Shown one piece after another: positions 1 through 45,461 of a stretch of DNA of 45,461 nt. Within the stretch, counting starts at the first letter, position 1. Each line of letters begins with the position of its first letter. Source of the DNA: a virus. The notes under the pieces are model-generated. The model was not told where the DNA came from. It searched no databases and saw nothing but the letters and a program-made list of their open reading frames with translations. Both the position numbers and the translations under genes were made by a program. Location: positions 1 through 45,461 of IMG/VR virus record IMGVR_UViG_3300030328_001397, one strand, 5' to 3'.

Positions 1-651
1 CTAGGACTTGTTCCTTCAGTTACAGGCATTCTTGGTGTCTCTTCAAAACCCGCACTTACAGAATGGATGATAAAAGAAGCAATCAAGTCTACTATGGTTT
101 TGGATATAGAGCCGAATGAAACCATAGATGAATACATTAGAAGAACTAGAGAACATTCTAAATTAGTAGGACAAAAATCAGCAGAAAGAGGAAGCGAGAT
201 ACACTACGAAATAGAAGAAGGATTTATATCAGGCAAAGAATCAGAACCATATCTAGCAGTAAAAGATTGGCTAGATGAACATTACCCCTTAGAAACATGG
301 ATAGCAGAGGATTCCTTTTGTGCTAAAGAAGGCTATGGAGGGAAGATAGACTTGTATTCTGAGACAGGGATATTTATAGATTTTAAAACCAAAGATGACT
401 TGAGGGGCAAAGACCCTCATAGATTGGTATATGACGAACATGGTATGCAGTTATCAGCCTACGTTCAAGGATGTGGGTTTGAGACTGCGGAACGTATTTC
501 TATCTTTATTGATAGAGAAGACACAAGCTTAATTGCTTGTCATGTATGGGATGAAGTGACACATCCGAGACACAGGGATATGTTCAATGCTTTATTGACA
601 TATTGGAAACTAACTAAAAACTATGACCCTAGCGAGGTGGGTGAATTATGA
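1..651 (+). CDS. RecB/Cas4-like PD-(D/E)XK exonuclease, 5' end outside window
   Basis: Likely processive DNA exonuclease that makes single strands for the annealing protein encoded downstream. The frame is open from base 1: 22 codons precede the first ATG at 67, and their product (LGLVPSVTGILGVSSKPALTEW) has the PSVT-iLg..kpaL..W form typical of phage RecB-family nucleases, so the gene starts upstream. Numbering from Met67, the family motifs appear in order: GSEIH (43-46), catalytic Asp95 in KID, the DFK core at 105-107, and QLSAY (QxxxY) at 128-132. All active-site residues are present, so it should be active. It ends in an ATGA overlap with the next gene. A Cas4-like nuclease role is the main alternative. 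Confidence 0.85.
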   Translation, partial: LGLVPSVTGILGVSSKPALTEWMIKEAIKSTMVLDIEPNETIDEYIRRTREHSKLVGQKSAERGSEIHYEIEEGFISGKESEPYLAVKDWLDEHYPLETWIAEDSFCAKEGYGGKIDLYSETGIFIDFKTKDDLRGKDPHRLVYDEHGMQLSAYVQGCGFETAERISIFIDREDTSLIACHVWDEVTHPRHRDMFNALLTYWKLTKNYDPSEVGEL

Positions 652-1136
652 GACTAAATGCAGAGGAAAGAGATTTTATATTGAAAGATGTAAAGTCTAT
701 GATTGATAAACATAACTCTAAAAAATTAGAGTGCTTAAAACAAACAAAACCTTTTAAAGACTTTCAAAAGAGAATTAGAGAGTTAGGCAGAATAAACGAC
801 AAGATAGAAAAGCTAAAAAAAGAAAGGTCAAAATTTGATTTATGGAATGATGCACAAAATTGCAACAAAAAACTTAAATTAAATTGGCATTATTCTACAG
901 GAGTAAGAGCACCTTATGAAATAACAGGTAAATCAAAACCTACAATTAAATGGGATTCTTGGGGTTTATACGAAGGCAGTATCAAGAGGGATATTATGAT
1001 GAACACTTTCAAAGAAGATATAGATGTTAATAAGTTTGTTGATGCTATCTTTGATTTCTATAAAGACTTAACTCCTGATGAATTGGTGGCTAGAAAGGAT
1101 TCAGGCAGAACAAGAGAGAGGATTGCTTGTGAATAA
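648..1136 (+). CDS. Hypothetical early protein, Lys-rich and helical
   Basis: 162 residues; I do not recognise a family. The N-terminal half (about residues 1-80) is strongly charged with many Lys and Glu and looks helical or coiled; residues 85-115 hold several aromatics (W, Y) and look more globular. The start ATG overlaps the exonuclease stop (ATGA), which suggests translational coupling. Its place between the exonuclease and annealing protein suggests a role in replication or recombination, but nothing in the sequence fixes one. Confidence 0.7.
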   Translation: MRLNAEERDFILKDVKSMIDKHNSKKLECLKQTKPFKDFQKRIRELGRINDKIEKLKKERSKFDLWNDAQNCNKKLKLNWHYSTGVRAPYEITGKSKPTIKWDSWGLYEGSIKRDIMMNTFKEDIDVNKFVDAIFDFYKDLTPDELVARKDSGRTRERIACE

Positions 1137-1596
1137 TAAAGTAAGAGAAAGACGAAATAAAGCTATGCTCAAACGATATGAAAATCGCATGAAGGATAGA
1201 GAGTGGATGAAAGATCATTTAGTACCTAGATGCAATTACTATATTGAGACTTGGACAAGAAGTGGTGATAAAGAATACATAGATAGATTTCTTATTATCT
1301 GTCCTGACTTGGAAACATACTTTTCTAAGATTAAGTTTGACAATGAGGGCATGGACTTAGAGGAGCAAACTATTCTTGAATATGCCTGTACATCTAATCT
1401 CGTTGATTATGATGAAGAACAAAATGCTTATTGGGGTGAATCATATCTTGAACTTCATAGAGTACAGACAATGAAAAGATTATCTATGACAGATGCAATC
1501 ATAATGAGTAAGCACTTGCCTGAATCTGACATGATGACCGAGTTTCAAAATAAATATAAACGACTAACTAAAAATAAGGAGGTGTCGTATGGCTGA
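1129..1596 (+). CDS. Hypothetical early protein (155 aa), GTG start
   Basis: Unrecognised, charged, mostly helical protein; its N-terminus is very basic (NKVRERRNKAMLKRYENRMK). An ATG at 1078 would force a 59-base overlap with the previous gene. The GTG at 1129 is preferred because a purine-rich AGAGAGAGG ribosome site lies about 8 bases upstream and the overlap falls to 8 bases, as elsewhere in this operon. It overlaps the Sak3-like gene by 8 bases. The acidic C-terminal half and basic N-terminus could bind nucleic acid or partner proteins; this is inference only. Confidence 0.6.
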   Translation: MNNKVRERRNKAMLKRYENRMKDREWMKDHLVPRCNYYIETWTRSGDKEYIDRFLIICPDLETYFSKIKFDNEGMDLEEQTILEYACTSNLVDYDEEQNAYWGESYLELHRVQTMKRLSMTDAIIMSKHLPESDMMTEFQNKYKRLTKNKEVSYG

Positions 1597-2320
1597 TTTA
1601 ACGTATAAGGATGTATGGGATACTCTATCTAAGGTAGATGTATCTGAACATACAGAGAAGAAGATGAACTTAACTTATCTTTCTTGGGCATGGGCATGGG
1701 GTGTATTAATGGAGCATTATCCTGAAGCTAAGTATAGTTTCTATGAGGATGATAACCATGTTCCTTTTGTTACTTTGCCTGACGGAACGTGCGAAGTTAG
1801 GTGTAGAGTTTCCATAGGTGATCTTGTTAGGGAAATGTGGCTACCAATAATGAACCACAAGAACCAACCTGTAATCAATCCTAATTCATTTCAAGTAAAC
1901 ACTTCTAAGATGAGGTGTCTTACTAAGTGTTTAGGTATGTGGGGTTTAGGTCATTACATATATGCGGGTGAAGACTTGCCTGATGCTGACGCTAAAGAAG
2001 AGAAGCCTGTTGGAAAGAAGCCTGAACCTAAGAAGGAAAAACCTGAGACTATTGAGCAGATAAAGGGAGTTGAAAAAGTAGAGAATAATCAAGAAGACGA
2101 CTTTGATTATAACGAAGCGTGGGCGAATGCTTTTGTTGACGGATTTTTAAAGGTAGTAACTATTGCTAAGACTCCTGAAGAAGTTAAAGGTCAATACAAA
2201 GCTAATGCCGAACAGATAAAGGTGTTGAAAGATAAATTCCCTGACCAAAAGAAAAGGTTAGATGATCTATCTCTTCAATATGTAGAAAATTTAAAAGCAT
2301 CATCTGAGGAGGTGAAATAA
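1589..2320 (+). CDS. Sak3/DUF1071-family single-strand annealing protein
   Basis: Recombinase of the phage annealing type: it binds single-stranded DNA made by the exonuclease and pairs it with complementary strands. The N-terminal 135 residues carry the DUF1071/Sak3 hallmarks: LTYLSWAWAWG at residues 28-38, a MWLPIM strand near 83-88, and MRCLTKCLGMWGLGHYIYAG (108-127) followed by EDLP. A Lys/Glu/Pro-rich linker (about 135-165) leads to a helical C-terminal region of unknown role. A strong AAGGAGGTG ribosome site precedes the ATG, unlike several neighbours, implying high expression. The next gene starts within its stop codon region and encodes an SSB-like protein, the usual partner. Family assignment is from memory of the motif pattern. 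Confidence 0.88.
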   Translation: MADLTYKDVWDTLSKVDVSEHTEKKMNLTYLSWAWAWGVLMEHYPEAKYSFYEDDNHVPFVTLPDGTCEVRCRVSIGDLVREMWLPIMNHKNQPVINPNSFQVNTSKMRCLTKCLGMWGLGHYIYAGEDLPDADAKEEKPVGKKPEPKKEKPETIEQIKGVEKVENNQEDDFDYNEAWANAFVDGFLKVVTIAKTPEEVKGQYKANAEQIKVLKDKFPDQKKRLDDLSLQYVENLKASSEEVK

Positions 2321-2625
2321 TGGAAGAGAGAATGCAGAGTGACGGAGCGATCTACACTAATAACTATAAGCAGAACGATAAGCAACCTGATTGGACAGGC
2401 AAGGTTACTTTAGATAAGAATCTACTTAAAGCTTTAGTGGAGAAAGTAAAAGGTGGGGAAGAAGCAGAAATGCGAGTTGCCCTTTGGGATAGAACTTCTA
2501 AGAATGGTAACGAGTACAAGTATGCTCGTTTGGATATACCTCAACCACAAAAACAGGCTGAACCTACACCGCCTGTCGTTGAGGAATCAAAGCCTGAGTT
2601 GAGTGATGATGATATCCCATTCTGA
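2320..2625 (+). CDS. Small ssDNA-binding-like protein with SSB acidic tail
   Basis: 101 residues ending in DDDIPF, the acidic hydrophobic tip by which bacterial SSB recruits partner enzymes. The body (about residues 24-75) has alternating strands, PDWTGKVTLDK and MRVALWDRTSKNGNEYKYAR, that could form a small beta-barrel. It is shorter than classic SSB and lacks an obvious canonical OB motif set. A Pro/Glu-rich linker (about 77-92) separates body and tail, as in SSB. Translation is coupled to the annealing protein (1-base overlap, start at 2320). Most likely it coats ssDNA during recombination; alternatively it is a small accessory protein that mimics the SSB tail. Confidence 0.7.
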   Translation: MEERMQSDGAIYTNNYKQNDKQPDWTGKVTLDKNLLKALVEKVKGGEEAEMRVALWDRTSKNGNEYKYARLDIPQPQKQAEPTPPVVEESKPELSDDDIPF

Positions 2626-2929
2626 AGATAAATATATAATCATGGATGAGGACACCACAATAGGATGTCCTCGTCATGGTGATTTCTTAACTACTCCTGA
2701 CGAACATCTTAAAGGATATGGATGTCCTATTTGTAGGCATGAAGATGTTATGAGTAAGATAAAAGAGATTAATGATTATTTAGATTATTGCATAGAGCAT
2801 GAATCTAATGCTTCAGAAAATGAAACTTCTATCAAAGCTGAAAGCTATTCAAGAGTTATTCATGATATGTATGGTAAAACCAAAAAGATACTAGATGAAT
2901 TTCAAGAAATAAGGGGGAAACATGAGTGA
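2603..2929 (+). CDS. Small zinc-ribbon protein
   Basis: 108 residues. The N-terminal part has a Cys/His pattern, GCPRHGDF (Cys-x-x-His) then HLKGYGCPIC (Cys-x-x-Cys), typical of a small zinc ribbon found in many phage proteins. The rest (about 50-108) looks helical. The start is uncertain: GTG 2603 or ATG 2606 overlap the SSB-like gene by about 20 bases, while ATG 2642 lies only six residues before the first Cys. The earlier start is kept because its extra residues (EDKYIIMDEDTTIG) resemble the strand that usually precedes the ribbon. Role unknown; DNA binding is plausible. Confidence 0.65.
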   Translation: MMMISHSEDKYIIMDEDTTIGCPRHGDFLTTPDEHLKGYGCPICRHEDVMSKIKEINDYLDYCIEHESNASENETSIKAESYSRVIHDMYGKTKKILDEFQEIRGKHE

Positions 2930-3119
2930 TGTATTTGTATATGACGATAACCTTTCTTATGAAAGTAACTTCAACACTTGGTACTCCATGAACAGTAAAG
3001 AGAGGAGAGATAACCACGAAGAACCTTACTCTCGTACTGTTGCTGAGAGAGTATTTAGTGAGCAGTATGGAAGAAAATCAATCAAAGAAACTATCAGCAA
3101 TCTAATTAAAGACAGATGA
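2922..3119 (+). CDS. Hypothetical small early protein (65 aa)
   Basis: Unrecognised 65-residue hydrophilic protein. A clear AGGGGGAAAC ribosome site precedes the ATG and the gene overlaps both neighbours by a few bases, so it fits the operon pattern and is probably real. No motif, membrane segment or Cys pattern is visible. Confidence 0.6.
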   Translation: MSDVFVYDDNLSYESNFNTWYSMNSKERRDNHEEPYSRTVAERVFSEQYGRKSIKETISNLIKDR

Positions 3120-3316
3120 GCAAAGGCAGTAAAAGAAGACCTGAAGACAATAATAAGTTTCAAGAAAACTTTGATCGCATATTCAGAAACTCTGATCCTG
3201 CTACCATCAGCAAAAAAAATATTAACCAGTCACAGGAAAATCAACATGGAACAACAAGAGAATTGGATGCACCAAATCCGAAGTCTTGCTCCGACAATGG
3301 AGAAGACCGAGTATGA
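3116..3316 (+). CDS. Hypothetical small basic protein, MSKGSKRRP family
   Basis: 66 residues. The N-terminus, MSKGSKRRPEDNNKFQENFD followed by RIF, resembles a small protein seen repeatedly in early regions of phages (from memory). The C-terminal 40 residues are low in hydrophobic residues. ATGA overlap with the previous gene. The last 71 bases overlap the next gene in another frame, so either the C-terminus here or the N-terminus of the next gene is under double constraint. Function unknown. Confidence 0.55.
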   Translation: MSKGSKRRPEDNNKFQENFDRIFRNSDPATISKKNINQSQENQHGTTRELDAPNPKSCSDNGEDRV

Positions 3317-3581
3317 GGTTTACAAATGCGAAGCTGAAGTAAAGAAACTACAAGCACAGTTGAAGCTAAAGGCTTTAGGTGAAGGCATTAAAACAACATC
3401 AGCACAGGAAACTTACGCAGAAGCCTCTGAGGAGTTATATCAAGCTAGATTGAGGGTAGGTGTGGCGAAAGGAACTTTATCTGCTCTCAAGGTAAATTTG
3501 AAAGGATTAGAGGTAGGTTTCGAGGAGTGGAGAACTAAACAAGTATCTGCTAGGAAAGAACAAGCGAGGTATGGAGCATGA
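3246..3581 (+). CDS. Hypothetical coiled-coil protein (111 aa)
   Basis: Almost wholly helical, Ala/Glu/Lys/Leu-rich protein with heptad-like spacing between residues 15 and 95, suggesting a coiled coil. The open frame runs back to 3171, but ATG 3246 (MEQQENW) is chosen because a CACAGGAAAA ribosome site sits about 6 bases upstream. Even so it overlaps the previous gene by 71 bases. It ends in an ATGA overlap with the next gene. Function unknown. Confidence 0.6.
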   Translation: MEQQENWMHQIRSLAPTMEKTEYEVYKCEAEVKKLQAQLKLKALGEGIKTTSAQETYAEASEELYQARLRVGVAKGTLSALKVNLKGLEVGFEEWRTKQVSARKEQARYGA

Positions 3582-3817
3582 TAATTAATCCTAAAACACA
3601 ACACGAGGCAGACTTGTTATATGAAAAGCTATCGCATGAAATGGCAGATGAAGTTATCTATCAAGACGGAGAAGCAACGGAAGAACAAGCTAAAGCCAAA
3701 TACTTATATTGGTTAAATAAAGCTAAACAAATAGAGATGTTAGGATTTAAACCTACTATAGATAGTGATGTTTTTTTCCCAGTAGGTCATGTTCCTAAAG
3801 GGTGGCATGGAGCATGA
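3578..3817 (+). CDS. Hypothetical early protein (79 aa)
   Basis: Unrecognised 79-residue acidic protein, helical for the first 55 residues and ending in the strand-like FFPVGHVPKGWHGA. Starts and ends in ATGA overlaps with its neighbours, so it belongs to the translationally coupled operon. No catalytic motif is visible. Confidence 0.6.
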   Translation: MIINPKTQHEADLLYEKLSHEMADEVIYQDGEATEEQAKAKYLYWLNKAKQIEMLGFKPTIDSDVFFPVGHVPKGWHGA

Positions 3818-4047
3818 AAACATTTCATCTTAGAGTTACTAAAAAACAAGTTAAATACTGTAGCGTAACTACAAAATCTTTAGAGGAAGCTATAGCACAA
3901 GCCGATTATCAAATGCTTGTCAGTCCACCTAAAGAAATTGACGGAACTATAAAAGAAATAAAATCATACGAGTTAGTAGAATTACCTGAAAAACCAATGT
4001 TGATTGAACCCTACAACGAATTTATTAAGGAGGAAAAAGGAGAATGA
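3814..4047 (+). CDS. Hypothetical early protein (77 aa)
   Basis: A GTG at 3802 is possible, but ATG 3814 forms the ATGA overlap used throughout this operon and has a GGTGG/TGGAG ribosome site just upstream, so it is preferred. The protein begins with a strand MKTFHLRVTKK and has a beta-alpha-beta look, with a Glu-rich end. The gene's last codons carry the strong AGGAGGAAAAAGGAG ribosome site of the following membrane peptide. Function unknown. Confidence 0.6.
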   Translation: MKTFHLRVTKKQVKYCSVTTKSLEEAIAQADYQMLVSPPKEIDGTIKEIKSYELVELPEKPMLIEPYNEFIKEEKGE

Positions 4048-4181
4048 AAGACAGAATAATTATTCTTATTATTTTGACTGCAATTTTGTTCCTATTGTTT
4101 TTAGTAATAATAATGATGCTTCATCAAATACTACTAGCAGATCAACAGATACTAGATTTTATAAATATGGAGAAAAGCTAA
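4044..4181 (+). CDS. 45-residue membrane peptide
   Basis: A short gene recovered by reading this gap: ATG 4044 overlaps the previous stop (ATGA), has a very strong AGGAGGAAAAAGGAG site, and runs to TAA 4179-4181. The product begins MKDRIIILIILTAILF; residues 5-26 are a continuous hydrophobic helix with a basic N-terminus, followed by a short polar tail. It should sit in the inner membrane. The stop codon overlaps the start of the next membrane protein (TAATG), so the two are probably made together. It could be a small holin-like or exclusion peptide; the early position argues against simple lysis. Confidence 0.7.
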   Translation: MKDRIIILIILTAILFLLFLVIIMMLHQILLADQQILDFINMEKS

Positions 4182-4381
4182 TGGCTAGACCAAAAAAGAA
4201 AATACAAAAGAGAGAGAAGGTATTTAACTTTATAAGCAAAGTTATAGACCTGATCAAATACAAATGGAGAACAGTAATTAAGACCGCTATAGTTGTAGCT
4301 ATTTTATCTCTGTTTATTTATGTGGTGTTTTTTTGGATAGATACAGTAGCAGAAATTAAGTTTGAAATAATATATCTTTAA
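4181..4381 (+). CDS. 66-residue membrane protein
   Basis: MARPKKKIQKREK gives a highly basic cytoplasmic tail (residues 1-32), followed by one hydrophobic helix at about 34-53 and a short C-terminal tail: a positive-inside, single-pass protein. The frame is open back to 4004, but ATG 4181 overlaps the stop of the preceding peptide and has GGAG about 8 bases upstream. Paired with that peptide it may form a two-component membrane device such as superinfection exclusion. Function not known. Confidence 0.65.
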   Translation: MARPKKKIQKREKVFNFISKVIDLIKYKWRTVIKTAIVVAILSLFIYVVFFWIDTVAEIKFEIIYL

Positions 4382-4384
4382 CGA

Positions 4385-4687
4385 GTGAAAGGAAGAAACC
4401 CTACTGCTGAAGAGAAAAGGCATATGGACAAGGTAAGCCAAATAGGATGTATTGTCTGTAGGAATCAAGGCAACCTATTTGTACCGAGTGAGATTCATCA
4501 TACTCAAGGCAAGACAAAAGATAATGCACACTTTAAGGTTTTGCCTTTGTGCTTTCAGCATCATAGAGAAGGAACATTTAATGGCTTGTGGGTGAGTAGG
4601 CATCCTTGGAAGAAAGAGTTTGAGAAGCGATACGGAACAGAAGAAGAATTGTTATCTCAAGTTGAGGAATTAATCAATGAAAATTAG
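4385..4687 (+). CDS. Ref-like (RecA-dependent) HNH nuclease
   Basis: Resembles the C-terminal nuclease domain of phage P1 Ref, which cuts DNA displaced by RecA filaments. Visible features: GRNPTAEEKRHMDKV at the start, a Cys-x2-Cys pair (C22, C25), the catalytic His pair IHHT (38-39), LPLCFQHHREG (53-63) with further metal ligands, and the conserved FNGLW.SRHPWKKEFEKRYG block. At 100 residues it is the nuclease domain alone, without the basic extension of P1 Ref. Start is GTG with no clear ribosome site, three bases after the previous stop. A terminator follows directly. Confidence 0.8.
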   Translation: MKGRNPTAEEKRHMDKVSQIGCIVCRNQGNLFVPSEIHHTQGKTKDNAHFKVLPLCFQHHREGTFNGLWVSRHPWKKEFEKRYGTEEELLSQVEELINEN

Positions 4688-4709
4688 TGGAAGAAACTTC
4701 CAGTTTTTT
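4688..4709 (+). terminator. Rho-independent terminator after the Ref-like gene
   Basis: TGGAAG-AAA-CTTCCA forms a perfect 6-bp stem with a 3-base loop, followed by GTTTTTT. It starts at the base after the stop codon of the Ref-like gene, so it should end or attenuate the early transcript. Confidence 0.75.
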
Positions 4710-4713
4710 GCTG

Positions 4714-4733
4714 CTGGTTTAAATATTTACCAG
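4714..4733 (+). promoter_or_regulatory. Near-palindrome upstream of the RusA-like gene
   Basis: CTGGT and ACCAG flank an A/T-only core TTAAATATTT, giving a 20-base dyad 15 bases before the GTG start of the RusA-like gene and just after the terminator. It could be an operator or the start of a new transcript. No convincing -35/-10 pair was seen. Confidence 0.3.
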
Positions 4734-4748
4734 TCATAGGAATTTACT

Positions 4749-5144
4749 GTGCAAATTGATCTACCCCTAGAAGTCTACTATTCCAAGAAAAAGAAGTTTA
4801 TACTCAACCTGAATAACTATCGCAACGCACATTACCGAGTGTTGTCTACTTCAAAAAGACTTTACTCCGAGCAGTTGGTAGAAAGAATTAAAGATTATCC
4901 GAAGTTTACCGAGCCTGTGAAGTTGGTATTTACCTATTACGCTAGAAGTAATAGAAGATTAGACATTAGTAATCCCTGTTCAATCATAGACAAGTTTACT
5001 TGTGATGCTTTGGTGAAGGCAGAGATCATAGAAGATGATAGCTTTGAACAAATCAAAGAAGTGGTTTATAAATTTGGTGGGGTGGATAAAGATAATCCGA
5101 GGTGTATTTTGGAGCTATTTCCTAGCTCAAAGAAAAATATTTAA
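4749..5144 (+). CDS. RusA-like Holliday junction resolvase
   Basis: Structure-specific endonuclease that resolves four-way junctions made by the recombination genes upstream. The active-site pattern is intact: RRLDISN (Asp72), DKFTCDAL (Lys82, Asp86) and IIEDDSFEQI (Asp96/97), matching the acidic residues and Lys of E. coli RusA. Length (131 aa) is normal for the family. Start is GTG with CATAGGAA about 7 bases upstream. It lies after the early terminator, so it may need readthrough or its own promoter. Confidence 0.85.
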   Translation: MQIDLPLEVYYSKKKKFILNLNNYRNAHYRVLSTSKRLYSEQLVERIKDYPKFTEPVKLVFTYYARSNRRLDISNPCSIIDKFTCDALVKAEIIEDDSFEQIKEVVYKFGGVDKDNPRCILELFPSSKKNI

Positions 5145-5170
5145 CTGGTTAATAGAAATCTGGAGGTGTT

Positions 5171-5536
5171 ATGAAATTAGTTGAACAGTTGCAAGATGAC
5201 TTGCAAGAAAGAAAAGAGGCTTGGTGGGAATGGCACAAAGAAAACCCTCAAGTGTGGAAGAAGTTTGAAGAATACACTTTAGAGGCAATTGCCACAGGAA
5301 GAAAGCATTACTCTCATTGGGCGATCATTAATCGCATTAGGTGGCATAGTGAGATAGAGACTAACGGAGGAGAGTTCAAGATAAGTAATGACTATATAGG
5401 CTTCTATGCTCGTTTATTTCATGCTCGTTACCCTGAACACAATGACTTTTTTAGACTGAAACAGTTGAAGGAAGAGAAACTTATAGATGAATTAAAGGTT
5501 CAGGTTTACGACAGGGATTCTAGCTTTCTTTCTTAG
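5171..5536 (+). CDS. Conserved hypothetical early protein (121 aa)
   Basis: Resembles a protein common in phages of many hosts (from memory), with WKKFEEYTLEAIATGRKHYS, an aromatic-rich NRIRWHSEIET segment, and the distinctive NDYIGFYARLFHARYPEHND followed by FFRLK. It looks like an alpha/beta fold of about 95 residues plus a Lys/Glu-rich tail. A CTGGAGGTGTT ribosome site precedes the ATG. Function unknown. Its last 45 bases overlap the end of the convergent 2517-residue protein gene. Confidence 0.7.
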   Translation: MKLVEQLQDDLQERKEAWWEWHKENPQVWKKFEEYTLEAIATGRKHYSHWAIINRIRWHSEIETNGGEFKISNDYIGFYARLFHARYPEHNDFFRLKQLKEEKLIDELKVQVYDRDSSFLS

Positions 5537-8500
5537 TTCAGGAACGAAAGCTAGCCTTCTATCTCTTTCTAATTCCATTTCTCTAAGTTTGTCTGACTTG
5601 GCAATCACAGATATGTTTTCGTTTCTCATCAGCCTGTCTCTTCTCTTTCTCCAATTATCCAAGTATCTTTCTAAGGCTCTTACTTGACCCTTTATTCCCA
5701 TAACACCTTTCATATTGCTTCTGTAGGCTGATAGTTCATCAAAGCGTTGGGTTTCCTTGAGCGAATTAATCGTAGCTACTGCTCTATCTACTTCACTTCT
5801 AAGTTCATAGAATTGTTGTTGCAGTCCTCCCGCCTTTTCTGTGTCCAATAGAAGCCTATTAGCAAAGGGTAGTTGTTTGGCTAAATCAACATTGTTAGGA
5901 AGGATAGGTTCGCCTGTAGCACCACGAGTTAGGGTGTCTGCTAGTGCAAGTACATATCCTCCTAAAGTACCCGTATAACCTCTTAAAACGTGCTCTATCT
6001 TAGCGGGTGATATGTTAAACAGTTCACCGATTTCTTTGGCTAATTGGTTGGTAGTCGTTCTAGCTTGGAATCCAGGTTCTTTTTTAAGTTGATAGTAAGG
6101 AACAATGTCTTGTCCTGTGTAACTATTTCTATTACTGACTGCTTCAGCTAAAGGTTTAAGTATTTGCAAACCACCTGCGGGTTGTATAAATGGAAGATTT
6201 AAAGATGTCTCTAATTGACGACCTGTTGATGTTAATAATTCATCTACTGATTTTTGACTGAAAGCATCATCACCTAAAGTTAAATCAAAAACTCTTTCAG
6301 GTATAGCCTTAAACAACATACCTACTTCAAAAGGTATTGGTAGTTTGATTGAATAGTCAAAAGGTGTAGGTACTACCCAATTATCATCTCTGACTTCACG
6401 TTTTAGATTTCTGTATTCATCTGTATCGTGCACCATTAAATAGTATATGAGGGTGATAGACGTTAGTAATGAAGCATTGAGTGCTGCTTTTCTAAGTATT
6501 CTACTTTGTACATCTTGTAATGTTTCATTAGCTTGTAGTTTTTCTACAGCAGAATATTGACCAGTAAATGATCTATATAAAACATCTAAACCTTGTACTC
6601 TTGCATTTAAGAAAGGTATTGCAGATGTTATAACTCTAAATAAAGGGTCTTGTCCTCTTCTGCCAAAGTTAATTATTTCTAATGCCTGATAAGCAGCTTC
6701 TGATTGAGCTTGTGCTTCTGTGTATCCTTCATCTTTTAATTTTTTATGTACTGCTTCATATACCGCTAAACGAGTAGCTCCGTCTGATTTTGTAGTTAAA
6801 GCTCCTAGACCATCCCATAATTTAAAGAAAGCATCTTTAGCAGACATACCATTACTGGTTGTTATTGCTTGTTTTCTTAAAGTACGATCAATGTACTGTT
6901 TTACACTACCTTCATCATTAGAAAAATCATATCCACCTAAAACACCAAACTGTTCTAGTTCTTCCATGTCTCTAAACATATTAACTAAAGAGTCTTTGAC
7001 TGGCACAAAGTCAGCACCACTTGTTACAGCAGATGACAATGTATCTCTAAGTACGTTGACTACAACAAATCCAGGGTCACGAGTAACTGTATCTCTTAAT
7101 AATGAAGCTGGAAAAGCTAAAGCTCTTTGTATTGGTCCAGTACCTACACCACCTATACCTTGTATGCCTTCAACTAAATTTCTATCAACTTGATAGTGGT
7201 ATTTAATCCCTTCTCTAAAAACAAATATAGAATCAACTTTTCCTGCCTTTTCAGCCGAAATTGGTTTAGCTTCTTCGACTACTTCTAAATCTCTTATTAA
7301 TTTATTTAATCCATCATTTTTTAATGAAGCTGTAAGAATAGATAAAGAGTTTCTTGTTATTGCTTCAAGAGGATCAACATTCAATATATCTTTAGAACCT
7401 TCTAATTTGATACTTAAAGGATTATTTGGTAATGCACCACCCGCTATGGTTGGTGCAGTAATACCAGAATCATCTACCATTTCTCTATAAAAAGGATAAT
7501 ATGAAGATTGTTCTCTCCAAATTTCAGCCTGTCCTCTTGTATCTATTCCATATTGGTTTCCTACTCTAACTATTTCTTCTACACTTAATCCATTATTTGC
7601 TTCTGATAGTGCAATAAGATTTTTTATTTGTTCAGGGTCTAAAGTTATTTCACCTTTTTCTACTTTTTCTGCAAGTTCTTCTATTATTTGATTGTTAGAT
7701 TTGAATTTACTTAACAATCCTTTTTCTTCTGCAAAAGTAATTAATTCATTGTTCCATCTTTGATAAGCATCAAATACTTTTTTTACTTCAGGATATTGAG
7801 CTTCAATTTTATTTATAAGAGCAAGGTCAGCTTCTGTAATAGGTGAAGCAACTAATCTACCATTTTTATCAAATGTTTCTGTTCTTTTAAGAGCAGCATA
7901 AAACTTAAATATTCTTTCTAAATCTAGTTCAGGTCTTGAATAAAGAGGGGATAGTATTTCTATTAGTCCTCCGTCTTTACTTTTAATAACATTAGCTAAA
8001 GAGTCTTCTCCTTCTATACGACTATTTATAGTGCCTTTAGTGAGCATCTGTTGAAACAAACCTCTGGCTCTATCAGCTAATCTTAGTGCAGCCATAGTTG
8101 CAGTATCTGCTGTATTATTAGCCTGTCTTACTTCTTCATTCGTTTCAATAGCATTAACAATAGCTTTATCAACGGCATCTAATTTATCTATAAAGTTCTG
8201 TCTAAAGTTTCCAAAATAAGCACTTATGTTAGTAATAGGGTCTTTAGCTATTTCTACTAATCTTGCACCCCAAGATTTTTCTGGAGGCTTACCTTTACCA
8301 CCTGTTCTTTCTATGCCCTCTACTAAGTCAGCATCAACACCATCTAAGCTAGGTGCAGACCAAAGAGGTATATCATTAGGGGCTACAGATGAAAGGTCTT
8401 TATTAAACTCCAATGCAGCGTCTATAGCCACGTCTGACGCATTTAAATTGTAATAAGGTACTCCACCCCTAGGAGTCTGTCTTACTAGCTCCTCTACCTC

Positions 8501-11500
8501 TTCTACAGACCTTTTAAGTTTTACTTGTTCAGATGTTTTATTCTCACCTTGGAATCTTGTTCCTTCAGAAAATAAAGGTAGTTGTTCAGGTAAAGTAGAT
8601 TGTGCTAATTCATTTTGAATACTTTGAATTTCATTTTTAATTCTATTTATTCTGTCTCTATCTTGTTTAGCTATTCTTTCTGAAACTCTACCTCTTCCAT
8701 CAGCTTCAATACGTTCAGCATTGTAAAGTTGAGTTTCTAAATCTCTAAGTTTTAACTCTAAACCTTCTTTGCTATTTTCATCAATTGATTTATTAGCAAA
8801 ATCAACAGTATCAATTAACTCAGTATCAGTTTTACCTATTCTTGTTGTTGCTGCTCCTGTGTCAATAACATCACTTGCACTTTGTAAAAATGCAGATAAA
8901 GCCGTATTAGATTTTGCAGGTAAACCTAATATATTTCTTATTGATTGTACAAACTCACTCCAAGCATTTTTAGTTTTATAAGGTATAGCTTCTAAAAATT
9001 CTTGAAATTCTCTATTAGTTAAACCAAATGTCATAAATTCAGATAAATCCTTATCTCTTGATTTGCGTTGTGAGCCATTAACTCTATAGGTTTGATAATA
9101 ACTTTTCCAAGATTGATAATCTCCCGTTACACCTTTTATAACTCTTTCATTTGTTGGAAATTGATTGTCTACAAGAGTTGCTGCTAATTTTTTTATTGTT
9201 GTAGATTCTTTTAAGACTTCTTTTCTATATTCATTTCTTAATCTTTTAAATTCATTATATGAAGTTTCTGTTATTTCTTTAGTGCTCGCTGCCATTGCAT
9301 AATCATAAAAACGCTTTAAGTCTGCACCGACTTTTGTGTAATAGTCTTTTTTTTCTTCTATATATTCATTAACTTTATCTTGAACATTTTCTAAATCTTC
9401 TAAAGCTTTGATTGCTTTTTTACTTAATCTTAGTGGTGCTCGTACAGATGCAGGTAATGTTTTACCATCTATATATGCTTTGTAATCATTTATTGTGGTG
9501 AGAGATGCTTGATGTATAGCTTCATGTAATAAAGTTTCAAAATTAACTCCATTATCACTAAAACCATTGTAAATTGTTCTCTCTCTAATACTTTGTTGAG
9601 TATTATTAATTTTCATTGGCAATCTAGTACGATCTCTATAACGTATTTCTACTAGTCCATACGCACCACCTAAAGAACGACTTGTAAACTCTAAAGGAAA
9701 ATTAAAACCTCTTTTCTGTAGCTTTAGTAATGTTTCATAAGTTTTAGAAGCTATAATTTTATAATCTTCATTAGGTGAATTATCTTTCAACCACTTCATC
9801 ATTTTGACGGAATCACCTTCATAAAGTCCTATTTGTCTATTACTTCCTGCTTTTCTAATAGCTTTACTATTTAATAAACCATTAATAATAAATTGCCTGT
9901 CGTTTTCGTACTCTGCATTACTTAATTTTTGAGCGTCATATGGTGTTCCTTTTTCAACAGGATCAGGAGTTGGAGCAGGATCAGGAGCAGGTTCAGGTTC
10001 AGTTGGGTCTGGCTCTATAATAGGTTCGGGTAATGGTTCAGGTATAGGTAGTCTTTGTAACTCAGAAAGTTCTTGTGTGGTAACTATAGGATCGCCAGTA
10101 ATAACTCTAGTGGCTTCAGGTAAAGCTGTTTCTCTTTGCTCTATATCATCAGCTAAGTCACCTAAACCTCTTCTAGCTTCGCCTGTATCTAGCTCTCTTG
10201 TAGTTCTTATTTCTCCTCTAGCCCTAGCACCTATTCTTCCTTGTTCAATATCAGTAAATATATCAGATACATTTTGATATCCTGATAGACGCATTGCTTC
10301 ACCCATGCCTTTAAAGAAATTAACAATCTTATTAAATATGCCCTGTGATTTAGGTGGCATATTTTTTATATCTTCTCTAGCCTTAAACATTTCAGCAATA
10401 GCTTCTTCCACAAAGAATTCTTCTCTTTTTTCTTCTGTTAGTTCTCTACCTGCTAATGTAGGAGTATTAATATCTACACTTCTTTGATAGAAAGTTTTAT
10501 TTTTAAACTTATCATCAAATGATGCTGGAACTTTTTTGCTTTTTACTTGGTTACGAAGATAGTTATATTCTTTTTCATTAATTAAATCTTTGGCTCTCAA
10601 CGCATGAACCATCTCATGGTCAAGAACTCTATTTAATTTTTGTTGTATTTCTATTTCAGAAAGATTGCCGTCAGGATTAATTCTGTTTAAAGATAAAAAT
10701 ATTATGTCAGACTGTTTGTCATACTCTCCTTCTACTCCTCTGTCTTTAACCTGTCTAGGATCATAAATAAGTTCGTTGTCTTTTACTTGTCTTAATGTGC
10801 TAGCAGATAACAATTCATCACTTATAACTATACCTGTATCTTTTAAACCTCTTTCATTTAATATTCTTCGGGCTTCTTTAGCAAACTTATTAGTTCTACC
10901 TTCTTCTACTGCCTCACGATAATTAATAACTTTAGGTTCAACCTCTTCTGGAGGTAAAAGTTTTTCTTGTTTTACTCTTTCAGATTCTACTAACTGGTCA
11001 ATAATCTCTTGTGGTAATTTATTTTCTGCTTCAAGCTTGGCTCTAAACTCTTCTGGTGTTTGTCCAAAACTTTCAGCTCGCCTTGCAATATCAAACTCAA
11101 AGTTATCTCTAATTTTATATGTAACAAAATCTTCTTGTAATTTTGCTCTACCACTATTTTTTAAATCTTCTAAAAATATAGAAGCTTCTTGTATTGGTAA
11201 AAAAGAATTATCTTCAAAATTACCTTCATGATATTTAGCTTTTTTACCTTTATATCTATCAAGTAAAAATGTTTTAACATTATCTATATCAAATTCAGAT
11301 TTACCAACGCTAGCTACAAAATCAGCCATATCTTTAGCTGAGTATTCTCTATTTCTAAATTCAGGAAATTTAACTTTAGTATTAAACTTAGGCATTGCAT
11401 AAATCCTAGCTAATAAAAGTTCTTTTTGTCCTTTGCTCATTGAAGTAATTTGGCTATTACCTGTAAAAACTTCAGCAGCGTGCATAAATGCAGATGAAAT

Positions 11501-13045
11501 AATACTATCTGGGTCTATATTTTTAGAACCAAGCATAGATTTAAAAAACTTAGGAGTAGTATTAAGTTTTTGTTTACCAGCAGTTAAAGAAGGTTCACCA
11601 GATTTTTCTGCTTGTTTAAATACAGCTCGTGCCATACTTTCTGTCATTGTATTAAAATCTTTTTTAGTAAGAAGTTTTTTAGCTTCTTTCATAGTAAAGG
11701 TTTTATTTTTGTTTTCTTCTACAAAATTCTTTTTACCTTTATCTTTAAGTCTACTGTTATTAACAGCTATATCATTAGCTGTAACAGTTGTAGCTATAGG
11801 GTCTAATAAGGTTTGTCCTAATTCAAACGCAGCAGCACTATTAACATTACCTTGTAGGTAAAGCATATTTTCTAGTTGATTTTTTAACAAAGCATTGTTT
11901 TGTTTTGTTTTAAGCTTTTCAATACCTGTAACAGCATCAACCTGTGAAGGTGCTGTAGATATAATAGGATTGTCTGGTTGGTTTAAATCTAATATAGAAA
12001 AGCTTCCGTCAGCATTTTCTACATAATCTAAATTAATAGGGTCTGGTATGGATTCGGGGGCGGGAATGTTTGGAACATTAATTTGAGTTGGTTCTTGAAA
12101 TTCTGGAATAGTGCCTTGTTCAAGACCTAATTCTACTTTTTTTGTTTTTAATAATTCTTGTTTGTTTAAAGTTTCTCTTCTAGCTTTTTCTTCTGCATGA
12201 TAGTCTTTTATACCTTTTTTACCCATGCTAGTAACAACTAGATCAGCACCAGCACCAATGATGCCACCTATAGTAAACTCATCAAATAAACTTTCACCTA
12301 TGGGTAATTCTTCACTATACAAACCACGAGCAGTTAAGTCTTGCAATATACTTGCAGTTACCTCTTGACCGCCCTCAAATGCTCCTGATTTGAGTGCAGA
12401 TACTAATTGTTCTTTTGTAGATTTAGGGGCTGCTTTTGAAATTTTAGAAAATATATGTGCAACAGGTAATATTTCTGTAATACCTATAGTACCACCTAAT
12501 AGGGTGGCAGTCGTCTCTGTAAAACCACCAACATCTTCACCCATTTCTCTAGCCATATTTATACGATCAGCTTGTGCAGACATACCTGTCGGGATGGCTA
12601 ATGCTGCTGGTATTCCATATTGCCCAGTTTTTTGACCTACTGTGCCTGCTTTAGCTAAAGTGCTACCTAATTTTGCAGCACCTAAAAAAGGAACAAATGA
12701 TCCAATACCTTCACCTAGTTTTGTACTAAATTTATCTGCGTATCTAGGATCAGCAGCTAGTATAGAGTCTTCTCGTAATGATTTTTCTAAACCTCGTAAA
12801 CCTTTAAGGGCTGCACTATCATCACCAATATCAAATAAAGAAACTATACCTGTTGGTACAGACAAAGCTAAACTAGCAGCACCTCTAGGTATTGCTTTAC
12901 CAAACTCTACTGCTTGTTCTAAAGCAGAAGTTTGATCAATATCATCTCCATATCTGTCTTTTACTATACGAGCAAATCTTTCTCTTTGTGCAGGATCAGC
13001 AGGAATGTTATATTTTTTTCCGTCTGGATCAGTATATATACTCAT
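5492..13045 (-). CDS. Giant polyvalent virion protein (2517 aa) with two HExxH zincin motifs and LPD38-like region
   Basis: Probably packed in the virion and injected with the DNA. An N-terminal region rich in Gly/Ala and hydrophobic stretches (about 50-165 and 245-275) could interact with membranes. A first zincin-like domain has DHEMVHAL (His at about 810) followed by FFVEEAIAEMF; a Pro/Asp/Glu linker lies near 1000-1030; a second has LLHEAIHQ (His at about 1174) followed by a WSEFVQSIRNILGLP segment often seen after such peptidases. Charged coiled regions fill 1350-1600. Residues about 1980-2180, with RDPGFVVVNVLRDT and NFGRRG...PFLNARVQG, resemble the LPD38 polyvalent-protein domain. TAATG-coupled to the upstream gene and last in the late operon. 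Domain names are from memory. G+C rises sharply in the last 600 bases. Confidence 0.8.
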   Translation of the reverse strand: MSIYTDPDGKKYNIPADPAQRERFARIVKDRYGDDIDQTSALEQAVEFGKAIPRGAASLALSVPTGIVSLFDIGDDSAALKGLRGLEKSLREDSILAADPRYADKFSTKLGEGIGSFVPFLGAAKLGSTLAKAGTVGQKTGQYGIPAALAIPTGMSAQADRINMAREMGEDVGGFTETTATLLGGTIGITEILPVAHIFSKISKAAPKSTKEQLVSALKSGAFEGGQEVTASILQDLTARGLYSEELPIGESLFDEFTIGGIIGAGADLVVTSMGKKGIKDYHAEEKARRETLNKQELLKTKKVELGLEQGTIPEFQEPTQINVPNIPAPESIPDPINLDYVENADGSFSILDLNQPDNPIISTAPSQVDAVTGIEKLKTKQNNALLKNQLENMLYLQGNVNSAAAFELGQTLLDPIATTVTANDIAVNNSRLKDKGKKNFVEENKNKTFTMKEAKKLLTKKDFNTMTESMARAVFKQAEKSGEPSLTAGKQKLNTTPKFFKSMLGSKNIDPDSIISSAFMHAAEVFTGNSQITSMSKGQKELLLARIYAMPKFNTKVKFPEFRNREYSAKDMADFVASVGKSEFDIDNVKTFLLDRYKGKKAKYHEGNFEDNSFLPIQEASIFLEDLKNSGRAKLQEDFVTYKIRDNFEFDIARRAESFGQTPEEFRAKLEAENKLPQEIIDQLVESERVKQEKLLPPEEVEPKVINYREAVEEGRTNKFAKEARRILNERGLKDTGIVISDELLSASTLRQVKDNELIYDPRQVKDRGVEGEYDKQSDIIFLSLNRINPDGNLSEIEIQQKLNRVLDHEMVHALRAKDLINEKEYNYLRNQVKSKKVPASFDDKFKNKTFYQRSVDINTPTLAGRELTEEKREEFFVEEAIAEMFKAREDIKNMPPKSQGIFNKIVNFFKGMGEAMRLSGYQNVSDIFTDIEQGRIGARARGEIRTTRELDTGEARRGLGDLADDIEQRETALPEATRVITGDPIVTTQELSELQRLPIPEPLPEPIIEPDPTEPEPAPDPAPTPDPVEKGTPYDAQKLSNAEYENDRQFIINGLLNSKAIRKAGSNRQIGLYEGDSVKMMKWLKDNSPNEDYKIIASKTYETLLKLQKRGFNFPLEFTSRSLGGAYGLVEIRYRDRTRLPMKINNTQQSIRERTIYNGFSDNGVNFETLLHEAIHQASLTTINDYKAYIDGKTLPASVRAPLRLSKKAIKALEDLENVQDKVNEYIEEKKDYYTKVGADLKRFYDYAMAASTKEITETSYNEFKRLRNEYRKEVLKESTTIKKLAATLVDNQFPTNERVIKGVTGDYQSWKSYYQTYRVNGSQRKSRDKDLSEFMTFGLTNREFQEFLEAIPYKTKNAWSEFVQSIRNILGLPAKSNTALSAFLQSASDVIDTGAATTRIGKTDTELIDTVDFANKSIDENSKEGLELKLRDLETQLYNAERIEADGRGRVSERIAKQDRDRINRIKNEIQSIQNELAQSTLPEQLPLFSEGTRFQGENKTSEQVKLKRSVEEVEELVRQTPRGGVPYYNLNASDVAIDAALEFNKDLSSVAPNDIPLWSAPSLDGVDADLVEGIERTGGKGKPPEKSWGARLVEIAKDPITNISAYFGNFRQNFIDKLDAVDKAIVNAIETNEEVRQANNTADTATMAALRLADRARGLFQQMLTKGTINSRIEGEDSLANVIKSKDGGLIEILSPLYSRPELDLERIFKFYAALKRTETFDKNGRLVASPITEADLALINKIEAQYPEVKKVFDAYQRWNNELITFAEEKGLLSKFKSNNQIIEELAEKVEKGEITLDPEQIKNLIALSEANNGLSVEEIVRVGNQYGIDTRGQAEIWREQSSYYPFYREMVDDSGITAPTIAGGALPNNPLSIKLEGSKDILNVDPLEAITRNSLSILTASLKNDGLNKLIRDLEVVEEAKPISAEKAGKVDSIFVFREGIKYHYQVDRNLVEGIQGIGGVGTGPIQRALAFPASLLRDTVTRDPGFVVVNVLRDTLSSAVTSGADFVPVKDSLVNMFRDMEELEQFGVLGGYDFSNDEGSVKQYIDRTLRKQAITTSNGMSAKDAFFKLWDGLGALTTKSDGATRLAVYEAVHKKLKDEGYTEAQAQSEAAYQALEIINFGRRGQDPLFRVITSAIPFLNARVQGLDVLYRSFTGQYSAVEKLQANETLQDVQSRILRKAALNASLLTSITLIYYLMVHDTDEYRNLKREVRDDNWVVPTPFDYSIKLPIPFEVGMLFKAIPERVFDLTLGDDAFSQKSVDELLTSTGRQLETSLNLPFIQPAGGLQILKPLAEAVSNRNSYTGQDIVPYYQLKKEPGFQARTTTNQLAKEIGELFNISPAKIEHVLRGYTGTLGGYVLALADTLTRGATGEPILPNNVDLAKQLPFANRLLLDTEKAGGLQQQFYELRSEVDRAVATINSLKETQRFDELSAYRSNMKGVMGIKGQVRALERYLDNWRKRRDRLMRNENISVIAKSDKLREMELERDRRLAFVPELRKKARIPVVNLNL
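5520..5554. terminator. Inverted repeat at the convergence of the two operons
   Basis: CTAGCTTTC (5520-5528) and GAAAGCTAG (5546-5554) are perfect 9-bp inverted arms around a 17-base loop, which itself holds GTTC-AG-GAAC. It lies across the + strand stop codon and inside the 3' end of the - strand gene, where both transcripts should end. Neither side has a good U tract, so a bidirectional terminator or transcript-end hairpin is inferred, not shown. Confidence 0.5.
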
Positions 13046-14742
13046 TAAACACTAAGTCTGTCCATAAAAGCATCATCAGAATTTGTAGTATTAGCTATAC
13101 CACCAAATAACATTTCATACATTTGTACTAATCTTTCTTGTATTGGTGCTAATTTTGCAAGTTCTTCAGTTGCTTTTTCTTGTGTTAGTAAACCCATTTC
13201 TAATTGATCAGATATTTGTGTTTGTTTTGCAACTATATAATCTCGTAAAGCTTCTACATCAGCATACTTAGATTTAGTTTCTAATGACCTTACTTGTGCT
13301 CCAGTTAATTGTCTTTCTAAATCTAATTTTTCTTTATCTATTTGCCCTTTTTGTTTGCTTTCAGCTAAACCAGCTAATCCCATACCAAGTTCACTCATAT
13401 TTCTAGAACCCATTATAAGACCACCTAATCCTACTAGGTCATAGTCTATTTCTCTTTTAGGTTTAGCCATTCCTGTAGCTTTATCTCTAAGTTCATCTAG
13501 TAGTTTATCTTTATCTTTATCTTTATCTTTATCTTTATCTTCAAGCTCTATAACTTCTTCACCTTCAGGCAAAAATTTAGAACCTACATAAGCACCAACT
13601 CCTCCTTGTGTAATTCTTTTATTTAAAACAGGTTTACCTAAATCTCTTGCAACATTTGGATTGTAAGGAACTGTACCTCCAGTAGGAACATCTGCTTCTC
13701 CTTTAATTATTTTTTTAGTTCCAATTTTTCTTGCAGTTTCATCATAGAGTTTTTTAGGAGACCTAACAAAATTCATTAACCCTCTACCAGCCCAACTAAG
13801 ACCTCTTCCAAGAGCACCAAGTCCACTAGACACAGGTTCAGGAGCTAATATAAATGCTAAAGCAGTAGCATCTATACCATCAAAAATAGCTGTTCCATAA
13901 TCAATACTCCCATCTTCATTAGTATATCTATCTGCTAAAAAGTTTTTTTGTTCTTGATCAACTGGATAAGGATTAGTAGATGAACCTAATACATTTGCAT
14001 ATGGATCATTAAAAGATTGATCTAAAGAACCGCCATTAGCATAAGCAGTTAAACCACCGCTAGCTAAACCTTGTTGTCTTTGTCGCATTTCATTACGAGA
14101 CTGTTTCAATGCAGACTCTAAGTTTCTTAATTTTGATTCAGGTATTACTCTATCCATTCCACTAAATGCACCTTCTCCAGATAAAGCATTTAATAATAAT
14201 CCCATAGGTCTATACGCATCAAAAGCTCTTTGACTTGGTTTAATATTATATTTTTTATATATTTCATCAGGTATTACATAATTTCTAGGTGATAATGAAG
14301 CAGAAAATATTGTTTTTCCTTCTTCTTGTTTTTTATTTCTAGCTGCATATCTAGATTCTTTTTCTTTTATACGTTGTAATTCAGAACTAACTTCTTCCAT
14401 ATATTCAGTTAAACCACCACCAGCCATCATCATAGGTTGAGGCATAGGAGCAGAGGCAGGCATACCCATAGACTCTGAAGAGAAAGCATCAGTTGGAGCT
14501 GATTCAGACGGCATACCTGCTTGCAAACCTTTAGGCTGTATAAACTCACCAACAACTTCTTCTGCTACTGTAGTAGTAGGTTGAATTTTAGCTGCTGCAT
14601 AAGCCTTTTCGTTAGCAGTTCTTCTTTGTATCTCTGACAATACTAAATATTGAGGATACCTACTGCTAGGGTCTTGTGACATTTGTGCCAATTGATTTTT
14701 AGGCACATATTCTAATTCTGTGGCTAACTCTACTAAATTCAT
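13045..14742 (-). CDS. Internal virion-type protein (565 aa)
   Basis: Unrecognised, probably structural because of its place between other virion proteins and its low-complexity make-up. The N-terminal 60 residues form a helical domain (LVELATELEYVPKNQLAQMS). A Met/Pro/Ala-rich stretch (about 90-110) leads to AGGGLTEYMEE; a second copy of the motif, SGGLTAYANGG, lies near residue 230. A run of Asp-Lys pairs occurs near 400-412. The C-terminus is Gln/Glu/Leu-rich and helical. The start overlaps the stop of the next gene upstream. It may be an ejection protein. Confidence 0.6.
   Translation of the reverse strand: MNLVELATELEYVPKNQLAQMSQDPSSRYPQYLVLSEIQRRTANEKAYAAAKIQPTTTVAEEVVGEFIQPKGLQAGMPSESAPTDAFSSESMGMPASAPMPQPMMMAGGGLTEYMEEVSSELQRIKEKESRYAARNKKQEEGKTIFSASLSPRNYVIPDEIYKKYNIKPSQRAFDAYRPMGLLLNALSGEGAFSGMDRVIPESKLRNLESALKQSRNEMRQRQQGLASGGLTAYANGGSLDQSFNDPYANVLGSSTNPYPVDQEQKNFLADRYTNEDGSIDYGTAIFDGIDATALAFILAPEPVSSGLGALGRGLSWAGRGLMNFVRSPKKLYDETARKIGTKKIIKGEADVPTGGTVPYNPNVARDLGKPVLNKRITQGGVGAYVGSKFLPEGEEVIELEDKDKDKDKDKDKLLDELRDKATGMAKPKREIDYDLVGLGGLIMGSRNMSELGMGLAGLAESKQKGQIDKEKLDLERQLTGAQVRSLETKSKYADVEALRDYIVAKQTQISDQLEMGLLTQEKATEELAKLAPIQERLVQMYEMLFGGIANTTNSDDAFMDRLSV
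13504..13539 (-). repeat. Six perfect hexanucleotide repeats (TTTATC on + strand)
   Basis: Six exact tandem copies of TTTATC lie inside the 565-residue protein gene and encode alternating Asp-Lys. Gain or loss of a unit keeps the frame, so the length of this charged linker can vary by slippage. Confidence 0.9.
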
Positions 14743-16004
14743 TAACTCATTCCTCTATATAAACCTAGACCTGTCAAACCTGCACCTACGGCTTGTTGAA
14801 ATAATCCAGGTTGTTGTTGAAACGTACTTATTCTTTGTTGAGGTTGTACTGGTACACCTCTTAATATATTACTAAATAATCCAAGTTGACTTTGTGCATA
14901 GTCTCTTTGTCTTTGGAAATCTTCATAACCAAGATCAAGACTGGCTTGTTGCAATGCTCTTTGTTGTGAACCTATTCCTTGTAACGCAGATATTCTAGCT
15001 AAAGCATCTCTGCTAATAGTTTCACCTGTACCCATTAATCCTTGTGCAGCAGCTAAGTTGTAACGATTAGATAAATCATATGCACTTTGAGCAAACTTTT
15101 CTTGTTGTTGTCTTGCAGCATCTTCAAGTTGTTGAGCAGTTAAACCAAATTTAGCTGCTGCTTGTCTAGATGCTTCTGTTTGTTGATCAGCAGTCAATCC
15201 TAATTTAGCAGCTTGTTGTTTAGCCTGTTCACTAGCCATGTATGCAGCTTGCATTAATTTTTCTTGTGTTTGTTCTGCTGCTTCTCCAGCTTGGAATTGT
15301 TGTAAACCAAATTGAGCTTCACCTAAACCAGCAGCTCTTTCTGCCGCTAGTTGCCTTTGTGCAGCTTCATAAGCACGTTGACCACCAGTTATCTGTATAT
15401 CATCTAGTCTTTGACCCAAATTACGTTCACGTTCAGATTGTTGTATTGCTTCTCTATAACCACCTAAACCACCTTGTAATGTTGCTGCATCAGATATACC
15501 TTTGCCAGCTATATTAGATGTTCTAATAGCTTCTCTTTTAGCTATATCGGTTACACCCTGTTGATAAGGTGACATAAACCTTTGCAAGTTATCTTCAAAA
15601 CCTAAAGTTCTGTATGGAGAACCAACATCTCCAGCAATATATTCTGATTGTCTTACATTAGGCAAATAACTACTTGTTATTTGTCTTCCTTGATAGTTAG
15701 GATTAAAAGCACCAGCAGTATATTGTGGTGTTATAGCACTAGTTGCACCATAACGAGCAGTAGCATCTGTAAATTGTTGAGGTGTGCCAGAAGTTGCAAA
15801 ACCTCTAGTCATTGCCTGACTAGTTAATTCATCAGGTGAAAAATAAGCTAGTCTTTGACCGCCATATGGTGTGTATCCTTGTAAGCTATCAGCTTCACCA
15901 CGTTGAAGTAACCGCTTAAAATACGGCTCTACATATTCAGGTAAATCTGTACTATAGACAGTTTGTTCTGTTGGTTGGCTTCCGCCTCCTCCTCCTCCGC
16001 CCAT
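14742..16004 (-). CDS. Internal virion-type protein (420 aa), Gly7 N-terminus, Gln/Ala-rich helices
   Basis: Begins Met followed by seven Gly, then an ordered part with STDLPEYVEPYFKRLLQRGE and YTPYGGQRLAYFSPDE (about 18-60). Residues about 170-360 are a long Gln/Ala/Arg/Glu-rich helical stretch with repeated ERAAGLGEAQFGLQQFQAG and KLGLTADQQ/KFGLTAQQ units. The C-terminus is Gln/Phe-rich and then hydrophobic. I recall similar proteins beside tail and internal-core genes in marine podoviruses. Likely a core or ejection protein; no enzymatic motif seen. Confidence 0.6.
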   Translation of the reverse strand: MGGGGGGGSQPTEQTVYSTDLPEYVEPYFKRLLQRGEADSLQGYTPYGGQRLAYFSPDELTSQAMTRGFATSGTPQQFTDATARYGATSAITPQYTAGAFNPNYQGRQITSSYLPNVRQSEYIAGDVGSPYRTLGFEDNLQRFMSPYQQGVTDIAKREAIRTSNIAGKGISDAATLQGGLGGYREAIQQSERERNLGQRLDDIQITGGQRAYEAAQRQLAAERAAGLGEAQFGLQQFQAGEAAEQTQEKLMQAAYMASEQAKQQAAKLGLTADQQTEASRQAAAKFGLTAQQLEDAARQQQEKFAQSAYDLSNRYNLAAAQGLMGTGETISRDALARISALQGIGSQQRALQQASLDLGYEDFQRQRDYAQSQLGLFSNILRGVPVQPQQRISTFQQQPGLFQQAVGAGLTGLGLYRGMS

Positions 16005-16005
16005 A

Positions 16006-16413
16006 CTATATCTCCTTTATACATTTATAAGTTATTTTGTTATAACCATGAAATTTTCCATGATCTCGTATTTCTTTTTTATTTGTCCAAAACTCTATAC
16101 TTTTACATCCAGAATTTTTAGCAATTTTTTCTATATTTAATTGAAATTTTTCTGCACCAGAATTTTCTTTGTACCAAGCTACCCATAATAATAAATATTT
16201 TTCATTAGAGTAATTTCTTGTCAATATTTGTGTAATTAAAAATCCATCTTTAGGTTTTATATCTTTATCAAGCCATAATGTAGCAGTATTGTTTTTACAA
16301 GCATGATAAATATCTTGTGCAGTTTCTGCTTCATAAGTTTCTTGTTTTATAGAATATATACCATGTTTAATATCTTCCCAATAATCATCAATATTTGCTT
16401 TTATTAAATTCAT
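16006..16413 (-). CDS. GNAT-like protein, second of a tandem pair
   Basis: 135 residues with the layout of a GNAT acyltransferase-like fold: helix-rich start (DDYWEDIKHGIYSI), central strands DGFLITQIL and YLLLWVAWY, and IEKIAKNSGCKSIEFWTNKK, like the A..GC..IE segment of T7 gp13-type internal virion proteins. The acetyl-CoA loop (Q/R-x-x-G-x-G/A) is not evident, so catalysis is doubtful. Its start overlaps the stop of a similar gene (TAATG). The pair lies among internal-virion genes, so an internal core role is likelier than metabolism. Confidence 0.55.
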   Translation of the reverse strand: MNLIKANIDDYWEDIKHGIYSIKQETYEAETAQDIYHACKNNTATLWLDKDIKPKDGFLITQILTRNYSNEKYLLLWVAWYKENSGAEKFQLNIEKIAKNSGCKSIEFWTNKKEIRDHGKFHGYNKITYKCIKEI

Positions 16414-16877
16414 TATTGATTAAATTGCATTTCAAAAAGTAAATTATTTTTCTTCCATTTTGTATCTTTATCTGTAAGCCAATTGCTCATACCTTCTCTA
16501 CCTACAGCTTCAATGCCATCGCAATCATTAGTTTTAGCCCAATCTAATAAAACTGGTTTACCTATTTCTATCCAATCTTCCATGTTTTTACCTGACAATT
16601 GCAATATATTTAACATTTTCAAACCTGTTGGATAAATAACAAAGTTAGTTACTACACATCCTTTTACTAAATCATCTTCTACATTGTAAATAACCCATAA
16701 ATGTGCATGACTATCTATTAATTGTTTATAAATAGTATCGATAGTATGTCTACCATTTGATCTTTTGCAGGAACGCTCTAAAAACTTTTTTACATATTTC
16801 CAAATTAAATATACATCTGTAGGTAATACAGCAGATACCTCTATATTACTTTTTATATTTAAAGCTGGCTCATTCAT
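16413..16877 (-). CDS. GNAT-like protein, first of a tandem pair (T7 gp13-like)
   Basis: 154 residues. The order DLVKGCVVTNFVIYPTGLKM, LNILQLSGKNMEDWIEIG, LLDWAKTNDCDGIEAVGREG follows the pattern of GNAT-fold proteins in podovirus virion operons (I..L.G..m..W...L..wA...C..iE..GR.G). Compared with its neighbour it keeps the GREGM segment. ATGA overlap with the next gene upstream. A lone acyltransferase acting on host protein is the alternative. Confidence 0.6.
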   Translation of the reverse strand: MNEPALNIKSNIEVSAVLPTDVYLIWKYVKKFLERSCKRSNGRHTIDTIYKQLIDSHAHLWVIYNVEDDLVKGCVVTNFVIYPTGLKMLNILQLSGKNMEDWIEIGKPVLLDWAKTNDCDGIEAVGREGMSNWLTDKDTKWKKNNLLFEMQFNQ

Positions 16878-19456
16878 GCAGGTAATAGTCCTCCAGCATT
16901 AGCTAGTTTAGGTGCTTGTTGAGTAGTACCTGTTTTTTCTTTACGAACTCTATCCATCATGTCATAAAGTTCTTTAGAACCAGCATCTGAACTGCCATCT
17001 CCTAACATTGATACTACATCAGCAGGAACAATGAACTCATCTTGAGATACCGCTATACGTTCTTTATTGCCTATCATACCTCTAAGGTCGTCATCCATTC
17101 CACCTTCACCATCGCCTCTAATCAATCCTTCTGTTTGAGCATTAGGTACTATAGATTGCAATACTGCTTCTCTTAATTTCATAAAAGCATCACTTCCATA
17201 TTTTGTTATAAAATCATTAAGTGCTTGTTCATTATCTGTTTCACCAAGAATAAACATAGTTACCTCTTTAGTGAGAGGATCATTTTGCATATCAGTCATA
17301 CCACCAGATTGCATATAACCCATTTCATTTCTTACATCTTTAGGTAAATTAGGCAAACCTTTATTGTCTTTTGGAATAGGTTTTAATGTATCACCACCTT
17401 CTTTTCTATCTCTTATAGGAGGTTCAAATATTTGTAAATCTTCTTCTGTTAATGGTTCAGGCAAGATTGCAGGTGTATTCAATAAATCAGGGTACATTAT
17501 TGGTCCTTTACCTAACATACCTGAACCAACAGGTTGTGGAGTAACTCCTAATTTTTCTAATTCAGAAGCAGTCATCATGTAGTTAGAGCCTTCAACTGGA
17601 CCTGTAGCATATTCTACTTGTGGTCCAAACATAGCTTGTAAAGCTTCTAAATTATCTTCTCTACTTCCTAAATACTGAGATATATCTATATTATTATCAA
17701 CACCTTTTGGAAGAGGTTCGCCAAGAGTACGAGGTGGTGTAATTCCTAAATCTTGTCCTGTTATAGGCATATAATCACCCATAGCAATTTCTCTTTCAGG
17801 AATATTATATCTATCAAGACTATCTATTATTGATTGCATATCTAAGTCTCCTATATTAGGAATACCTATTCTTGCACCTAATCCAATAGGTCCTTGATTA
17901 AAATCAGGAATTCCAGGATTTACTAATCCTTGGTTTGGTAATTCAGGTCCTTCAAATACAGGTCTAGGTGGCTTACCAAACTTTAATCCTTCTGGTGCTA
18001 CACCTGTATAAGCAGAAAATGGATCAATAGACACTTGTGGAGCTATATAGGCTTGTCTGCCTCCATAACCACCTTTAGAACCCTCATATGTATCTACCAC
18101 TACTGGAGGTCCTCCTGCTTCTAAACCTGATGCAGGGGCTGAAATTGTAGCTGGATTAAAATACATGGTTTCAGGTGCAAAACCTGGCATAAAATTTGGA
18201 TTTACAGCATAAGCTTCTTTTGCTGGAGCATAAATTTGTGGCAACTCTCCTCCTGTTATATTGTCCAAATTTTTTGCTGCTCTATCTACCATATTTCTTA
18301 CATCACCACCCATAAAATATCCAGTAGGTCCACCACTTGATGACATTTGCATTTGTTCTTGATTTTGTATTTCTGATTGCAATGCAGCAGCACCTACATC
18401 ATCACCAGAATCTTTTTTCTTTTTATACTGATTATATAATTCTCCTAACAATGAACCTCTAAAATTATTTTTAGCTGCTATACCAGTTGCACCAAACATT
18501 AATTCAGGATTATCACTTAATAATCCAAGCATTCCATAATCACCACTCAACAAATTATCAACAAAACCACCTTCATCAAATTGTGTAAGTCCACCTTCTG
18601 CTGAATAAAGAATAGGCTCTGGATTATCTAAAAGATTTTGTAATCTACGTCTTCTATATGCTTCTTCACTTTCACCTATCTGTCTTGCAAAAGCTTCTTG
18701 TGATTCCATTATGCCAGTCGCACCCATACCTATACCTGCTGGTATATATGCACTAGGTTGCATTAATCCTGAAGCTAAATTGCTTGCTCCTGAACCTAAA
18801 CTGAATCCTTGTGAACCTTCAACTATTGCACCTGTAGTTGGGTCTATAGTTCCTGGTGCAGTAAATGCTGATTTTAAATTTTGAAACATTGTTGGTTGTA
18901 CTGCACCTTCAACACCAGCAATAGGTGCAATATTATATGGTAAATTTGCTGCTGCACCCTGAGTTGCAGCTTGTTGAGCTGCAGTTTGTGTAAGACTATC
19001 TGTAACAGCTTGTGTTGCTGCATCACCTGTAAGTCCTGCAGCTGCTGATGTAGCTGCTTCACTTGCAGCTTGTGTTGCTTCTGTTGCTCCTTGTGCTACT
19101 GCTCCTGCACCTTGTAACGCAGAACCTATACCATAACCTGTTAAACCAGCTAATAAACCTTTTTTAATATCGCCTGTTGCAGCAGTTTGTGCTAGTCCTG
19201 AACCTATTGCTGATGCTAGTAATGTTTTACCAGCTAATGAAGGTATTAATGTAGGTAAAAAAGCACTACCTGCTAAAGAACCTAAAACGGGAGCAAGAAA
19301 AGGTAAAAAAGCTTCTGGCTGTCCTGTTTCAGGATTTATTGTTATAGGCATAGCTGACGCTAATCCTTTTACCTCTGCTGGATTAACGTGCAAAAGCATA
19401 GAGTCGCCATAACGACCTTGAGCTGCTACATTTTTAGTTTGTTGTTTAATATCCAT
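16874..19456 (-). CDS. Large internal virion/ejection-type protein (860 aa)
   Basis: The N-terminus (KNVAAQGRYGDSMLLHVNPA, then EVKGL.SAMPITINPETGQPEAFLPFLAP) matches, from memory, a protein common in marine phages. Residues about 48-125 are a long Gly/Ala/Leu-rich hydrophobic region able to enter a membrane. Three or more Gly-Gly motif blocks follow (AEGGLTQFDEGG near 290, SSSGGPTGYFMGG near 375, MQSGGMTDM near 715). Residues 480-640 are Pro/Gly-rich, and the end carries SQDEFIVPADVVSMLGDGSS, then DAGSKELYDMMDRVR. An injected channel or core protein is the best guess. Confidence 0.65.
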   Translation of the reverse strand: MDIKQQTKNVAAQGRYGDSMLLHVNPAEVKGLASAMPITINPETGQPEAFLPFLAPVLGSLAGSAFLPTLIPSLAGKTLLASAIGSGLAQTAATGDIKKGLLAGLTGYGIGSALQGAGAVAQGATEATQAASEAATSAAAGLTGDAATQAVTDSLTQTAAQQAATQGAAANLPYNIAPIAGVEGAVQPTMFQNLKSAFTAPGTIDPTTGAIVEGSQGFSLGSGASNLASGLMQPSAYIPAGIGMGATGIMESQEAFARQIGESEEAYRRRRLQNLLDNPEPILYSAEGGLTQFDEGGFVDNLLSGDYGMLGLLSDNPELMFGATGIAAKNNFRGSLLGELYNQYKKKKDSGDDVGAAALQSEIQNQEQMQMSSSGGPTGYFMGGDVRNMVDRAAKNLDNITGGELPQIYAPAKEAYAVNPNFMPGFAPETMYFNPATISAPASGLEAGGPPVVVDTYEGSKGGYGGRQAYIAPQVSIDPFSAYTGVAPEGLKFGKPPRPVFEGPELPNQGLVNPGIPDFNQGPIGLGARIGIPNIGDLDMQSIIDSLDRYNIPEREIAMGDYMPITGQDLGITPPRTLGEPLPKGVDNNIDISQYLGSREDNLEALQAMFGPQVEYATGPVEGSNYMMTASELEKLGVTPQPVGSGMLGKGPIMYPDLLNTPAILPEPLTEEDLQIFEPPIRDRKEGGDTLKPIPKDNKGLPNLPKDVRNEMGYMQSGGMTDMQNDPLTKEVTMFILGETDNEQALNDFITKYGSDAFMKLREAVLQSIVPNAQTEGLIRGDGEGGMDDDLRGMIGNKERIAVSQDEFIVPADVVSMLGDGSSDAGSKELYDMMDRVRKEKTGTTQQAPKLANAGGLLPA

Positions 19457-19794
19457 TATCTTTCCTCTTTAGTTTCGCAACCGAACACATTAAAACTCAT
19501 ATCTACTGCACTTGTATAAACCTTTAATACATCTGTTTGATTAAGTGTTATACCTATAACTATAGCTAACGAATCATTAGCTGCAACTGATTTGTCATAG
19601 TATAAATACTGTTTGTCATCTGCACCTGCACCAGCTACATGAACACTTAACCTAAATGTTATAGCTGATCCTGTTCTATTAGCTGCCACAATCGAACTAA
19701 TTGTGGTCTGTGTCATATCTGGCACAGTATATAAAACTGTTGTAGTGGTAGCTGCTGGGTCTAATTGACCTAATACTTTTAAATCATCAGCCAT
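19456..19794 (-). CDS. Small beta-rich structural protein (112 aa)
   Basis: Ala/Thr-rich, all-beta look: DPAATTTTVLYTVPDMTQTT then SITFRLSV-type strands and AANDSLAIVIGITLNQTD. This resembles a small beta-sandwich found among phage head or tail accessory proteins. Its start overlaps the end of the next gene upstream by 8 bases. Exact role unknown. Confidence 0.55.
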   Translation of the reverse strand: MADDLKVLGQLDPAATTTTVLYTVPDMTQTTISSIVAANRTGSAITFRLSVHVAGAGADDKQYLYYDKSVAANDSLAIVIGITLNQTDVLKVYTSAVDMSFNVFGCETKEER

Positions 19795-19990
19795 GCTTTA
19801 GCCCCATTAATAAAAATTGATGTCGTTTAGAAGCTTTGCTAGTTATTGTAGACTGCATTCTTTGTATATTTGTTATCCTAACATTTATATCTTCTATAGC
19901 TTGTTCTAAAATTCTACGAGTTTGTGCTTCGTCATTAGAATTATATTCTAAATTAGCTACTGGTAATGCTATCGTTCTGATATCAGCCAT
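19787..19990 (-). CDS. Small helical protein (67 aa), likely structural
   Basis: Starts MADIRTIALPVANLEYNSND and then forms one helix (about 22-50) with regular hydrophobic spacing (ILEQAIEDINVRITNIQRM). It overlaps the stop of the tail protein gene upstream. Such short strand-plus-helix proteins occur near tail fibre or needle genes; the role is not known. Confidence 0.5.
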   Translation of the reverse strand: MADIRTIALPVANLEYNSNDEAQTRRILEQAIEDINVRITNIQRMQSTITSKASKRHQFLLMGLKHG

Positions 19991-21858
19991 TATCTTTTAC
20001 CATCTGGTCTAATTTCTAATCTTAAATCACCTAATCTCCACCCATAATCACTAGATGAATTAGATATACGCAATGCTGCTTGTCTACTTCTAGCCCTAGT
20101 ATTTGCAAATGTAGAAGATGGTGTTACATCTATAGTTTGTAAAGTAGATAAATCTTGTAAAGGGTAGTCTCTACCTTTAATAGTAAAAGTTACAGTATCA
20201 CTTGTTGATTGTTGATCTCTAAATTCTATATCAGGTATTAATTTAGATATAAATGTATATTTTTCTCCATCAGGAGTTAAATCAAAATCACTTGATTCTA
20301 TGTAAGCAGTAAAAGCATCATTATCATCTCCATGTCCTATTTCATGGCTATAAATATAATTTGTATTTACTGTACTGCTATTTTTACTAGCTGCTATTGG
20401 GTTTTCATATATAGATGCTTCGTTCCATGCTGTTCTAACAAAGTTGTCTGATGTTGTTCCAATTGACCAAGTATTTTCTAAATAATTAAACAATACATAT
20501 TTATCTATTTCTGTATTTGTGCCTGATGGATAAAACCACATAACTTCATTTACACTAGAATTTGTAGCTGCAAAAACTTTATAAGCTTGATCTTGATTTA
20601 AGTCTGATAATACATAATCTAGTACAGTACATGGCAATCTTTGTGATGTTCCTGAATAAACATGAAAACCATCACGATCCATAAAATATACTCTTCCATT
20701 TGCATTTGTTGCAGCGTTTGGTGATATTAAACTCACTCCTTCTGCAACTTCTGTAAAACTAAAAACAAAAGGTTCACCAACAAAACGCATTGATACAATA
20801 CCTGCATCTGTCCATATAAGTATTTCTTGTCGTGTTCTTAAAGCAGCTACAATTGTAGAACCTTGAGATAATTGCACACCACCAGCTTGATTAGTTGCAG
20901 TAGGTGTCCAGTCAACTGCACTTTCTCTATCAGAAAACCTAACTAACAAAGGATCAATTGCAGAACTACCAATGGGATTAGCACCAAAAGCTATAACGTG
21001 CTTATCTACATCTGATGTCATAACTTGTAAACAGGCTGTTGGTACATCACTAGCACCTGATTCTGAAGATACAGCTACTGCTCTTGTAGTAAGCCCATCT
21101 GATTTATCCCAAAAATATAAAGCTCCAGCTCTTGGTGCAGCAATAGTATCATCACCAAAATTATCTATTGACCATAATCTAATTTGATTAGTTAAAGATA
21201 AATCACTAGCAGAACCCCATGTTCCTGCTCCCCAAGTATTTATACCCCAACCTGTACCTCTTACATAAACATCTAACCCTGAATTAATTTGGTACGCACC
21301 ATCTACTCCAGAACCACCATTACCACTATCACTACTATTAGCTGTTACTGTTGCACCAGCAGTATCTTTAGCAGTTATTTCATATGTATTTGTATCTATA
21401 ACTTTATCTATTTGATATTCTTGATTAAGAACATCTGCTGTAATTAATCCACCTAAAGAAACTGCACCAGAAATGGTTACAAAATCTCCTGTTACTGCTC
21501 CATGACTAGAATCTGTTGCAGTTATTGTTGAAGAGCCATTAGTTGCAGCAAATGTAATACCATTAGTGGTAGTTGCTCTGATAGGTGTTATATCATAATA
21601 AACATCACCACTAAGGTTATATAGCTTTTGATGAGTGCCTAATATTACATAACTATCACCACTTGTTGCTCTATATGGAAATAATTTTCTACAAGTTCCT
21701 ATAAAAGAATCATTTGTAAATTTTGACCAACCACCTATTCTTTCAGGTTTACCTTTACGAAATCTAACTTTGTCTGCATCAAACCACCCACCCTCATTGG
21801 AGTAGTTAGTTCCTTCTTTATTTATTCCAGGTTTGAAAACATATTTAGCTAAAGGCAT
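19990..21858 (-). CDS. Tail nozzle/stabilisation-type protein (622 aa)
   Basis: The N-terminus, PLAKYVFKPGINKEGTNYSN then EGGWFDADKVRFRKGKPERI, is like that of P22 gp10-type tail proteins, and the rest is beta-rich with W and G turns (GTGWGINTWGAGTWGSA near 210) fitting a beta-propeller-like body. It would close the tail after DNA packaging. The frame extends 10 codons upstream, but ATG 21858 is chosen: GAGGT lies 6-7 bases before it, and it starts one base after the lysozyme stop. Confidence 0.7.
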   Translation of the reverse strand: MPLAKYVFKPGINKEGTNYSNEGGWFDADKVRFRKGKPERIGGWSKFTNDSFIGTCRKLFPYRATSGDSYVILGTHQKLYNLSGDVYYDITPIRATTTNGITFAATNGSSTITATDSSHGAVTGDFVTISGAVSLGGLITADVLNQEYQIDKVIDTNTYEITAKDTAGATVTANSSDSGNGGSGVDGAYQINSGLDVYVRGTGWGINTWGAGTWGSASDLSLTNQIRLWSIDNFGDDTIAAPRAGALYFWDKSDGLTTRAVAVSSESGASDVPTACLQVMTSDVDKHVIAFGANPIGSSAIDPLLVRFSDRESAVDWTPTATNQAGGVQLSQGSTIVAALRTRQEILIWTDAGIVSMRFVGEPFVFSFTEVAEGVSLISPNAATNANGRVYFMDRDGFHVYSGTSQRLPCTVLDYVLSDLNQDQAYKVFAATNSSVNEVMWFYPSGTNTEIDKYVLFNYLENTWSIGTTSDNFVRTAWNEASIYENPIAASKNSSTVNTNYIYSHEIGHGDDNDAFTAYIESSDFDLTPDGEKYTFISKLIPDIEFRDQQSTSDTVTFTIKGRDYPLQDLSTLQTIDVTPSSTFANTRARSRQAALRISNSSSDYGWRLGDLRLEIRPDGKR

Positions 21859-21859
21859 A

Positions 21860-22306
21860 TTAGACCTCAATCCATTCTTTACCTTCAAAAAGAAGTGCTT
21901 CTGCTTCTCTTCGTCTTATTAATCCTTGCAATGTCTGACCTCCTGCCTTATTCCATCTTTTAATTTGTGCAGGTACTGTATGATAATCACCTGCATTTAA
22001 AAGCTTTAACAAAGTAGATTCTCTTAAATTCGTTGGTCCTAGGTTATAAACCCAACAAACTAAAGCATCAAACTGACATTGATTTAAAGGTACTGTAACT
22101 AAATCATTAATATAACCTTCATACTCAGGCAATTCTTCTTGTAATAAATGTTCAGCTTCATCACGATTAATACTATCGCCTTCTTTTACATTCTTAATTG
22201 TGCCGTATCCAATTGTCCAAACACCTACACTATCTTGATATGCTTCTAGTTCGCAACCTTCAAATTTTTTAATTAACTCAATACCTTCTTGTGATATAAA
22301 ATTCAT
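21860..22306 (-). CDS. GH24 endolysin (T4/P22-type lysozyme)
   Basis: Cleaves peptidoglycan at lysis. The catalytic triad spacing E-x8-D-x5-T is intact: Glu16 in KKFEGCELEAYQD, Asp25, Thr31 in VWTIGYGT. The FDALVCWVYNLGP and LIRRREAEALLFEG blocks are also typical. At 148 residues it is full length. No signal peptide or signal-anchor is present, so it depends on a holin to cross the inner membrane. It overlaps the o-spanin gene by 4 bases, completing a lysis cassette. Confidence 0.93.
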   Translation of the reverse strand: MNFISQEGIELIKKFEGCELEAYQDSVGVWTIGYGTIKNVKEGDSINRDEAEHLLQEELPEYEGYINDLVTVPLNQCQFDALVCWVYNLGPTNLRESTLLKLLNAGDYHTVPAQIKRWNKAGGQTLQGLIRRREAEALLFEGKEWIEV

Positions 22307-22698
22307 TTTGTTTCCCCTTTATCTGATTTTGGTGTTGTTACAGTTTTATAATAAACTACAACTTCTTTTAACTCCGTTATATATCGTTTAAGTTCTTGCA
22401 TATTATATGCCATCACCTCATAGTCAGGAATTGTCATAGCTAGAAAAACCAACTCTCCCTCCTGTTTTTCTATTTTAGCTAACTGCTGATCTACATTTTC
22501 AGGTGTAATAGTAATCCACATAGGTTCACGCAAATCTATTTCCCTAGGCATAACAGGATGTGCTATTTGTCGTTCTATGGGTTTAGCTGATACTTGTATT
22601 TGTTTAGTTGGAATAAGACTGCAACTGCATATCGTCATCAAGACTATCAACTGTAGCACTAATCTTCTCGATGTCTTCCATAATGTGTTTAGTTCCAT
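22303..22698 (-). CDS. Outer-membrane spanin-type lipoprotein (o-spanin)
   Basis: Basic N-terminus (TLWKTSRRL), a hydrophobic core, then ICSC with Cys26 as the likely lipidated residue, making it an outer-membrane lipoprotein. The middle (REIDLREPMWITITPENVDQ, QEGELVFLAMTIPDYEVMA, LKRYITELKEVVVYY) matches the pattern I recall for Rz1-like proteins of marine and T4-like phages. The first 95 bases lie inside the i-spanin gene in another frame, the classic Rz/Rz1 overlap. It would join the i-spanin to fuse membranes in the last step of lysis. Confidence 0.75.
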   Translation of the reverse strand: MELNTLWKTSRRLVLQLIVLMTICSCSLIPTKQIQVSAKPIERQIAHPVMPREIDLREPMWITITPENVDQQLAKIEKQEGELVFLAMTIPDYEVMAYNMQELKRYITELKEVVVYYKTVTTPKSDKGETK

Positions 22699-22999
22699 TA
22701 TTTATTTTCCTTTGCATTTCTTCAGGGTCTGCAAGTATTTTAGCTGCTAACTCGTAGTTTTGTATAAACTCTGTATATCTATTTAACTCTCTTTGTGCAG
22801 CCTGACTTTTTAAATTAAGCTCATTTAACTGTGTTGTTTGTAATAGAAAGTCTTCTTGCAAACTTTCTATAGCTTCTTCTTGTGTAGCTATAGCACCTTC
22901 TAATGCCATGTTATTAGCTGTAAGTATTTGATTTTGGTTATATAAATAATAAATTAAAAATCCTAATACTATTATTATTCCTGCTAATGCTTGATTCAT
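22604..22999 (-). CDS. Inner-membrane spanin (i-spanin, Rz-like)
   Basis: One N-terminal helix (residues about 4-20, GIIIVLGFLIYYLY) followed by a long periplasmic coiled coil (NNMALEGAIATQEEAIESLQ through about residue 90) rich in Gln, Glu, Leu and Asn: the Rz architecture. The o-spanin gene starts within its last 95 bases. No cysteine is needed or seen. Confidence 0.8.
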   Translation of the reverse strand: MNQALAGIIIVLGFLIYYLYNQNQILTANNMALEGAIATQEEAIESLQEDFLLQTTQLNELNLKSQAAQRELNRYTEFIQNYELAAKILADPEEMQRKINNGTKHIMEDIEKISATVDSLDDDMQLQSYSN

Positions 23000-23229
23000 T
23001 ACATATCCTCAATAATATAATTAAGACCAGAAGCACTTCTATATTCAATCAAATTATTATTTTCATCTTTAAACTTTAAATGCTTTTCTTTTTTAGTAAT
23101 AATTTTTTTTGATATATAAGATTTATCATCAGCATCCCCATATTCTCTATTAAAAGATACTGTTATTTTGTATCTAGTTCTAAATAAATCTATTATCCAA
23201 TTTAAAGCTAGCTTTAATTTTATTTCCAT
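22999..23229 (-). CDS. Conserved hypothetical protein (76 aa)
   Basis: Basic alpha/beta protein ending in HLKFKDENNNLIEYRSASGL then NYIIEDM, a segment I recall as conserved in marine phages. The N-terminus MEIKLKLALNWIIDLF is an amphipathic helix. It overlaps the i-spanin start (3 bases) and sits within the lysis cassette, so a role in lysis timing is possible but unproven. Confidence 0.55.
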   Translation of the reverse strand: MEIKLKLALNWIIDLFRTRYKITVSFNREYGDADDKSYISKKIITKKEKHLKFKDENNNLIEYRSASGLNYIIEDM

Positions 23230-23574
23230 TTAGTTAGCTAAAGGGTTTTTACTGTCTTCTAATTTATCTATTTCAATCCAAAGTCTTTCAACATCACTAG
23301 TTAATGAAGCTATAGAAGCTTGCATTTTAGTATCATCAGGTATATCGAGACTATCTATTGATTTATTTATATATTCTACTGATGTTTCAATAGCTGCAAA
23401 TCGTTCTTCAATAACTTTTTGTGCATCTTCTGTATCTTCAACACCTCCAATTTTAGCTTCAAGATTTTCTAACCTATTAACATAAGTAGCCCCTGTATAA
23501 CCAAAACCAGCCAAAGTTCCTACTATTGACACTAAAGCTATTAATTGAGTTGTTTTATTTTCAAACCAATCCAT
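23230..23574 (-). CDS. Single-pass membrane protein with coiled coil (114 aa)
   Basis: One hydrophobic helix (about 8-31, TQLIALVSIVGTLAGFGYTG) followed by an acidic coiled coil to the C-terminus. The shape is like a second i-spanin or an antiholin. It ends one base before the next gene starts. Which lysis role it has, if any, cannot be read from sequence. Confidence 0.6.
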   Translation of the reverse strand: MDWFENKTTQLIALVSIVGTLAGFGYTGATYVNRLENLEAKIGGVEDTEDAQKVIEERFAAIETSVEYINKSIDSLDIPDDTKMQASIASLTSDVERLWIEIDKLEDSKNPLAN

Positions 23575-23583
23575 ATAATTCTC

Positions 23584-25902
23584 CTATAAATTTGGTTGTT
23601 GTTCTATTATATTATTCATTAAATTTATATTACTACTAGCTAAACTATAAAACCCACTTATATTATCATTTATATTTATATCTTTATAAATATCTTTAGG
23701 CTGATACCAAGTTTCTTGTTTAGGTATTTCATAAGTTTTATATACTTCAAATGCTGGAACATAACCCAAATATGCTACTAATGTTGATTGATCTGCGTAT
23801 TGTCCTGTTTCTGCCTGTTCTGTTTCTGCTTGTTCTTGTTGATCCTTAATATTATTAGCAATAATTTCATCTGCAATTTGATCTGCTTCACTTGCCGTCA
23901 TAACTCCTGAAACTGCTGTATCTATCTCACCTTGCATATTTTGAACTTGAACATCTGCCATAACTACTTGTGGATTACTATCAAATGTTGGCATAGGTGT
24001 TATAACTGTAGAAACACTACTAACTGTTTGTGAACTACCGCCTGACATACTGCTAGTATCTTGGCTTAAAGAAAGAATGGTATTTGTTTGAACATTAGCA
24101 GAAGCTATTTGATCAGACATACTAGGTGAACTGCTAGTGCTTATACCACCTCCTGTTACAGAAGAACTTACAGAACTACTATTTATATTGCCAGTACCAC
24201 TACTATTATTGTTTCCACCTGAATATCCTGAATTAGAATTGCTTGAAGCATTACTATAAGATGCCGTTCTTATAGATTGTCCGACAACATTTAACATAGT
24301 TGATGTTATGCCACCACTTGAAGTTGTTTCTTCTGCAACTAATTCTAATTCTTCTTCAACAACTTCTTCTTCTCTTTCCTCTATTGCAACTCTTTCTTCT
24401 GCAAACTGTTCTTCTATTTCTTCAAATACTTCTTCTACCACTTCTTCTTCAAAAATTTCTTCTTCTGCATAAAGTTCTTCTTCTACCTGCTCTTCTCTTC
24501 TTTCTTCTGCTAACTCTTCTCTTACTTCTTCTTCAAACCATTCATCTAGCTCTTCAATGCTTTCAAATTCTATAAAAGTATTAATTTGTTCAAAATCCTC
24601 TACTAAAACTGTTTCTTGTAATATAAATTCTTCTATAAGTTCTTCGCTTGGATTTATTGTAATTACATCATTTCTATCAAATTCATCATAAGAAAATAGA
24701 TGCTCTGGTTCTTCAAATATTTGTATATCATAAACGTCATCTATTATGTTGAAATCTGGTAATGGATCAAAGTCTCCAACAAAAGTTTCTTCAAAATCAA
24801 ATTCTATTAAGCCTTCCTCAAACTCAAAAATTAATGATTGTTCGTTTATTTCATATTCTTCTATGTAAGAAAAAGCATCTTCTTCATACCCAAAGTCATC
24901 ATTAAAATTAAAGTTACCACCTTGCATATCATCTTGATCTTGATAACCATAATCAAATTCTTCTTCAATGTAATATGCTACAGATGCTTCTTGTGTATAA
25001 CCAGCACAAAAGGGTGCATATTGTGGGTCTTCATCGCATTGTTGATCATCATAAGCTTCCCAATATAAAGGACATGACTGACTATAAAGCGAATCTAAAT
25101 TACATTGTTGAGTTAAATAAGCTGCTGCATAGCCTGAACAAGATTCATTGTTTAAAGGATTGCTACAATCTATTGCGTTACCTGAACCTTCTCCATATAA
25201 ACTACCACCATTTTCTAACAATGTATTAAATGTAGTATTGTTCCAATTTGTATTTACACATGAACTAGAATTAGTTGTGCCTGTGTTACATTCATCATGG
25301 TATAAATAAGTATAACTTTCTGAAGTACCACTACCTATTTCACCTATTAATACGTCATGGTTAATTACGTCTAAAGCACTATACCTGTACTCAAATGTAT
25401 TATTTGACCAAAGAATTATTTCAAAACTGTTATCTGTGTTACTTCTATTAAACTCTCTTAAATCATACCAACCAAAAATCATTTTTGTAGAATCACCCCA
25501 AGATTTGAGCCTAGAATTATTGTCTCTTATTAAATCTGTCCAAAATGGATAAAGAGTGTAAGTGTGTTGTCCTGTTAATGGGTCTGGTGTGTAATCATTG
25601 CAATATGTACTGTTAGTCAAAAAATGCAAACAACCATTAGTTGCCATTCTAGCTTGATTAAAAGTTTGTCCATAAAAAGTAAAATTAAATGATAAATCTA
25701 TAGCTGGAGAGACTCCATCATCTGCAACTGAATAAGCCAACTCCCCTTCAAAATTATTAGCATTTGTTTGTAAATGATATAAAGATTGATTAGCTTCATA
25801 AATGTATTCAGCTTTAAGTTGATTTACTCCTAATGCAAATAACCCCGATAAAATTAAACTGCCTATAAAACACAAAGTTTGCCATTCATTTTTACGAGGC
25901 AT
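23584..25902 (-). CDS. Exported nidogen-like protein with Glu-rich and Ser/Gly-rich tails (772 aa)
   Basis: N-terminal signal sequence (about 1-32, basic MPRKNEW then LCFIGSLILSGLFALGV, cleavage near KA-EY). Residues about 40-210 have the nidogen-like (NIDO) pattern: LSFNFTFYGQTFNQARMATN, then YPFWTDLIRD and FEIILWSNNTFEYRYSAL. Three Cys-rich units of the QQC-x-D...C-x-x-Y type follow (about 243-305). A region of nearly pure Glu, Val and Arg spans about 457-524, and a Ser/Gly/Asn-rich region about 534-617. Known marine phages carry NIDO proteins of unclear role. The signal sequence suggests export from the infected cell membrane. Confidence 0.65.
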   Translation of the reverse strand: MPRKNEWQTLCFIGSLILSGLFALGVNQLKAEYIYEANQSLYHLQTNANNFEGELAYSVADDGVSPAIDLSFNFTFYGQTFNQARMATNGCLHFLTNSTYCNDYTPDPLTGQHTYTLYPFWTDLIRDNNSRLKSWGDSTKMIFGWYDLREFNRSNTDNSFEIILWSNNTFEYRYSALDVINHDVLIGEIGSGTSESYTYLYHDECNTGTTNSSSCVNTNWNNTTFNTLLENGGSLYGEGSGNAIDCSNPLNNESCSGYAAAYLTQQCNLDSLYSQSCPLYWEAYDDQQCDEDPQYAPFCAGYTQEASVAYYIEEEFDYGYQDQDDMQGGNFNFNDDFGYEEDAFSYIEEYEINEQSLIFEFEEGLIEFDFEETFVGDFDPLPDFNIIDDVYDIQIFEEPEHLFSYDEFDRNDVITINPSEELIEEFILQETVLVEDFEQINTFIEFESIEELDEWFEEEVREELAEERREEQVEEELYAEEEIFEEEVVEEVFEEIEEQFAEERVAIEEREEEVVEEELELVAEETTSSGGITSTMLNVVGQSIRTASYSNASSNSNSGYSGGNNNSSGTGNINSSSVSSSVTGGGISTSSSPSMSDQIASANVQTNTILSLSQDTSSMSGGSSQTVSSVSTVITPMPTFDSNPQVVMADVQVQNMQGEIDTAVSGVMTASEADQIADEIIANNIKDQQEQAETEQAETGQYADQSTLVAYLGYVPAFEVYKTYEIPKQETWYQPKDIYKDININDNISGFYSLASSNINLMNNIIEQQPNL

Positions 25903-27010
25903 TGTTCCATTCTTTTTTACATTGTTTAGTAGATTTGTTCTTTTTAGTAAAAACTTTTCTTACACCGCTTACAACATCTCTATTGTAACCTGTATCATTA
26001 GGGTTTAATCCTTTCTTGCAGTTTGCTATCCAATTTGCTTTGTATTCTTTTGCATCAGGTCTTTGTGCTGGATTATTGTTCCATCCCTCTGTTGCTTCTT
26101 TACCTATTTTTCCCATATAAGGACATGGAGTTCCTGCCATTTCCATAGCTTTAAATACTCTAGTATCTTGGCAAAGTATAGATACAGCAGCTACTTTCAT
26201 GCCCATATCATATATGTATTTGCTAAGTTTAAGTCTTTCACAATTTTCATCTTTTATTGTTCGCCCACCTGACAAACCAAACACTTGACCTTGAAATGCA
26301 CCTGAGACACCAGTTGTACAAAGGTCTTGGCTATAACTCATAATAGAAGGAGCAATAGCAGAAGCTGGTGGTGCTTCAGTTTTGATATTTTGGTTAATAG
26401 TCTGTTCTGATTTACTCTGATTAATATTTCTATTTGTGTTTTCTGAAACAGTATTATTGTTGTTTTGGTTTACGTTGTTTGTTTGTACGTTTGATTCAGA
26501 CTTACTTTCGTTTTTGTTAATGTTTGTATTATTGCTTGTAGAAGTCGAATTGTTAGTATTATTTGTAGTCGTAGTGTTATTAACAGTTTGATTAACTGTT
26601 GAATTTACTGTCGATTCAGATGTAGATGTAGATGTATTAACATTAGTATTTGCATTTGTATTACTTGTTGTAGCTGTCGAATTAGCTGTTGTTGTATTTA
26701 CATTTGTATTTGTAGCTGTCGAAGTATTTACATTTGTGTTCGAGTTAGTTGCAGTAGATGTTGAAGTATTTGTATTTGTTGCAGTTGTAGTATTCGTATT
26801 TGTATTAGTATTAGTATTGGTATTGGTGTTTGTATTTGTGTTTGTATTGGTATTATTTGTAGTCGTAGTATTTGTTGTATTTAAATTGTTATTTTCACAA
26901 TACTGCGTACCATTAGCACAGCCTGTTCCAGTCTGATCTGGTGAATCAGAATAAACATAAGCATTAAAAAAAACTAATGCAAATACTATGTAACAAATAT
27001 TTTTATACAT
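25892..27010 (-). CDS. Exported Asn/Thr-rich protein with conserved Cys-rich C-terminal domain (372 aa)
   Basis: Signal sequence at 1-21 (YKNICYIVFALVFFNAYVYS). Residues about 40-215 are almost only Asn, Thr and Ser in alternation, turning Gln/Glu/Lys-rich towards the end. The C-terminal 150 residues, from PPASAIAPSIMSYSQDLCTT, contain SGGRTIKDENCERLKLSKYI and DMGMKVAAVSILCQDTRVFK plus GTPCPYMGKIG, a block I recall as conserved in marine phages, with about six Cys. It overlaps the nidogen-like gene by 11 bases. The 19 bases before its start are only A and T, with no ribosome site. Probably acts with its neighbour outside the inner membrane. Confidence 0.65.
   Translation of the reverse strand: MYKNICYIVFALVFFNAYVYSDSPDQTGTGCANGTQYCENNNLNTTNTTTTNNTNTNTNTNTNTNTNTNTNTNTTTATNTNTSTSTATNSNTNVNTSTATNTNVNTTTANSTATTSNTNANTNVNTSTSTSESTVNSTVNQTVNNTTTTNNTNNSTSTSNNTNINKNESKSESNVQTNNVNQNNNNTVSENTNRNINQSKSEQTINQNIKTEAPPASAIAPSIMSYSQDLCTTGVSGAFQGQVFGLSGGRTIKDENCERLKLSKYIYDMGMKVAAVSILCQDTRVFKAMEMAGTPCPYMGKIGKEATEGWNNNPAQRPDAKEYKANWIANCKKGLNPNDTGYNRDVVSGVRKVFTKKNKSTKQCKKEWNNAS
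26786..26856 (-). repeat. Six-base-period repeat tract encoding Asn-Thr alternation
   Basis: About eleven degenerate copies of a six-base unit (GTATTN on the + strand, with a few third-base changes) lie inside the Asn/Thr-rich gene. The frame is kept if unit number changes. Looser copies extend to both sides. Confidence 0.75.
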
Positions 27011-27029
27011 TATTAATTAATAAATTTTT

Positions 27030-27419
27030 TTATTTTTTAGAAAAGTCACTCTTTGACTTATGGCTATTAGTATATAACCCAAACCAAGCTGCACCTGCTC
27101 CTACTACTATTGAAATTAAACCTGATTGTTCAAATGTTGGATCAGGCAAATCCATGAACCAGAATGTAGTGTAATAAAGCAGATACATATAAACACCTAA
27201 GAAAGCTCTAGGAATAATTCTCCAACTATCAATAGCTTCTGCTACAAATATAAGTTTCTGAAAAGGATTACGATTGTATTCATCTTCTAACTCCCTAATC
27301 CTGTCTTTAAGTTCAGACTTTTCTTGAAGAAGTTGCATGAATTTATTTAAATCAATTTCAACTTCATTTCTATCCATATCACCACCAAATCTACTTGATG
27401 GATATCGTTCTTCTGTCAT
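27030..27419 (-). CDS. Holin candidate, two membrane helices (129 aa)
   Basis: An acidic coiled N-terminal half (about 20-50) precedes two membrane helices at about 68-89 (RIIPRAFLGVYMYLLYYTTF) and 99-117 (GLISIVVGAGAAWFGLYTNS), with a basic C-terminal tail. I recall this pair of helices, including VVGAGAAWFGLY, from class II holin-like proteins of marine phages. The lysozyme lacks its own export signal, so a holin is required and this is the best candidate. Confidence 0.65.
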   Translation of the reverse strand: MTEERYPSSRFGGDMDRNEVEIDLNKFMQLLQEKSELKDRIRELEDEYNRNPFQKLIFVAEAIDSWRIIPRAFLGVYMYLLYYTTFWFMDLPDPTFEQSGLISIVVGAGAAWFGLYTNSHKSKSDFSKK

Positions 27420-27429
27420 AGCTTACTCC

Positions 27430-27852
27430 TTAATTAACAGGCTCAAACAACCCATTATCTATTAATATTTGTCTGTTTTCTAAATGTTCTTTTTCTACTT
27501 CATCTTTTGATTGTCCATAATAAGCAACTGCAAGATGACATTGAATCATCATTTGATTAATATTTTTTCCATCTACAACAACATCACCTAAAACTCTTCC
27601 ATACTTACCTTTTGAATCTTTAAGTTTTGTTTGTATAACAATTTTTTTTCCTATTTCTATCGCTTCTTTTAAAAAAGCCCCAGCCATTTTTCCTCTAGCT
27701 TTCTCATCAAGATTACGAGTGCGTGACTCGGGAGTATCAATGCCATATAAACGAACACGGCACTTATGAAGAATATCAAAGCCAAGGTCCAAAACAACAT
27801 CAATGGTATCTCCATCAACAACTCTTTCAACTTTACAACTATATTCATACAT
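27430..27852 (-). CDS. Staphylococcal nuclease-like (SNase) thermonuclease
   Basis: Calcium-dependent sugar-nonspecific nuclease fold, 140 residues. All catalytic residues align: Asp15 in VVDGDTIDV, Arg34, Asp39, Thr40 and Glu42 in RLYGIDTPE, and Arg86 in KYGRVLGD. There is no signal peptide, so it acts in the cytoplasm or in the virion. Its place in the late operon between structural and lysis genes argues against simple early host-DNA breakdown; nucleotide salvage late in infection or an injected nuclease are options. Confidence 0.88.
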   Translation of the reverse strand: MYEYSCKVERVVDGDTIDVVLDLGFDILHKCRVRLYGIDTPESRTRNLDEKARGKMAGAFLKEAIEIGKKIVIQTKLKDSKGKYGRVLGDVVVDGKNINQMMIQCHLAVAYYGQSKDEVEKEHLENRQILIDNGLFEPVN

Positions 27853-28091
27853 TATCTTTTTCCTTTATGTAATCCGTGTTTTGCGTGTTGTTTGCCTTTT
27901 CTAGTTGCTTCACGTTTTTTTCTGTTAGCTCTAGCAAGTTTACTTCTACCTTTAGATGTAGACTTTAATCTTTGTATTTGTGCTTTAGGTGCATATACTT
28001 CACCTGTTTCAGAAGATTTTTTACCACTAGGAGTAGTCCATTTTTCTCCTGTCCATTTTTTCAAACTTCTTTGAGATTTTTTTAATGGCAT
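27852..28091 (-). CDS. Small basic protein, PLKKSQ.SLKKWT family (79 aa)
   Basis: Starts MPLKKSQRSLKKWTGEKWTT then PSGKKSSETGEVYAPK, like a DUF5872-type protein (from memory). The rest is Lys/Arg/His-rich (KGKQHAKHGLHKGKR at the end), so it should bind nucleic acid. Its start overlaps the stop of the upstream gene. One of several small basic proteins in the late operon; DNA compaction in the head or host nucleoid binding is possible. Confidence 0.6.
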   Translation of the reverse strand: MPLKKSQRSLKKWTGEKWTTPSGKKSSETGEVYAPKAQIQRLKSTSKGRSKLARANRKKREATRKGKQHAKHGLHKGKR

Positions 28092-28771
28092 TATTCTTCC
28101 TCTATTTGTTCACTATATAAATTGTTGAAAGTTGTTAAAGGATCAAGATAACTTTCGTGTCCTTCTGCTGAGTGGATGTGTTGTGATGGAGCAAAATCAG
28201 GTGGACCTTCTCCAGTAACCCATAAAGCAGGACTAGTAGCTCTTACTCTATTATTAGGTAAAGCAACTATATTGCCTTTCCATTCACAGTCTTCAGTTAT
28301 GTATATGACATGAGATTGTTTATGTTGTGCAGGACAATCAGCGATAGAATTATTAGTGTAATCTACAGTAAATAAATATTTACCCTGATAAAATTGATTG
28401 TTAATTTTGCATATCCAAGGACTGGAACTTACTCTATCCATAACTATTACAGAGTGATCTCTGGCTTCACAATCCCAAGGTTGAGCTAAATGGTCTTCCA
28501 TAGGTAATGCCCATTCTGCTACAGGTATATCTGCTACAAGAGCTTGTATTGGCATCCTAGCCCACATTGCACCACCATGTATATTAGACTCATCATCTTC
28601 AGCTTCACATCCAGTAAAAACTACTTGAAAACTTAGTGATCTATCTGGAATAGTATTAACAGCAATAGCTATAGCGTGTAAGAATTCTCCATGATATCTT
28701 TGATGATTTACTGTAAATTCTTTCCTAACCCAACATTTAAAATGCGGTATGTTGCTTATTAAATAAGACAC
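28091..28771 (-). CDS. Conserved marine-phage structural-type protein (226 aa)
   Basis: I recall near-identical proteins in uncultured marine phages: SYLISNIPHFKCWVRKEFT, HGGAMWARMPIQALVADIPV, WICKINNQFYQGKYLFTVDY, HKQSHVIYITEDCEWKGNI. It is rich in Trp, His and Cys, with no known domain and no signal sequence. Neighbours are small membrane and basic proteins. Function is unknown; virion accessory is the usual guess. Confidence 0.6.
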   Translation of the reverse strand: MSYLISNIPHFKCWVRKEFTVNHQRYHGEFLHAIAIAVNTIPDRSLSFQVVFTGCEAEDDESNIHGGAMWARMPIQALVADIPVAEWALPMEDHLAQPWDCEARDHSVIVMDRVSSSPWICKINNQFYQGKYLFTVDYTNNSIADCPAQHKQSHVIYITEDCEWKGNIVALPNNRVRATSPALWVTGEGPPDFAPSQHIHSAEGHESYLDPLTTFNNLYSEQIEEE

Positions 28772-28959
28772 TACCTATATCCGCCACCTGCTTTCTTATA
28801 TGCTTTTGCTAACATTTGTGCTTTCCTTGCACTCCATTGTCCTGCTTTTCCGCCTTTTGATCCAGCTTTAATTCTTTGAAATTGACGTTTACGCATTGCA
28901 GGTTTTGTATAGTTTCCTGCTTGATTTACTTTAGATTTGGATTTTTTTTGTCTACTCAT
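28771..28959 (-). CDS. Small basic protein (62 aa)
   Basis: ATG 28959 (MSRQKKSKSKVNQAGNYTKP) is chosen over the frame extension to 29013 because it forms an ATGA overlap with the upstream gene and its N-terminus matches conserved versions I recall. The product is about one-third Lys/Arg and ends in GQWSARKAQMLAKAYKKAGG, a helical tail. Likely nucleic-acid binding; role unknown. Confidence 0.6.
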   Translation of the reverse strand: MSRQKKSKSKVNQAGNYTKPAMRKRQFQRIKAGSKGGKAGQWSARKAQMLAKAYKKAGGGYR

Positions 28960-29141
28960 CCTAAAAATTTTGATGCTATTATTGTTGCTAGTATAAAAGG
29001 ATATACACCCCACAGTATAGCCTCTAATTTATCAAATTTTTTTGAACCAGCTTCTAATCTAGCATCTATGCTTTTATAAATTAATTTACATTCTTTTTCA
29101 TGCGACTCAATCGCATTTAAAGCATCTTTAGCTGTCGCCAT
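28956..29141 (-). CDS. Small tail-anchored membrane protein, XhlA-like (61 aa)
   Basis: Charged helix (ALNAIESHEKECKLIYKSID, then RLEAGSKKFDKLE) followed by one C-terminal membrane helix (about 42-59). This is the layout of haemolysin XhlA-type holin partners. It overlaps the upstream membrane gene by 14 bases, suggesting a two-gene membrane module. It could be a holin, antiholin or membrane adaptor. Confidence 0.6.
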   Translation of the reverse strand: MATAKDALNAIESHEKECKLIYKSIDARLEAGSKKFDKLEAILWGVYPFILATIIASKFLG

Positions 29142-29319
29142 CCTTTTCCTTTGTGTTAGCTATTTCTTTTGCTCTACCAATGTTAAGAGCTAAAAAGTCT
29201 ATAACTTTATAAAGTTTTGCTAATAATTTATCTCCTTGAGGAGTAGGTGTAACCGCAGCTACAAGTGAAGCTATAGCTATAATAGCAGTTACCCACATAA
29301 ATAAATTAATCCACATCAT
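29128..29319 (-). CDS. Small single-pass membrane protein (63 aa)
   Basis: N-terminal helix at about 2-24 (WINLFMWVTAIIAIASLVAA), then TPTPQGDKLLAKLYKVIDFL and ALNIGRAKE, a segment I recall as conserved in marine phages. The topology is opposite to the next gene, which has its helix at the C-terminus. Part of the lysis or membrane module by position. Confidence 0.6.
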   Translation of the reverse strand: MMWINLFMWVTAIIAIASLVAAVTPTPQGDKLLAKLYKVIDFLALNIGRAKEIANTKEKDGDS

Positions 29320-29334
29320 TTTTTTTCTCCTTTT

Positions 29335-29616
29335 TTATGAATTAGCTGCAATATATGCCTTGCCTGTTGTAATAGCGTTACTACAAGTAGTTTTTTTACT
29401 TGAAGATGAACCTACTACATTAGGTGTATCATCAGTGCCATCGTAAGCCAAAATAGTTTCTAAGTGGTCAACATTATGTTGCACTACTTCATTTATTTGA
29501 GCTTGTGTTAAGTCAGGTAGAATACGAGTAGAATTCGCACCATTTGTATTTACATCAGTAATAAGTGTTGCACTATCTTCTCCTGCTGTTAAACATTCTG
29601 CTACTGTTTGAGCCAT
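29335..29616 (-). CDS. Hypothetical small protein (93 aa)
   Basis: Thr/Asn/Ser-rich, mildly acidic protein with three Cys; residues 35-60 (LPDLTQAQINEVVQHNVDHL) look helical. It directly follows the tail fibre gene with only one base between them, so it may be a fibre-associated or chaperone-like product. No family recognised. Confidence 0.5.
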   Translation of the reverse strand: MAQTVAECLTAGEDSATLITDVNTNGANSTRILPDLTQAQINEVVQHNVDHLETILAYDGTDDTPNVVGSSSSKKTTCSNAITTGKAYIAANS

Positions 29617-29617
29617 A

Positions 29618-32245
29618 TTATTCTCCGTTTAATTTATTTTCTAATTTTTCGACTTTTGCCGAAAGTTCTTGTACTGCTTTAATTAATGGATGCACAAACA
29701 TCTCTTGTGAAATACCTTGTATTCCATCTTCTTCACCTTGAAACCATCCACCAAAATCTGTAATGTTATGTTTGTTTAAAGCCGCTTCAACTTCTTGTGC
29801 TATTAAACCATACATTTTAGAATCGTGTTGTCTTTCTGTTTCTTCAGGATCATAGTCGGGTAAAGAAGAATCAATATCAGATTTAGCTTTCCATTTAAAA
29901 GTAACAGGGTTTAAATCGTTTATAAAATCTAATCCACAATCTGTATTGTCTGTTATTTCATCTTTATATCTTTCATCTGATACTCTTGTCCATGAAGCAT
30001 TAGAATCAAAATTATTATGTACTCGGTTATTTCCAGTACCCCTACCAAATGTAAAAGTCGTAGCATCACCTACACTTTTAGTATCAAATCCCATAACAAT
30101 TTGATAATTAGAGTTACCACCATAAGATTCAGTTTGATAACCTACAAAAGTATTTCCAATTCCTGTAGTTAAGTCCTCACCTGATTCATTACCTACAAAT
30201 ACATTACCTGCACCTGTTGTAGCATCTTCACCTGCACGTTCTCCTAAAGCAGTTTGACCATAACCAGTAGTGTTTCCTTTTAAAGCATCTTTACCAACAC
30301 CTGAATTACCATAACCTGTAGTGTTTGCTATTAAAGCACTATAACCAACAGCACTATTATCATTTGAGGTGGTACTTAATGCTAAAGAAAAATTACCTAT
30401 TGCGGTGTTTTGAGTTCCTGTAGTATTAGTAGTAAGCGATTCTTTGCCAACTGCAACATTATGGTCGGCTGTAGTGTTTGCATCTAACGCATCTCTACCA
30501 ATAGCCGTGTTACTTGCTCCTGTAGTATTTGCGTTCATAGCAGCAGCACCTACTATTGTATTGTCTGACCCTGATGTATTTGCAGCGAGAGCAGAATCTC
30601 CAACTACAGTATTAGTGTTACCAGTACAAGCAGCGTTCATAGAACCTTGACCTATAGATATATTTTGGTCTCCTGTGGTTATACCACCACCACCATTAGC
30701 ACCGATAGTTACATTATAAGAACCTGTTGTAATAGCATCACCAGCTTGATAACCCAGTGAAGTATTTTGAGTACCTGTAGTGTTTGCACCTAAAGAAATA
30801 TAACCTACCGCAGTATTATTTGCTCCAGTTGTGTCTGAGGTTAAAGCATAAGCACCGAAAGCAGCATTTCTACCACCTTCTGTTGTTGCTAACATAGCAT
30901 CTGTTCCAAATGCAGCGTTTTCTTGTGCAGTTGTACTAGCGTTTAACACTCTATAACCCATGCCTGTGTTATAACTAGCTGTAGCCATCGTACCTAAAGC
31001 ACCATGACCAAAACCTGAGTTTTGTGTTCCTGTTGTATTAGCGTCTAGACTGTTATATCCAAAAGCATTATTCGATGCACCTGTTGTATTTGCACCTAAA
31101 GCATTTTCACCAAAAGCGTTATTGTAAGCCGCAGTTGTATTTGAATCTAATGCTGCTCTACCTACTGCTGTATTTGACGCTCCTGTAGTATTCGCTCCAA
31201 GTGCTGCTTGACCCACCGCAGTATTGTTTGACGCAGTTGTATTTGCATCTAGTGCTTGTGCACCCACCGCAGTATTATCTGCTCCCGTAGTATTTGTTAG
31301 CATAGCTTGGTAACCGACTGCGGTATTTGTTCCCGCAGTAGTGTTGTTACCTAAAGAACCTTGACCGACTGCTACATTTTCTGACCCTGTTGTATTAGCA
31401 TTTAAAGATGTTTGACCAACTGCTACATTACTGTCACCAGTAGTTAAAGCCGCAAAGACATCAACACCTACACCTGTATTATAGTTTGCGGCATCTATAG
31501 TACCTGTAGCATTATCGCCAAACATTATTGAAGAAGTACCAAACGCTTTGTAATTTAGTGCTGAACCATTAATAGTTAGTGCATCTGTTTCTGTAGTTCC
31601 GTCTACATCTAGATCACCATTAAAATCTGCATTACCAGCTAGAGTTAAGGTAGAAGCCATATCAACTGCTCCGTCAATATCTACTACGTCTAGGTTAGAT
31701 GTGCCGTCTACGTCTAAGTCTCCGTTAAAATCACCGTTACCTGTAAGTGTTAAGTCTCCACCTATTGAAGCATCATCTGTAACTGTTAAATCGTCTTGTA
31801 CTTTTAGGTCTACAGCAGAAATACTAGCTAGTGCATCTACCATAGCAGCACCAGAACCAGCACCATCAGAATAAACAATCTTAGTATCACCAGCAGGTAT
31901 AGTTATGCTTGCACCTGAACCTTGACTTATAACTATGTTTTGCGAACCACTTGTTGCATTTTCTATAAACCAAAGTTTAGATACTGTGTTTGGACCAATC
32001 GTTATAGTACAGGCTGAATCTAATGTTCCTGTATATTTTAAGAATATTGATCTACCAGGATCAGTTGCTCCATCAGCTATAGTGGTAGTATGCGTATCAG
32101 CATTAGTAGTTATAGCTTCTGTGCCATAGCTGAATGCTTCTGCTATTAATTCTAAATTTGTGTTTGTAACTGTTCCCCAAGTTCCTGACGCATCACCTGT
32201 CGCCATTTCATTGAGTCTTAAATCATTAACGTATGTACTAGCCAT
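29618..32245 (-). CDS. Tail fibre with 17-residue repeats and S74 self-cleaving chaperone (875 aa)
   Basis: Receptor-binding candidate. Residues 1-140 (STYVNDLRLNEMATGDASGT) form a virion-attachment region seen in other marine phage fibres. Two LTLxGNxDFNGDLDVDGT units (about 165-225) lead into 26 uninterrupted 17-residue units of the form NTAVGxxALxxNTTGxx, a YadA-head-like left-handed trimeric coil. The C-terminus (about 754-875) is a Peptidase S74 intramolecular chaperone: SDERYKDEI holds the cleavage Ser/Lys region, then KMYGLIAQEVEAAL, and a terminal coiled coil. It trims itself off once the trimer folds. ACGAGGAAAA is the ribosome site. Confidence 0.88.
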   Translation of the reverse strand: MASTYVNDLRLNEMATGDASGTWGTVTNTNLELIAEAFSYGTEAITTNADTHTTTIADGATDPGRSIFLKYTGTLDSACTITIGPNTVSKLWFIENATSGSQNIVISQGSGASITIPAGDTKIVYSDGAGSGAAMVDALASISAVDLKVQDDLTVTDDASIGGDLTLTGNGDFNGDLDVDGTSNLDVVDIDGAVDMASTLTLAGNADFNGDLDVDGTTETDALTINGSALNYKAFGTSSIMFGDNATGTIDAANYNTGVGVDVFAALTTGDSNVAVGQTSLNANTTGSENVAVGQGSLGNNTTAGTNTAVGYQAMLTNTTGADNTAVGAQALDANTTASNNTAVGQAALGANTTGASNTAVGRAALDSNTTAAYNNAFGENALGANTTGASNNAFGYNSLDANTTGTQNSGFGHGALGTMATASYNTGMGYRVLNASTTAQENAAFGTDAMLATTEGGRNAAFGAYALTSDTTGANNTAVGYISLGANTTGTQNTSLGYQAGDAITTGSYNVTIGANGGGGITTGDQNISIGQGSMNAACTGNTNTVVGDSALAANTSGSDNTIVGAAAMNANTTGASNTAIGRDALDANTTADHNVAVGKESLTTNTTGTQNTAIGNFSLALSTTSNDNSAVGYSALIANTTGYGNSGVGKDALKGNTTGYGQTALGERAGEDATTGAGNVFVGNESGEDLTTGIGNTFVGYQTESYGGNSNYQIVMGFDTKSVGDATTFTFGRGTGNNRVHNNFDSNASWTRVSDERYKDEITDNTDCGLDFINDLNPVTFKWKAKSDIDSSLPDYDPEETERQHDSKMYGLIAQEVEAALNKHNITDFGGWFQGEEDGIQGISQEMFVHPLIKAVQELSAKVEKLENKLNGE
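30155..31480 (-). repeat. 26 tandem 51-bp coding repeats in the tail fibre
   Basis: Twenty-six consecutive units of 17 codons, all in phase with no indel, run from the NTGVG unit to the NVFVG unit; a partial unit (NTFVGYQ) follows below 30155. Conserved positions are Asn1, Gly5, Leu/Met9, Thr13-14 and Gly15. The units differ enough in DNA to have been kept by protein selection rather than by recent copying. Confidence 0.9.
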
Positions 32246-32275
32246 TTATTTTCCTCGTAAAAAAATTATATATTA

Positions 32276-32935
32276 TTATGCAACTTCGCTCCAATCAGGA
32301 GATTGTGTTGTAGATATTTCTGTATAGTTTGCAGTTTGTGATTCATCTATTAATCCCCAAATATTAACTATTGTTGTTTGACCATCACCTTCTACTCCTG
32401 TTGGCAGAACTACAGCTTTACTTATAGTAGTTACACTTCCCAAAGAAGTTGTGCCTGAAAACCCTGTAACAGATAAATTATTATTTGTTATTAAACTTTC
32501 ATCACCTAATCCACTAGTAGAAGCTACAGCAGTTACACCTACTACAGCTACTGCTTGTACTACTACTGTGCCTTGTTCTGAAGTTCCTGCGTTTCCAGTT
32601 ACTGATGTAACTGCTCCTGCTAAAACAGTTTCTGAACCTAAAGCCGTTGTGCCTGCATTTCCTGTAACAGCAACATTAGCAGCACATATTACACTTTCAT
32701 CTCCTAAACCTGATGTTGATGTAACAGCAGATACACCTTGTACTGCTTTACCTATAACTACTGCATTGCCTACAGCTCCTGTAGCTGCATTGCCTGATAC
32801 TGCTACTAAAGCTTTTGCTATTGCAGTTTCAGAACCTAATGCAGAAGTACCTGCTACTCCTGTTACTTCTACTAAAGTTACTGCGGGTTGACCCCAAGGA
32901 CCAATACCCCAGCCAGAACGACCCCATCCAGCCAT
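32276..32935 (-). CDS. Repeat-containing virion protein (219 aa)
   Basis: Begins with a Trp/Gly-rich MAGWGRSGWGIGPWGQ, a motif I recall from phage tail or virion proteins. Residues 24-177 are seven 22-residue units of the type VTGNAGTTALGSETV...A, suggesting a beta-solenoid or elongated stalk. The C-terminus (about 190-219) holds IWGLIDESQTANYTEISTTQ and then SPDWSEVA, a likely interaction tail. It lies directly upstream of the tail fibre and may support it. Confidence 0.6.
   Translation of the reverse strand: MAGWGRSGWGIGPWGQPAVTLVEVTGVAGTSALGSETAIAKALVAVSGNAATGAVGNAVVIGKAVQGVSAVTSTSGLGDESVICAANVAVTGNAGTTALGSETVLAGAVTSVTGNAGTSEQGTVVVQAVAVVGVTAVASTSGLGDESLITNNNLSVTGFSGTTSLGSVTTISKAVVLPTGVEGDGQTTIVNIWGLIDESQTANYTEISTTQSPDWSEVA
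32405..32866 (-). repeat. Seven tandem 66-bp coding repeats
   Basis: Seven units of 22 codons in perfect phase encode V-T/S-x-x-A-x-T-S/T-x-L-G-S/D-E-S/T. Units 3 and 6 share TSGLGDES and form a subtype; units 1 and 4 share ALGSET. Confidence 0.85.
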
Positions 32936-32938
32936 TTA

Positions 32939-33370
32939 CTAAGCTATTCTAATTATTGCGTTTGATGCGTCTGCTGTAGGAAACTGAATTGTAAAATCGC
33001 CATTGGTAGAAGTTTTGTCACCACCAAATGCTAATACGCATACTGCTGGATCACCTGATGCTGAGTCATTAAATATTAATGCTCCATTAGCAGTAATAGT
33101 TGCAGAGCTGAATGTTAAATCAGCAAAGTCAGTAAAAGCAGTTGTACCTGAAGTAGTAGGGTCTACTCTAGTTAATGAACCACCTTTAGCTGTGTAATTA
33201 GTTCCACTAGCTTCATTAGAAGTAGTATATGCAGTTGTAGCAGCACCTAAACTAGCACTACTTGTATATAATGCTAAATTGAATGTGCTTCCGCCTGAGT
33301 TTAAAAAATTGTGTTTTGCTTCCAAAAGTTCTTTTTTGAAAGAAGTACACATTGCTTGTGATATTGCCAT
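32939..33370 (-). CDS. Conserved virion-type protein (143 aa)
   Basis: The N-terminus SQAMCTSFKKELLEAKHNFL is helical, the rest (FNLALYTSSASLGAATTAYT and later strands) is Thr/Ala/Ser-rich and beta. This kind of protein is common between adaptor and tail fibre genes of marine phages. The start overlaps the stop of the upstream gene. Specific role unknown. Confidence 0.6.
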   Translation of the reverse strand: MAISQAMCTSFKKELLEAKHNFLNSGGSTFNLALYTSSASLGAATTAYTTSNEASGTNYTAKGGSLTRVDPTTSGTTAFTDFADLTFSSATITANGALIFNDSASGDPAVCVLAFGGDKTSTNGDFTIQFPTADASNAIIRIA

Positions 33371-33660
33371 TATAGCCTCCTTATAATATCTGCCATTTCT
33401 TTATGACCTTGTTTCTCTAGCATTCCTGCTACAGTTGATCTATCACTTAAAATAGCTTGTTTCATGTAAATTAATATAACTTTTTGTATTTGCTCTTTGA
33501 AAGCTTCTGCCTGTGCTTTCACCATAGGATCAGCATTTTCACTTACTGAGACTAATCTTTCTAAAATTCTCTCAGTCCAGTATTCAGGACTTAAACCTTT
33601 ATTTTGTGTAGTTTGAACCGCTACTTGTCCTATAGTTGTTTCTACATCTACACTAAACAT
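33370..33660 (-). CDS. Conserved helical protein (96 aa)
   Basis: Helical throughout (LSPEYWTERILERLVSVSEN, VKAQAEAFKEQIQKVILIYM), ending in AGMLEKQGHKEMADIIRRL. I recall this type in T7-like and marine phages, next to connector genes. Overlaps the adaptor gene by 8 bases. Possibly a small virion assembly factor; no function assigned. Confidence 0.6.
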   Translation of the reverse strand: MFSVDVETTIGQVAVQTTQNKGLSPEYWTERILERLVSVSENADPMVKAQAEAFKEQIQKVILIYMKQAILSDRSTVAGMLEKQGHKEMADIIRRL

Positions 33661-34297
33661 TTAATTTCCTATATCCATCTCTATAAGCATCTCTACGATT
33701 ATATCCATCTGATTCTAATGTAAGTCTACCCAAAGCTTCTTTAAATCTATTTTCATAACCAGACAATATATCTGCTTCACCTTTCATAAATGTATAAGCT
33801 TCTACTAAACTAGCATATAGTAAAGCTTCTGTAGCATTAGTTCCTAACCAAGATGTGCCAGAAGATGCAACAGTTATTGATTCTGGTATATAAAAATAAT
33901 GTAATTCAACTGTTAAATTTGCATCTGGTGATGGAGCTACTATAAAAGTATCGTCATCAAATTGTGCATAAAACTTTGGGCTACCTGTTGTGCTTGCAGT
34001 AGGATAAGCTTCTCTAATAAAACTTACGTCTTTATTTAATAAATAATCATAATTATTACTACTATCTAAAACTGCTAAAGAAAATGGATATAAATAGTCG
34101 CTAGGTGTAGATAAATATGGATTACCAGAAGTCAAAGTTCCTGTAACATTTTTTCTAAAATTAGGCAGTTCGACTGATTTAATAATTCTATTTTCAGCCT
34201 GAACTATAAGAGTTGGTAAATTAGTTACAAAAGTAGACTCAGTATTTTGAGTATAATCTTGTATAGCTGTTTTTAATGTTGTAAATGTCCAACTCAT
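33653..34297 (-). CDS. Head-tail adaptor/connector-type protein (214 aa)
   Basis: The pattern MSWTFTTLKTAIQDYTQNTE, LPTLIVQAENRIIKSVELPN, LPSDYL-like PSDYLYPFSL, and EALLYASLVEAYTFMKGEAD then YENRFKEALGRL is that of phage adaptor proteins (DUF6682-like, by memory) that form a ring under the portal. ATGA overlap with the upstream gene. Good fit with the next adaptor gene at 34635. Confidence 0.68.
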   Translation of the reverse strand: MSWTFTTLKTAIQDYTQNTESTFVTNLPTLIVQAENRIIKSVELPNFRKNVTGTLTSGNPYLSTPSDYLYPFSLAVLDSSNNYDYLLNKDVSFIREAYPTASTTGSPKFYAQFDDDTFIVAPSPDANLTVELHYFYIPESITVASSGTSWLGTNATEALLYASLVEAYTFMKGEADILSGYENRFKEALGRLTLESDGYNRRDAYRDGYRKLNV

Positions 34298-34635
34298 GTT
34301 ATTACTACCTTAACTTTACCTAACTCTGCTGTTATATCTAAACCCATTGTACTTGAACCAAACTCAGTTACACCTCCTCCTACAGGATCAAAAGCATAAT
34401 AAGTTGTTGATTCTTTTTCCCCTGTGTCTACTCTAGGGTTATATAAATTTTGTGGATCAACTATATTTAGTTCTCCAAGTTTTAATTGTGGCTGATCTTC
34501 ATCCAAACACTCATAACAAACTCGTAAACCATTTCGTTTACTATCAAATATTTCATATTGAAGTTCATTTAACTTATATGTAAAACCACATCTGTCACAT
34601 TGACCTAATGCTTTTTTACCTCTTGCGTATGCCAT
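34294..34635 (-). CDS. Small zinc-finger-like virion protein (113 aa)
   Basis: CDRCGF near the start and CYECLDEDQPQ near residue 40 form a Cys4 zinc-binding pair. A short linker region leads to a Gly-rich stretch and terminal strands. I recall the same protein between two adaptor genes in other marine phages. It probably takes part in the connector; role unknown. Confidence 0.6.
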   Translation of the reverse strand: MAYARGKKALGQCDRCGFTYKLNELQYEIFDSKRNGLRVCYECLDEDQPQLKLGELNIVDPQNLYNPRVDTGEKESTTYYAFDPVGGGVTEFGSSTMGLDITAELGKVKVVIT

Positions 34636-35330
34636 TATCTATAAGTTGCTAAATCAGGCACAAACTTAACTGCTGCTCTTTCTCTATCTGCATCACTAAC
34701 TTCATTCCATAATTCATCATATCGTTGTTTTATCATAGGAACTCTTTGCAATGATTCAGGAATTTTACAAGCTAAATTGTAAGCAAGTGCATAAGTCAAA
34801 CAAGGTAAATATCTTGCTGGCACGTCTGCATTATTGCTAGCAACTGTACCTGCATCTTCAATCTTTTGTATATAGTCATAAACTAAAGTATATGTTTCTG
34901 CATCATCAGGTGTTGACCATAATACTATTTGAAGTGTTCCTGTATTTTTATCTACAAAATATTGTGTAGGTTTTGCTTTATTTAATTTATTAGCTTGATG
35001 ATTGTATTCTGTTCTAGATATTCTATTTAATCTTTGGTCAAACTGCTTATCTACATCACCAGCATCAGTTCTTATAAAAGCATCTATTACTTCTATTGCA
35101 GAACTATCTAGATTATAGCTATTAGTTCCAGAAGATAGACTTACTGTTCCTTGTTCAACAGTCCATAAGTTTAACCCTTTATTTTGCCATTCAAGAAATA
35201 CTAAATTTAAAGCACGTTTAGCACCCATATAGCTATAACCAGAGCGTAATTCAGCTCCAGCTATATCATAAGCCTCTTCCATAATATCGCTTAAATCTAA
35301 ATTAAATGTATGAGTACCGCTTGTTGCCAT
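34635..35330 (-). CDS. Adaptor/tail accessory protein (231 aa)
   Basis: FNLDLSDIMEEAYDIAGAEL, YMGAKRALNLVFLEWQNKGL, NLWTVEQGTVSLSSGTNSYN and VPARYLPCLTYALAYNLACK follow the pattern of ring-forming adaptor proteins that join portal to tail (P22 gp4 / T7 gp11 type role). It starts one base from the 37-residue gene upstream and overlaps the zinc-finger gene by one base. Confidence 0.7.
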   Translation of the reverse strand: MATSGTHTFNLDLSDIMEEAYDIAGAELRSGYSYMGAKRALNLVFLEWQNKGLNLWTVEQGTVSLSSGTNSYNLDSSAIEVIDAFIRTDAGDVDKQFDQRLNRISRTEYNHQANKLNKAKPTQYFVDKNTGTLQIVLWSTPDDAETYTLVYDYIQKIEDAGTVASNNADVPARYLPCLTYALAYNLACKIPESLQRVPMIKQRYDELWNEVSDADRERAAVKFVPDLATYR

Positions 35331-35331
35331 G

Positions 35332-35445
35332 TTATGTTTTTTTAATCCTAGTTATAGTAATACCAGATTTAGTTTTGCTCACCTTTTTTTTAGATGCAGG
35401 TGCTTTTTTTATCTGATTTTTCATATTACTTCTTGATATCACCAT
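35332..35445 (-). CDS. 37-residue basic peptide
   Basis: A short open frame filling the gap between two conserved genes: ATG 35445 to TAA 35332, product MVISRSNMKNQIKKAPASKK and then KVSKTKSGITITRIKKT, about one-third Lys/Arg. It starts 4 bases after the previous stop, ends one base before the adaptor start, and has GGAAG about 10 bases before the ATG. The close packing supports it as real. It may bind nucleic acid like its basic neighbours. Confidence 0.5.
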   Translation of the reverse strand: MVISRSNMKNQIKKAPASKKKVSKTKSGITITRIKKT

Positions 35446-35449
35446 AATA

Positions 35450-35752
35450 TTAACACTTCCATCTTCTACGAGCCTGTCTTATTCTTGAATTAGGATCGTT
35501 TCTTGTTTTAGCTGAACTTCTTTTCAATTGACCTAAAGACCTAGCACAGTAAGACTTTCTGCGTTTTGCAGCCTTACTTCCTTTTTTTACTTTACCTGTT
35601 ACTGCTGTTTTTAACTTAGAACCTGGATTTGCTTTGCGATATGCAGCAACTCCTTTCTTTGTCATACCAGCACCAGACTTAGTAGGGCGATAGTTTGCAC
35701 CCTTACCCTTAGTTGTTTTGGGTATAGGGTTTTCTCTTTTTCTTTTGGTCAT
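35450..35752 (-). CDS. Basic conserved protein, GKGANYRPTKSGAGMT family (100 aa)
   Basis: Contains GKGANYRPTKSGAGMTKKGV, AAYRKANPGSKLKTAVTGKV and a C-terminal NDPNSRIRQARRRWKC, a strongly conserved pattern I recall as DUF6321-like. About one-third Lys/Arg. Similar proteins are found in the structural region of many marine phages and resemble nucleic-acid condensing factors. Could package DNA in the head or bind host DNA or RNA. Confidence 0.65.
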   Translation of the reverse strand: MTKRKRENPIPKTTKGKGANYRPTKSGAGMTKKGVAAYRKANPGSKLKTAVTGKVKKGSKAAKRRKSYCARSLGQLKRSSAKTRNDPNSRIRQARRRWKC

Positions 35753-35763
35753 TAGAACTCTAT

Positions 35764-35967
35764 TTAGCTCTTACCACCTCTAGCCATACCTTTAGTTCTT
35801 TTCTTTTTCATAGCTGGTTCGCTAGTATTACCACCGCCAAACATTCTACTTACGTAGTCTCTGTATTGTTCAACTTTAGCTTCTTTACCAACTTCAGTTT
35901 TCATACCGCCAGCAGCCATGTATTTAGAATTTTTTCCACCGCCAGCCATATATTTAGATTTTTTCAT
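35764..35967 (-). CDS. Small basic protein with KYMAxGG repeats (67 aa)
   Basis: Two near-copies, SKYMAGGG and SKYMAAGG, open the protein, and GMARGGKS closes it; the middle (VEQYRDYVSRMFGGG) is a short amphipathic helix. The Gly-Gly motif recalls that in the large internal-virion proteins. TTGGAGTAATT precedes the ATG. Function unknown. Confidence 0.5.
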   Translation of the reverse strand: MKKSKYMAGGGKNSKYMAAGGMKTEVGKEAKVEQYRDYVSRMFGGGNTSEPAMKKKRTKGMARGGKS

Positions 35968-35987
35968 AATTACTCCAATTAGATAAA

Positions 35988-36017
35988 TATAATACTCCGT
36001 TTTACCAGAGTATTATA
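35988..36017 (-). terminator. Intergenic hairpin, terminator-like
   Basis: TATAATACTC (35988-35997) and GAGTATTATA (36008-36017) form a perfect 10-bp stem with a 10-base loop in the gap after the 105-residue gene stop. On the - strand it is followed by TTTAT. A/T-rich, so a weak terminator, processing site or mRNA 3' shield. Confidence 0.55.
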
Positions 36018-36030
36018 AATATAGATGATA

Positions 36031-36348
36031 CTACTTTTTCTTAGTAGTTTTCTTTTTAGTTGTAGATTTCTTTGCTGGTGTTTTTTTAGTAGCTTTTTTC
36101 TTTGGTTTTTTACCACCAACATAAGCTTCATTAACATCAGGAGTAGAAGGATCGTCAGCAACAAGTTGCCCTTTTTCATTCCTTGCTCTTTCTCCGTTCA
36201 TCTCAGCACATTTGCGTTCTGCATCTTCTAAATCAGGATCAGGACCAAATACAGGTCTATAGATACCATCTTCATCTAGATGTAAAACTTTATACTGAGG
36301 AGGGAACTCACCAGTTTCAGAAATTACATAATCTTTAGTTTTAGCCAT
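36031..36348 (-). CDS. Hypothetical protein with (K/T/A) histone-like tail (105 aa)
   Basis: ATG 36348 (MAKTKDYVISETGEFPPQYK) is chosen because GGAG lies 6 bases upstream; four more codons upstream are possible. The first 70 residues look like a small globular domain with CAEMNGE; the last 28 are nearly all Lys, Thr, Pro and Ala (PKKKATKKTPAKKSTTKKKT), like the tail of linker histones. Likely binds DNA. Role in head or connector unknown. Confidence 0.6.
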   Translation of the reverse strand: MAKTKDYVISETGEFPPQYKVLHLDEDGIYRPVFGPDPDLEDAERKCAEMNGERARNEKGQLVADDPSTPDVNEAYVGGKKPKKKATKKTPAKKSTTKKKTTKKK

Positions 36349-36360
36349 AATTAGCTCCAA

Positions 36361-36768
36361 TTAATCAGAATATACTTTAACCATCTCTAATGTGATGGAA
36401 TAAGTATCTCCTGACGAGTGACCTTTTGTGGTAAATAAAATGTCACCATTTTTACCACTACCTGCATTATTAGGAAGTCCACCGAAATCTGCAAAATCCA
36501 TGTGTCCATTACTACTTTCTGCCAGTTCCATAAGTAGAACATTAGAAGTAGCATTTAGAAACAATTGTACAGACATACCAACAATAGCATGACTTATTCG
36601 CATTACTCTAACTTCAGAACAAGATACACCTGCTGAGTTAGCAGCTAAAGCAGAAACATCTACTTTAGCTACTGCGGATTCGCCTGTGCCATCGCTGACA
36701 TTGGTAAATTTCATAATACAGTTTCTTTCACCATCAATGATGGTTTGTGAAGTTACTGCATCTGCCAT
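36361..36768 (-). CDS. Conserved beta-rich virion protein (135 aa)
   Basis: Beta-rich, with SQTIIDGERNCIMKFTNVSD at the start, RVMRISHAIVGMSVQLFLNA in the middle and SSGDTYSITLEMVKVYSD at the end. I recall this type directly downstream of capsid genes in marine phages. AGGAGTAAATT is the ribosome site. Possibly a decoration or vertex protein. Confidence 0.6.
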   Translation of the reverse strand: MADAVTSQTIIDGERNCIMKFTNVSDGTGESAVAKVDVSALAANSAGVSCSEVRVMRISHAIVGMSVQLFLNATSNVLLMELAESSNGHMDFADFGGLPNNAGSGKNGDILFTTKGHSSGDTYSITLEMVKVYSD

Positions 36769-36780
36769 AATTTACTCCTA

Positions 36781-37308
36781 TTAAGATTGGTCAGTAAATG
36801 CTGGAACATCTGCACCTTCTTGGTTGCCCCAGATATACCAGTTGGTTGAATCTTTAGCTAGTATATTAATTTCAAATAAACCAAAATCTGTAAGAGTTAA
36901 TATAGAGTTTGAGTTACCATCTGCATATACAGAAACATTATCTGCGTTAGAATCTAAATGAATAATTCCACCTAAAAAGAAATTTGTATCTGATCCTGTA
37001 TCAATAATAAGATTTTCTGCTTCTTCTGCCGCACCACCATAAATAAGTTTAAAATAAACTCCTTCTGAAGGTGAAGGTAAGCTCAACGTACAGTTTTGTC
37101 CTAATGCAGGAACAACTGATACTCTGCCGCCATGTGTAGCTGCGGTTAATGAAATAGCTGCTGAATCAGCTAAAGCTACAGGTGCTACCTGCATTCCTGA
37201 ACCATCAAGGGTAAAAGATGTAGATATTGCTCCTGTGCTTGAATTTTTAGAAACGACCTTGAAGCCATTTTCAGACCTTACTGGTCCATTAAAAGTTGTG
37301 TTTGCCAT
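36781..37308 (-). CDS. Conserved virion protein after capsid (175 aa)
   Basis: TTFNGPVRSENGFKVVSKNS, then Ala/Ser-rich strands, and a C-terminal LFEINILAKDSTNWYIWGNQ. A pattern common in marine phages near the capsid gene. The gene follows two hairpins, with AAGGAGACTTAATT as the ribosome site. Function unknown; a minor head protein is plausible. Confidence 0.6.
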   Translation of the reverse strand: MANTTFNGPVRSENGFKVVSKNSSTGAISTSFTLDGSGMQVAPVALADSAAISLTAATHGGRVSVVPALGQNCTLSLPSPSEGVYFKLIYGGAAEEAENLIIDTGSDTNFFLGGIIHLDSNADNVSVYADGNSNSILTLTDFGLFEINILAKDSTNWYIWGNQEGADVPAFTDQS

Positions 37309-37329
37309 AATTAAGTCTCCTTAAAAAAT

Positions 37330-37372
37330 CTATCGTCTTGGCTTGTCTGCTAGGTCAGTCGATAGAAAAAAT
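37330..37372 (-). terminator. Second hairpin after capsid gene, with U tract
   Basis: CTATCG (37330-37335) and CGATAG (37360-37365) are inverted arms around a 24-base loop. On the - strand the arm is followed by ATTTTTTAAGG, so it reads as a terminator just before the next ribosome site. Weaker than the hairpin at 37390-37415 because of the long loop. Confidence 0.45.
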
Positions 37373-37380
37373 TTATCCTA

Positions 37381-37415
37381 GAAAGAAAAAAGGGAGACCC
37401 TTGCGAGCCTCCCTT
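37381..37415 (-). terminator. Rho-independent terminator downstream of major capsid gene
   Basis: On the - strand, AAGGGAG...CTCCCTT (arms 37409-37415 and 37390-37396) with a 12-base loop is followed by a T-rich run (TTTTTTCTTT). It lies just after the capsid stop and would end or reduce transcription so that capsid mRNA is the most abundant. Confidence 0.8.
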
Positions 37416-37422
37416 AAAGTTC

Positions 37423-38337
37423 TTACGAACTACCTGGTGATCCAAAGATACCTAGTGGATCAGATACTCCAAAGGAATATCTTTCTCTAGCTTTGTATCT
37501 AACATTACCAGTATCAAAGTCACCATCCATAGATGTAGTCATTGGACTTCTGACGAAATGCTTCATGCCATCAGGAACATCAGTAGTGATGAAGAAAGCA
37601 TTAGTATCAGTTAAATAATGATTAACTGAGTAACCTTCAGGGATCACTCCATTAGTTTTGATTGCATTGATGTCATTGTCAGCAGTACCGACTCTGTAGT
37701 CACTTTGCAATAGTCTAGTAGCAACAAACTGAAGATCAGATGGTACTATTAGTTTTCTTGGTCTAGCTGCAATTTTAAGACCTCTTTCATCAGTATATTT
37801 ACCGATTTGAATAATTGCATCCTCGAGAGATGTTTCATTCAAGTCAGCACCTGAAGAAGGTCTATTGCTGTTAGTTCCACCACTTACAAGTGGGTGAGCT
37901 GTGCTAAATAAAGCAACACCATCACCTGAAGAGAAAGTAGTAGAGAATCCATTGTTTAATGGATAAGCTGCTTTCACTTGTTTTGTGTAAGCCATTGCAC
38001 GAGCCAAAGCTTTAGTATATCTACCAGAGAGAGAAACATAGAGGTTATCCTCCATAGCTTCTTCTGTGATTGAATATCCCATAGCAATTGTTTCGTGTGT
38101 GTAACGAGCCACAAAAGACTCTTGTGCAGTATCATAGTTGATAGCTGAACCTTCATCTTTTACTGGAGCAGCTCCGAAACCTGATAACTTGAGTTCTTCT
38201 TCAAACGATCTTTCAGAATTCTCAGTTACATAAATTTCTTCATGCTCATTCTCGTAGTTATTATATTCCTCTCCAAACAGGGCATTAAGACCTGGGAGAA
38301 GCTGCTTGAGCTCATTAGCTCTTGATATAGCTGCCAT
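37423..38337 (-). CDS. Major capsid protein (304 aa)
   Basis: Forms the head shell. The sequence AISRANELKQLLPGLNALFG, YTHETIAMGYSITEEAMEDN, LYVSLSGRYTKALARAMAYT and VRYKARERYSFGVSDPLGIF is typical of marine podovirus-like capsid proteins (recall, HK97-fold inference). Length fits. It follows scaffold and decoration-type genes. It is flanked by hairpins: a strong terminator after it and a dyad upstream of the preceding gene, suggesting a separately controlled level. Confidence 0.85.
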   Translation of the reverse strand: MAAISRANELKQLLPGLNALFGEEYNNYENEHEEIYVTENSERSFEEELKLSGFGAAPVKDEGSAINYDTAQESFVARYTHETIAMGYSITEEAMEDNLYVSLSGRYTKALARAMAYTKQVKAAYPLNNGFSTTFSSGDGVALFSTAHPLVSGGTNSNRPSSGADLNETSLEDAIIQIGKYTDERGLKIAARPRKLIVPSDLQFVATRLLQSDYRVGTADNDINAIKTNGVIPEGYSVNHYLTDTNAFFITTDVPDGMKHFVRSPMTTSMDGDFDTGNVRYKARERYSFGVSDPLGIFGSPGSS

Positions 38338-38348
38338 AATTGTACTCC

Positions 38349-38936
38349 TTAACCAATACCTGTTGTGTTGAGCAATTGATGCCCTACGTTGAACATAACA
38401 AGCACATCAGTATAACTATCACCTATAGCACTATCAGGTCCGTCAACAAAATCAACGAGTTTTAATGGTAGTGTATTAGTGGTAGCTGCTGTGCTCCCGT
38501 CTACTGCATTTTTGCTTGTACCGATTGCTGTACTTCCAGCAGTTTGAACAACCGCAAAGTTTTTACCAAGATCATCTTGAGTAAGAGCTTCATCTGATTG
38601 CATCTGCATAAGTATGAAAGGGTCACTAGCAACATACGCAACAATATCATCCGCAGCAGTTGAAGCTGGGAAATATTGATTTGGTGTGAATTGACCAGTT
38701 GTTGGGTCTGTGTAAGCACAACCAAGGAAAACACCTATAGGTGTGCAAGCCGTAGTACCAGTATCTTTTTGGATAGTAGTATTTGGGTTGTCATCAGCCC
38801 ACTTTACAAAATCACCATAGAATATAGAAGTTCCATACGCATTTTTAATTTTGTAGTGTGTAACTTTTCCTTGATAAGGACTTCCAACAATTGTTCCAAC
38901 AGGTCTAGCTCCGTGAGGAGTTGCACTTGACGACAT
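38349..38936 (-). CDS. Decoration-type head protein (195 aa)
   Basis: Beta-rich, beginning SSSATPHGARPVGTIVGSPY with THYKIKNAYGTSIFYGDFVK and GVFLGCAYTDPTTGQFTPNQ: a fold common in small head-decoration proteins upstream of capsid genes. AAGGAGACAATT is the ribosome site. It could also be a capsid accessory or minor head protein. Confidence 0.6.
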   Translation of the reverse strand: MSSSATPHGARPVGTIVGSPYQGKVTHYKIKNAYGTSIFYGDFVKWADDNPNTTIQKDTGTTACTPIGVFLGCAYTDPTTGQFTPNQYFPASTAADDIVAYVASDPFILMQMQSDEALTQDDLGKNFAVVQTAGSTAIGTSKNAVDGSTAATTNTLPLKLVDFVDGPDSAIGDSYTDVLVMFNVGHQLLNTTGIG

Positions 38937-38965
38937 AATTGTCTCCTTATGTTAAATTAATTATT

Positions 38966-38985
38966 AAAGACTCCTAAGAGTCTTT
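38966..38985 (-). promoter_or_regulatory. Perfect hairpin at a gene end upstream of decoration and capsid genes
   Basis: AAAGACTC (38966-38973), loop CTAA, GAGTCTTT (38978-38985): an 8-bp perfect stem spanning the stop codon of the upstream gene. On the - strand it is followed by AATAATTAATTT, with only a weak U tract. It could be a partial terminator, an RNase III-type processing site, or an mRNA 5' stabiliser for the decoration/capsid message. Confidence 0.5.
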
Positions 38986-39495
38986 GCCAAAAGTTGTTTT
39001 TGAATTACGCTCAAACACTTGTTTGGTCGCCATTCTTCCATCCTGATCTTTAAAGTACACATTATCAACAGATTCGAGTTGAGACTGAGCTAAATTAGCA
39101 AAGTGTTCATCTCTGGCTTTCGCTTTTTCTGCTGGCATCTTGCACAATAATTGTCCACCTATTTCTACATTACCTTTCTTTGCCCACTCTGAGTTATGAT
39201 CCATCATGTGAATTTGCAATTCAGGATGATCTTGCAGTTCACATGGTATCCATCCCTCTCGAAAGCGTCTTGATACATTAGGATTATCAGATTGTCCTAA
39301 AAGGGCAGTTCTAATATACCTAAATACCCAGCCTTCTTGTGGATTCGGTGTAGGTAGGTTTGACACATTTTCCCAATCTTGTGTGTGTTGGGTAGCCTCT
39401 CGGCTTTCTGTTCCCCTCGGGGTACGCTCTTGGTCTACAGGAGTATCAGTAGAAACTGCCTCCACTTCATTAGTGTTATTATTTTCTTCTGACAT
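38974..39495 (-). CDS. Conserved virion-assembly protein (173 aa)
   Basis: A disordered Glu/Asn/Thr-rich N-terminus (about 1-45) leads to EGWVFRYIRTALLGQSDNPN, VSRRFREGWIPCELQDHPEL and QLLCKMPAEKAKARDEHFAN, patterns I recall from genes next to scaffolds in marine phages. Its start lies one base after the scaffold stop. Function unknown, likely head assembly. Confidence 0.55.
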   Translation of the reverse strand: MSEENNNTNEVEAVSTDTPVDQERTPRGTESREATQHTQDWENVSNLPTPNPQEGWVFRYIRTALLGQSDNPNVSRRFREGWIPCELQDHPELQIHMMDHNSEWAKKGNVEIGGQLLCKMPAEKAKARDEHFANLAQSQLESVDNVYFKDQDGRMATKQVFERNSKTTFGKDS

Positions 39496-40518
39496 TTAAG
39501 CCTCCTTTAATAATTGATTTGCGTATTGCTCTGGACTAATTCCAAGTTGGCGAGCTAGCTTAACTTGAGTCTGAGTAAGACGTATTTGCGTGGGTTTCTT
39601 GTTACCGCTATCCCTCGTTGCGGATGCAACAACTGTTGATGGTTGTCGTTTTGGTGTTTCTTCTTCTTGAGATATTTCTACCTCTGGAGTTTCAGTTACA
39701 CCGAAAAAGGTTGGAAATTGCTGACGCATAGCGACATCAACTTCTTTATAATATTCTTCTGATTTACTAGCTGGATCAATTCCTTTAGCTTGTAAACTTT
39801 GATCTACATACATAGCAAAAGAAGTCATTTCTTTATGAACAGGCTCACTACCCATAAACCAAGGATTCTTTTGTGCCCATGCTTGCATATCAGGGTCAGG
39901 TTGTGCAGCTTGTATTTCTGGCTGCGGTAAATTTTGTGCTATTTGTTGTTGAAGGTTAGCTGCCATATTGGATGATTGTTGTTCAGCTAATGTAGCTTTT
40001 GACAATAACTCTTGAGCCTTTGTCATTTCTTCAGCATTACCTTCTTCGTAAGCTTTCTTAAATGCTTCTTGTGCATTTTGTTTTGCCCATAAAGCATTAT
40101 TATGTGCTTGTTTGTTTAAAACTTGTCCACCTTGATCAACCATAGCTTGTAGCCTTTGGTTTTCTGACATCAAAATTTGTAAGCGTTTTACTGCTTCTTC
40201 TGATTCTCTTGTAGCTGCTTCTTTAGCTCTACGTTCTTCGTGATACTCGTATTTAATTTTAGCTATTCTTTCACCAGCTCTTTTACTGTAATCAGCAATT
40301 TCTTTATCTACAGTTTCATCATCTACATCTGGAGATGAATCTTCTGCTTTAGGAGGTCTGCGATCTTCTTTTGGAGTATCATCAACAACCTCTACTTCTA
40401 AACCCTCTGGTATTTGGTTATCTATTTCTGTTTGTTTACCAAAAAATTTATCCTCTGTTGATTGAGGAACAGTTTCTGGAATATTTGGTTCTTCATTTAT
40501 TATTTCGGTATCACTCAT
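39496..40518 (-). CDS. Scaffolding-type protein (340 aa)
   Basis: Acidic N-terminus (about 1-80) followed by a long Lys/Glu/Gln/Ala coiled coil (about 80-200) and a Gln/Pro region with AWAQKNPWFMGSEPVHKEMT, then a basic C-terminal QIRLTQTQVKLARQLGISPE. Such acidic, helical, Gln-rich proteins between portal and capsid genes guide capsid assembly and leave the head. The basic tail would bind capsid subunits. ATGA overlap with the GroES-like gene. Confidence 0.7.
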   Translation of the reverse strand: MSDTEIINEEPNIPETVPQSTEDKFFGKQTEIDNQIPEGLEVEVVDDTPKEDRRPPKAEDSSPDVDDETVDKEIADYSKRAGERIAKIKYEYHEERRAKEAATRESEEAVKRLQILMSENQRLQAMVDQGGQVLNKQAHNNALWAKQNAQEAFKKAYEEGNAEEMTKAQELLSKATLAEQQSSNMAANLQQQIAQNLPQPEIQAAQPDPDMQAWAQKNPWFMGSEPVHKEMTSFAMYVDQSLQAKGIDPASKSEEYYKEVDVAMRQQFPTFFGVTETPEVEISQEEETPKRQPSTVVASATRDSGNKKPTQIRLTQTQVKLARQLGISPEQYANQLLKEA

Positions 40519-40916
40519 GCTCTAACTACTCCTGTAGGATCATCAACTACTGCTTCCACAGTATCGTCATTAATTAAACGAAACTCTTGTCCATACATTT
40601 TCATGCGAGTACCTGAGTAACCTCGGAATATCACCCAGTCGCCAACTTTACACCAAGGTCCACTAGGAAACCTTTTAGTGTCGTTATAGCATTCTGGTCC
40701 TAACTTTAAAACGTATCCGCAAATATTACTTACTTCTTCGTCTTTAATAGTTTGGGAGGCTTTTACAATACCACCATCAGTTTTTTCTTCTGCTTTAGGC
40801 ATAGCTACTAATATTCTCCAACCAGCAGGTTCTGGTAATTGAGACTTAGTTTCATTACTTAAATCAGGAGTTTTTACACTTTCTGGTTCAGGTATTTTAA
40901 CTTTTACTTCACTCAT
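40515..40916 (-). CDS. GroES-like cochaperonin (133 aa)
   Basis: Cpn10-fold protein that would cap host GroEL to help fold capsid protein. Residues about 33-124 match the fold: WRILVAMPK, the mobile loop with GGIVK (48-52) for GroEL contact, ICGYVLKLGPEC, WCKVGDWVIFRGYSGTRM and a final strand near EAVVDD. A 30-residue acidic N-terminal extension precedes the domain. ATG 40916 is used; a GTG at 40925 is also possible, and neither has a clear ribosome site. It lies between the portal and scaffold genes. Confidence 0.8.
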   Translation of the reverse strand: MSEVKVKIPEPESVKTPDLSNETKSQLPEPAGWRILVAMPKAEEKTDGGIVKASQTIKDEEVSNICGYVLKLGPECYNDTKRFPSGPWCKVGDWVIFRGYSGTRMKMYGQEFRLINDDTVEAVVDDPTGVVRA

Positions 40917-40945
40917 ATGTTGCACGACTTTAGGGAGTCGAGTTC

Positions 40946-41149
40946 CTATTCTATGAGAACTTTTTCGATATAATCTAGTAGTTCTCGTTCTGCAAGGGCT
41001 AATCCCTCGATTATGCCAGTCATCTTCTGATACTCGTCAAAGTTCTTACAAGCACCTGAAGCTATATGATCAGCGTGTTCGTTCATCATACCACGCAGCT
41101 TTACTTTCATATGCTCAGAAAGTGATAGCTGTGTGATATCATTACTCAT
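40946..41149 (-). CDS. Hypothetical helical protein between portal and GroES-like genes (67 aa)
   Basis: Two amphipathic helices (LSLSEHMKVKLRGMMNEHAD and YQKMTGIIEGLALAERELLD). Overlaps the portal gene by 8 bases and is followed by a 20-base gap. No motif seen; a small assembly factor is possible. Confidence 0.55.
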   Translation of the reverse strand: MSNDITQLSLSEHMKVKLRGMMNEHADHIASGACKNFDEYQKMTGIIEGLALAERELLDYIEKVLIE

Positions 41150-43625
41150 TCTTATTGATATCTTTCACGAAATCTTTTGCCATGTCAAGACCTAGTTTAT
41201 ATTCTTCTAGTTCTTGTTTTTTATTATCCTGTTCATTTTCTAGCAAATCGCTAGCAATCTGCTGTCCTATTCTTGTACCAGCTATTTCTGCTTGTGTAGA
41301 TATTCTTTCACGTTCTATTTCATCTCTATTAGCTGCTTTTGCTGCTTCCAATTGAATTTTAGCTTGACCTTCTTGTGCTTTACGTTGTAACTCACCCTCT
41401 TTAATAGCAACCTCTCTTTCTTTCATTTGAATGAGTGGGTCTTTTTGGTTTTCTTCAATTCTTTCTTTTTCTGCTCTTTGTTGTGATGTACCAGTAACTC
41501 TTCTTGCTGCTTCAGCTACGAGACTTGAAATACGTTTTTCTACATCTGCTGGTAAAGGTTCACCTTCTGGCGGAAGCTCAACACCCATTTCTTGTTCAAT
41601 TTGTTTTCTAAACTGCATTGTTAAATGTTGATTTACATAATCAGAGGCTGCTGCAAGTATTATAGGTGCTTTAGGACTCTTTTGAACTATCTCCATTATT
41701 TCTGGATTTTGTTGTGTAGCCAACATTGTAGCTATATGTGCTTCATGGTCTTGTTCTATAAATGCTTTAACAGGTTTACCATTTATTAAGTTTTGTACTG
41801 CTGTAACAGGATCAACTGGTTTAACATCATCTGTATCAGGAACAATAGCATCTACATCCTCTATACCTAATACCTCAAGCATTTGTCTATGTAATTCAGG
41901 CAAGTTATACATCTCAGGTGATGATTGTGCCAATTGCATAGCAGCTTGATATTGCATAATTCTTTGAGCCATTGTTGCTGCATTAGGATCAGATACAGGC
42001 AATATGTCCACTCTGTTATCAAAGTCTGATCCTTTAATAAACTCTTCTTCATCCATTTCATATGGATATGCAGGTTCAGTAAAGTCTTTTACTATACCTA
42101 CTAAAATATCAAACTCTTTTCTCATAGAAGCATGAAGTCTAGCTTGTACTGCACTCATTACTTTTTGATTGCGTTCTAGTAATGCTAGTGTAGTTCCTAC
42201 TGGAGCTTGATTATTCATATCAGATATTTTCATATCAGATATACTGGCAAATCTTCTTCCCTCTTCTACAATATTTTGCAACAACTGATAAAGAGTTCCA
42301 GATGGTTCTTTATATGGTAAAAAGGTTATGTTATCTCTTATAGCACCACCTGGAACATCTACATCTCTAAATTCTCCAGGCATGATGGGGGTGTCATCAC
42401 CCTTGATACGGAGTCCTCTGGCTTTAAGTCCACCAGGGAGATTAGATAATGTACCTGCATCTACAAGTTGTCTAAGTATGGATGTAGCTGATTTAGCTAA
42501 ACCACCTACCATATGTATTAAACCAAATCCATAAAATCCTAAACCTGGTAGATATTGATAATGAACAAAGTGCATTCTTCTAAGTTTATTAGAATCATCT
42601 TCGTAATAATTTCTACGAATACTTAATATAATTCCACTAGGATAATCAATTGTTACGACATAAGGTATGGCTATACCTGTTTGTTCTCCTGCTGCATTTG
42701 TATCCTCAAAACCTTCTAGGTCTAAATCTACTTGCATTTCTAATATAGTATGACTTTGATCATAGCTATAAGTATCTTGTTCTCCTGTTATATCATTGTA
42801 CTTTTTAGTTATATCAGAAGTATTCTGTGATCCAGCAGGTAGTTCTATATCTCTATAGAATCCATTAACCTGCATTTTTCTAACAGAATTAGAAGACTTA
42901 CGCATTACATGGGTAGCACGTTCACAAGTCTCTAAATCACTAGCACCATAATTAACTACAACATCTTCTGCTGGTACAAATATGGAACTTGGTCTATCTA
43001 AACTAGGATCAAAGTAAACTTTACGAAAAGCTGAACCAGCAAGAGGTAATGAAAATAACATCTTTTCTGTTTCAGTTCTGTACTCTGACATTTCATGTGT
43101 CAGTAAATAATTTAGATAATCTTGTACTCTTTGTGCCTGTTTCGTTTTGTCGTCAGTTATTTTTCCAACAATTTTAGTTTTCACAGGTCCTTGAGCTGGA
43201 AACATTTCGGTAATAGATTGTGACTGAAAGCGTATTACCGCCTCGGAAAGCATCGGGTGAAATACTCCACAAGCACCAGCCCAAGGTTGTGTTCTTTCTT
43301 CTATCTTTAATCCTAATTGATCTAAACCATTTGTATAGGTTTCTTCCCAATCAGCACGAGATTCTTTATCTCCGTTATAAGCATTGACAAGTTCATTACC
43401 TAATTCCATTAGGACATCATCATCCATAAAATCAGCTAAGTTAGAATCAAATCCTTCGTCACCTACAGGTATTGCATTAGGATCAAAATCAATGATCATG
43501 CCACCATCATCAGTTTCAATAGCTACTGATTCTGGGTTTTCTATTGCTATGCTTATATCAGCTTCTTCTGGGTCTTGTTCTATTAGACCATCTACAGGTG
43601 TAGCTGGTTGTCTTTCTATTGCCAT
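41142..43625 (-). CDS. Portal protein, P22-type (827 aa)
   Basis: Dodecameric ring at the DNA-entry vertex. Long portal with WEETYTNGLDQLGLKIEERT, PWAGACGVFHPMLSEAVIRF, EKMLFSLPLAGSAFRKVYFD and FHYQYLPGLGFYGFG-like HFVHYQYLPGLGFYGFGLIH, all portal-like blocks from memory. A C-terminal Gln/Glu/Lys-rich helical barrel (about 650-827) is consistent with the P22-like class, whose portals are similarly long. Sits directly after the terminase gene. Confidence 0.85.
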   Translation of the reverse strand: MAIERQPATPVDGLIEQDPEEADISIAIENPESVAIETDDGGMIIDFDPNAIPVGDEGFDSNLADFMDDDVLMELGNELVNAYNGDKESRADWEETYTNGLDQLGLKIEERTQPWAGACGVFHPMLSEAVIRFQSQSITEMFPAQGPVKTKIVGKITDDKTKQAQRVQDYLNYLLTHEMSEYRTETEKMLFSLPLAGSAFRKVYFDPSLDRPSSIFVPAEDVVVNYGASDLETCERATHVMRKSSNSVRKMQVNGFYRDIELPAGSQNTSDITKKYNDITGEQDTYSYDQSHTILEMQVDLDLEGFEDTNAAGEQTGIAIPYVVTIDYPSGIILSIRRNYYEDDSNKLRRMHFVHYQYLPGLGFYGFGLIHMVGGLAKSATSILRQLVDAGTLSNLPGGLKARGLRIKGDDTPIMPGEFRDVDVPGGAIRDNITFLPYKEPSGTLYQLLQNIVEEGRRFASISDMKISDMNNQAPVGTTLALLERNQKVMSAVQARLHASMRKEFDILVGIVKDFTEPAYPYEMDEEEFIKGSDFDNRVDILPVSDPNAATMAQRIMQYQAAMQLAQSSPEMYNLPELHRQMLEVLGIEDVDAIVPDTDDVKPVDPVTAVQNLINGKPVKAFIEQDHEAHIATMLATQQNPEIMEIVQKSPKAPIILAAASDYVNQHLTMQFRKQIEQEMGVELPPEGEPLPADVEKRISSLVAEAARRVTGTSQQRAEKERIEENQKDPLIQMKEREVAIKEGELQRKAQEGQAKIQLEAAKAANRDEIERERISTQAEIAGTRIGQQIASDLLENEQDNKKQELEEYKLGLDMAKDFVKDINKNE

Positions 43626-43633
43626 TTAATATC

Positions 43634-45130
43634 CTAATAATAATTTGCAGTACGATTATGTTCCAAAGGTTCATCTTCTTCGTCAGAATGCAATGAAACA
43701 AAACCACCTTGTCTGAATCTTAACAGAGCTTGCGTAGTGCTATCAACTAAATCATCATGCTCCATATTTGGAAATCCAGCAAATTGTTCTATTGTTTCTT
43801 CAGCCCAGCGTGTTTCAGGACACCAAATTACACCTGAAGCAAATAGATCAGATACTGCATTTACTCTTGATATCTTATCGTTACCTCGGCTAGGAGTGTA
43901 TTCTTGTACAGGTATTCCCATTGCCCTTAACTCAAAAATTAAAGGCATACCTGCTGCTTTTGCTTCTACAATGAAAGCATCAGGTGTATAAGCTCTATAC
44001 TTCTCCATAGCCATTTTCTTTAACTCAGGAAACTCTAGTCTTTCTTGATACGCATCTAACAGTATTAGATTAGGTGCTAGCAGACCATCATCATCCTCTA
44101 AATAAAAAACACCCCAAGTTGTGCAAGCAGAAAAGTCAGCTCTTTGATTCTTCATAAAAGCAGTATCCCAAGATTGGATAACAAACTCGCAATCTGGCGG
44201 ATTTCTTCCTTCCCATATGTTCCACCATTCCCTTTTAACTAATGCACCTTCTTCAGATGTAGGGTCTTGCTGGTATTGAGCCATCCATTTACTATTGGGT
44301 AGCTCGGCTTTCAAAGCCTGTAATTCTTCCATTTTCCAGAACTCTGCCCACAAAGGATTACCTGAAGGCATAATCGCAGGAAGTTCTATAACTTCCCATT
44401 GGTCAGCACCACCACGTTTTATGCTAGCATCAACCACTTGTCCTGTTAAATCTTTATTATGCCATCTTGTCATTACTACAACGATTGCACCATTTGGTTG
44501 TAAACGCTGTCTCGGACCAGATGTGTACCACTCGTATGTTCTATTGAATACGTTTATATCGGCACTTGCACCTTCTTGTTCTGAATGGGGGTCATCAATG
44601 ATCAGGAGGTCAGCACCTTTACCAGTTACTGCACCACCTACCCCTATCGCAAAATAATCACCACCTTGGCTAGTATTCCATCTTCCTGCTGCTTTGCTAT
44701 CAGATTGCAAGCTTACATTAGGAAATACAGCTTTATAGTCAGGACTATTTACTAAGTTTCTAACCTTTCTACCAAAGCCAACCGCTAATTCCGCAGTATG
44801 GGCAGTTTGTATGATCTTCTTATCAGGAAACTTACCTAGAAACCACGCAGGGAGCAAATAAGACGCAAACTCACTTTTAGTATGTCTAGGGGGCATATTG
44901 ATGATTAAACGCTTTAATTCGCCTTTAGCAACCCTCTCAAACGCATCAGCCATTATCTCGTGGTGTTTACCATGAATAAACGCTGACCACATCTCCCCAA
45001 CAAAGGACATAAACTCTTCGTGGCATTTCTCTCTACCTTTCGCTTGTTCTAGTTCTTCTAACAGAACTAATAACTCTTGCTTCTCTACAGGAGATAGATT
45101 CTTTACTTTACTGAGAACATTTTTATTCAT
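43634..45130 (-). CDS. terL: Terminase large subunit
   Basis: Packaging motor with ATPase and nuclease. From ATG 45130: atypical Walker A PPRHTKSE (80-87), Walker B LLIIDDPH (175-182), and the RNase H-like nuclease residues Asp322 in QSWDTAF, Glu389 in IVEAKAAG and the Asp459-463 cluster in EHDDLVDS. The frame is open back to GTG 45154, but ATG 45130 is preferred as the better start codon; no strong ribosome site is seen for either. First gene of the late operon in the window. No small subunit gene was seen in the window. Confidence 0.92.
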   Translation of the reverse strand: MNKNVLSKVKNLSPVEKQELLVLLEELEQAKGREKCHEEFMSFVGEMWSAFIHGKHHEIMADAFERVAKGELKRLIINMPPRHTKSEFASYLLPAWFLGKFPDKKIIQTAHTAELAVGFGRKVRNLVNSPDYKAVFPNVSLQSDSKAAGRWNTSQGGDYFAIGVGGAVTGKGADLLIIDDPHSEQEGASADINVFNRTYEWYTSGPRQRLQPNGAIVVVMTRWHNKDLTGQVVDASIKRGGADQWEVIELPAIMPSGNPLWAEFWKMEELQALKAELPNSKWMAQYQQDPTSEEGALVKREWWNIWEGRNPPDCEFVIQSWDTAFMKNQRADFSACTTWGVFYLEDDDGLLAPNLILLDAYQERLEFPELKKMAMEKYRAYTPDAFIVEAKAAGMPLIFELRAMGIPVQEYTPSRGNDKISRVNAVSDLFASGVIWCPETRWAEETIEQFAGFPNMEHDDLVDSTTQALLRFRQGGFVSLHSDEEDEPLEHNRTANYY

Positions 45131-45180
45131 ACTTACTATGTAGTATATACCCACTAAGTAGATACTTCTTAAATTGAAAA

Positions 45181-45216
45181 CTTAATAAGTACCTAATAGG
45201 GTAGGCACTTATTAAG
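45181..45216. promoter_or_regulatory. Long hairpin upstream of terminase
   Basis: CTTAATAAGT and ACTTATTAAG form a perfect 10-bp stem, extended by CCTA/TAGG after one A/C mismatch, with loop ATAGGG: 14 paired bases in all. There is no U tract on either side, so a protein-binding or processing site is favoured over a terminator. Confidence 0.6.
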
Positions 45217-45241
45217 TAGAAACTGGGTATTAGGTATGTAC

Positions 45242-45257
45242 TAGGTATATATACCTA
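45242..45257. promoter_or_regulatory. Perfect 16-bp palindrome TAGGTATA/TATACCTA
   Basis: The sequence TAGGTATATATACCTA equals its own reverse complement, the form expected for a dimeric repressor or activator site. The half-site TAGGTA also occurs about 11 bases earlier (45231-45236), and TACCTA at 45190-45195 within the hairpin. Confidence 0.55.
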
Positions 45258-45320
45258 CAGATTTTACAATAATGCACCCCCTTCACAAAAAAAGCAACTG
45301 TTTTTTTAAAAAAATAATAT

Positions 45321-45407
45321 GGGGGGTGTAGGAATCCTAGAGCTTTATCTAAGAAAGGGGGGGTACTTAGTGAAAACTTGCTAGCAAAATGCAATAACAT
45401 AGGGGGG
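45321..45407 (+). repeat. Three guanine runs (G6, G7, G6)
   Basis: GGGGGG at 45321-45326, GGGGGGG at 45357-45363 and GGGGGG at 45402-45407 in otherwise A/T-rich DNA, 36 and 45 bases apart start to start. A C5 run at 45277-45281 could pair with them. Real, unless caused by sequencing error in homopolymers. Confidence 0.7.
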
Positions 45408-45461
45408 TCTATAAAAAGTAGTCTATGAATGTGTGAATCACTATGTATATATGATAGTCAG

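Follow-up and report, generated by a model that had tools for sequence, protein, structure and literature searches.

Genomic context of the A-B-C genes

The sequence analyzed, referred to below as the window, is a whole 45.5-kb record (IMG/VR IMGVR_UViG_3300030328_001397) that comes from a tailed marine phage. Its minus strand carries the terminase gene (43634-45154) together with the portal, head protein, tail-fiber-like, and virion genes. The terminase is 58 to 59% identical to those of 023Pt_psg01 and pelagiphage HTVC027P and 52% identical to that of HTVC023P, which makes SAR11 or a related bacterium plausible as the host of the window phage. HTVC027P, the nearest phage by terminase, gave no match to gene A described below.

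On the same strand, the late operon includes gene A (25892-27010), gene B (23584-25902), and gene C (23230-23574), for which we infer late expression from gene position. The original prediction had singled out A and B as two adjacent genes, and both open reading frames lie exactly where it placed them and are conserved over many loci. Its description of a pair was right about this adjacency but stopped short of the full unit, a trio that C completes in 107 of 112 loci. Outside the unit, the neighbors on the minus strand are a membrane protein of phrog_10198 (27030-27419), putatively a holin judging by its hydrophobic pattern, an i-spanin (phrog_739; 22604-22999), an o-spanin (phrog_812; 22303-22698), both assigned by PHROG matches, and a GH24 lysozyme (PF00959; 21860-22306) matched by both Pfam and PHROG. 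The spanin region (22303-22999) is compact: the last 95 nt of the i-spanin gene are shared with the o-spanin gene, which is read in another frame.

Several other minus-strand genes of the window were noted. A staphylococcal-nuclease-type gene (PF00565, phrog_452; 27430-27852) lies amid the late and lysis genes, and its location differs between relatives. A phrog_3704 gene, labeled as a ferredoxin among host-takeover genes, sits in the late operon (28091-28771), and a relative of it is found directly 3′ of C in HTVC033P. The tail-fiber-like protein (29618-32245) has many NTTG/NTAVG-type repeats and a C-terminal part resembling a tail spike (phrog_4636), and a 2,517-aa protein (5492-13045) has its PHROG matches, phrog_9854 and phrog_18222, both of unknown function, confined to the last quarter.

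Gene A encodes a predicted exported protein with an Asn/Thr spacer

Gene A (P0002), the window member of the 56-member family A2, encodes a predicted exported protein of 372 aa with a spacer ahead of a C-terminal, Cys-paired domain. Residues 1 to 21 (26948-27010) are a rule-based predicted signal peptide. The spacer, residues 40 to 212 (26375-26893), is predicted to be unstructured (pLDDT of about 30 to 45) and shows the Asn/Thr alternation that had been noticed in the sequence, with 34% Asn, 33% Thr, and an Asn autocorrelation at lag 2 of z = 4.8 against shuffles. The same measure gave z values of 4.9 to 8.5 in six other relatives with long spacers and no alternation against shuffles in two relatives with short spacers. 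In one relative (L171:1419-3011, plus strand), the spacer extends to approximately 400 residues of repeats such as NVNQNINSGTMTNINQNT and looks like a repeat array able to grow and shrink.

The C-terminal domain, residues 225 to 332 (26015-26338), is modeled as a beta-hairpin and helices with pLDDT mostly above 80 to 95, is 38 to 57% identical in isolates, and has the four cysteines Cys231, Cys257, Cys280, and Cys296. Cys280 and Cys296, in the LCQD and TPCP motifs, were both present in 142 distinct sequences and both missing in 12, and no sequence had only one of them, a count inflated by shared ancestry. This pattern is what a disulfide bond would give, and it fits an oxidizing compartment. 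The domain had no match in the PDB (best Foldseek E value of 0.8; best VIA Z score of 3.5), and its matches were uncharacterized viral proteins only. In PHROGs v4, phrog_20531 matches residues 141 to 337 with an E value of 6.3e-16. Seven relatives of A (those of HTVC115P, L173, L174, L177, L178, L183, and L185) end in a hydrophobic tail, which suggests that A may be anchored in the inner membrane with its domain in the periplasm.

At least 598 candidate IMG/VR stretches encode a relative of the A domain, so that A, if exported as predicted, belongs to an exported module that is common in ocean phages. One relative of A (phrog_20531) lies in Achromobacter phage phiAxp-2 (L194:44598-45155, minus strand), where an exported-looking protein of 185 aa adjoins a second small exported-looking protein (45216-45710). 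We recognized no B or C among its neighbors. The host is in culture, and this phage could be a tractable system.

Gene B encodes a modular adhesin-like protein with differing heads

Gene B (P0001) encodes a predicted exported, modular, adhesin-like protein of 772 aa belonging to the 57-member family A3, with 190 relatives among the candidate IMG/VR stretches. It had no match in PHROGs v4, and searching named phages directly with B gave none either. A rule-based predicted signal peptide (residues 1 to 31; 25810-25902) is followed by a head predicted to be a beta-sandwich (residues 32 to 204; 25291-25809; strands with pLDDT of about 75 to 86) and by Cys repeats of the C..GY..AY..QQC type (residues 205 to 305; 24988-25290), whose eight cysteines lie at 205 to 299 and are mostly invariant in A3. 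Next comes an acidic, Glu-rich stretch of 240 residues (306 to 545; 24268-24987) with 28% Glu, low pLDDT, and some helix, and then a stretch rich in Ser, Thr, Asn, and Gly (546 to 650; 23953-24267) with 31% Ser and a conserved SSSPS.SDQ segment. The Cys-rich parts of both proteins and the two biased stretches of B thus agree with what had been read from the sequence. In contrast, the nidogen-like domain proposed for B was not recovered, the NIDO model PF06119 being silent across the record at an E value of ≤10 and also in hmmscan at ≤1.

The head is related to a different protein. A profile of 57 B proteins matches, over profile positions 9 to 165, the N terminus of RemA (PDB 8gl6_D) with an E value of 4.1e-10. 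The whole-protein model of B gave weak all-beta matches only (best Z score of 5.2), and RemA was not among the structure matches listed, so the relation of the head to RemA rests on sequence. Conservation of the head is good among members of the window's clade (median identity of 0.73).

The C-terminal domain of B (residues 651 to 772; 23587-23952) is common to B proteins with other heads, namely those of L173, L174, L180, L184, and their relatives, as hhalign aligned it to the L173/L180/L184 group with a probability of 99.6% and an E value of 1e-24. Yet another head type is found in the B proteins of HTVC033P, HTVC202P, Baldr, and uvMED AP013540, which are 56 to 60% related to each other. The heads of some of these other pelagiphages may be carbohydrate-binding-like, as hinted by a weak match of AP013540 B to Pfam CBM_4_9 at an E value of 0.009, below the cut-off. 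The AP013540 gene is named putative carbohydrate binding domain protein, and its product begins with a signal-peptide-like sequence. We take the HTVC033P-type proteins as B on the basis of their position, signal peptide, acidic stretch, and A and C partners. With hhalign, we could not establish that the C-terminal parts of window-type and HTVC033P-type B proteins are homologous (27% probability against an intermediate group and 1.2% directly), and an iterated search that joined the two types had drifted and was not relied on.

Purifying selection and predicted export

Leaving the signal peptides aside, each segment of A and B had a dN/dS ratio of about 0.01 to 0.2 when the window was compared with close relatives (L001, L007, L009, L011, and L002), indicating purifying selection. 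The ratio was also low in the Asn/Thr spacer of A (0.03 to 0.08) and the Glu-rich stretch of B (0.06 to 0.17), so these low-complexity parts are selected as protein rather than being idle DNA repeats.

Both window proteins had been expected to carry signal sequences, and both passed a home-made rule, distinct from SignalP, that scores the h-region, charge, and an AXA-type cleavage site. Among their relatives, 178 of 183 A proteins and 141 of 160 B proteins were positive, far above the shuffled N termini (23 of 183 and 16 of 160, respectively), and only 6 of the 50 window genes passed, including A, B, and both spanins. Sec export of A and B is predicted on this basis. We saw neither a lipobox nor a known outer-membrane translocation signal in the cassette proteins, so the complex may stay periplasmic rather than reach the cell surface.

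These features bear on whether A and B could instead be structural or adsorption proteins of the virion, their hydrophobic N termini not being working signal peptides. The two genes do lie within the late operon, between the tail-fiber-like gene and other virion genes. However, signal-peptide features recur in both families, the cysteines of A co-vary, the genes are linked to the membrane protein gene C, and the genome position of the cassette varies, so we consider a virion role highly improbable, the least likely of the readings weighed here. Predicted export, a disulfide-like Cys pair, and a surface-type binding domain together make action on the host envelope the better reading.

Gene C completes a conserved cassette

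Gene C starts 9 nt past the end of B and, according to the sequence pattern of its relatives, encodes a 114-aa protein with an N-terminal transmembrane helix, a coiled coil, and a C-terminal NPLAN. The transmembrane helix was found in all 118 relatives and an NPL C terminus in 102 of them, whereas the flanking charges leave the topology of C undecided. Its best PHROG match was phrog_937, "hemolysin" (E value of 1e-4), with no spanin family listed. PADLOC gave no defense match for A or B, and a JetC defense match to C was rejected as a match of the coiled coil only.

We counted every distinct A locus for which 3.6 kb or more of downstream sequence was available, with MW202481 and CRP-207 entered by hand; A was followed by an adjacent large B in 112 of 112 and also by C in 107. 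In at least two of the five loci scored as lacking C (L178 and CRP-207), the script overlooked a C-like gene with an NPL end. Loci fetched with B had their genes in the order A, B, C, and A and B, which overlap by 11 nt in the window, overlapped in all 75 loci measured. Cassettes consisting of A, a large predicted exported B, and a C-like gene occur in the pelagiphages HTVC115P, HTVC033P, HTVC202P, HTVC023P, Baldr, and the myophage Mosig and in the roseophage CRP-207, and uvMED AP013540 likewise has all three genes; in the spring-water contig MW202481, A and B are present and C was not recognized. The carriers further include many uncultured marine contigs. Matches in metagenome-assembled genomes carry mixed taxa, archaea included; they are probably misbinned phage contigs, and for this reason we drew no hosts from them. 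A plasmid match covering 18% of a low-complexity query was set aside.

The three genes also vary together. When loci are compared pair by pair, the identities of A, B, and C correlate with each other at r = 0.74 to 0.78, and with those of the putative holin at 0.32 to 0.51 and the spanins at 0.24 to 0.56, the exception among the lysis neighbors being the lysozyme, which correlates with B at 0.75; these values are descriptive, because the pairs are not independent. In 25 of 165 pairs in which A, B, and C were all at least 80% identical, a neighboring lysis gene was less than 60% identical. Spanin pairs are swapped in this way among close relatives, as between L001 and the window, whose A-B-C genes are 87 to 91% identical beside spanins of 25 to 29%. 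From the co-variation and the gene overlap, we infer that the three proteins form a complex.

The neighborhood raises the question of whether a periplasm-spanning A-B-C complex is a lysis accessory that helps to break or detach the outer membrane with the holin, spanins, and lysozyme, its head attaching either to peptidoglycan or to the outer membrane on its inner side. Of 36 testable loci with window-type cassettes, 34 have recognizable lysis genes close by, the cassettes of HTVC033P, HTVC023P, and MW202481 have genes for a lysozyme, an amidase, or an M15 peptidase in their vicinity, C is laid out like an i-spanin, and the identities of B track those of the lysozyme. Against this, spanins and a lysozyme are already encoded elsewhere in the window, the neighboring spanins are swapped while A-B-C stays, and the cassette adjoins the terminase in HTVC202P, Baldr, and AP013540. 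To our knowledge, an adhesin head is not a part of any lysis system. We therefore regard a lysis role as rather unlikely, although it comes next after the adhesin reading set out below.

A possible envelope-anchored adhesin

The cassette probably serves to put a sticky assembly of proteins into the envelope of a cell about to burst. Tentatively, we favor a phage-encoded adhesin complex of A, B, and C that would be exported by Sec, anchored in the envelope, and attached to the host surface late in infection, where it would mask receptors on the cell and its debris. B would be the adhesin, with a ligand-binding head on a stalk of Cys repeats and the acidic stretch, held via its conserved C-terminal domain; A would be a small disulfide-bonded partner with an extended Asn/Thr spacer, and C the membrane anchor. 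At the end of infection, the head would bind a host-surface ligand, either a glycan or a receptor, and masking of receptors on the infected cell and debris could prevent sibling phages from being re-adsorbed and exclude other phages. The ligand and the purpose of the complex are conjecture.

The excess of signal peptides, the perfect co-variation of the A cysteines, the RemA match, the swapped heads, the linkage and co-variation of A-B-C, and the hydrophobic tails of A were all counted in favor of this masking adhesin. So was the name of the AP013540 B gene, putative carbohydrate binding domain protein, which is exactly the one borne by the commonest nameable genes of marine phage hypervariable islands (PMC3909814). 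We counted against masking that the head is well conserved and not hypervariable as an arms-race masker might be, that the cassette shows no signal for an outer-membrane route, that charges do not settle the topology of C, and that the lysis neighbors fit a lysis role.

The same exported proteins might instead stick cells, debris, or virions together, perhaps with the Asn/Thr spacer forming fibers. The selected alternating pattern, the adhesin head of B, and a precedent in pelagiphages of this type, for which curli secretion genes were reported and sibling capture was proposed as their purpose (PMC9599517), are in line with such clumping. Yet CsgG was found in none of 26 cassette-bearing records, many of which may be incomplete, with positive controls; curlin repeats (PF07012) were found neither in the window at an E value of ≤10 nor in the A proteins of L171, L172, and L180; and the spacer is predicted to be unstructured and is nearly absent in many pelagiphages. 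A curli identity was rejected on these searches, and clumping appears improbable.

The original prediction had offered coating the host surface, blocking receptors, aggregation, or control of release as functions; action on the envelope is favored over a virion role, but no one of these purposes was singled out. The RemA match and the carbohydrate-binding-like heads fit coating, masking, or clumping, and a role in release would suit the location next to the holin, spanin, and lysozyme genes equally well. A broader and more doubtful version of the masking adhesin is a three-protein envelope machine, in which an inner-membrane base of A and C would present an interchangeable B head on or across the outer membrane of a dying cell and so alter what the surface and debris of that cell can bind, the whole being carried as one unit by phages, not otherwise related, that infect SAR11 and other bacteria.

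Isolates with SAR11 hosts carry the cassette. Should the cassette mask receptors or release adhesive material, phage loss to debris, the prevention of co-infection, and the release of protein by SAR11 lysis could change. The shared gene name further suggests that exported proteins of the host envelope may make up part of a gene class so far interpreted as serving host recognition by virions (PMC3909814).

Comparison with known systems

We found no paper describing the cassette or giving the virion proteome of a carrier in a search covering mainly openly accessible literature. The existing record of A is phrog_20531 in PHROGs v4, a family of unknown function that includes the A proteins of the window, pelagiphages, roseophage CRP-207, and Achromobacter phage phiAxp-2, but without the B and C partners. 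RemA, whose N-terminal domain is related to the B head, is a 1,436-residue surface adhesin of the gliding machinery of Bacteroidota, from Flavobacterium johnsoniae, and in the profile search the rest of B was unrelated to it. The pelagiphage curli (T8SS) module (PMC9599517) is likewise a multigene unit of exported proteins spread across phage families, but it is built of other proteins, no CsgG or curlin repeats having been found with the cassette. The Rz/Rz1 spanins resemble C in its layout of a membrane helix and a coiled coil, and in the adjacency of their genes, whereas the window phage has a separate matching spanin pair and C matches no spanin profile.

The T5 protein Llp and lambdoid Cor are exported phage proteins that block a receptor on the infected cell. 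They are small single lipoproteins, without an adhesin head or a three-gene unit, and are compared with the cassette only for the way it may work. Phage-encoded exported proteins that alter the host envelope are of a known kind, whereas the three-gene unit and its breadth appear to be new.
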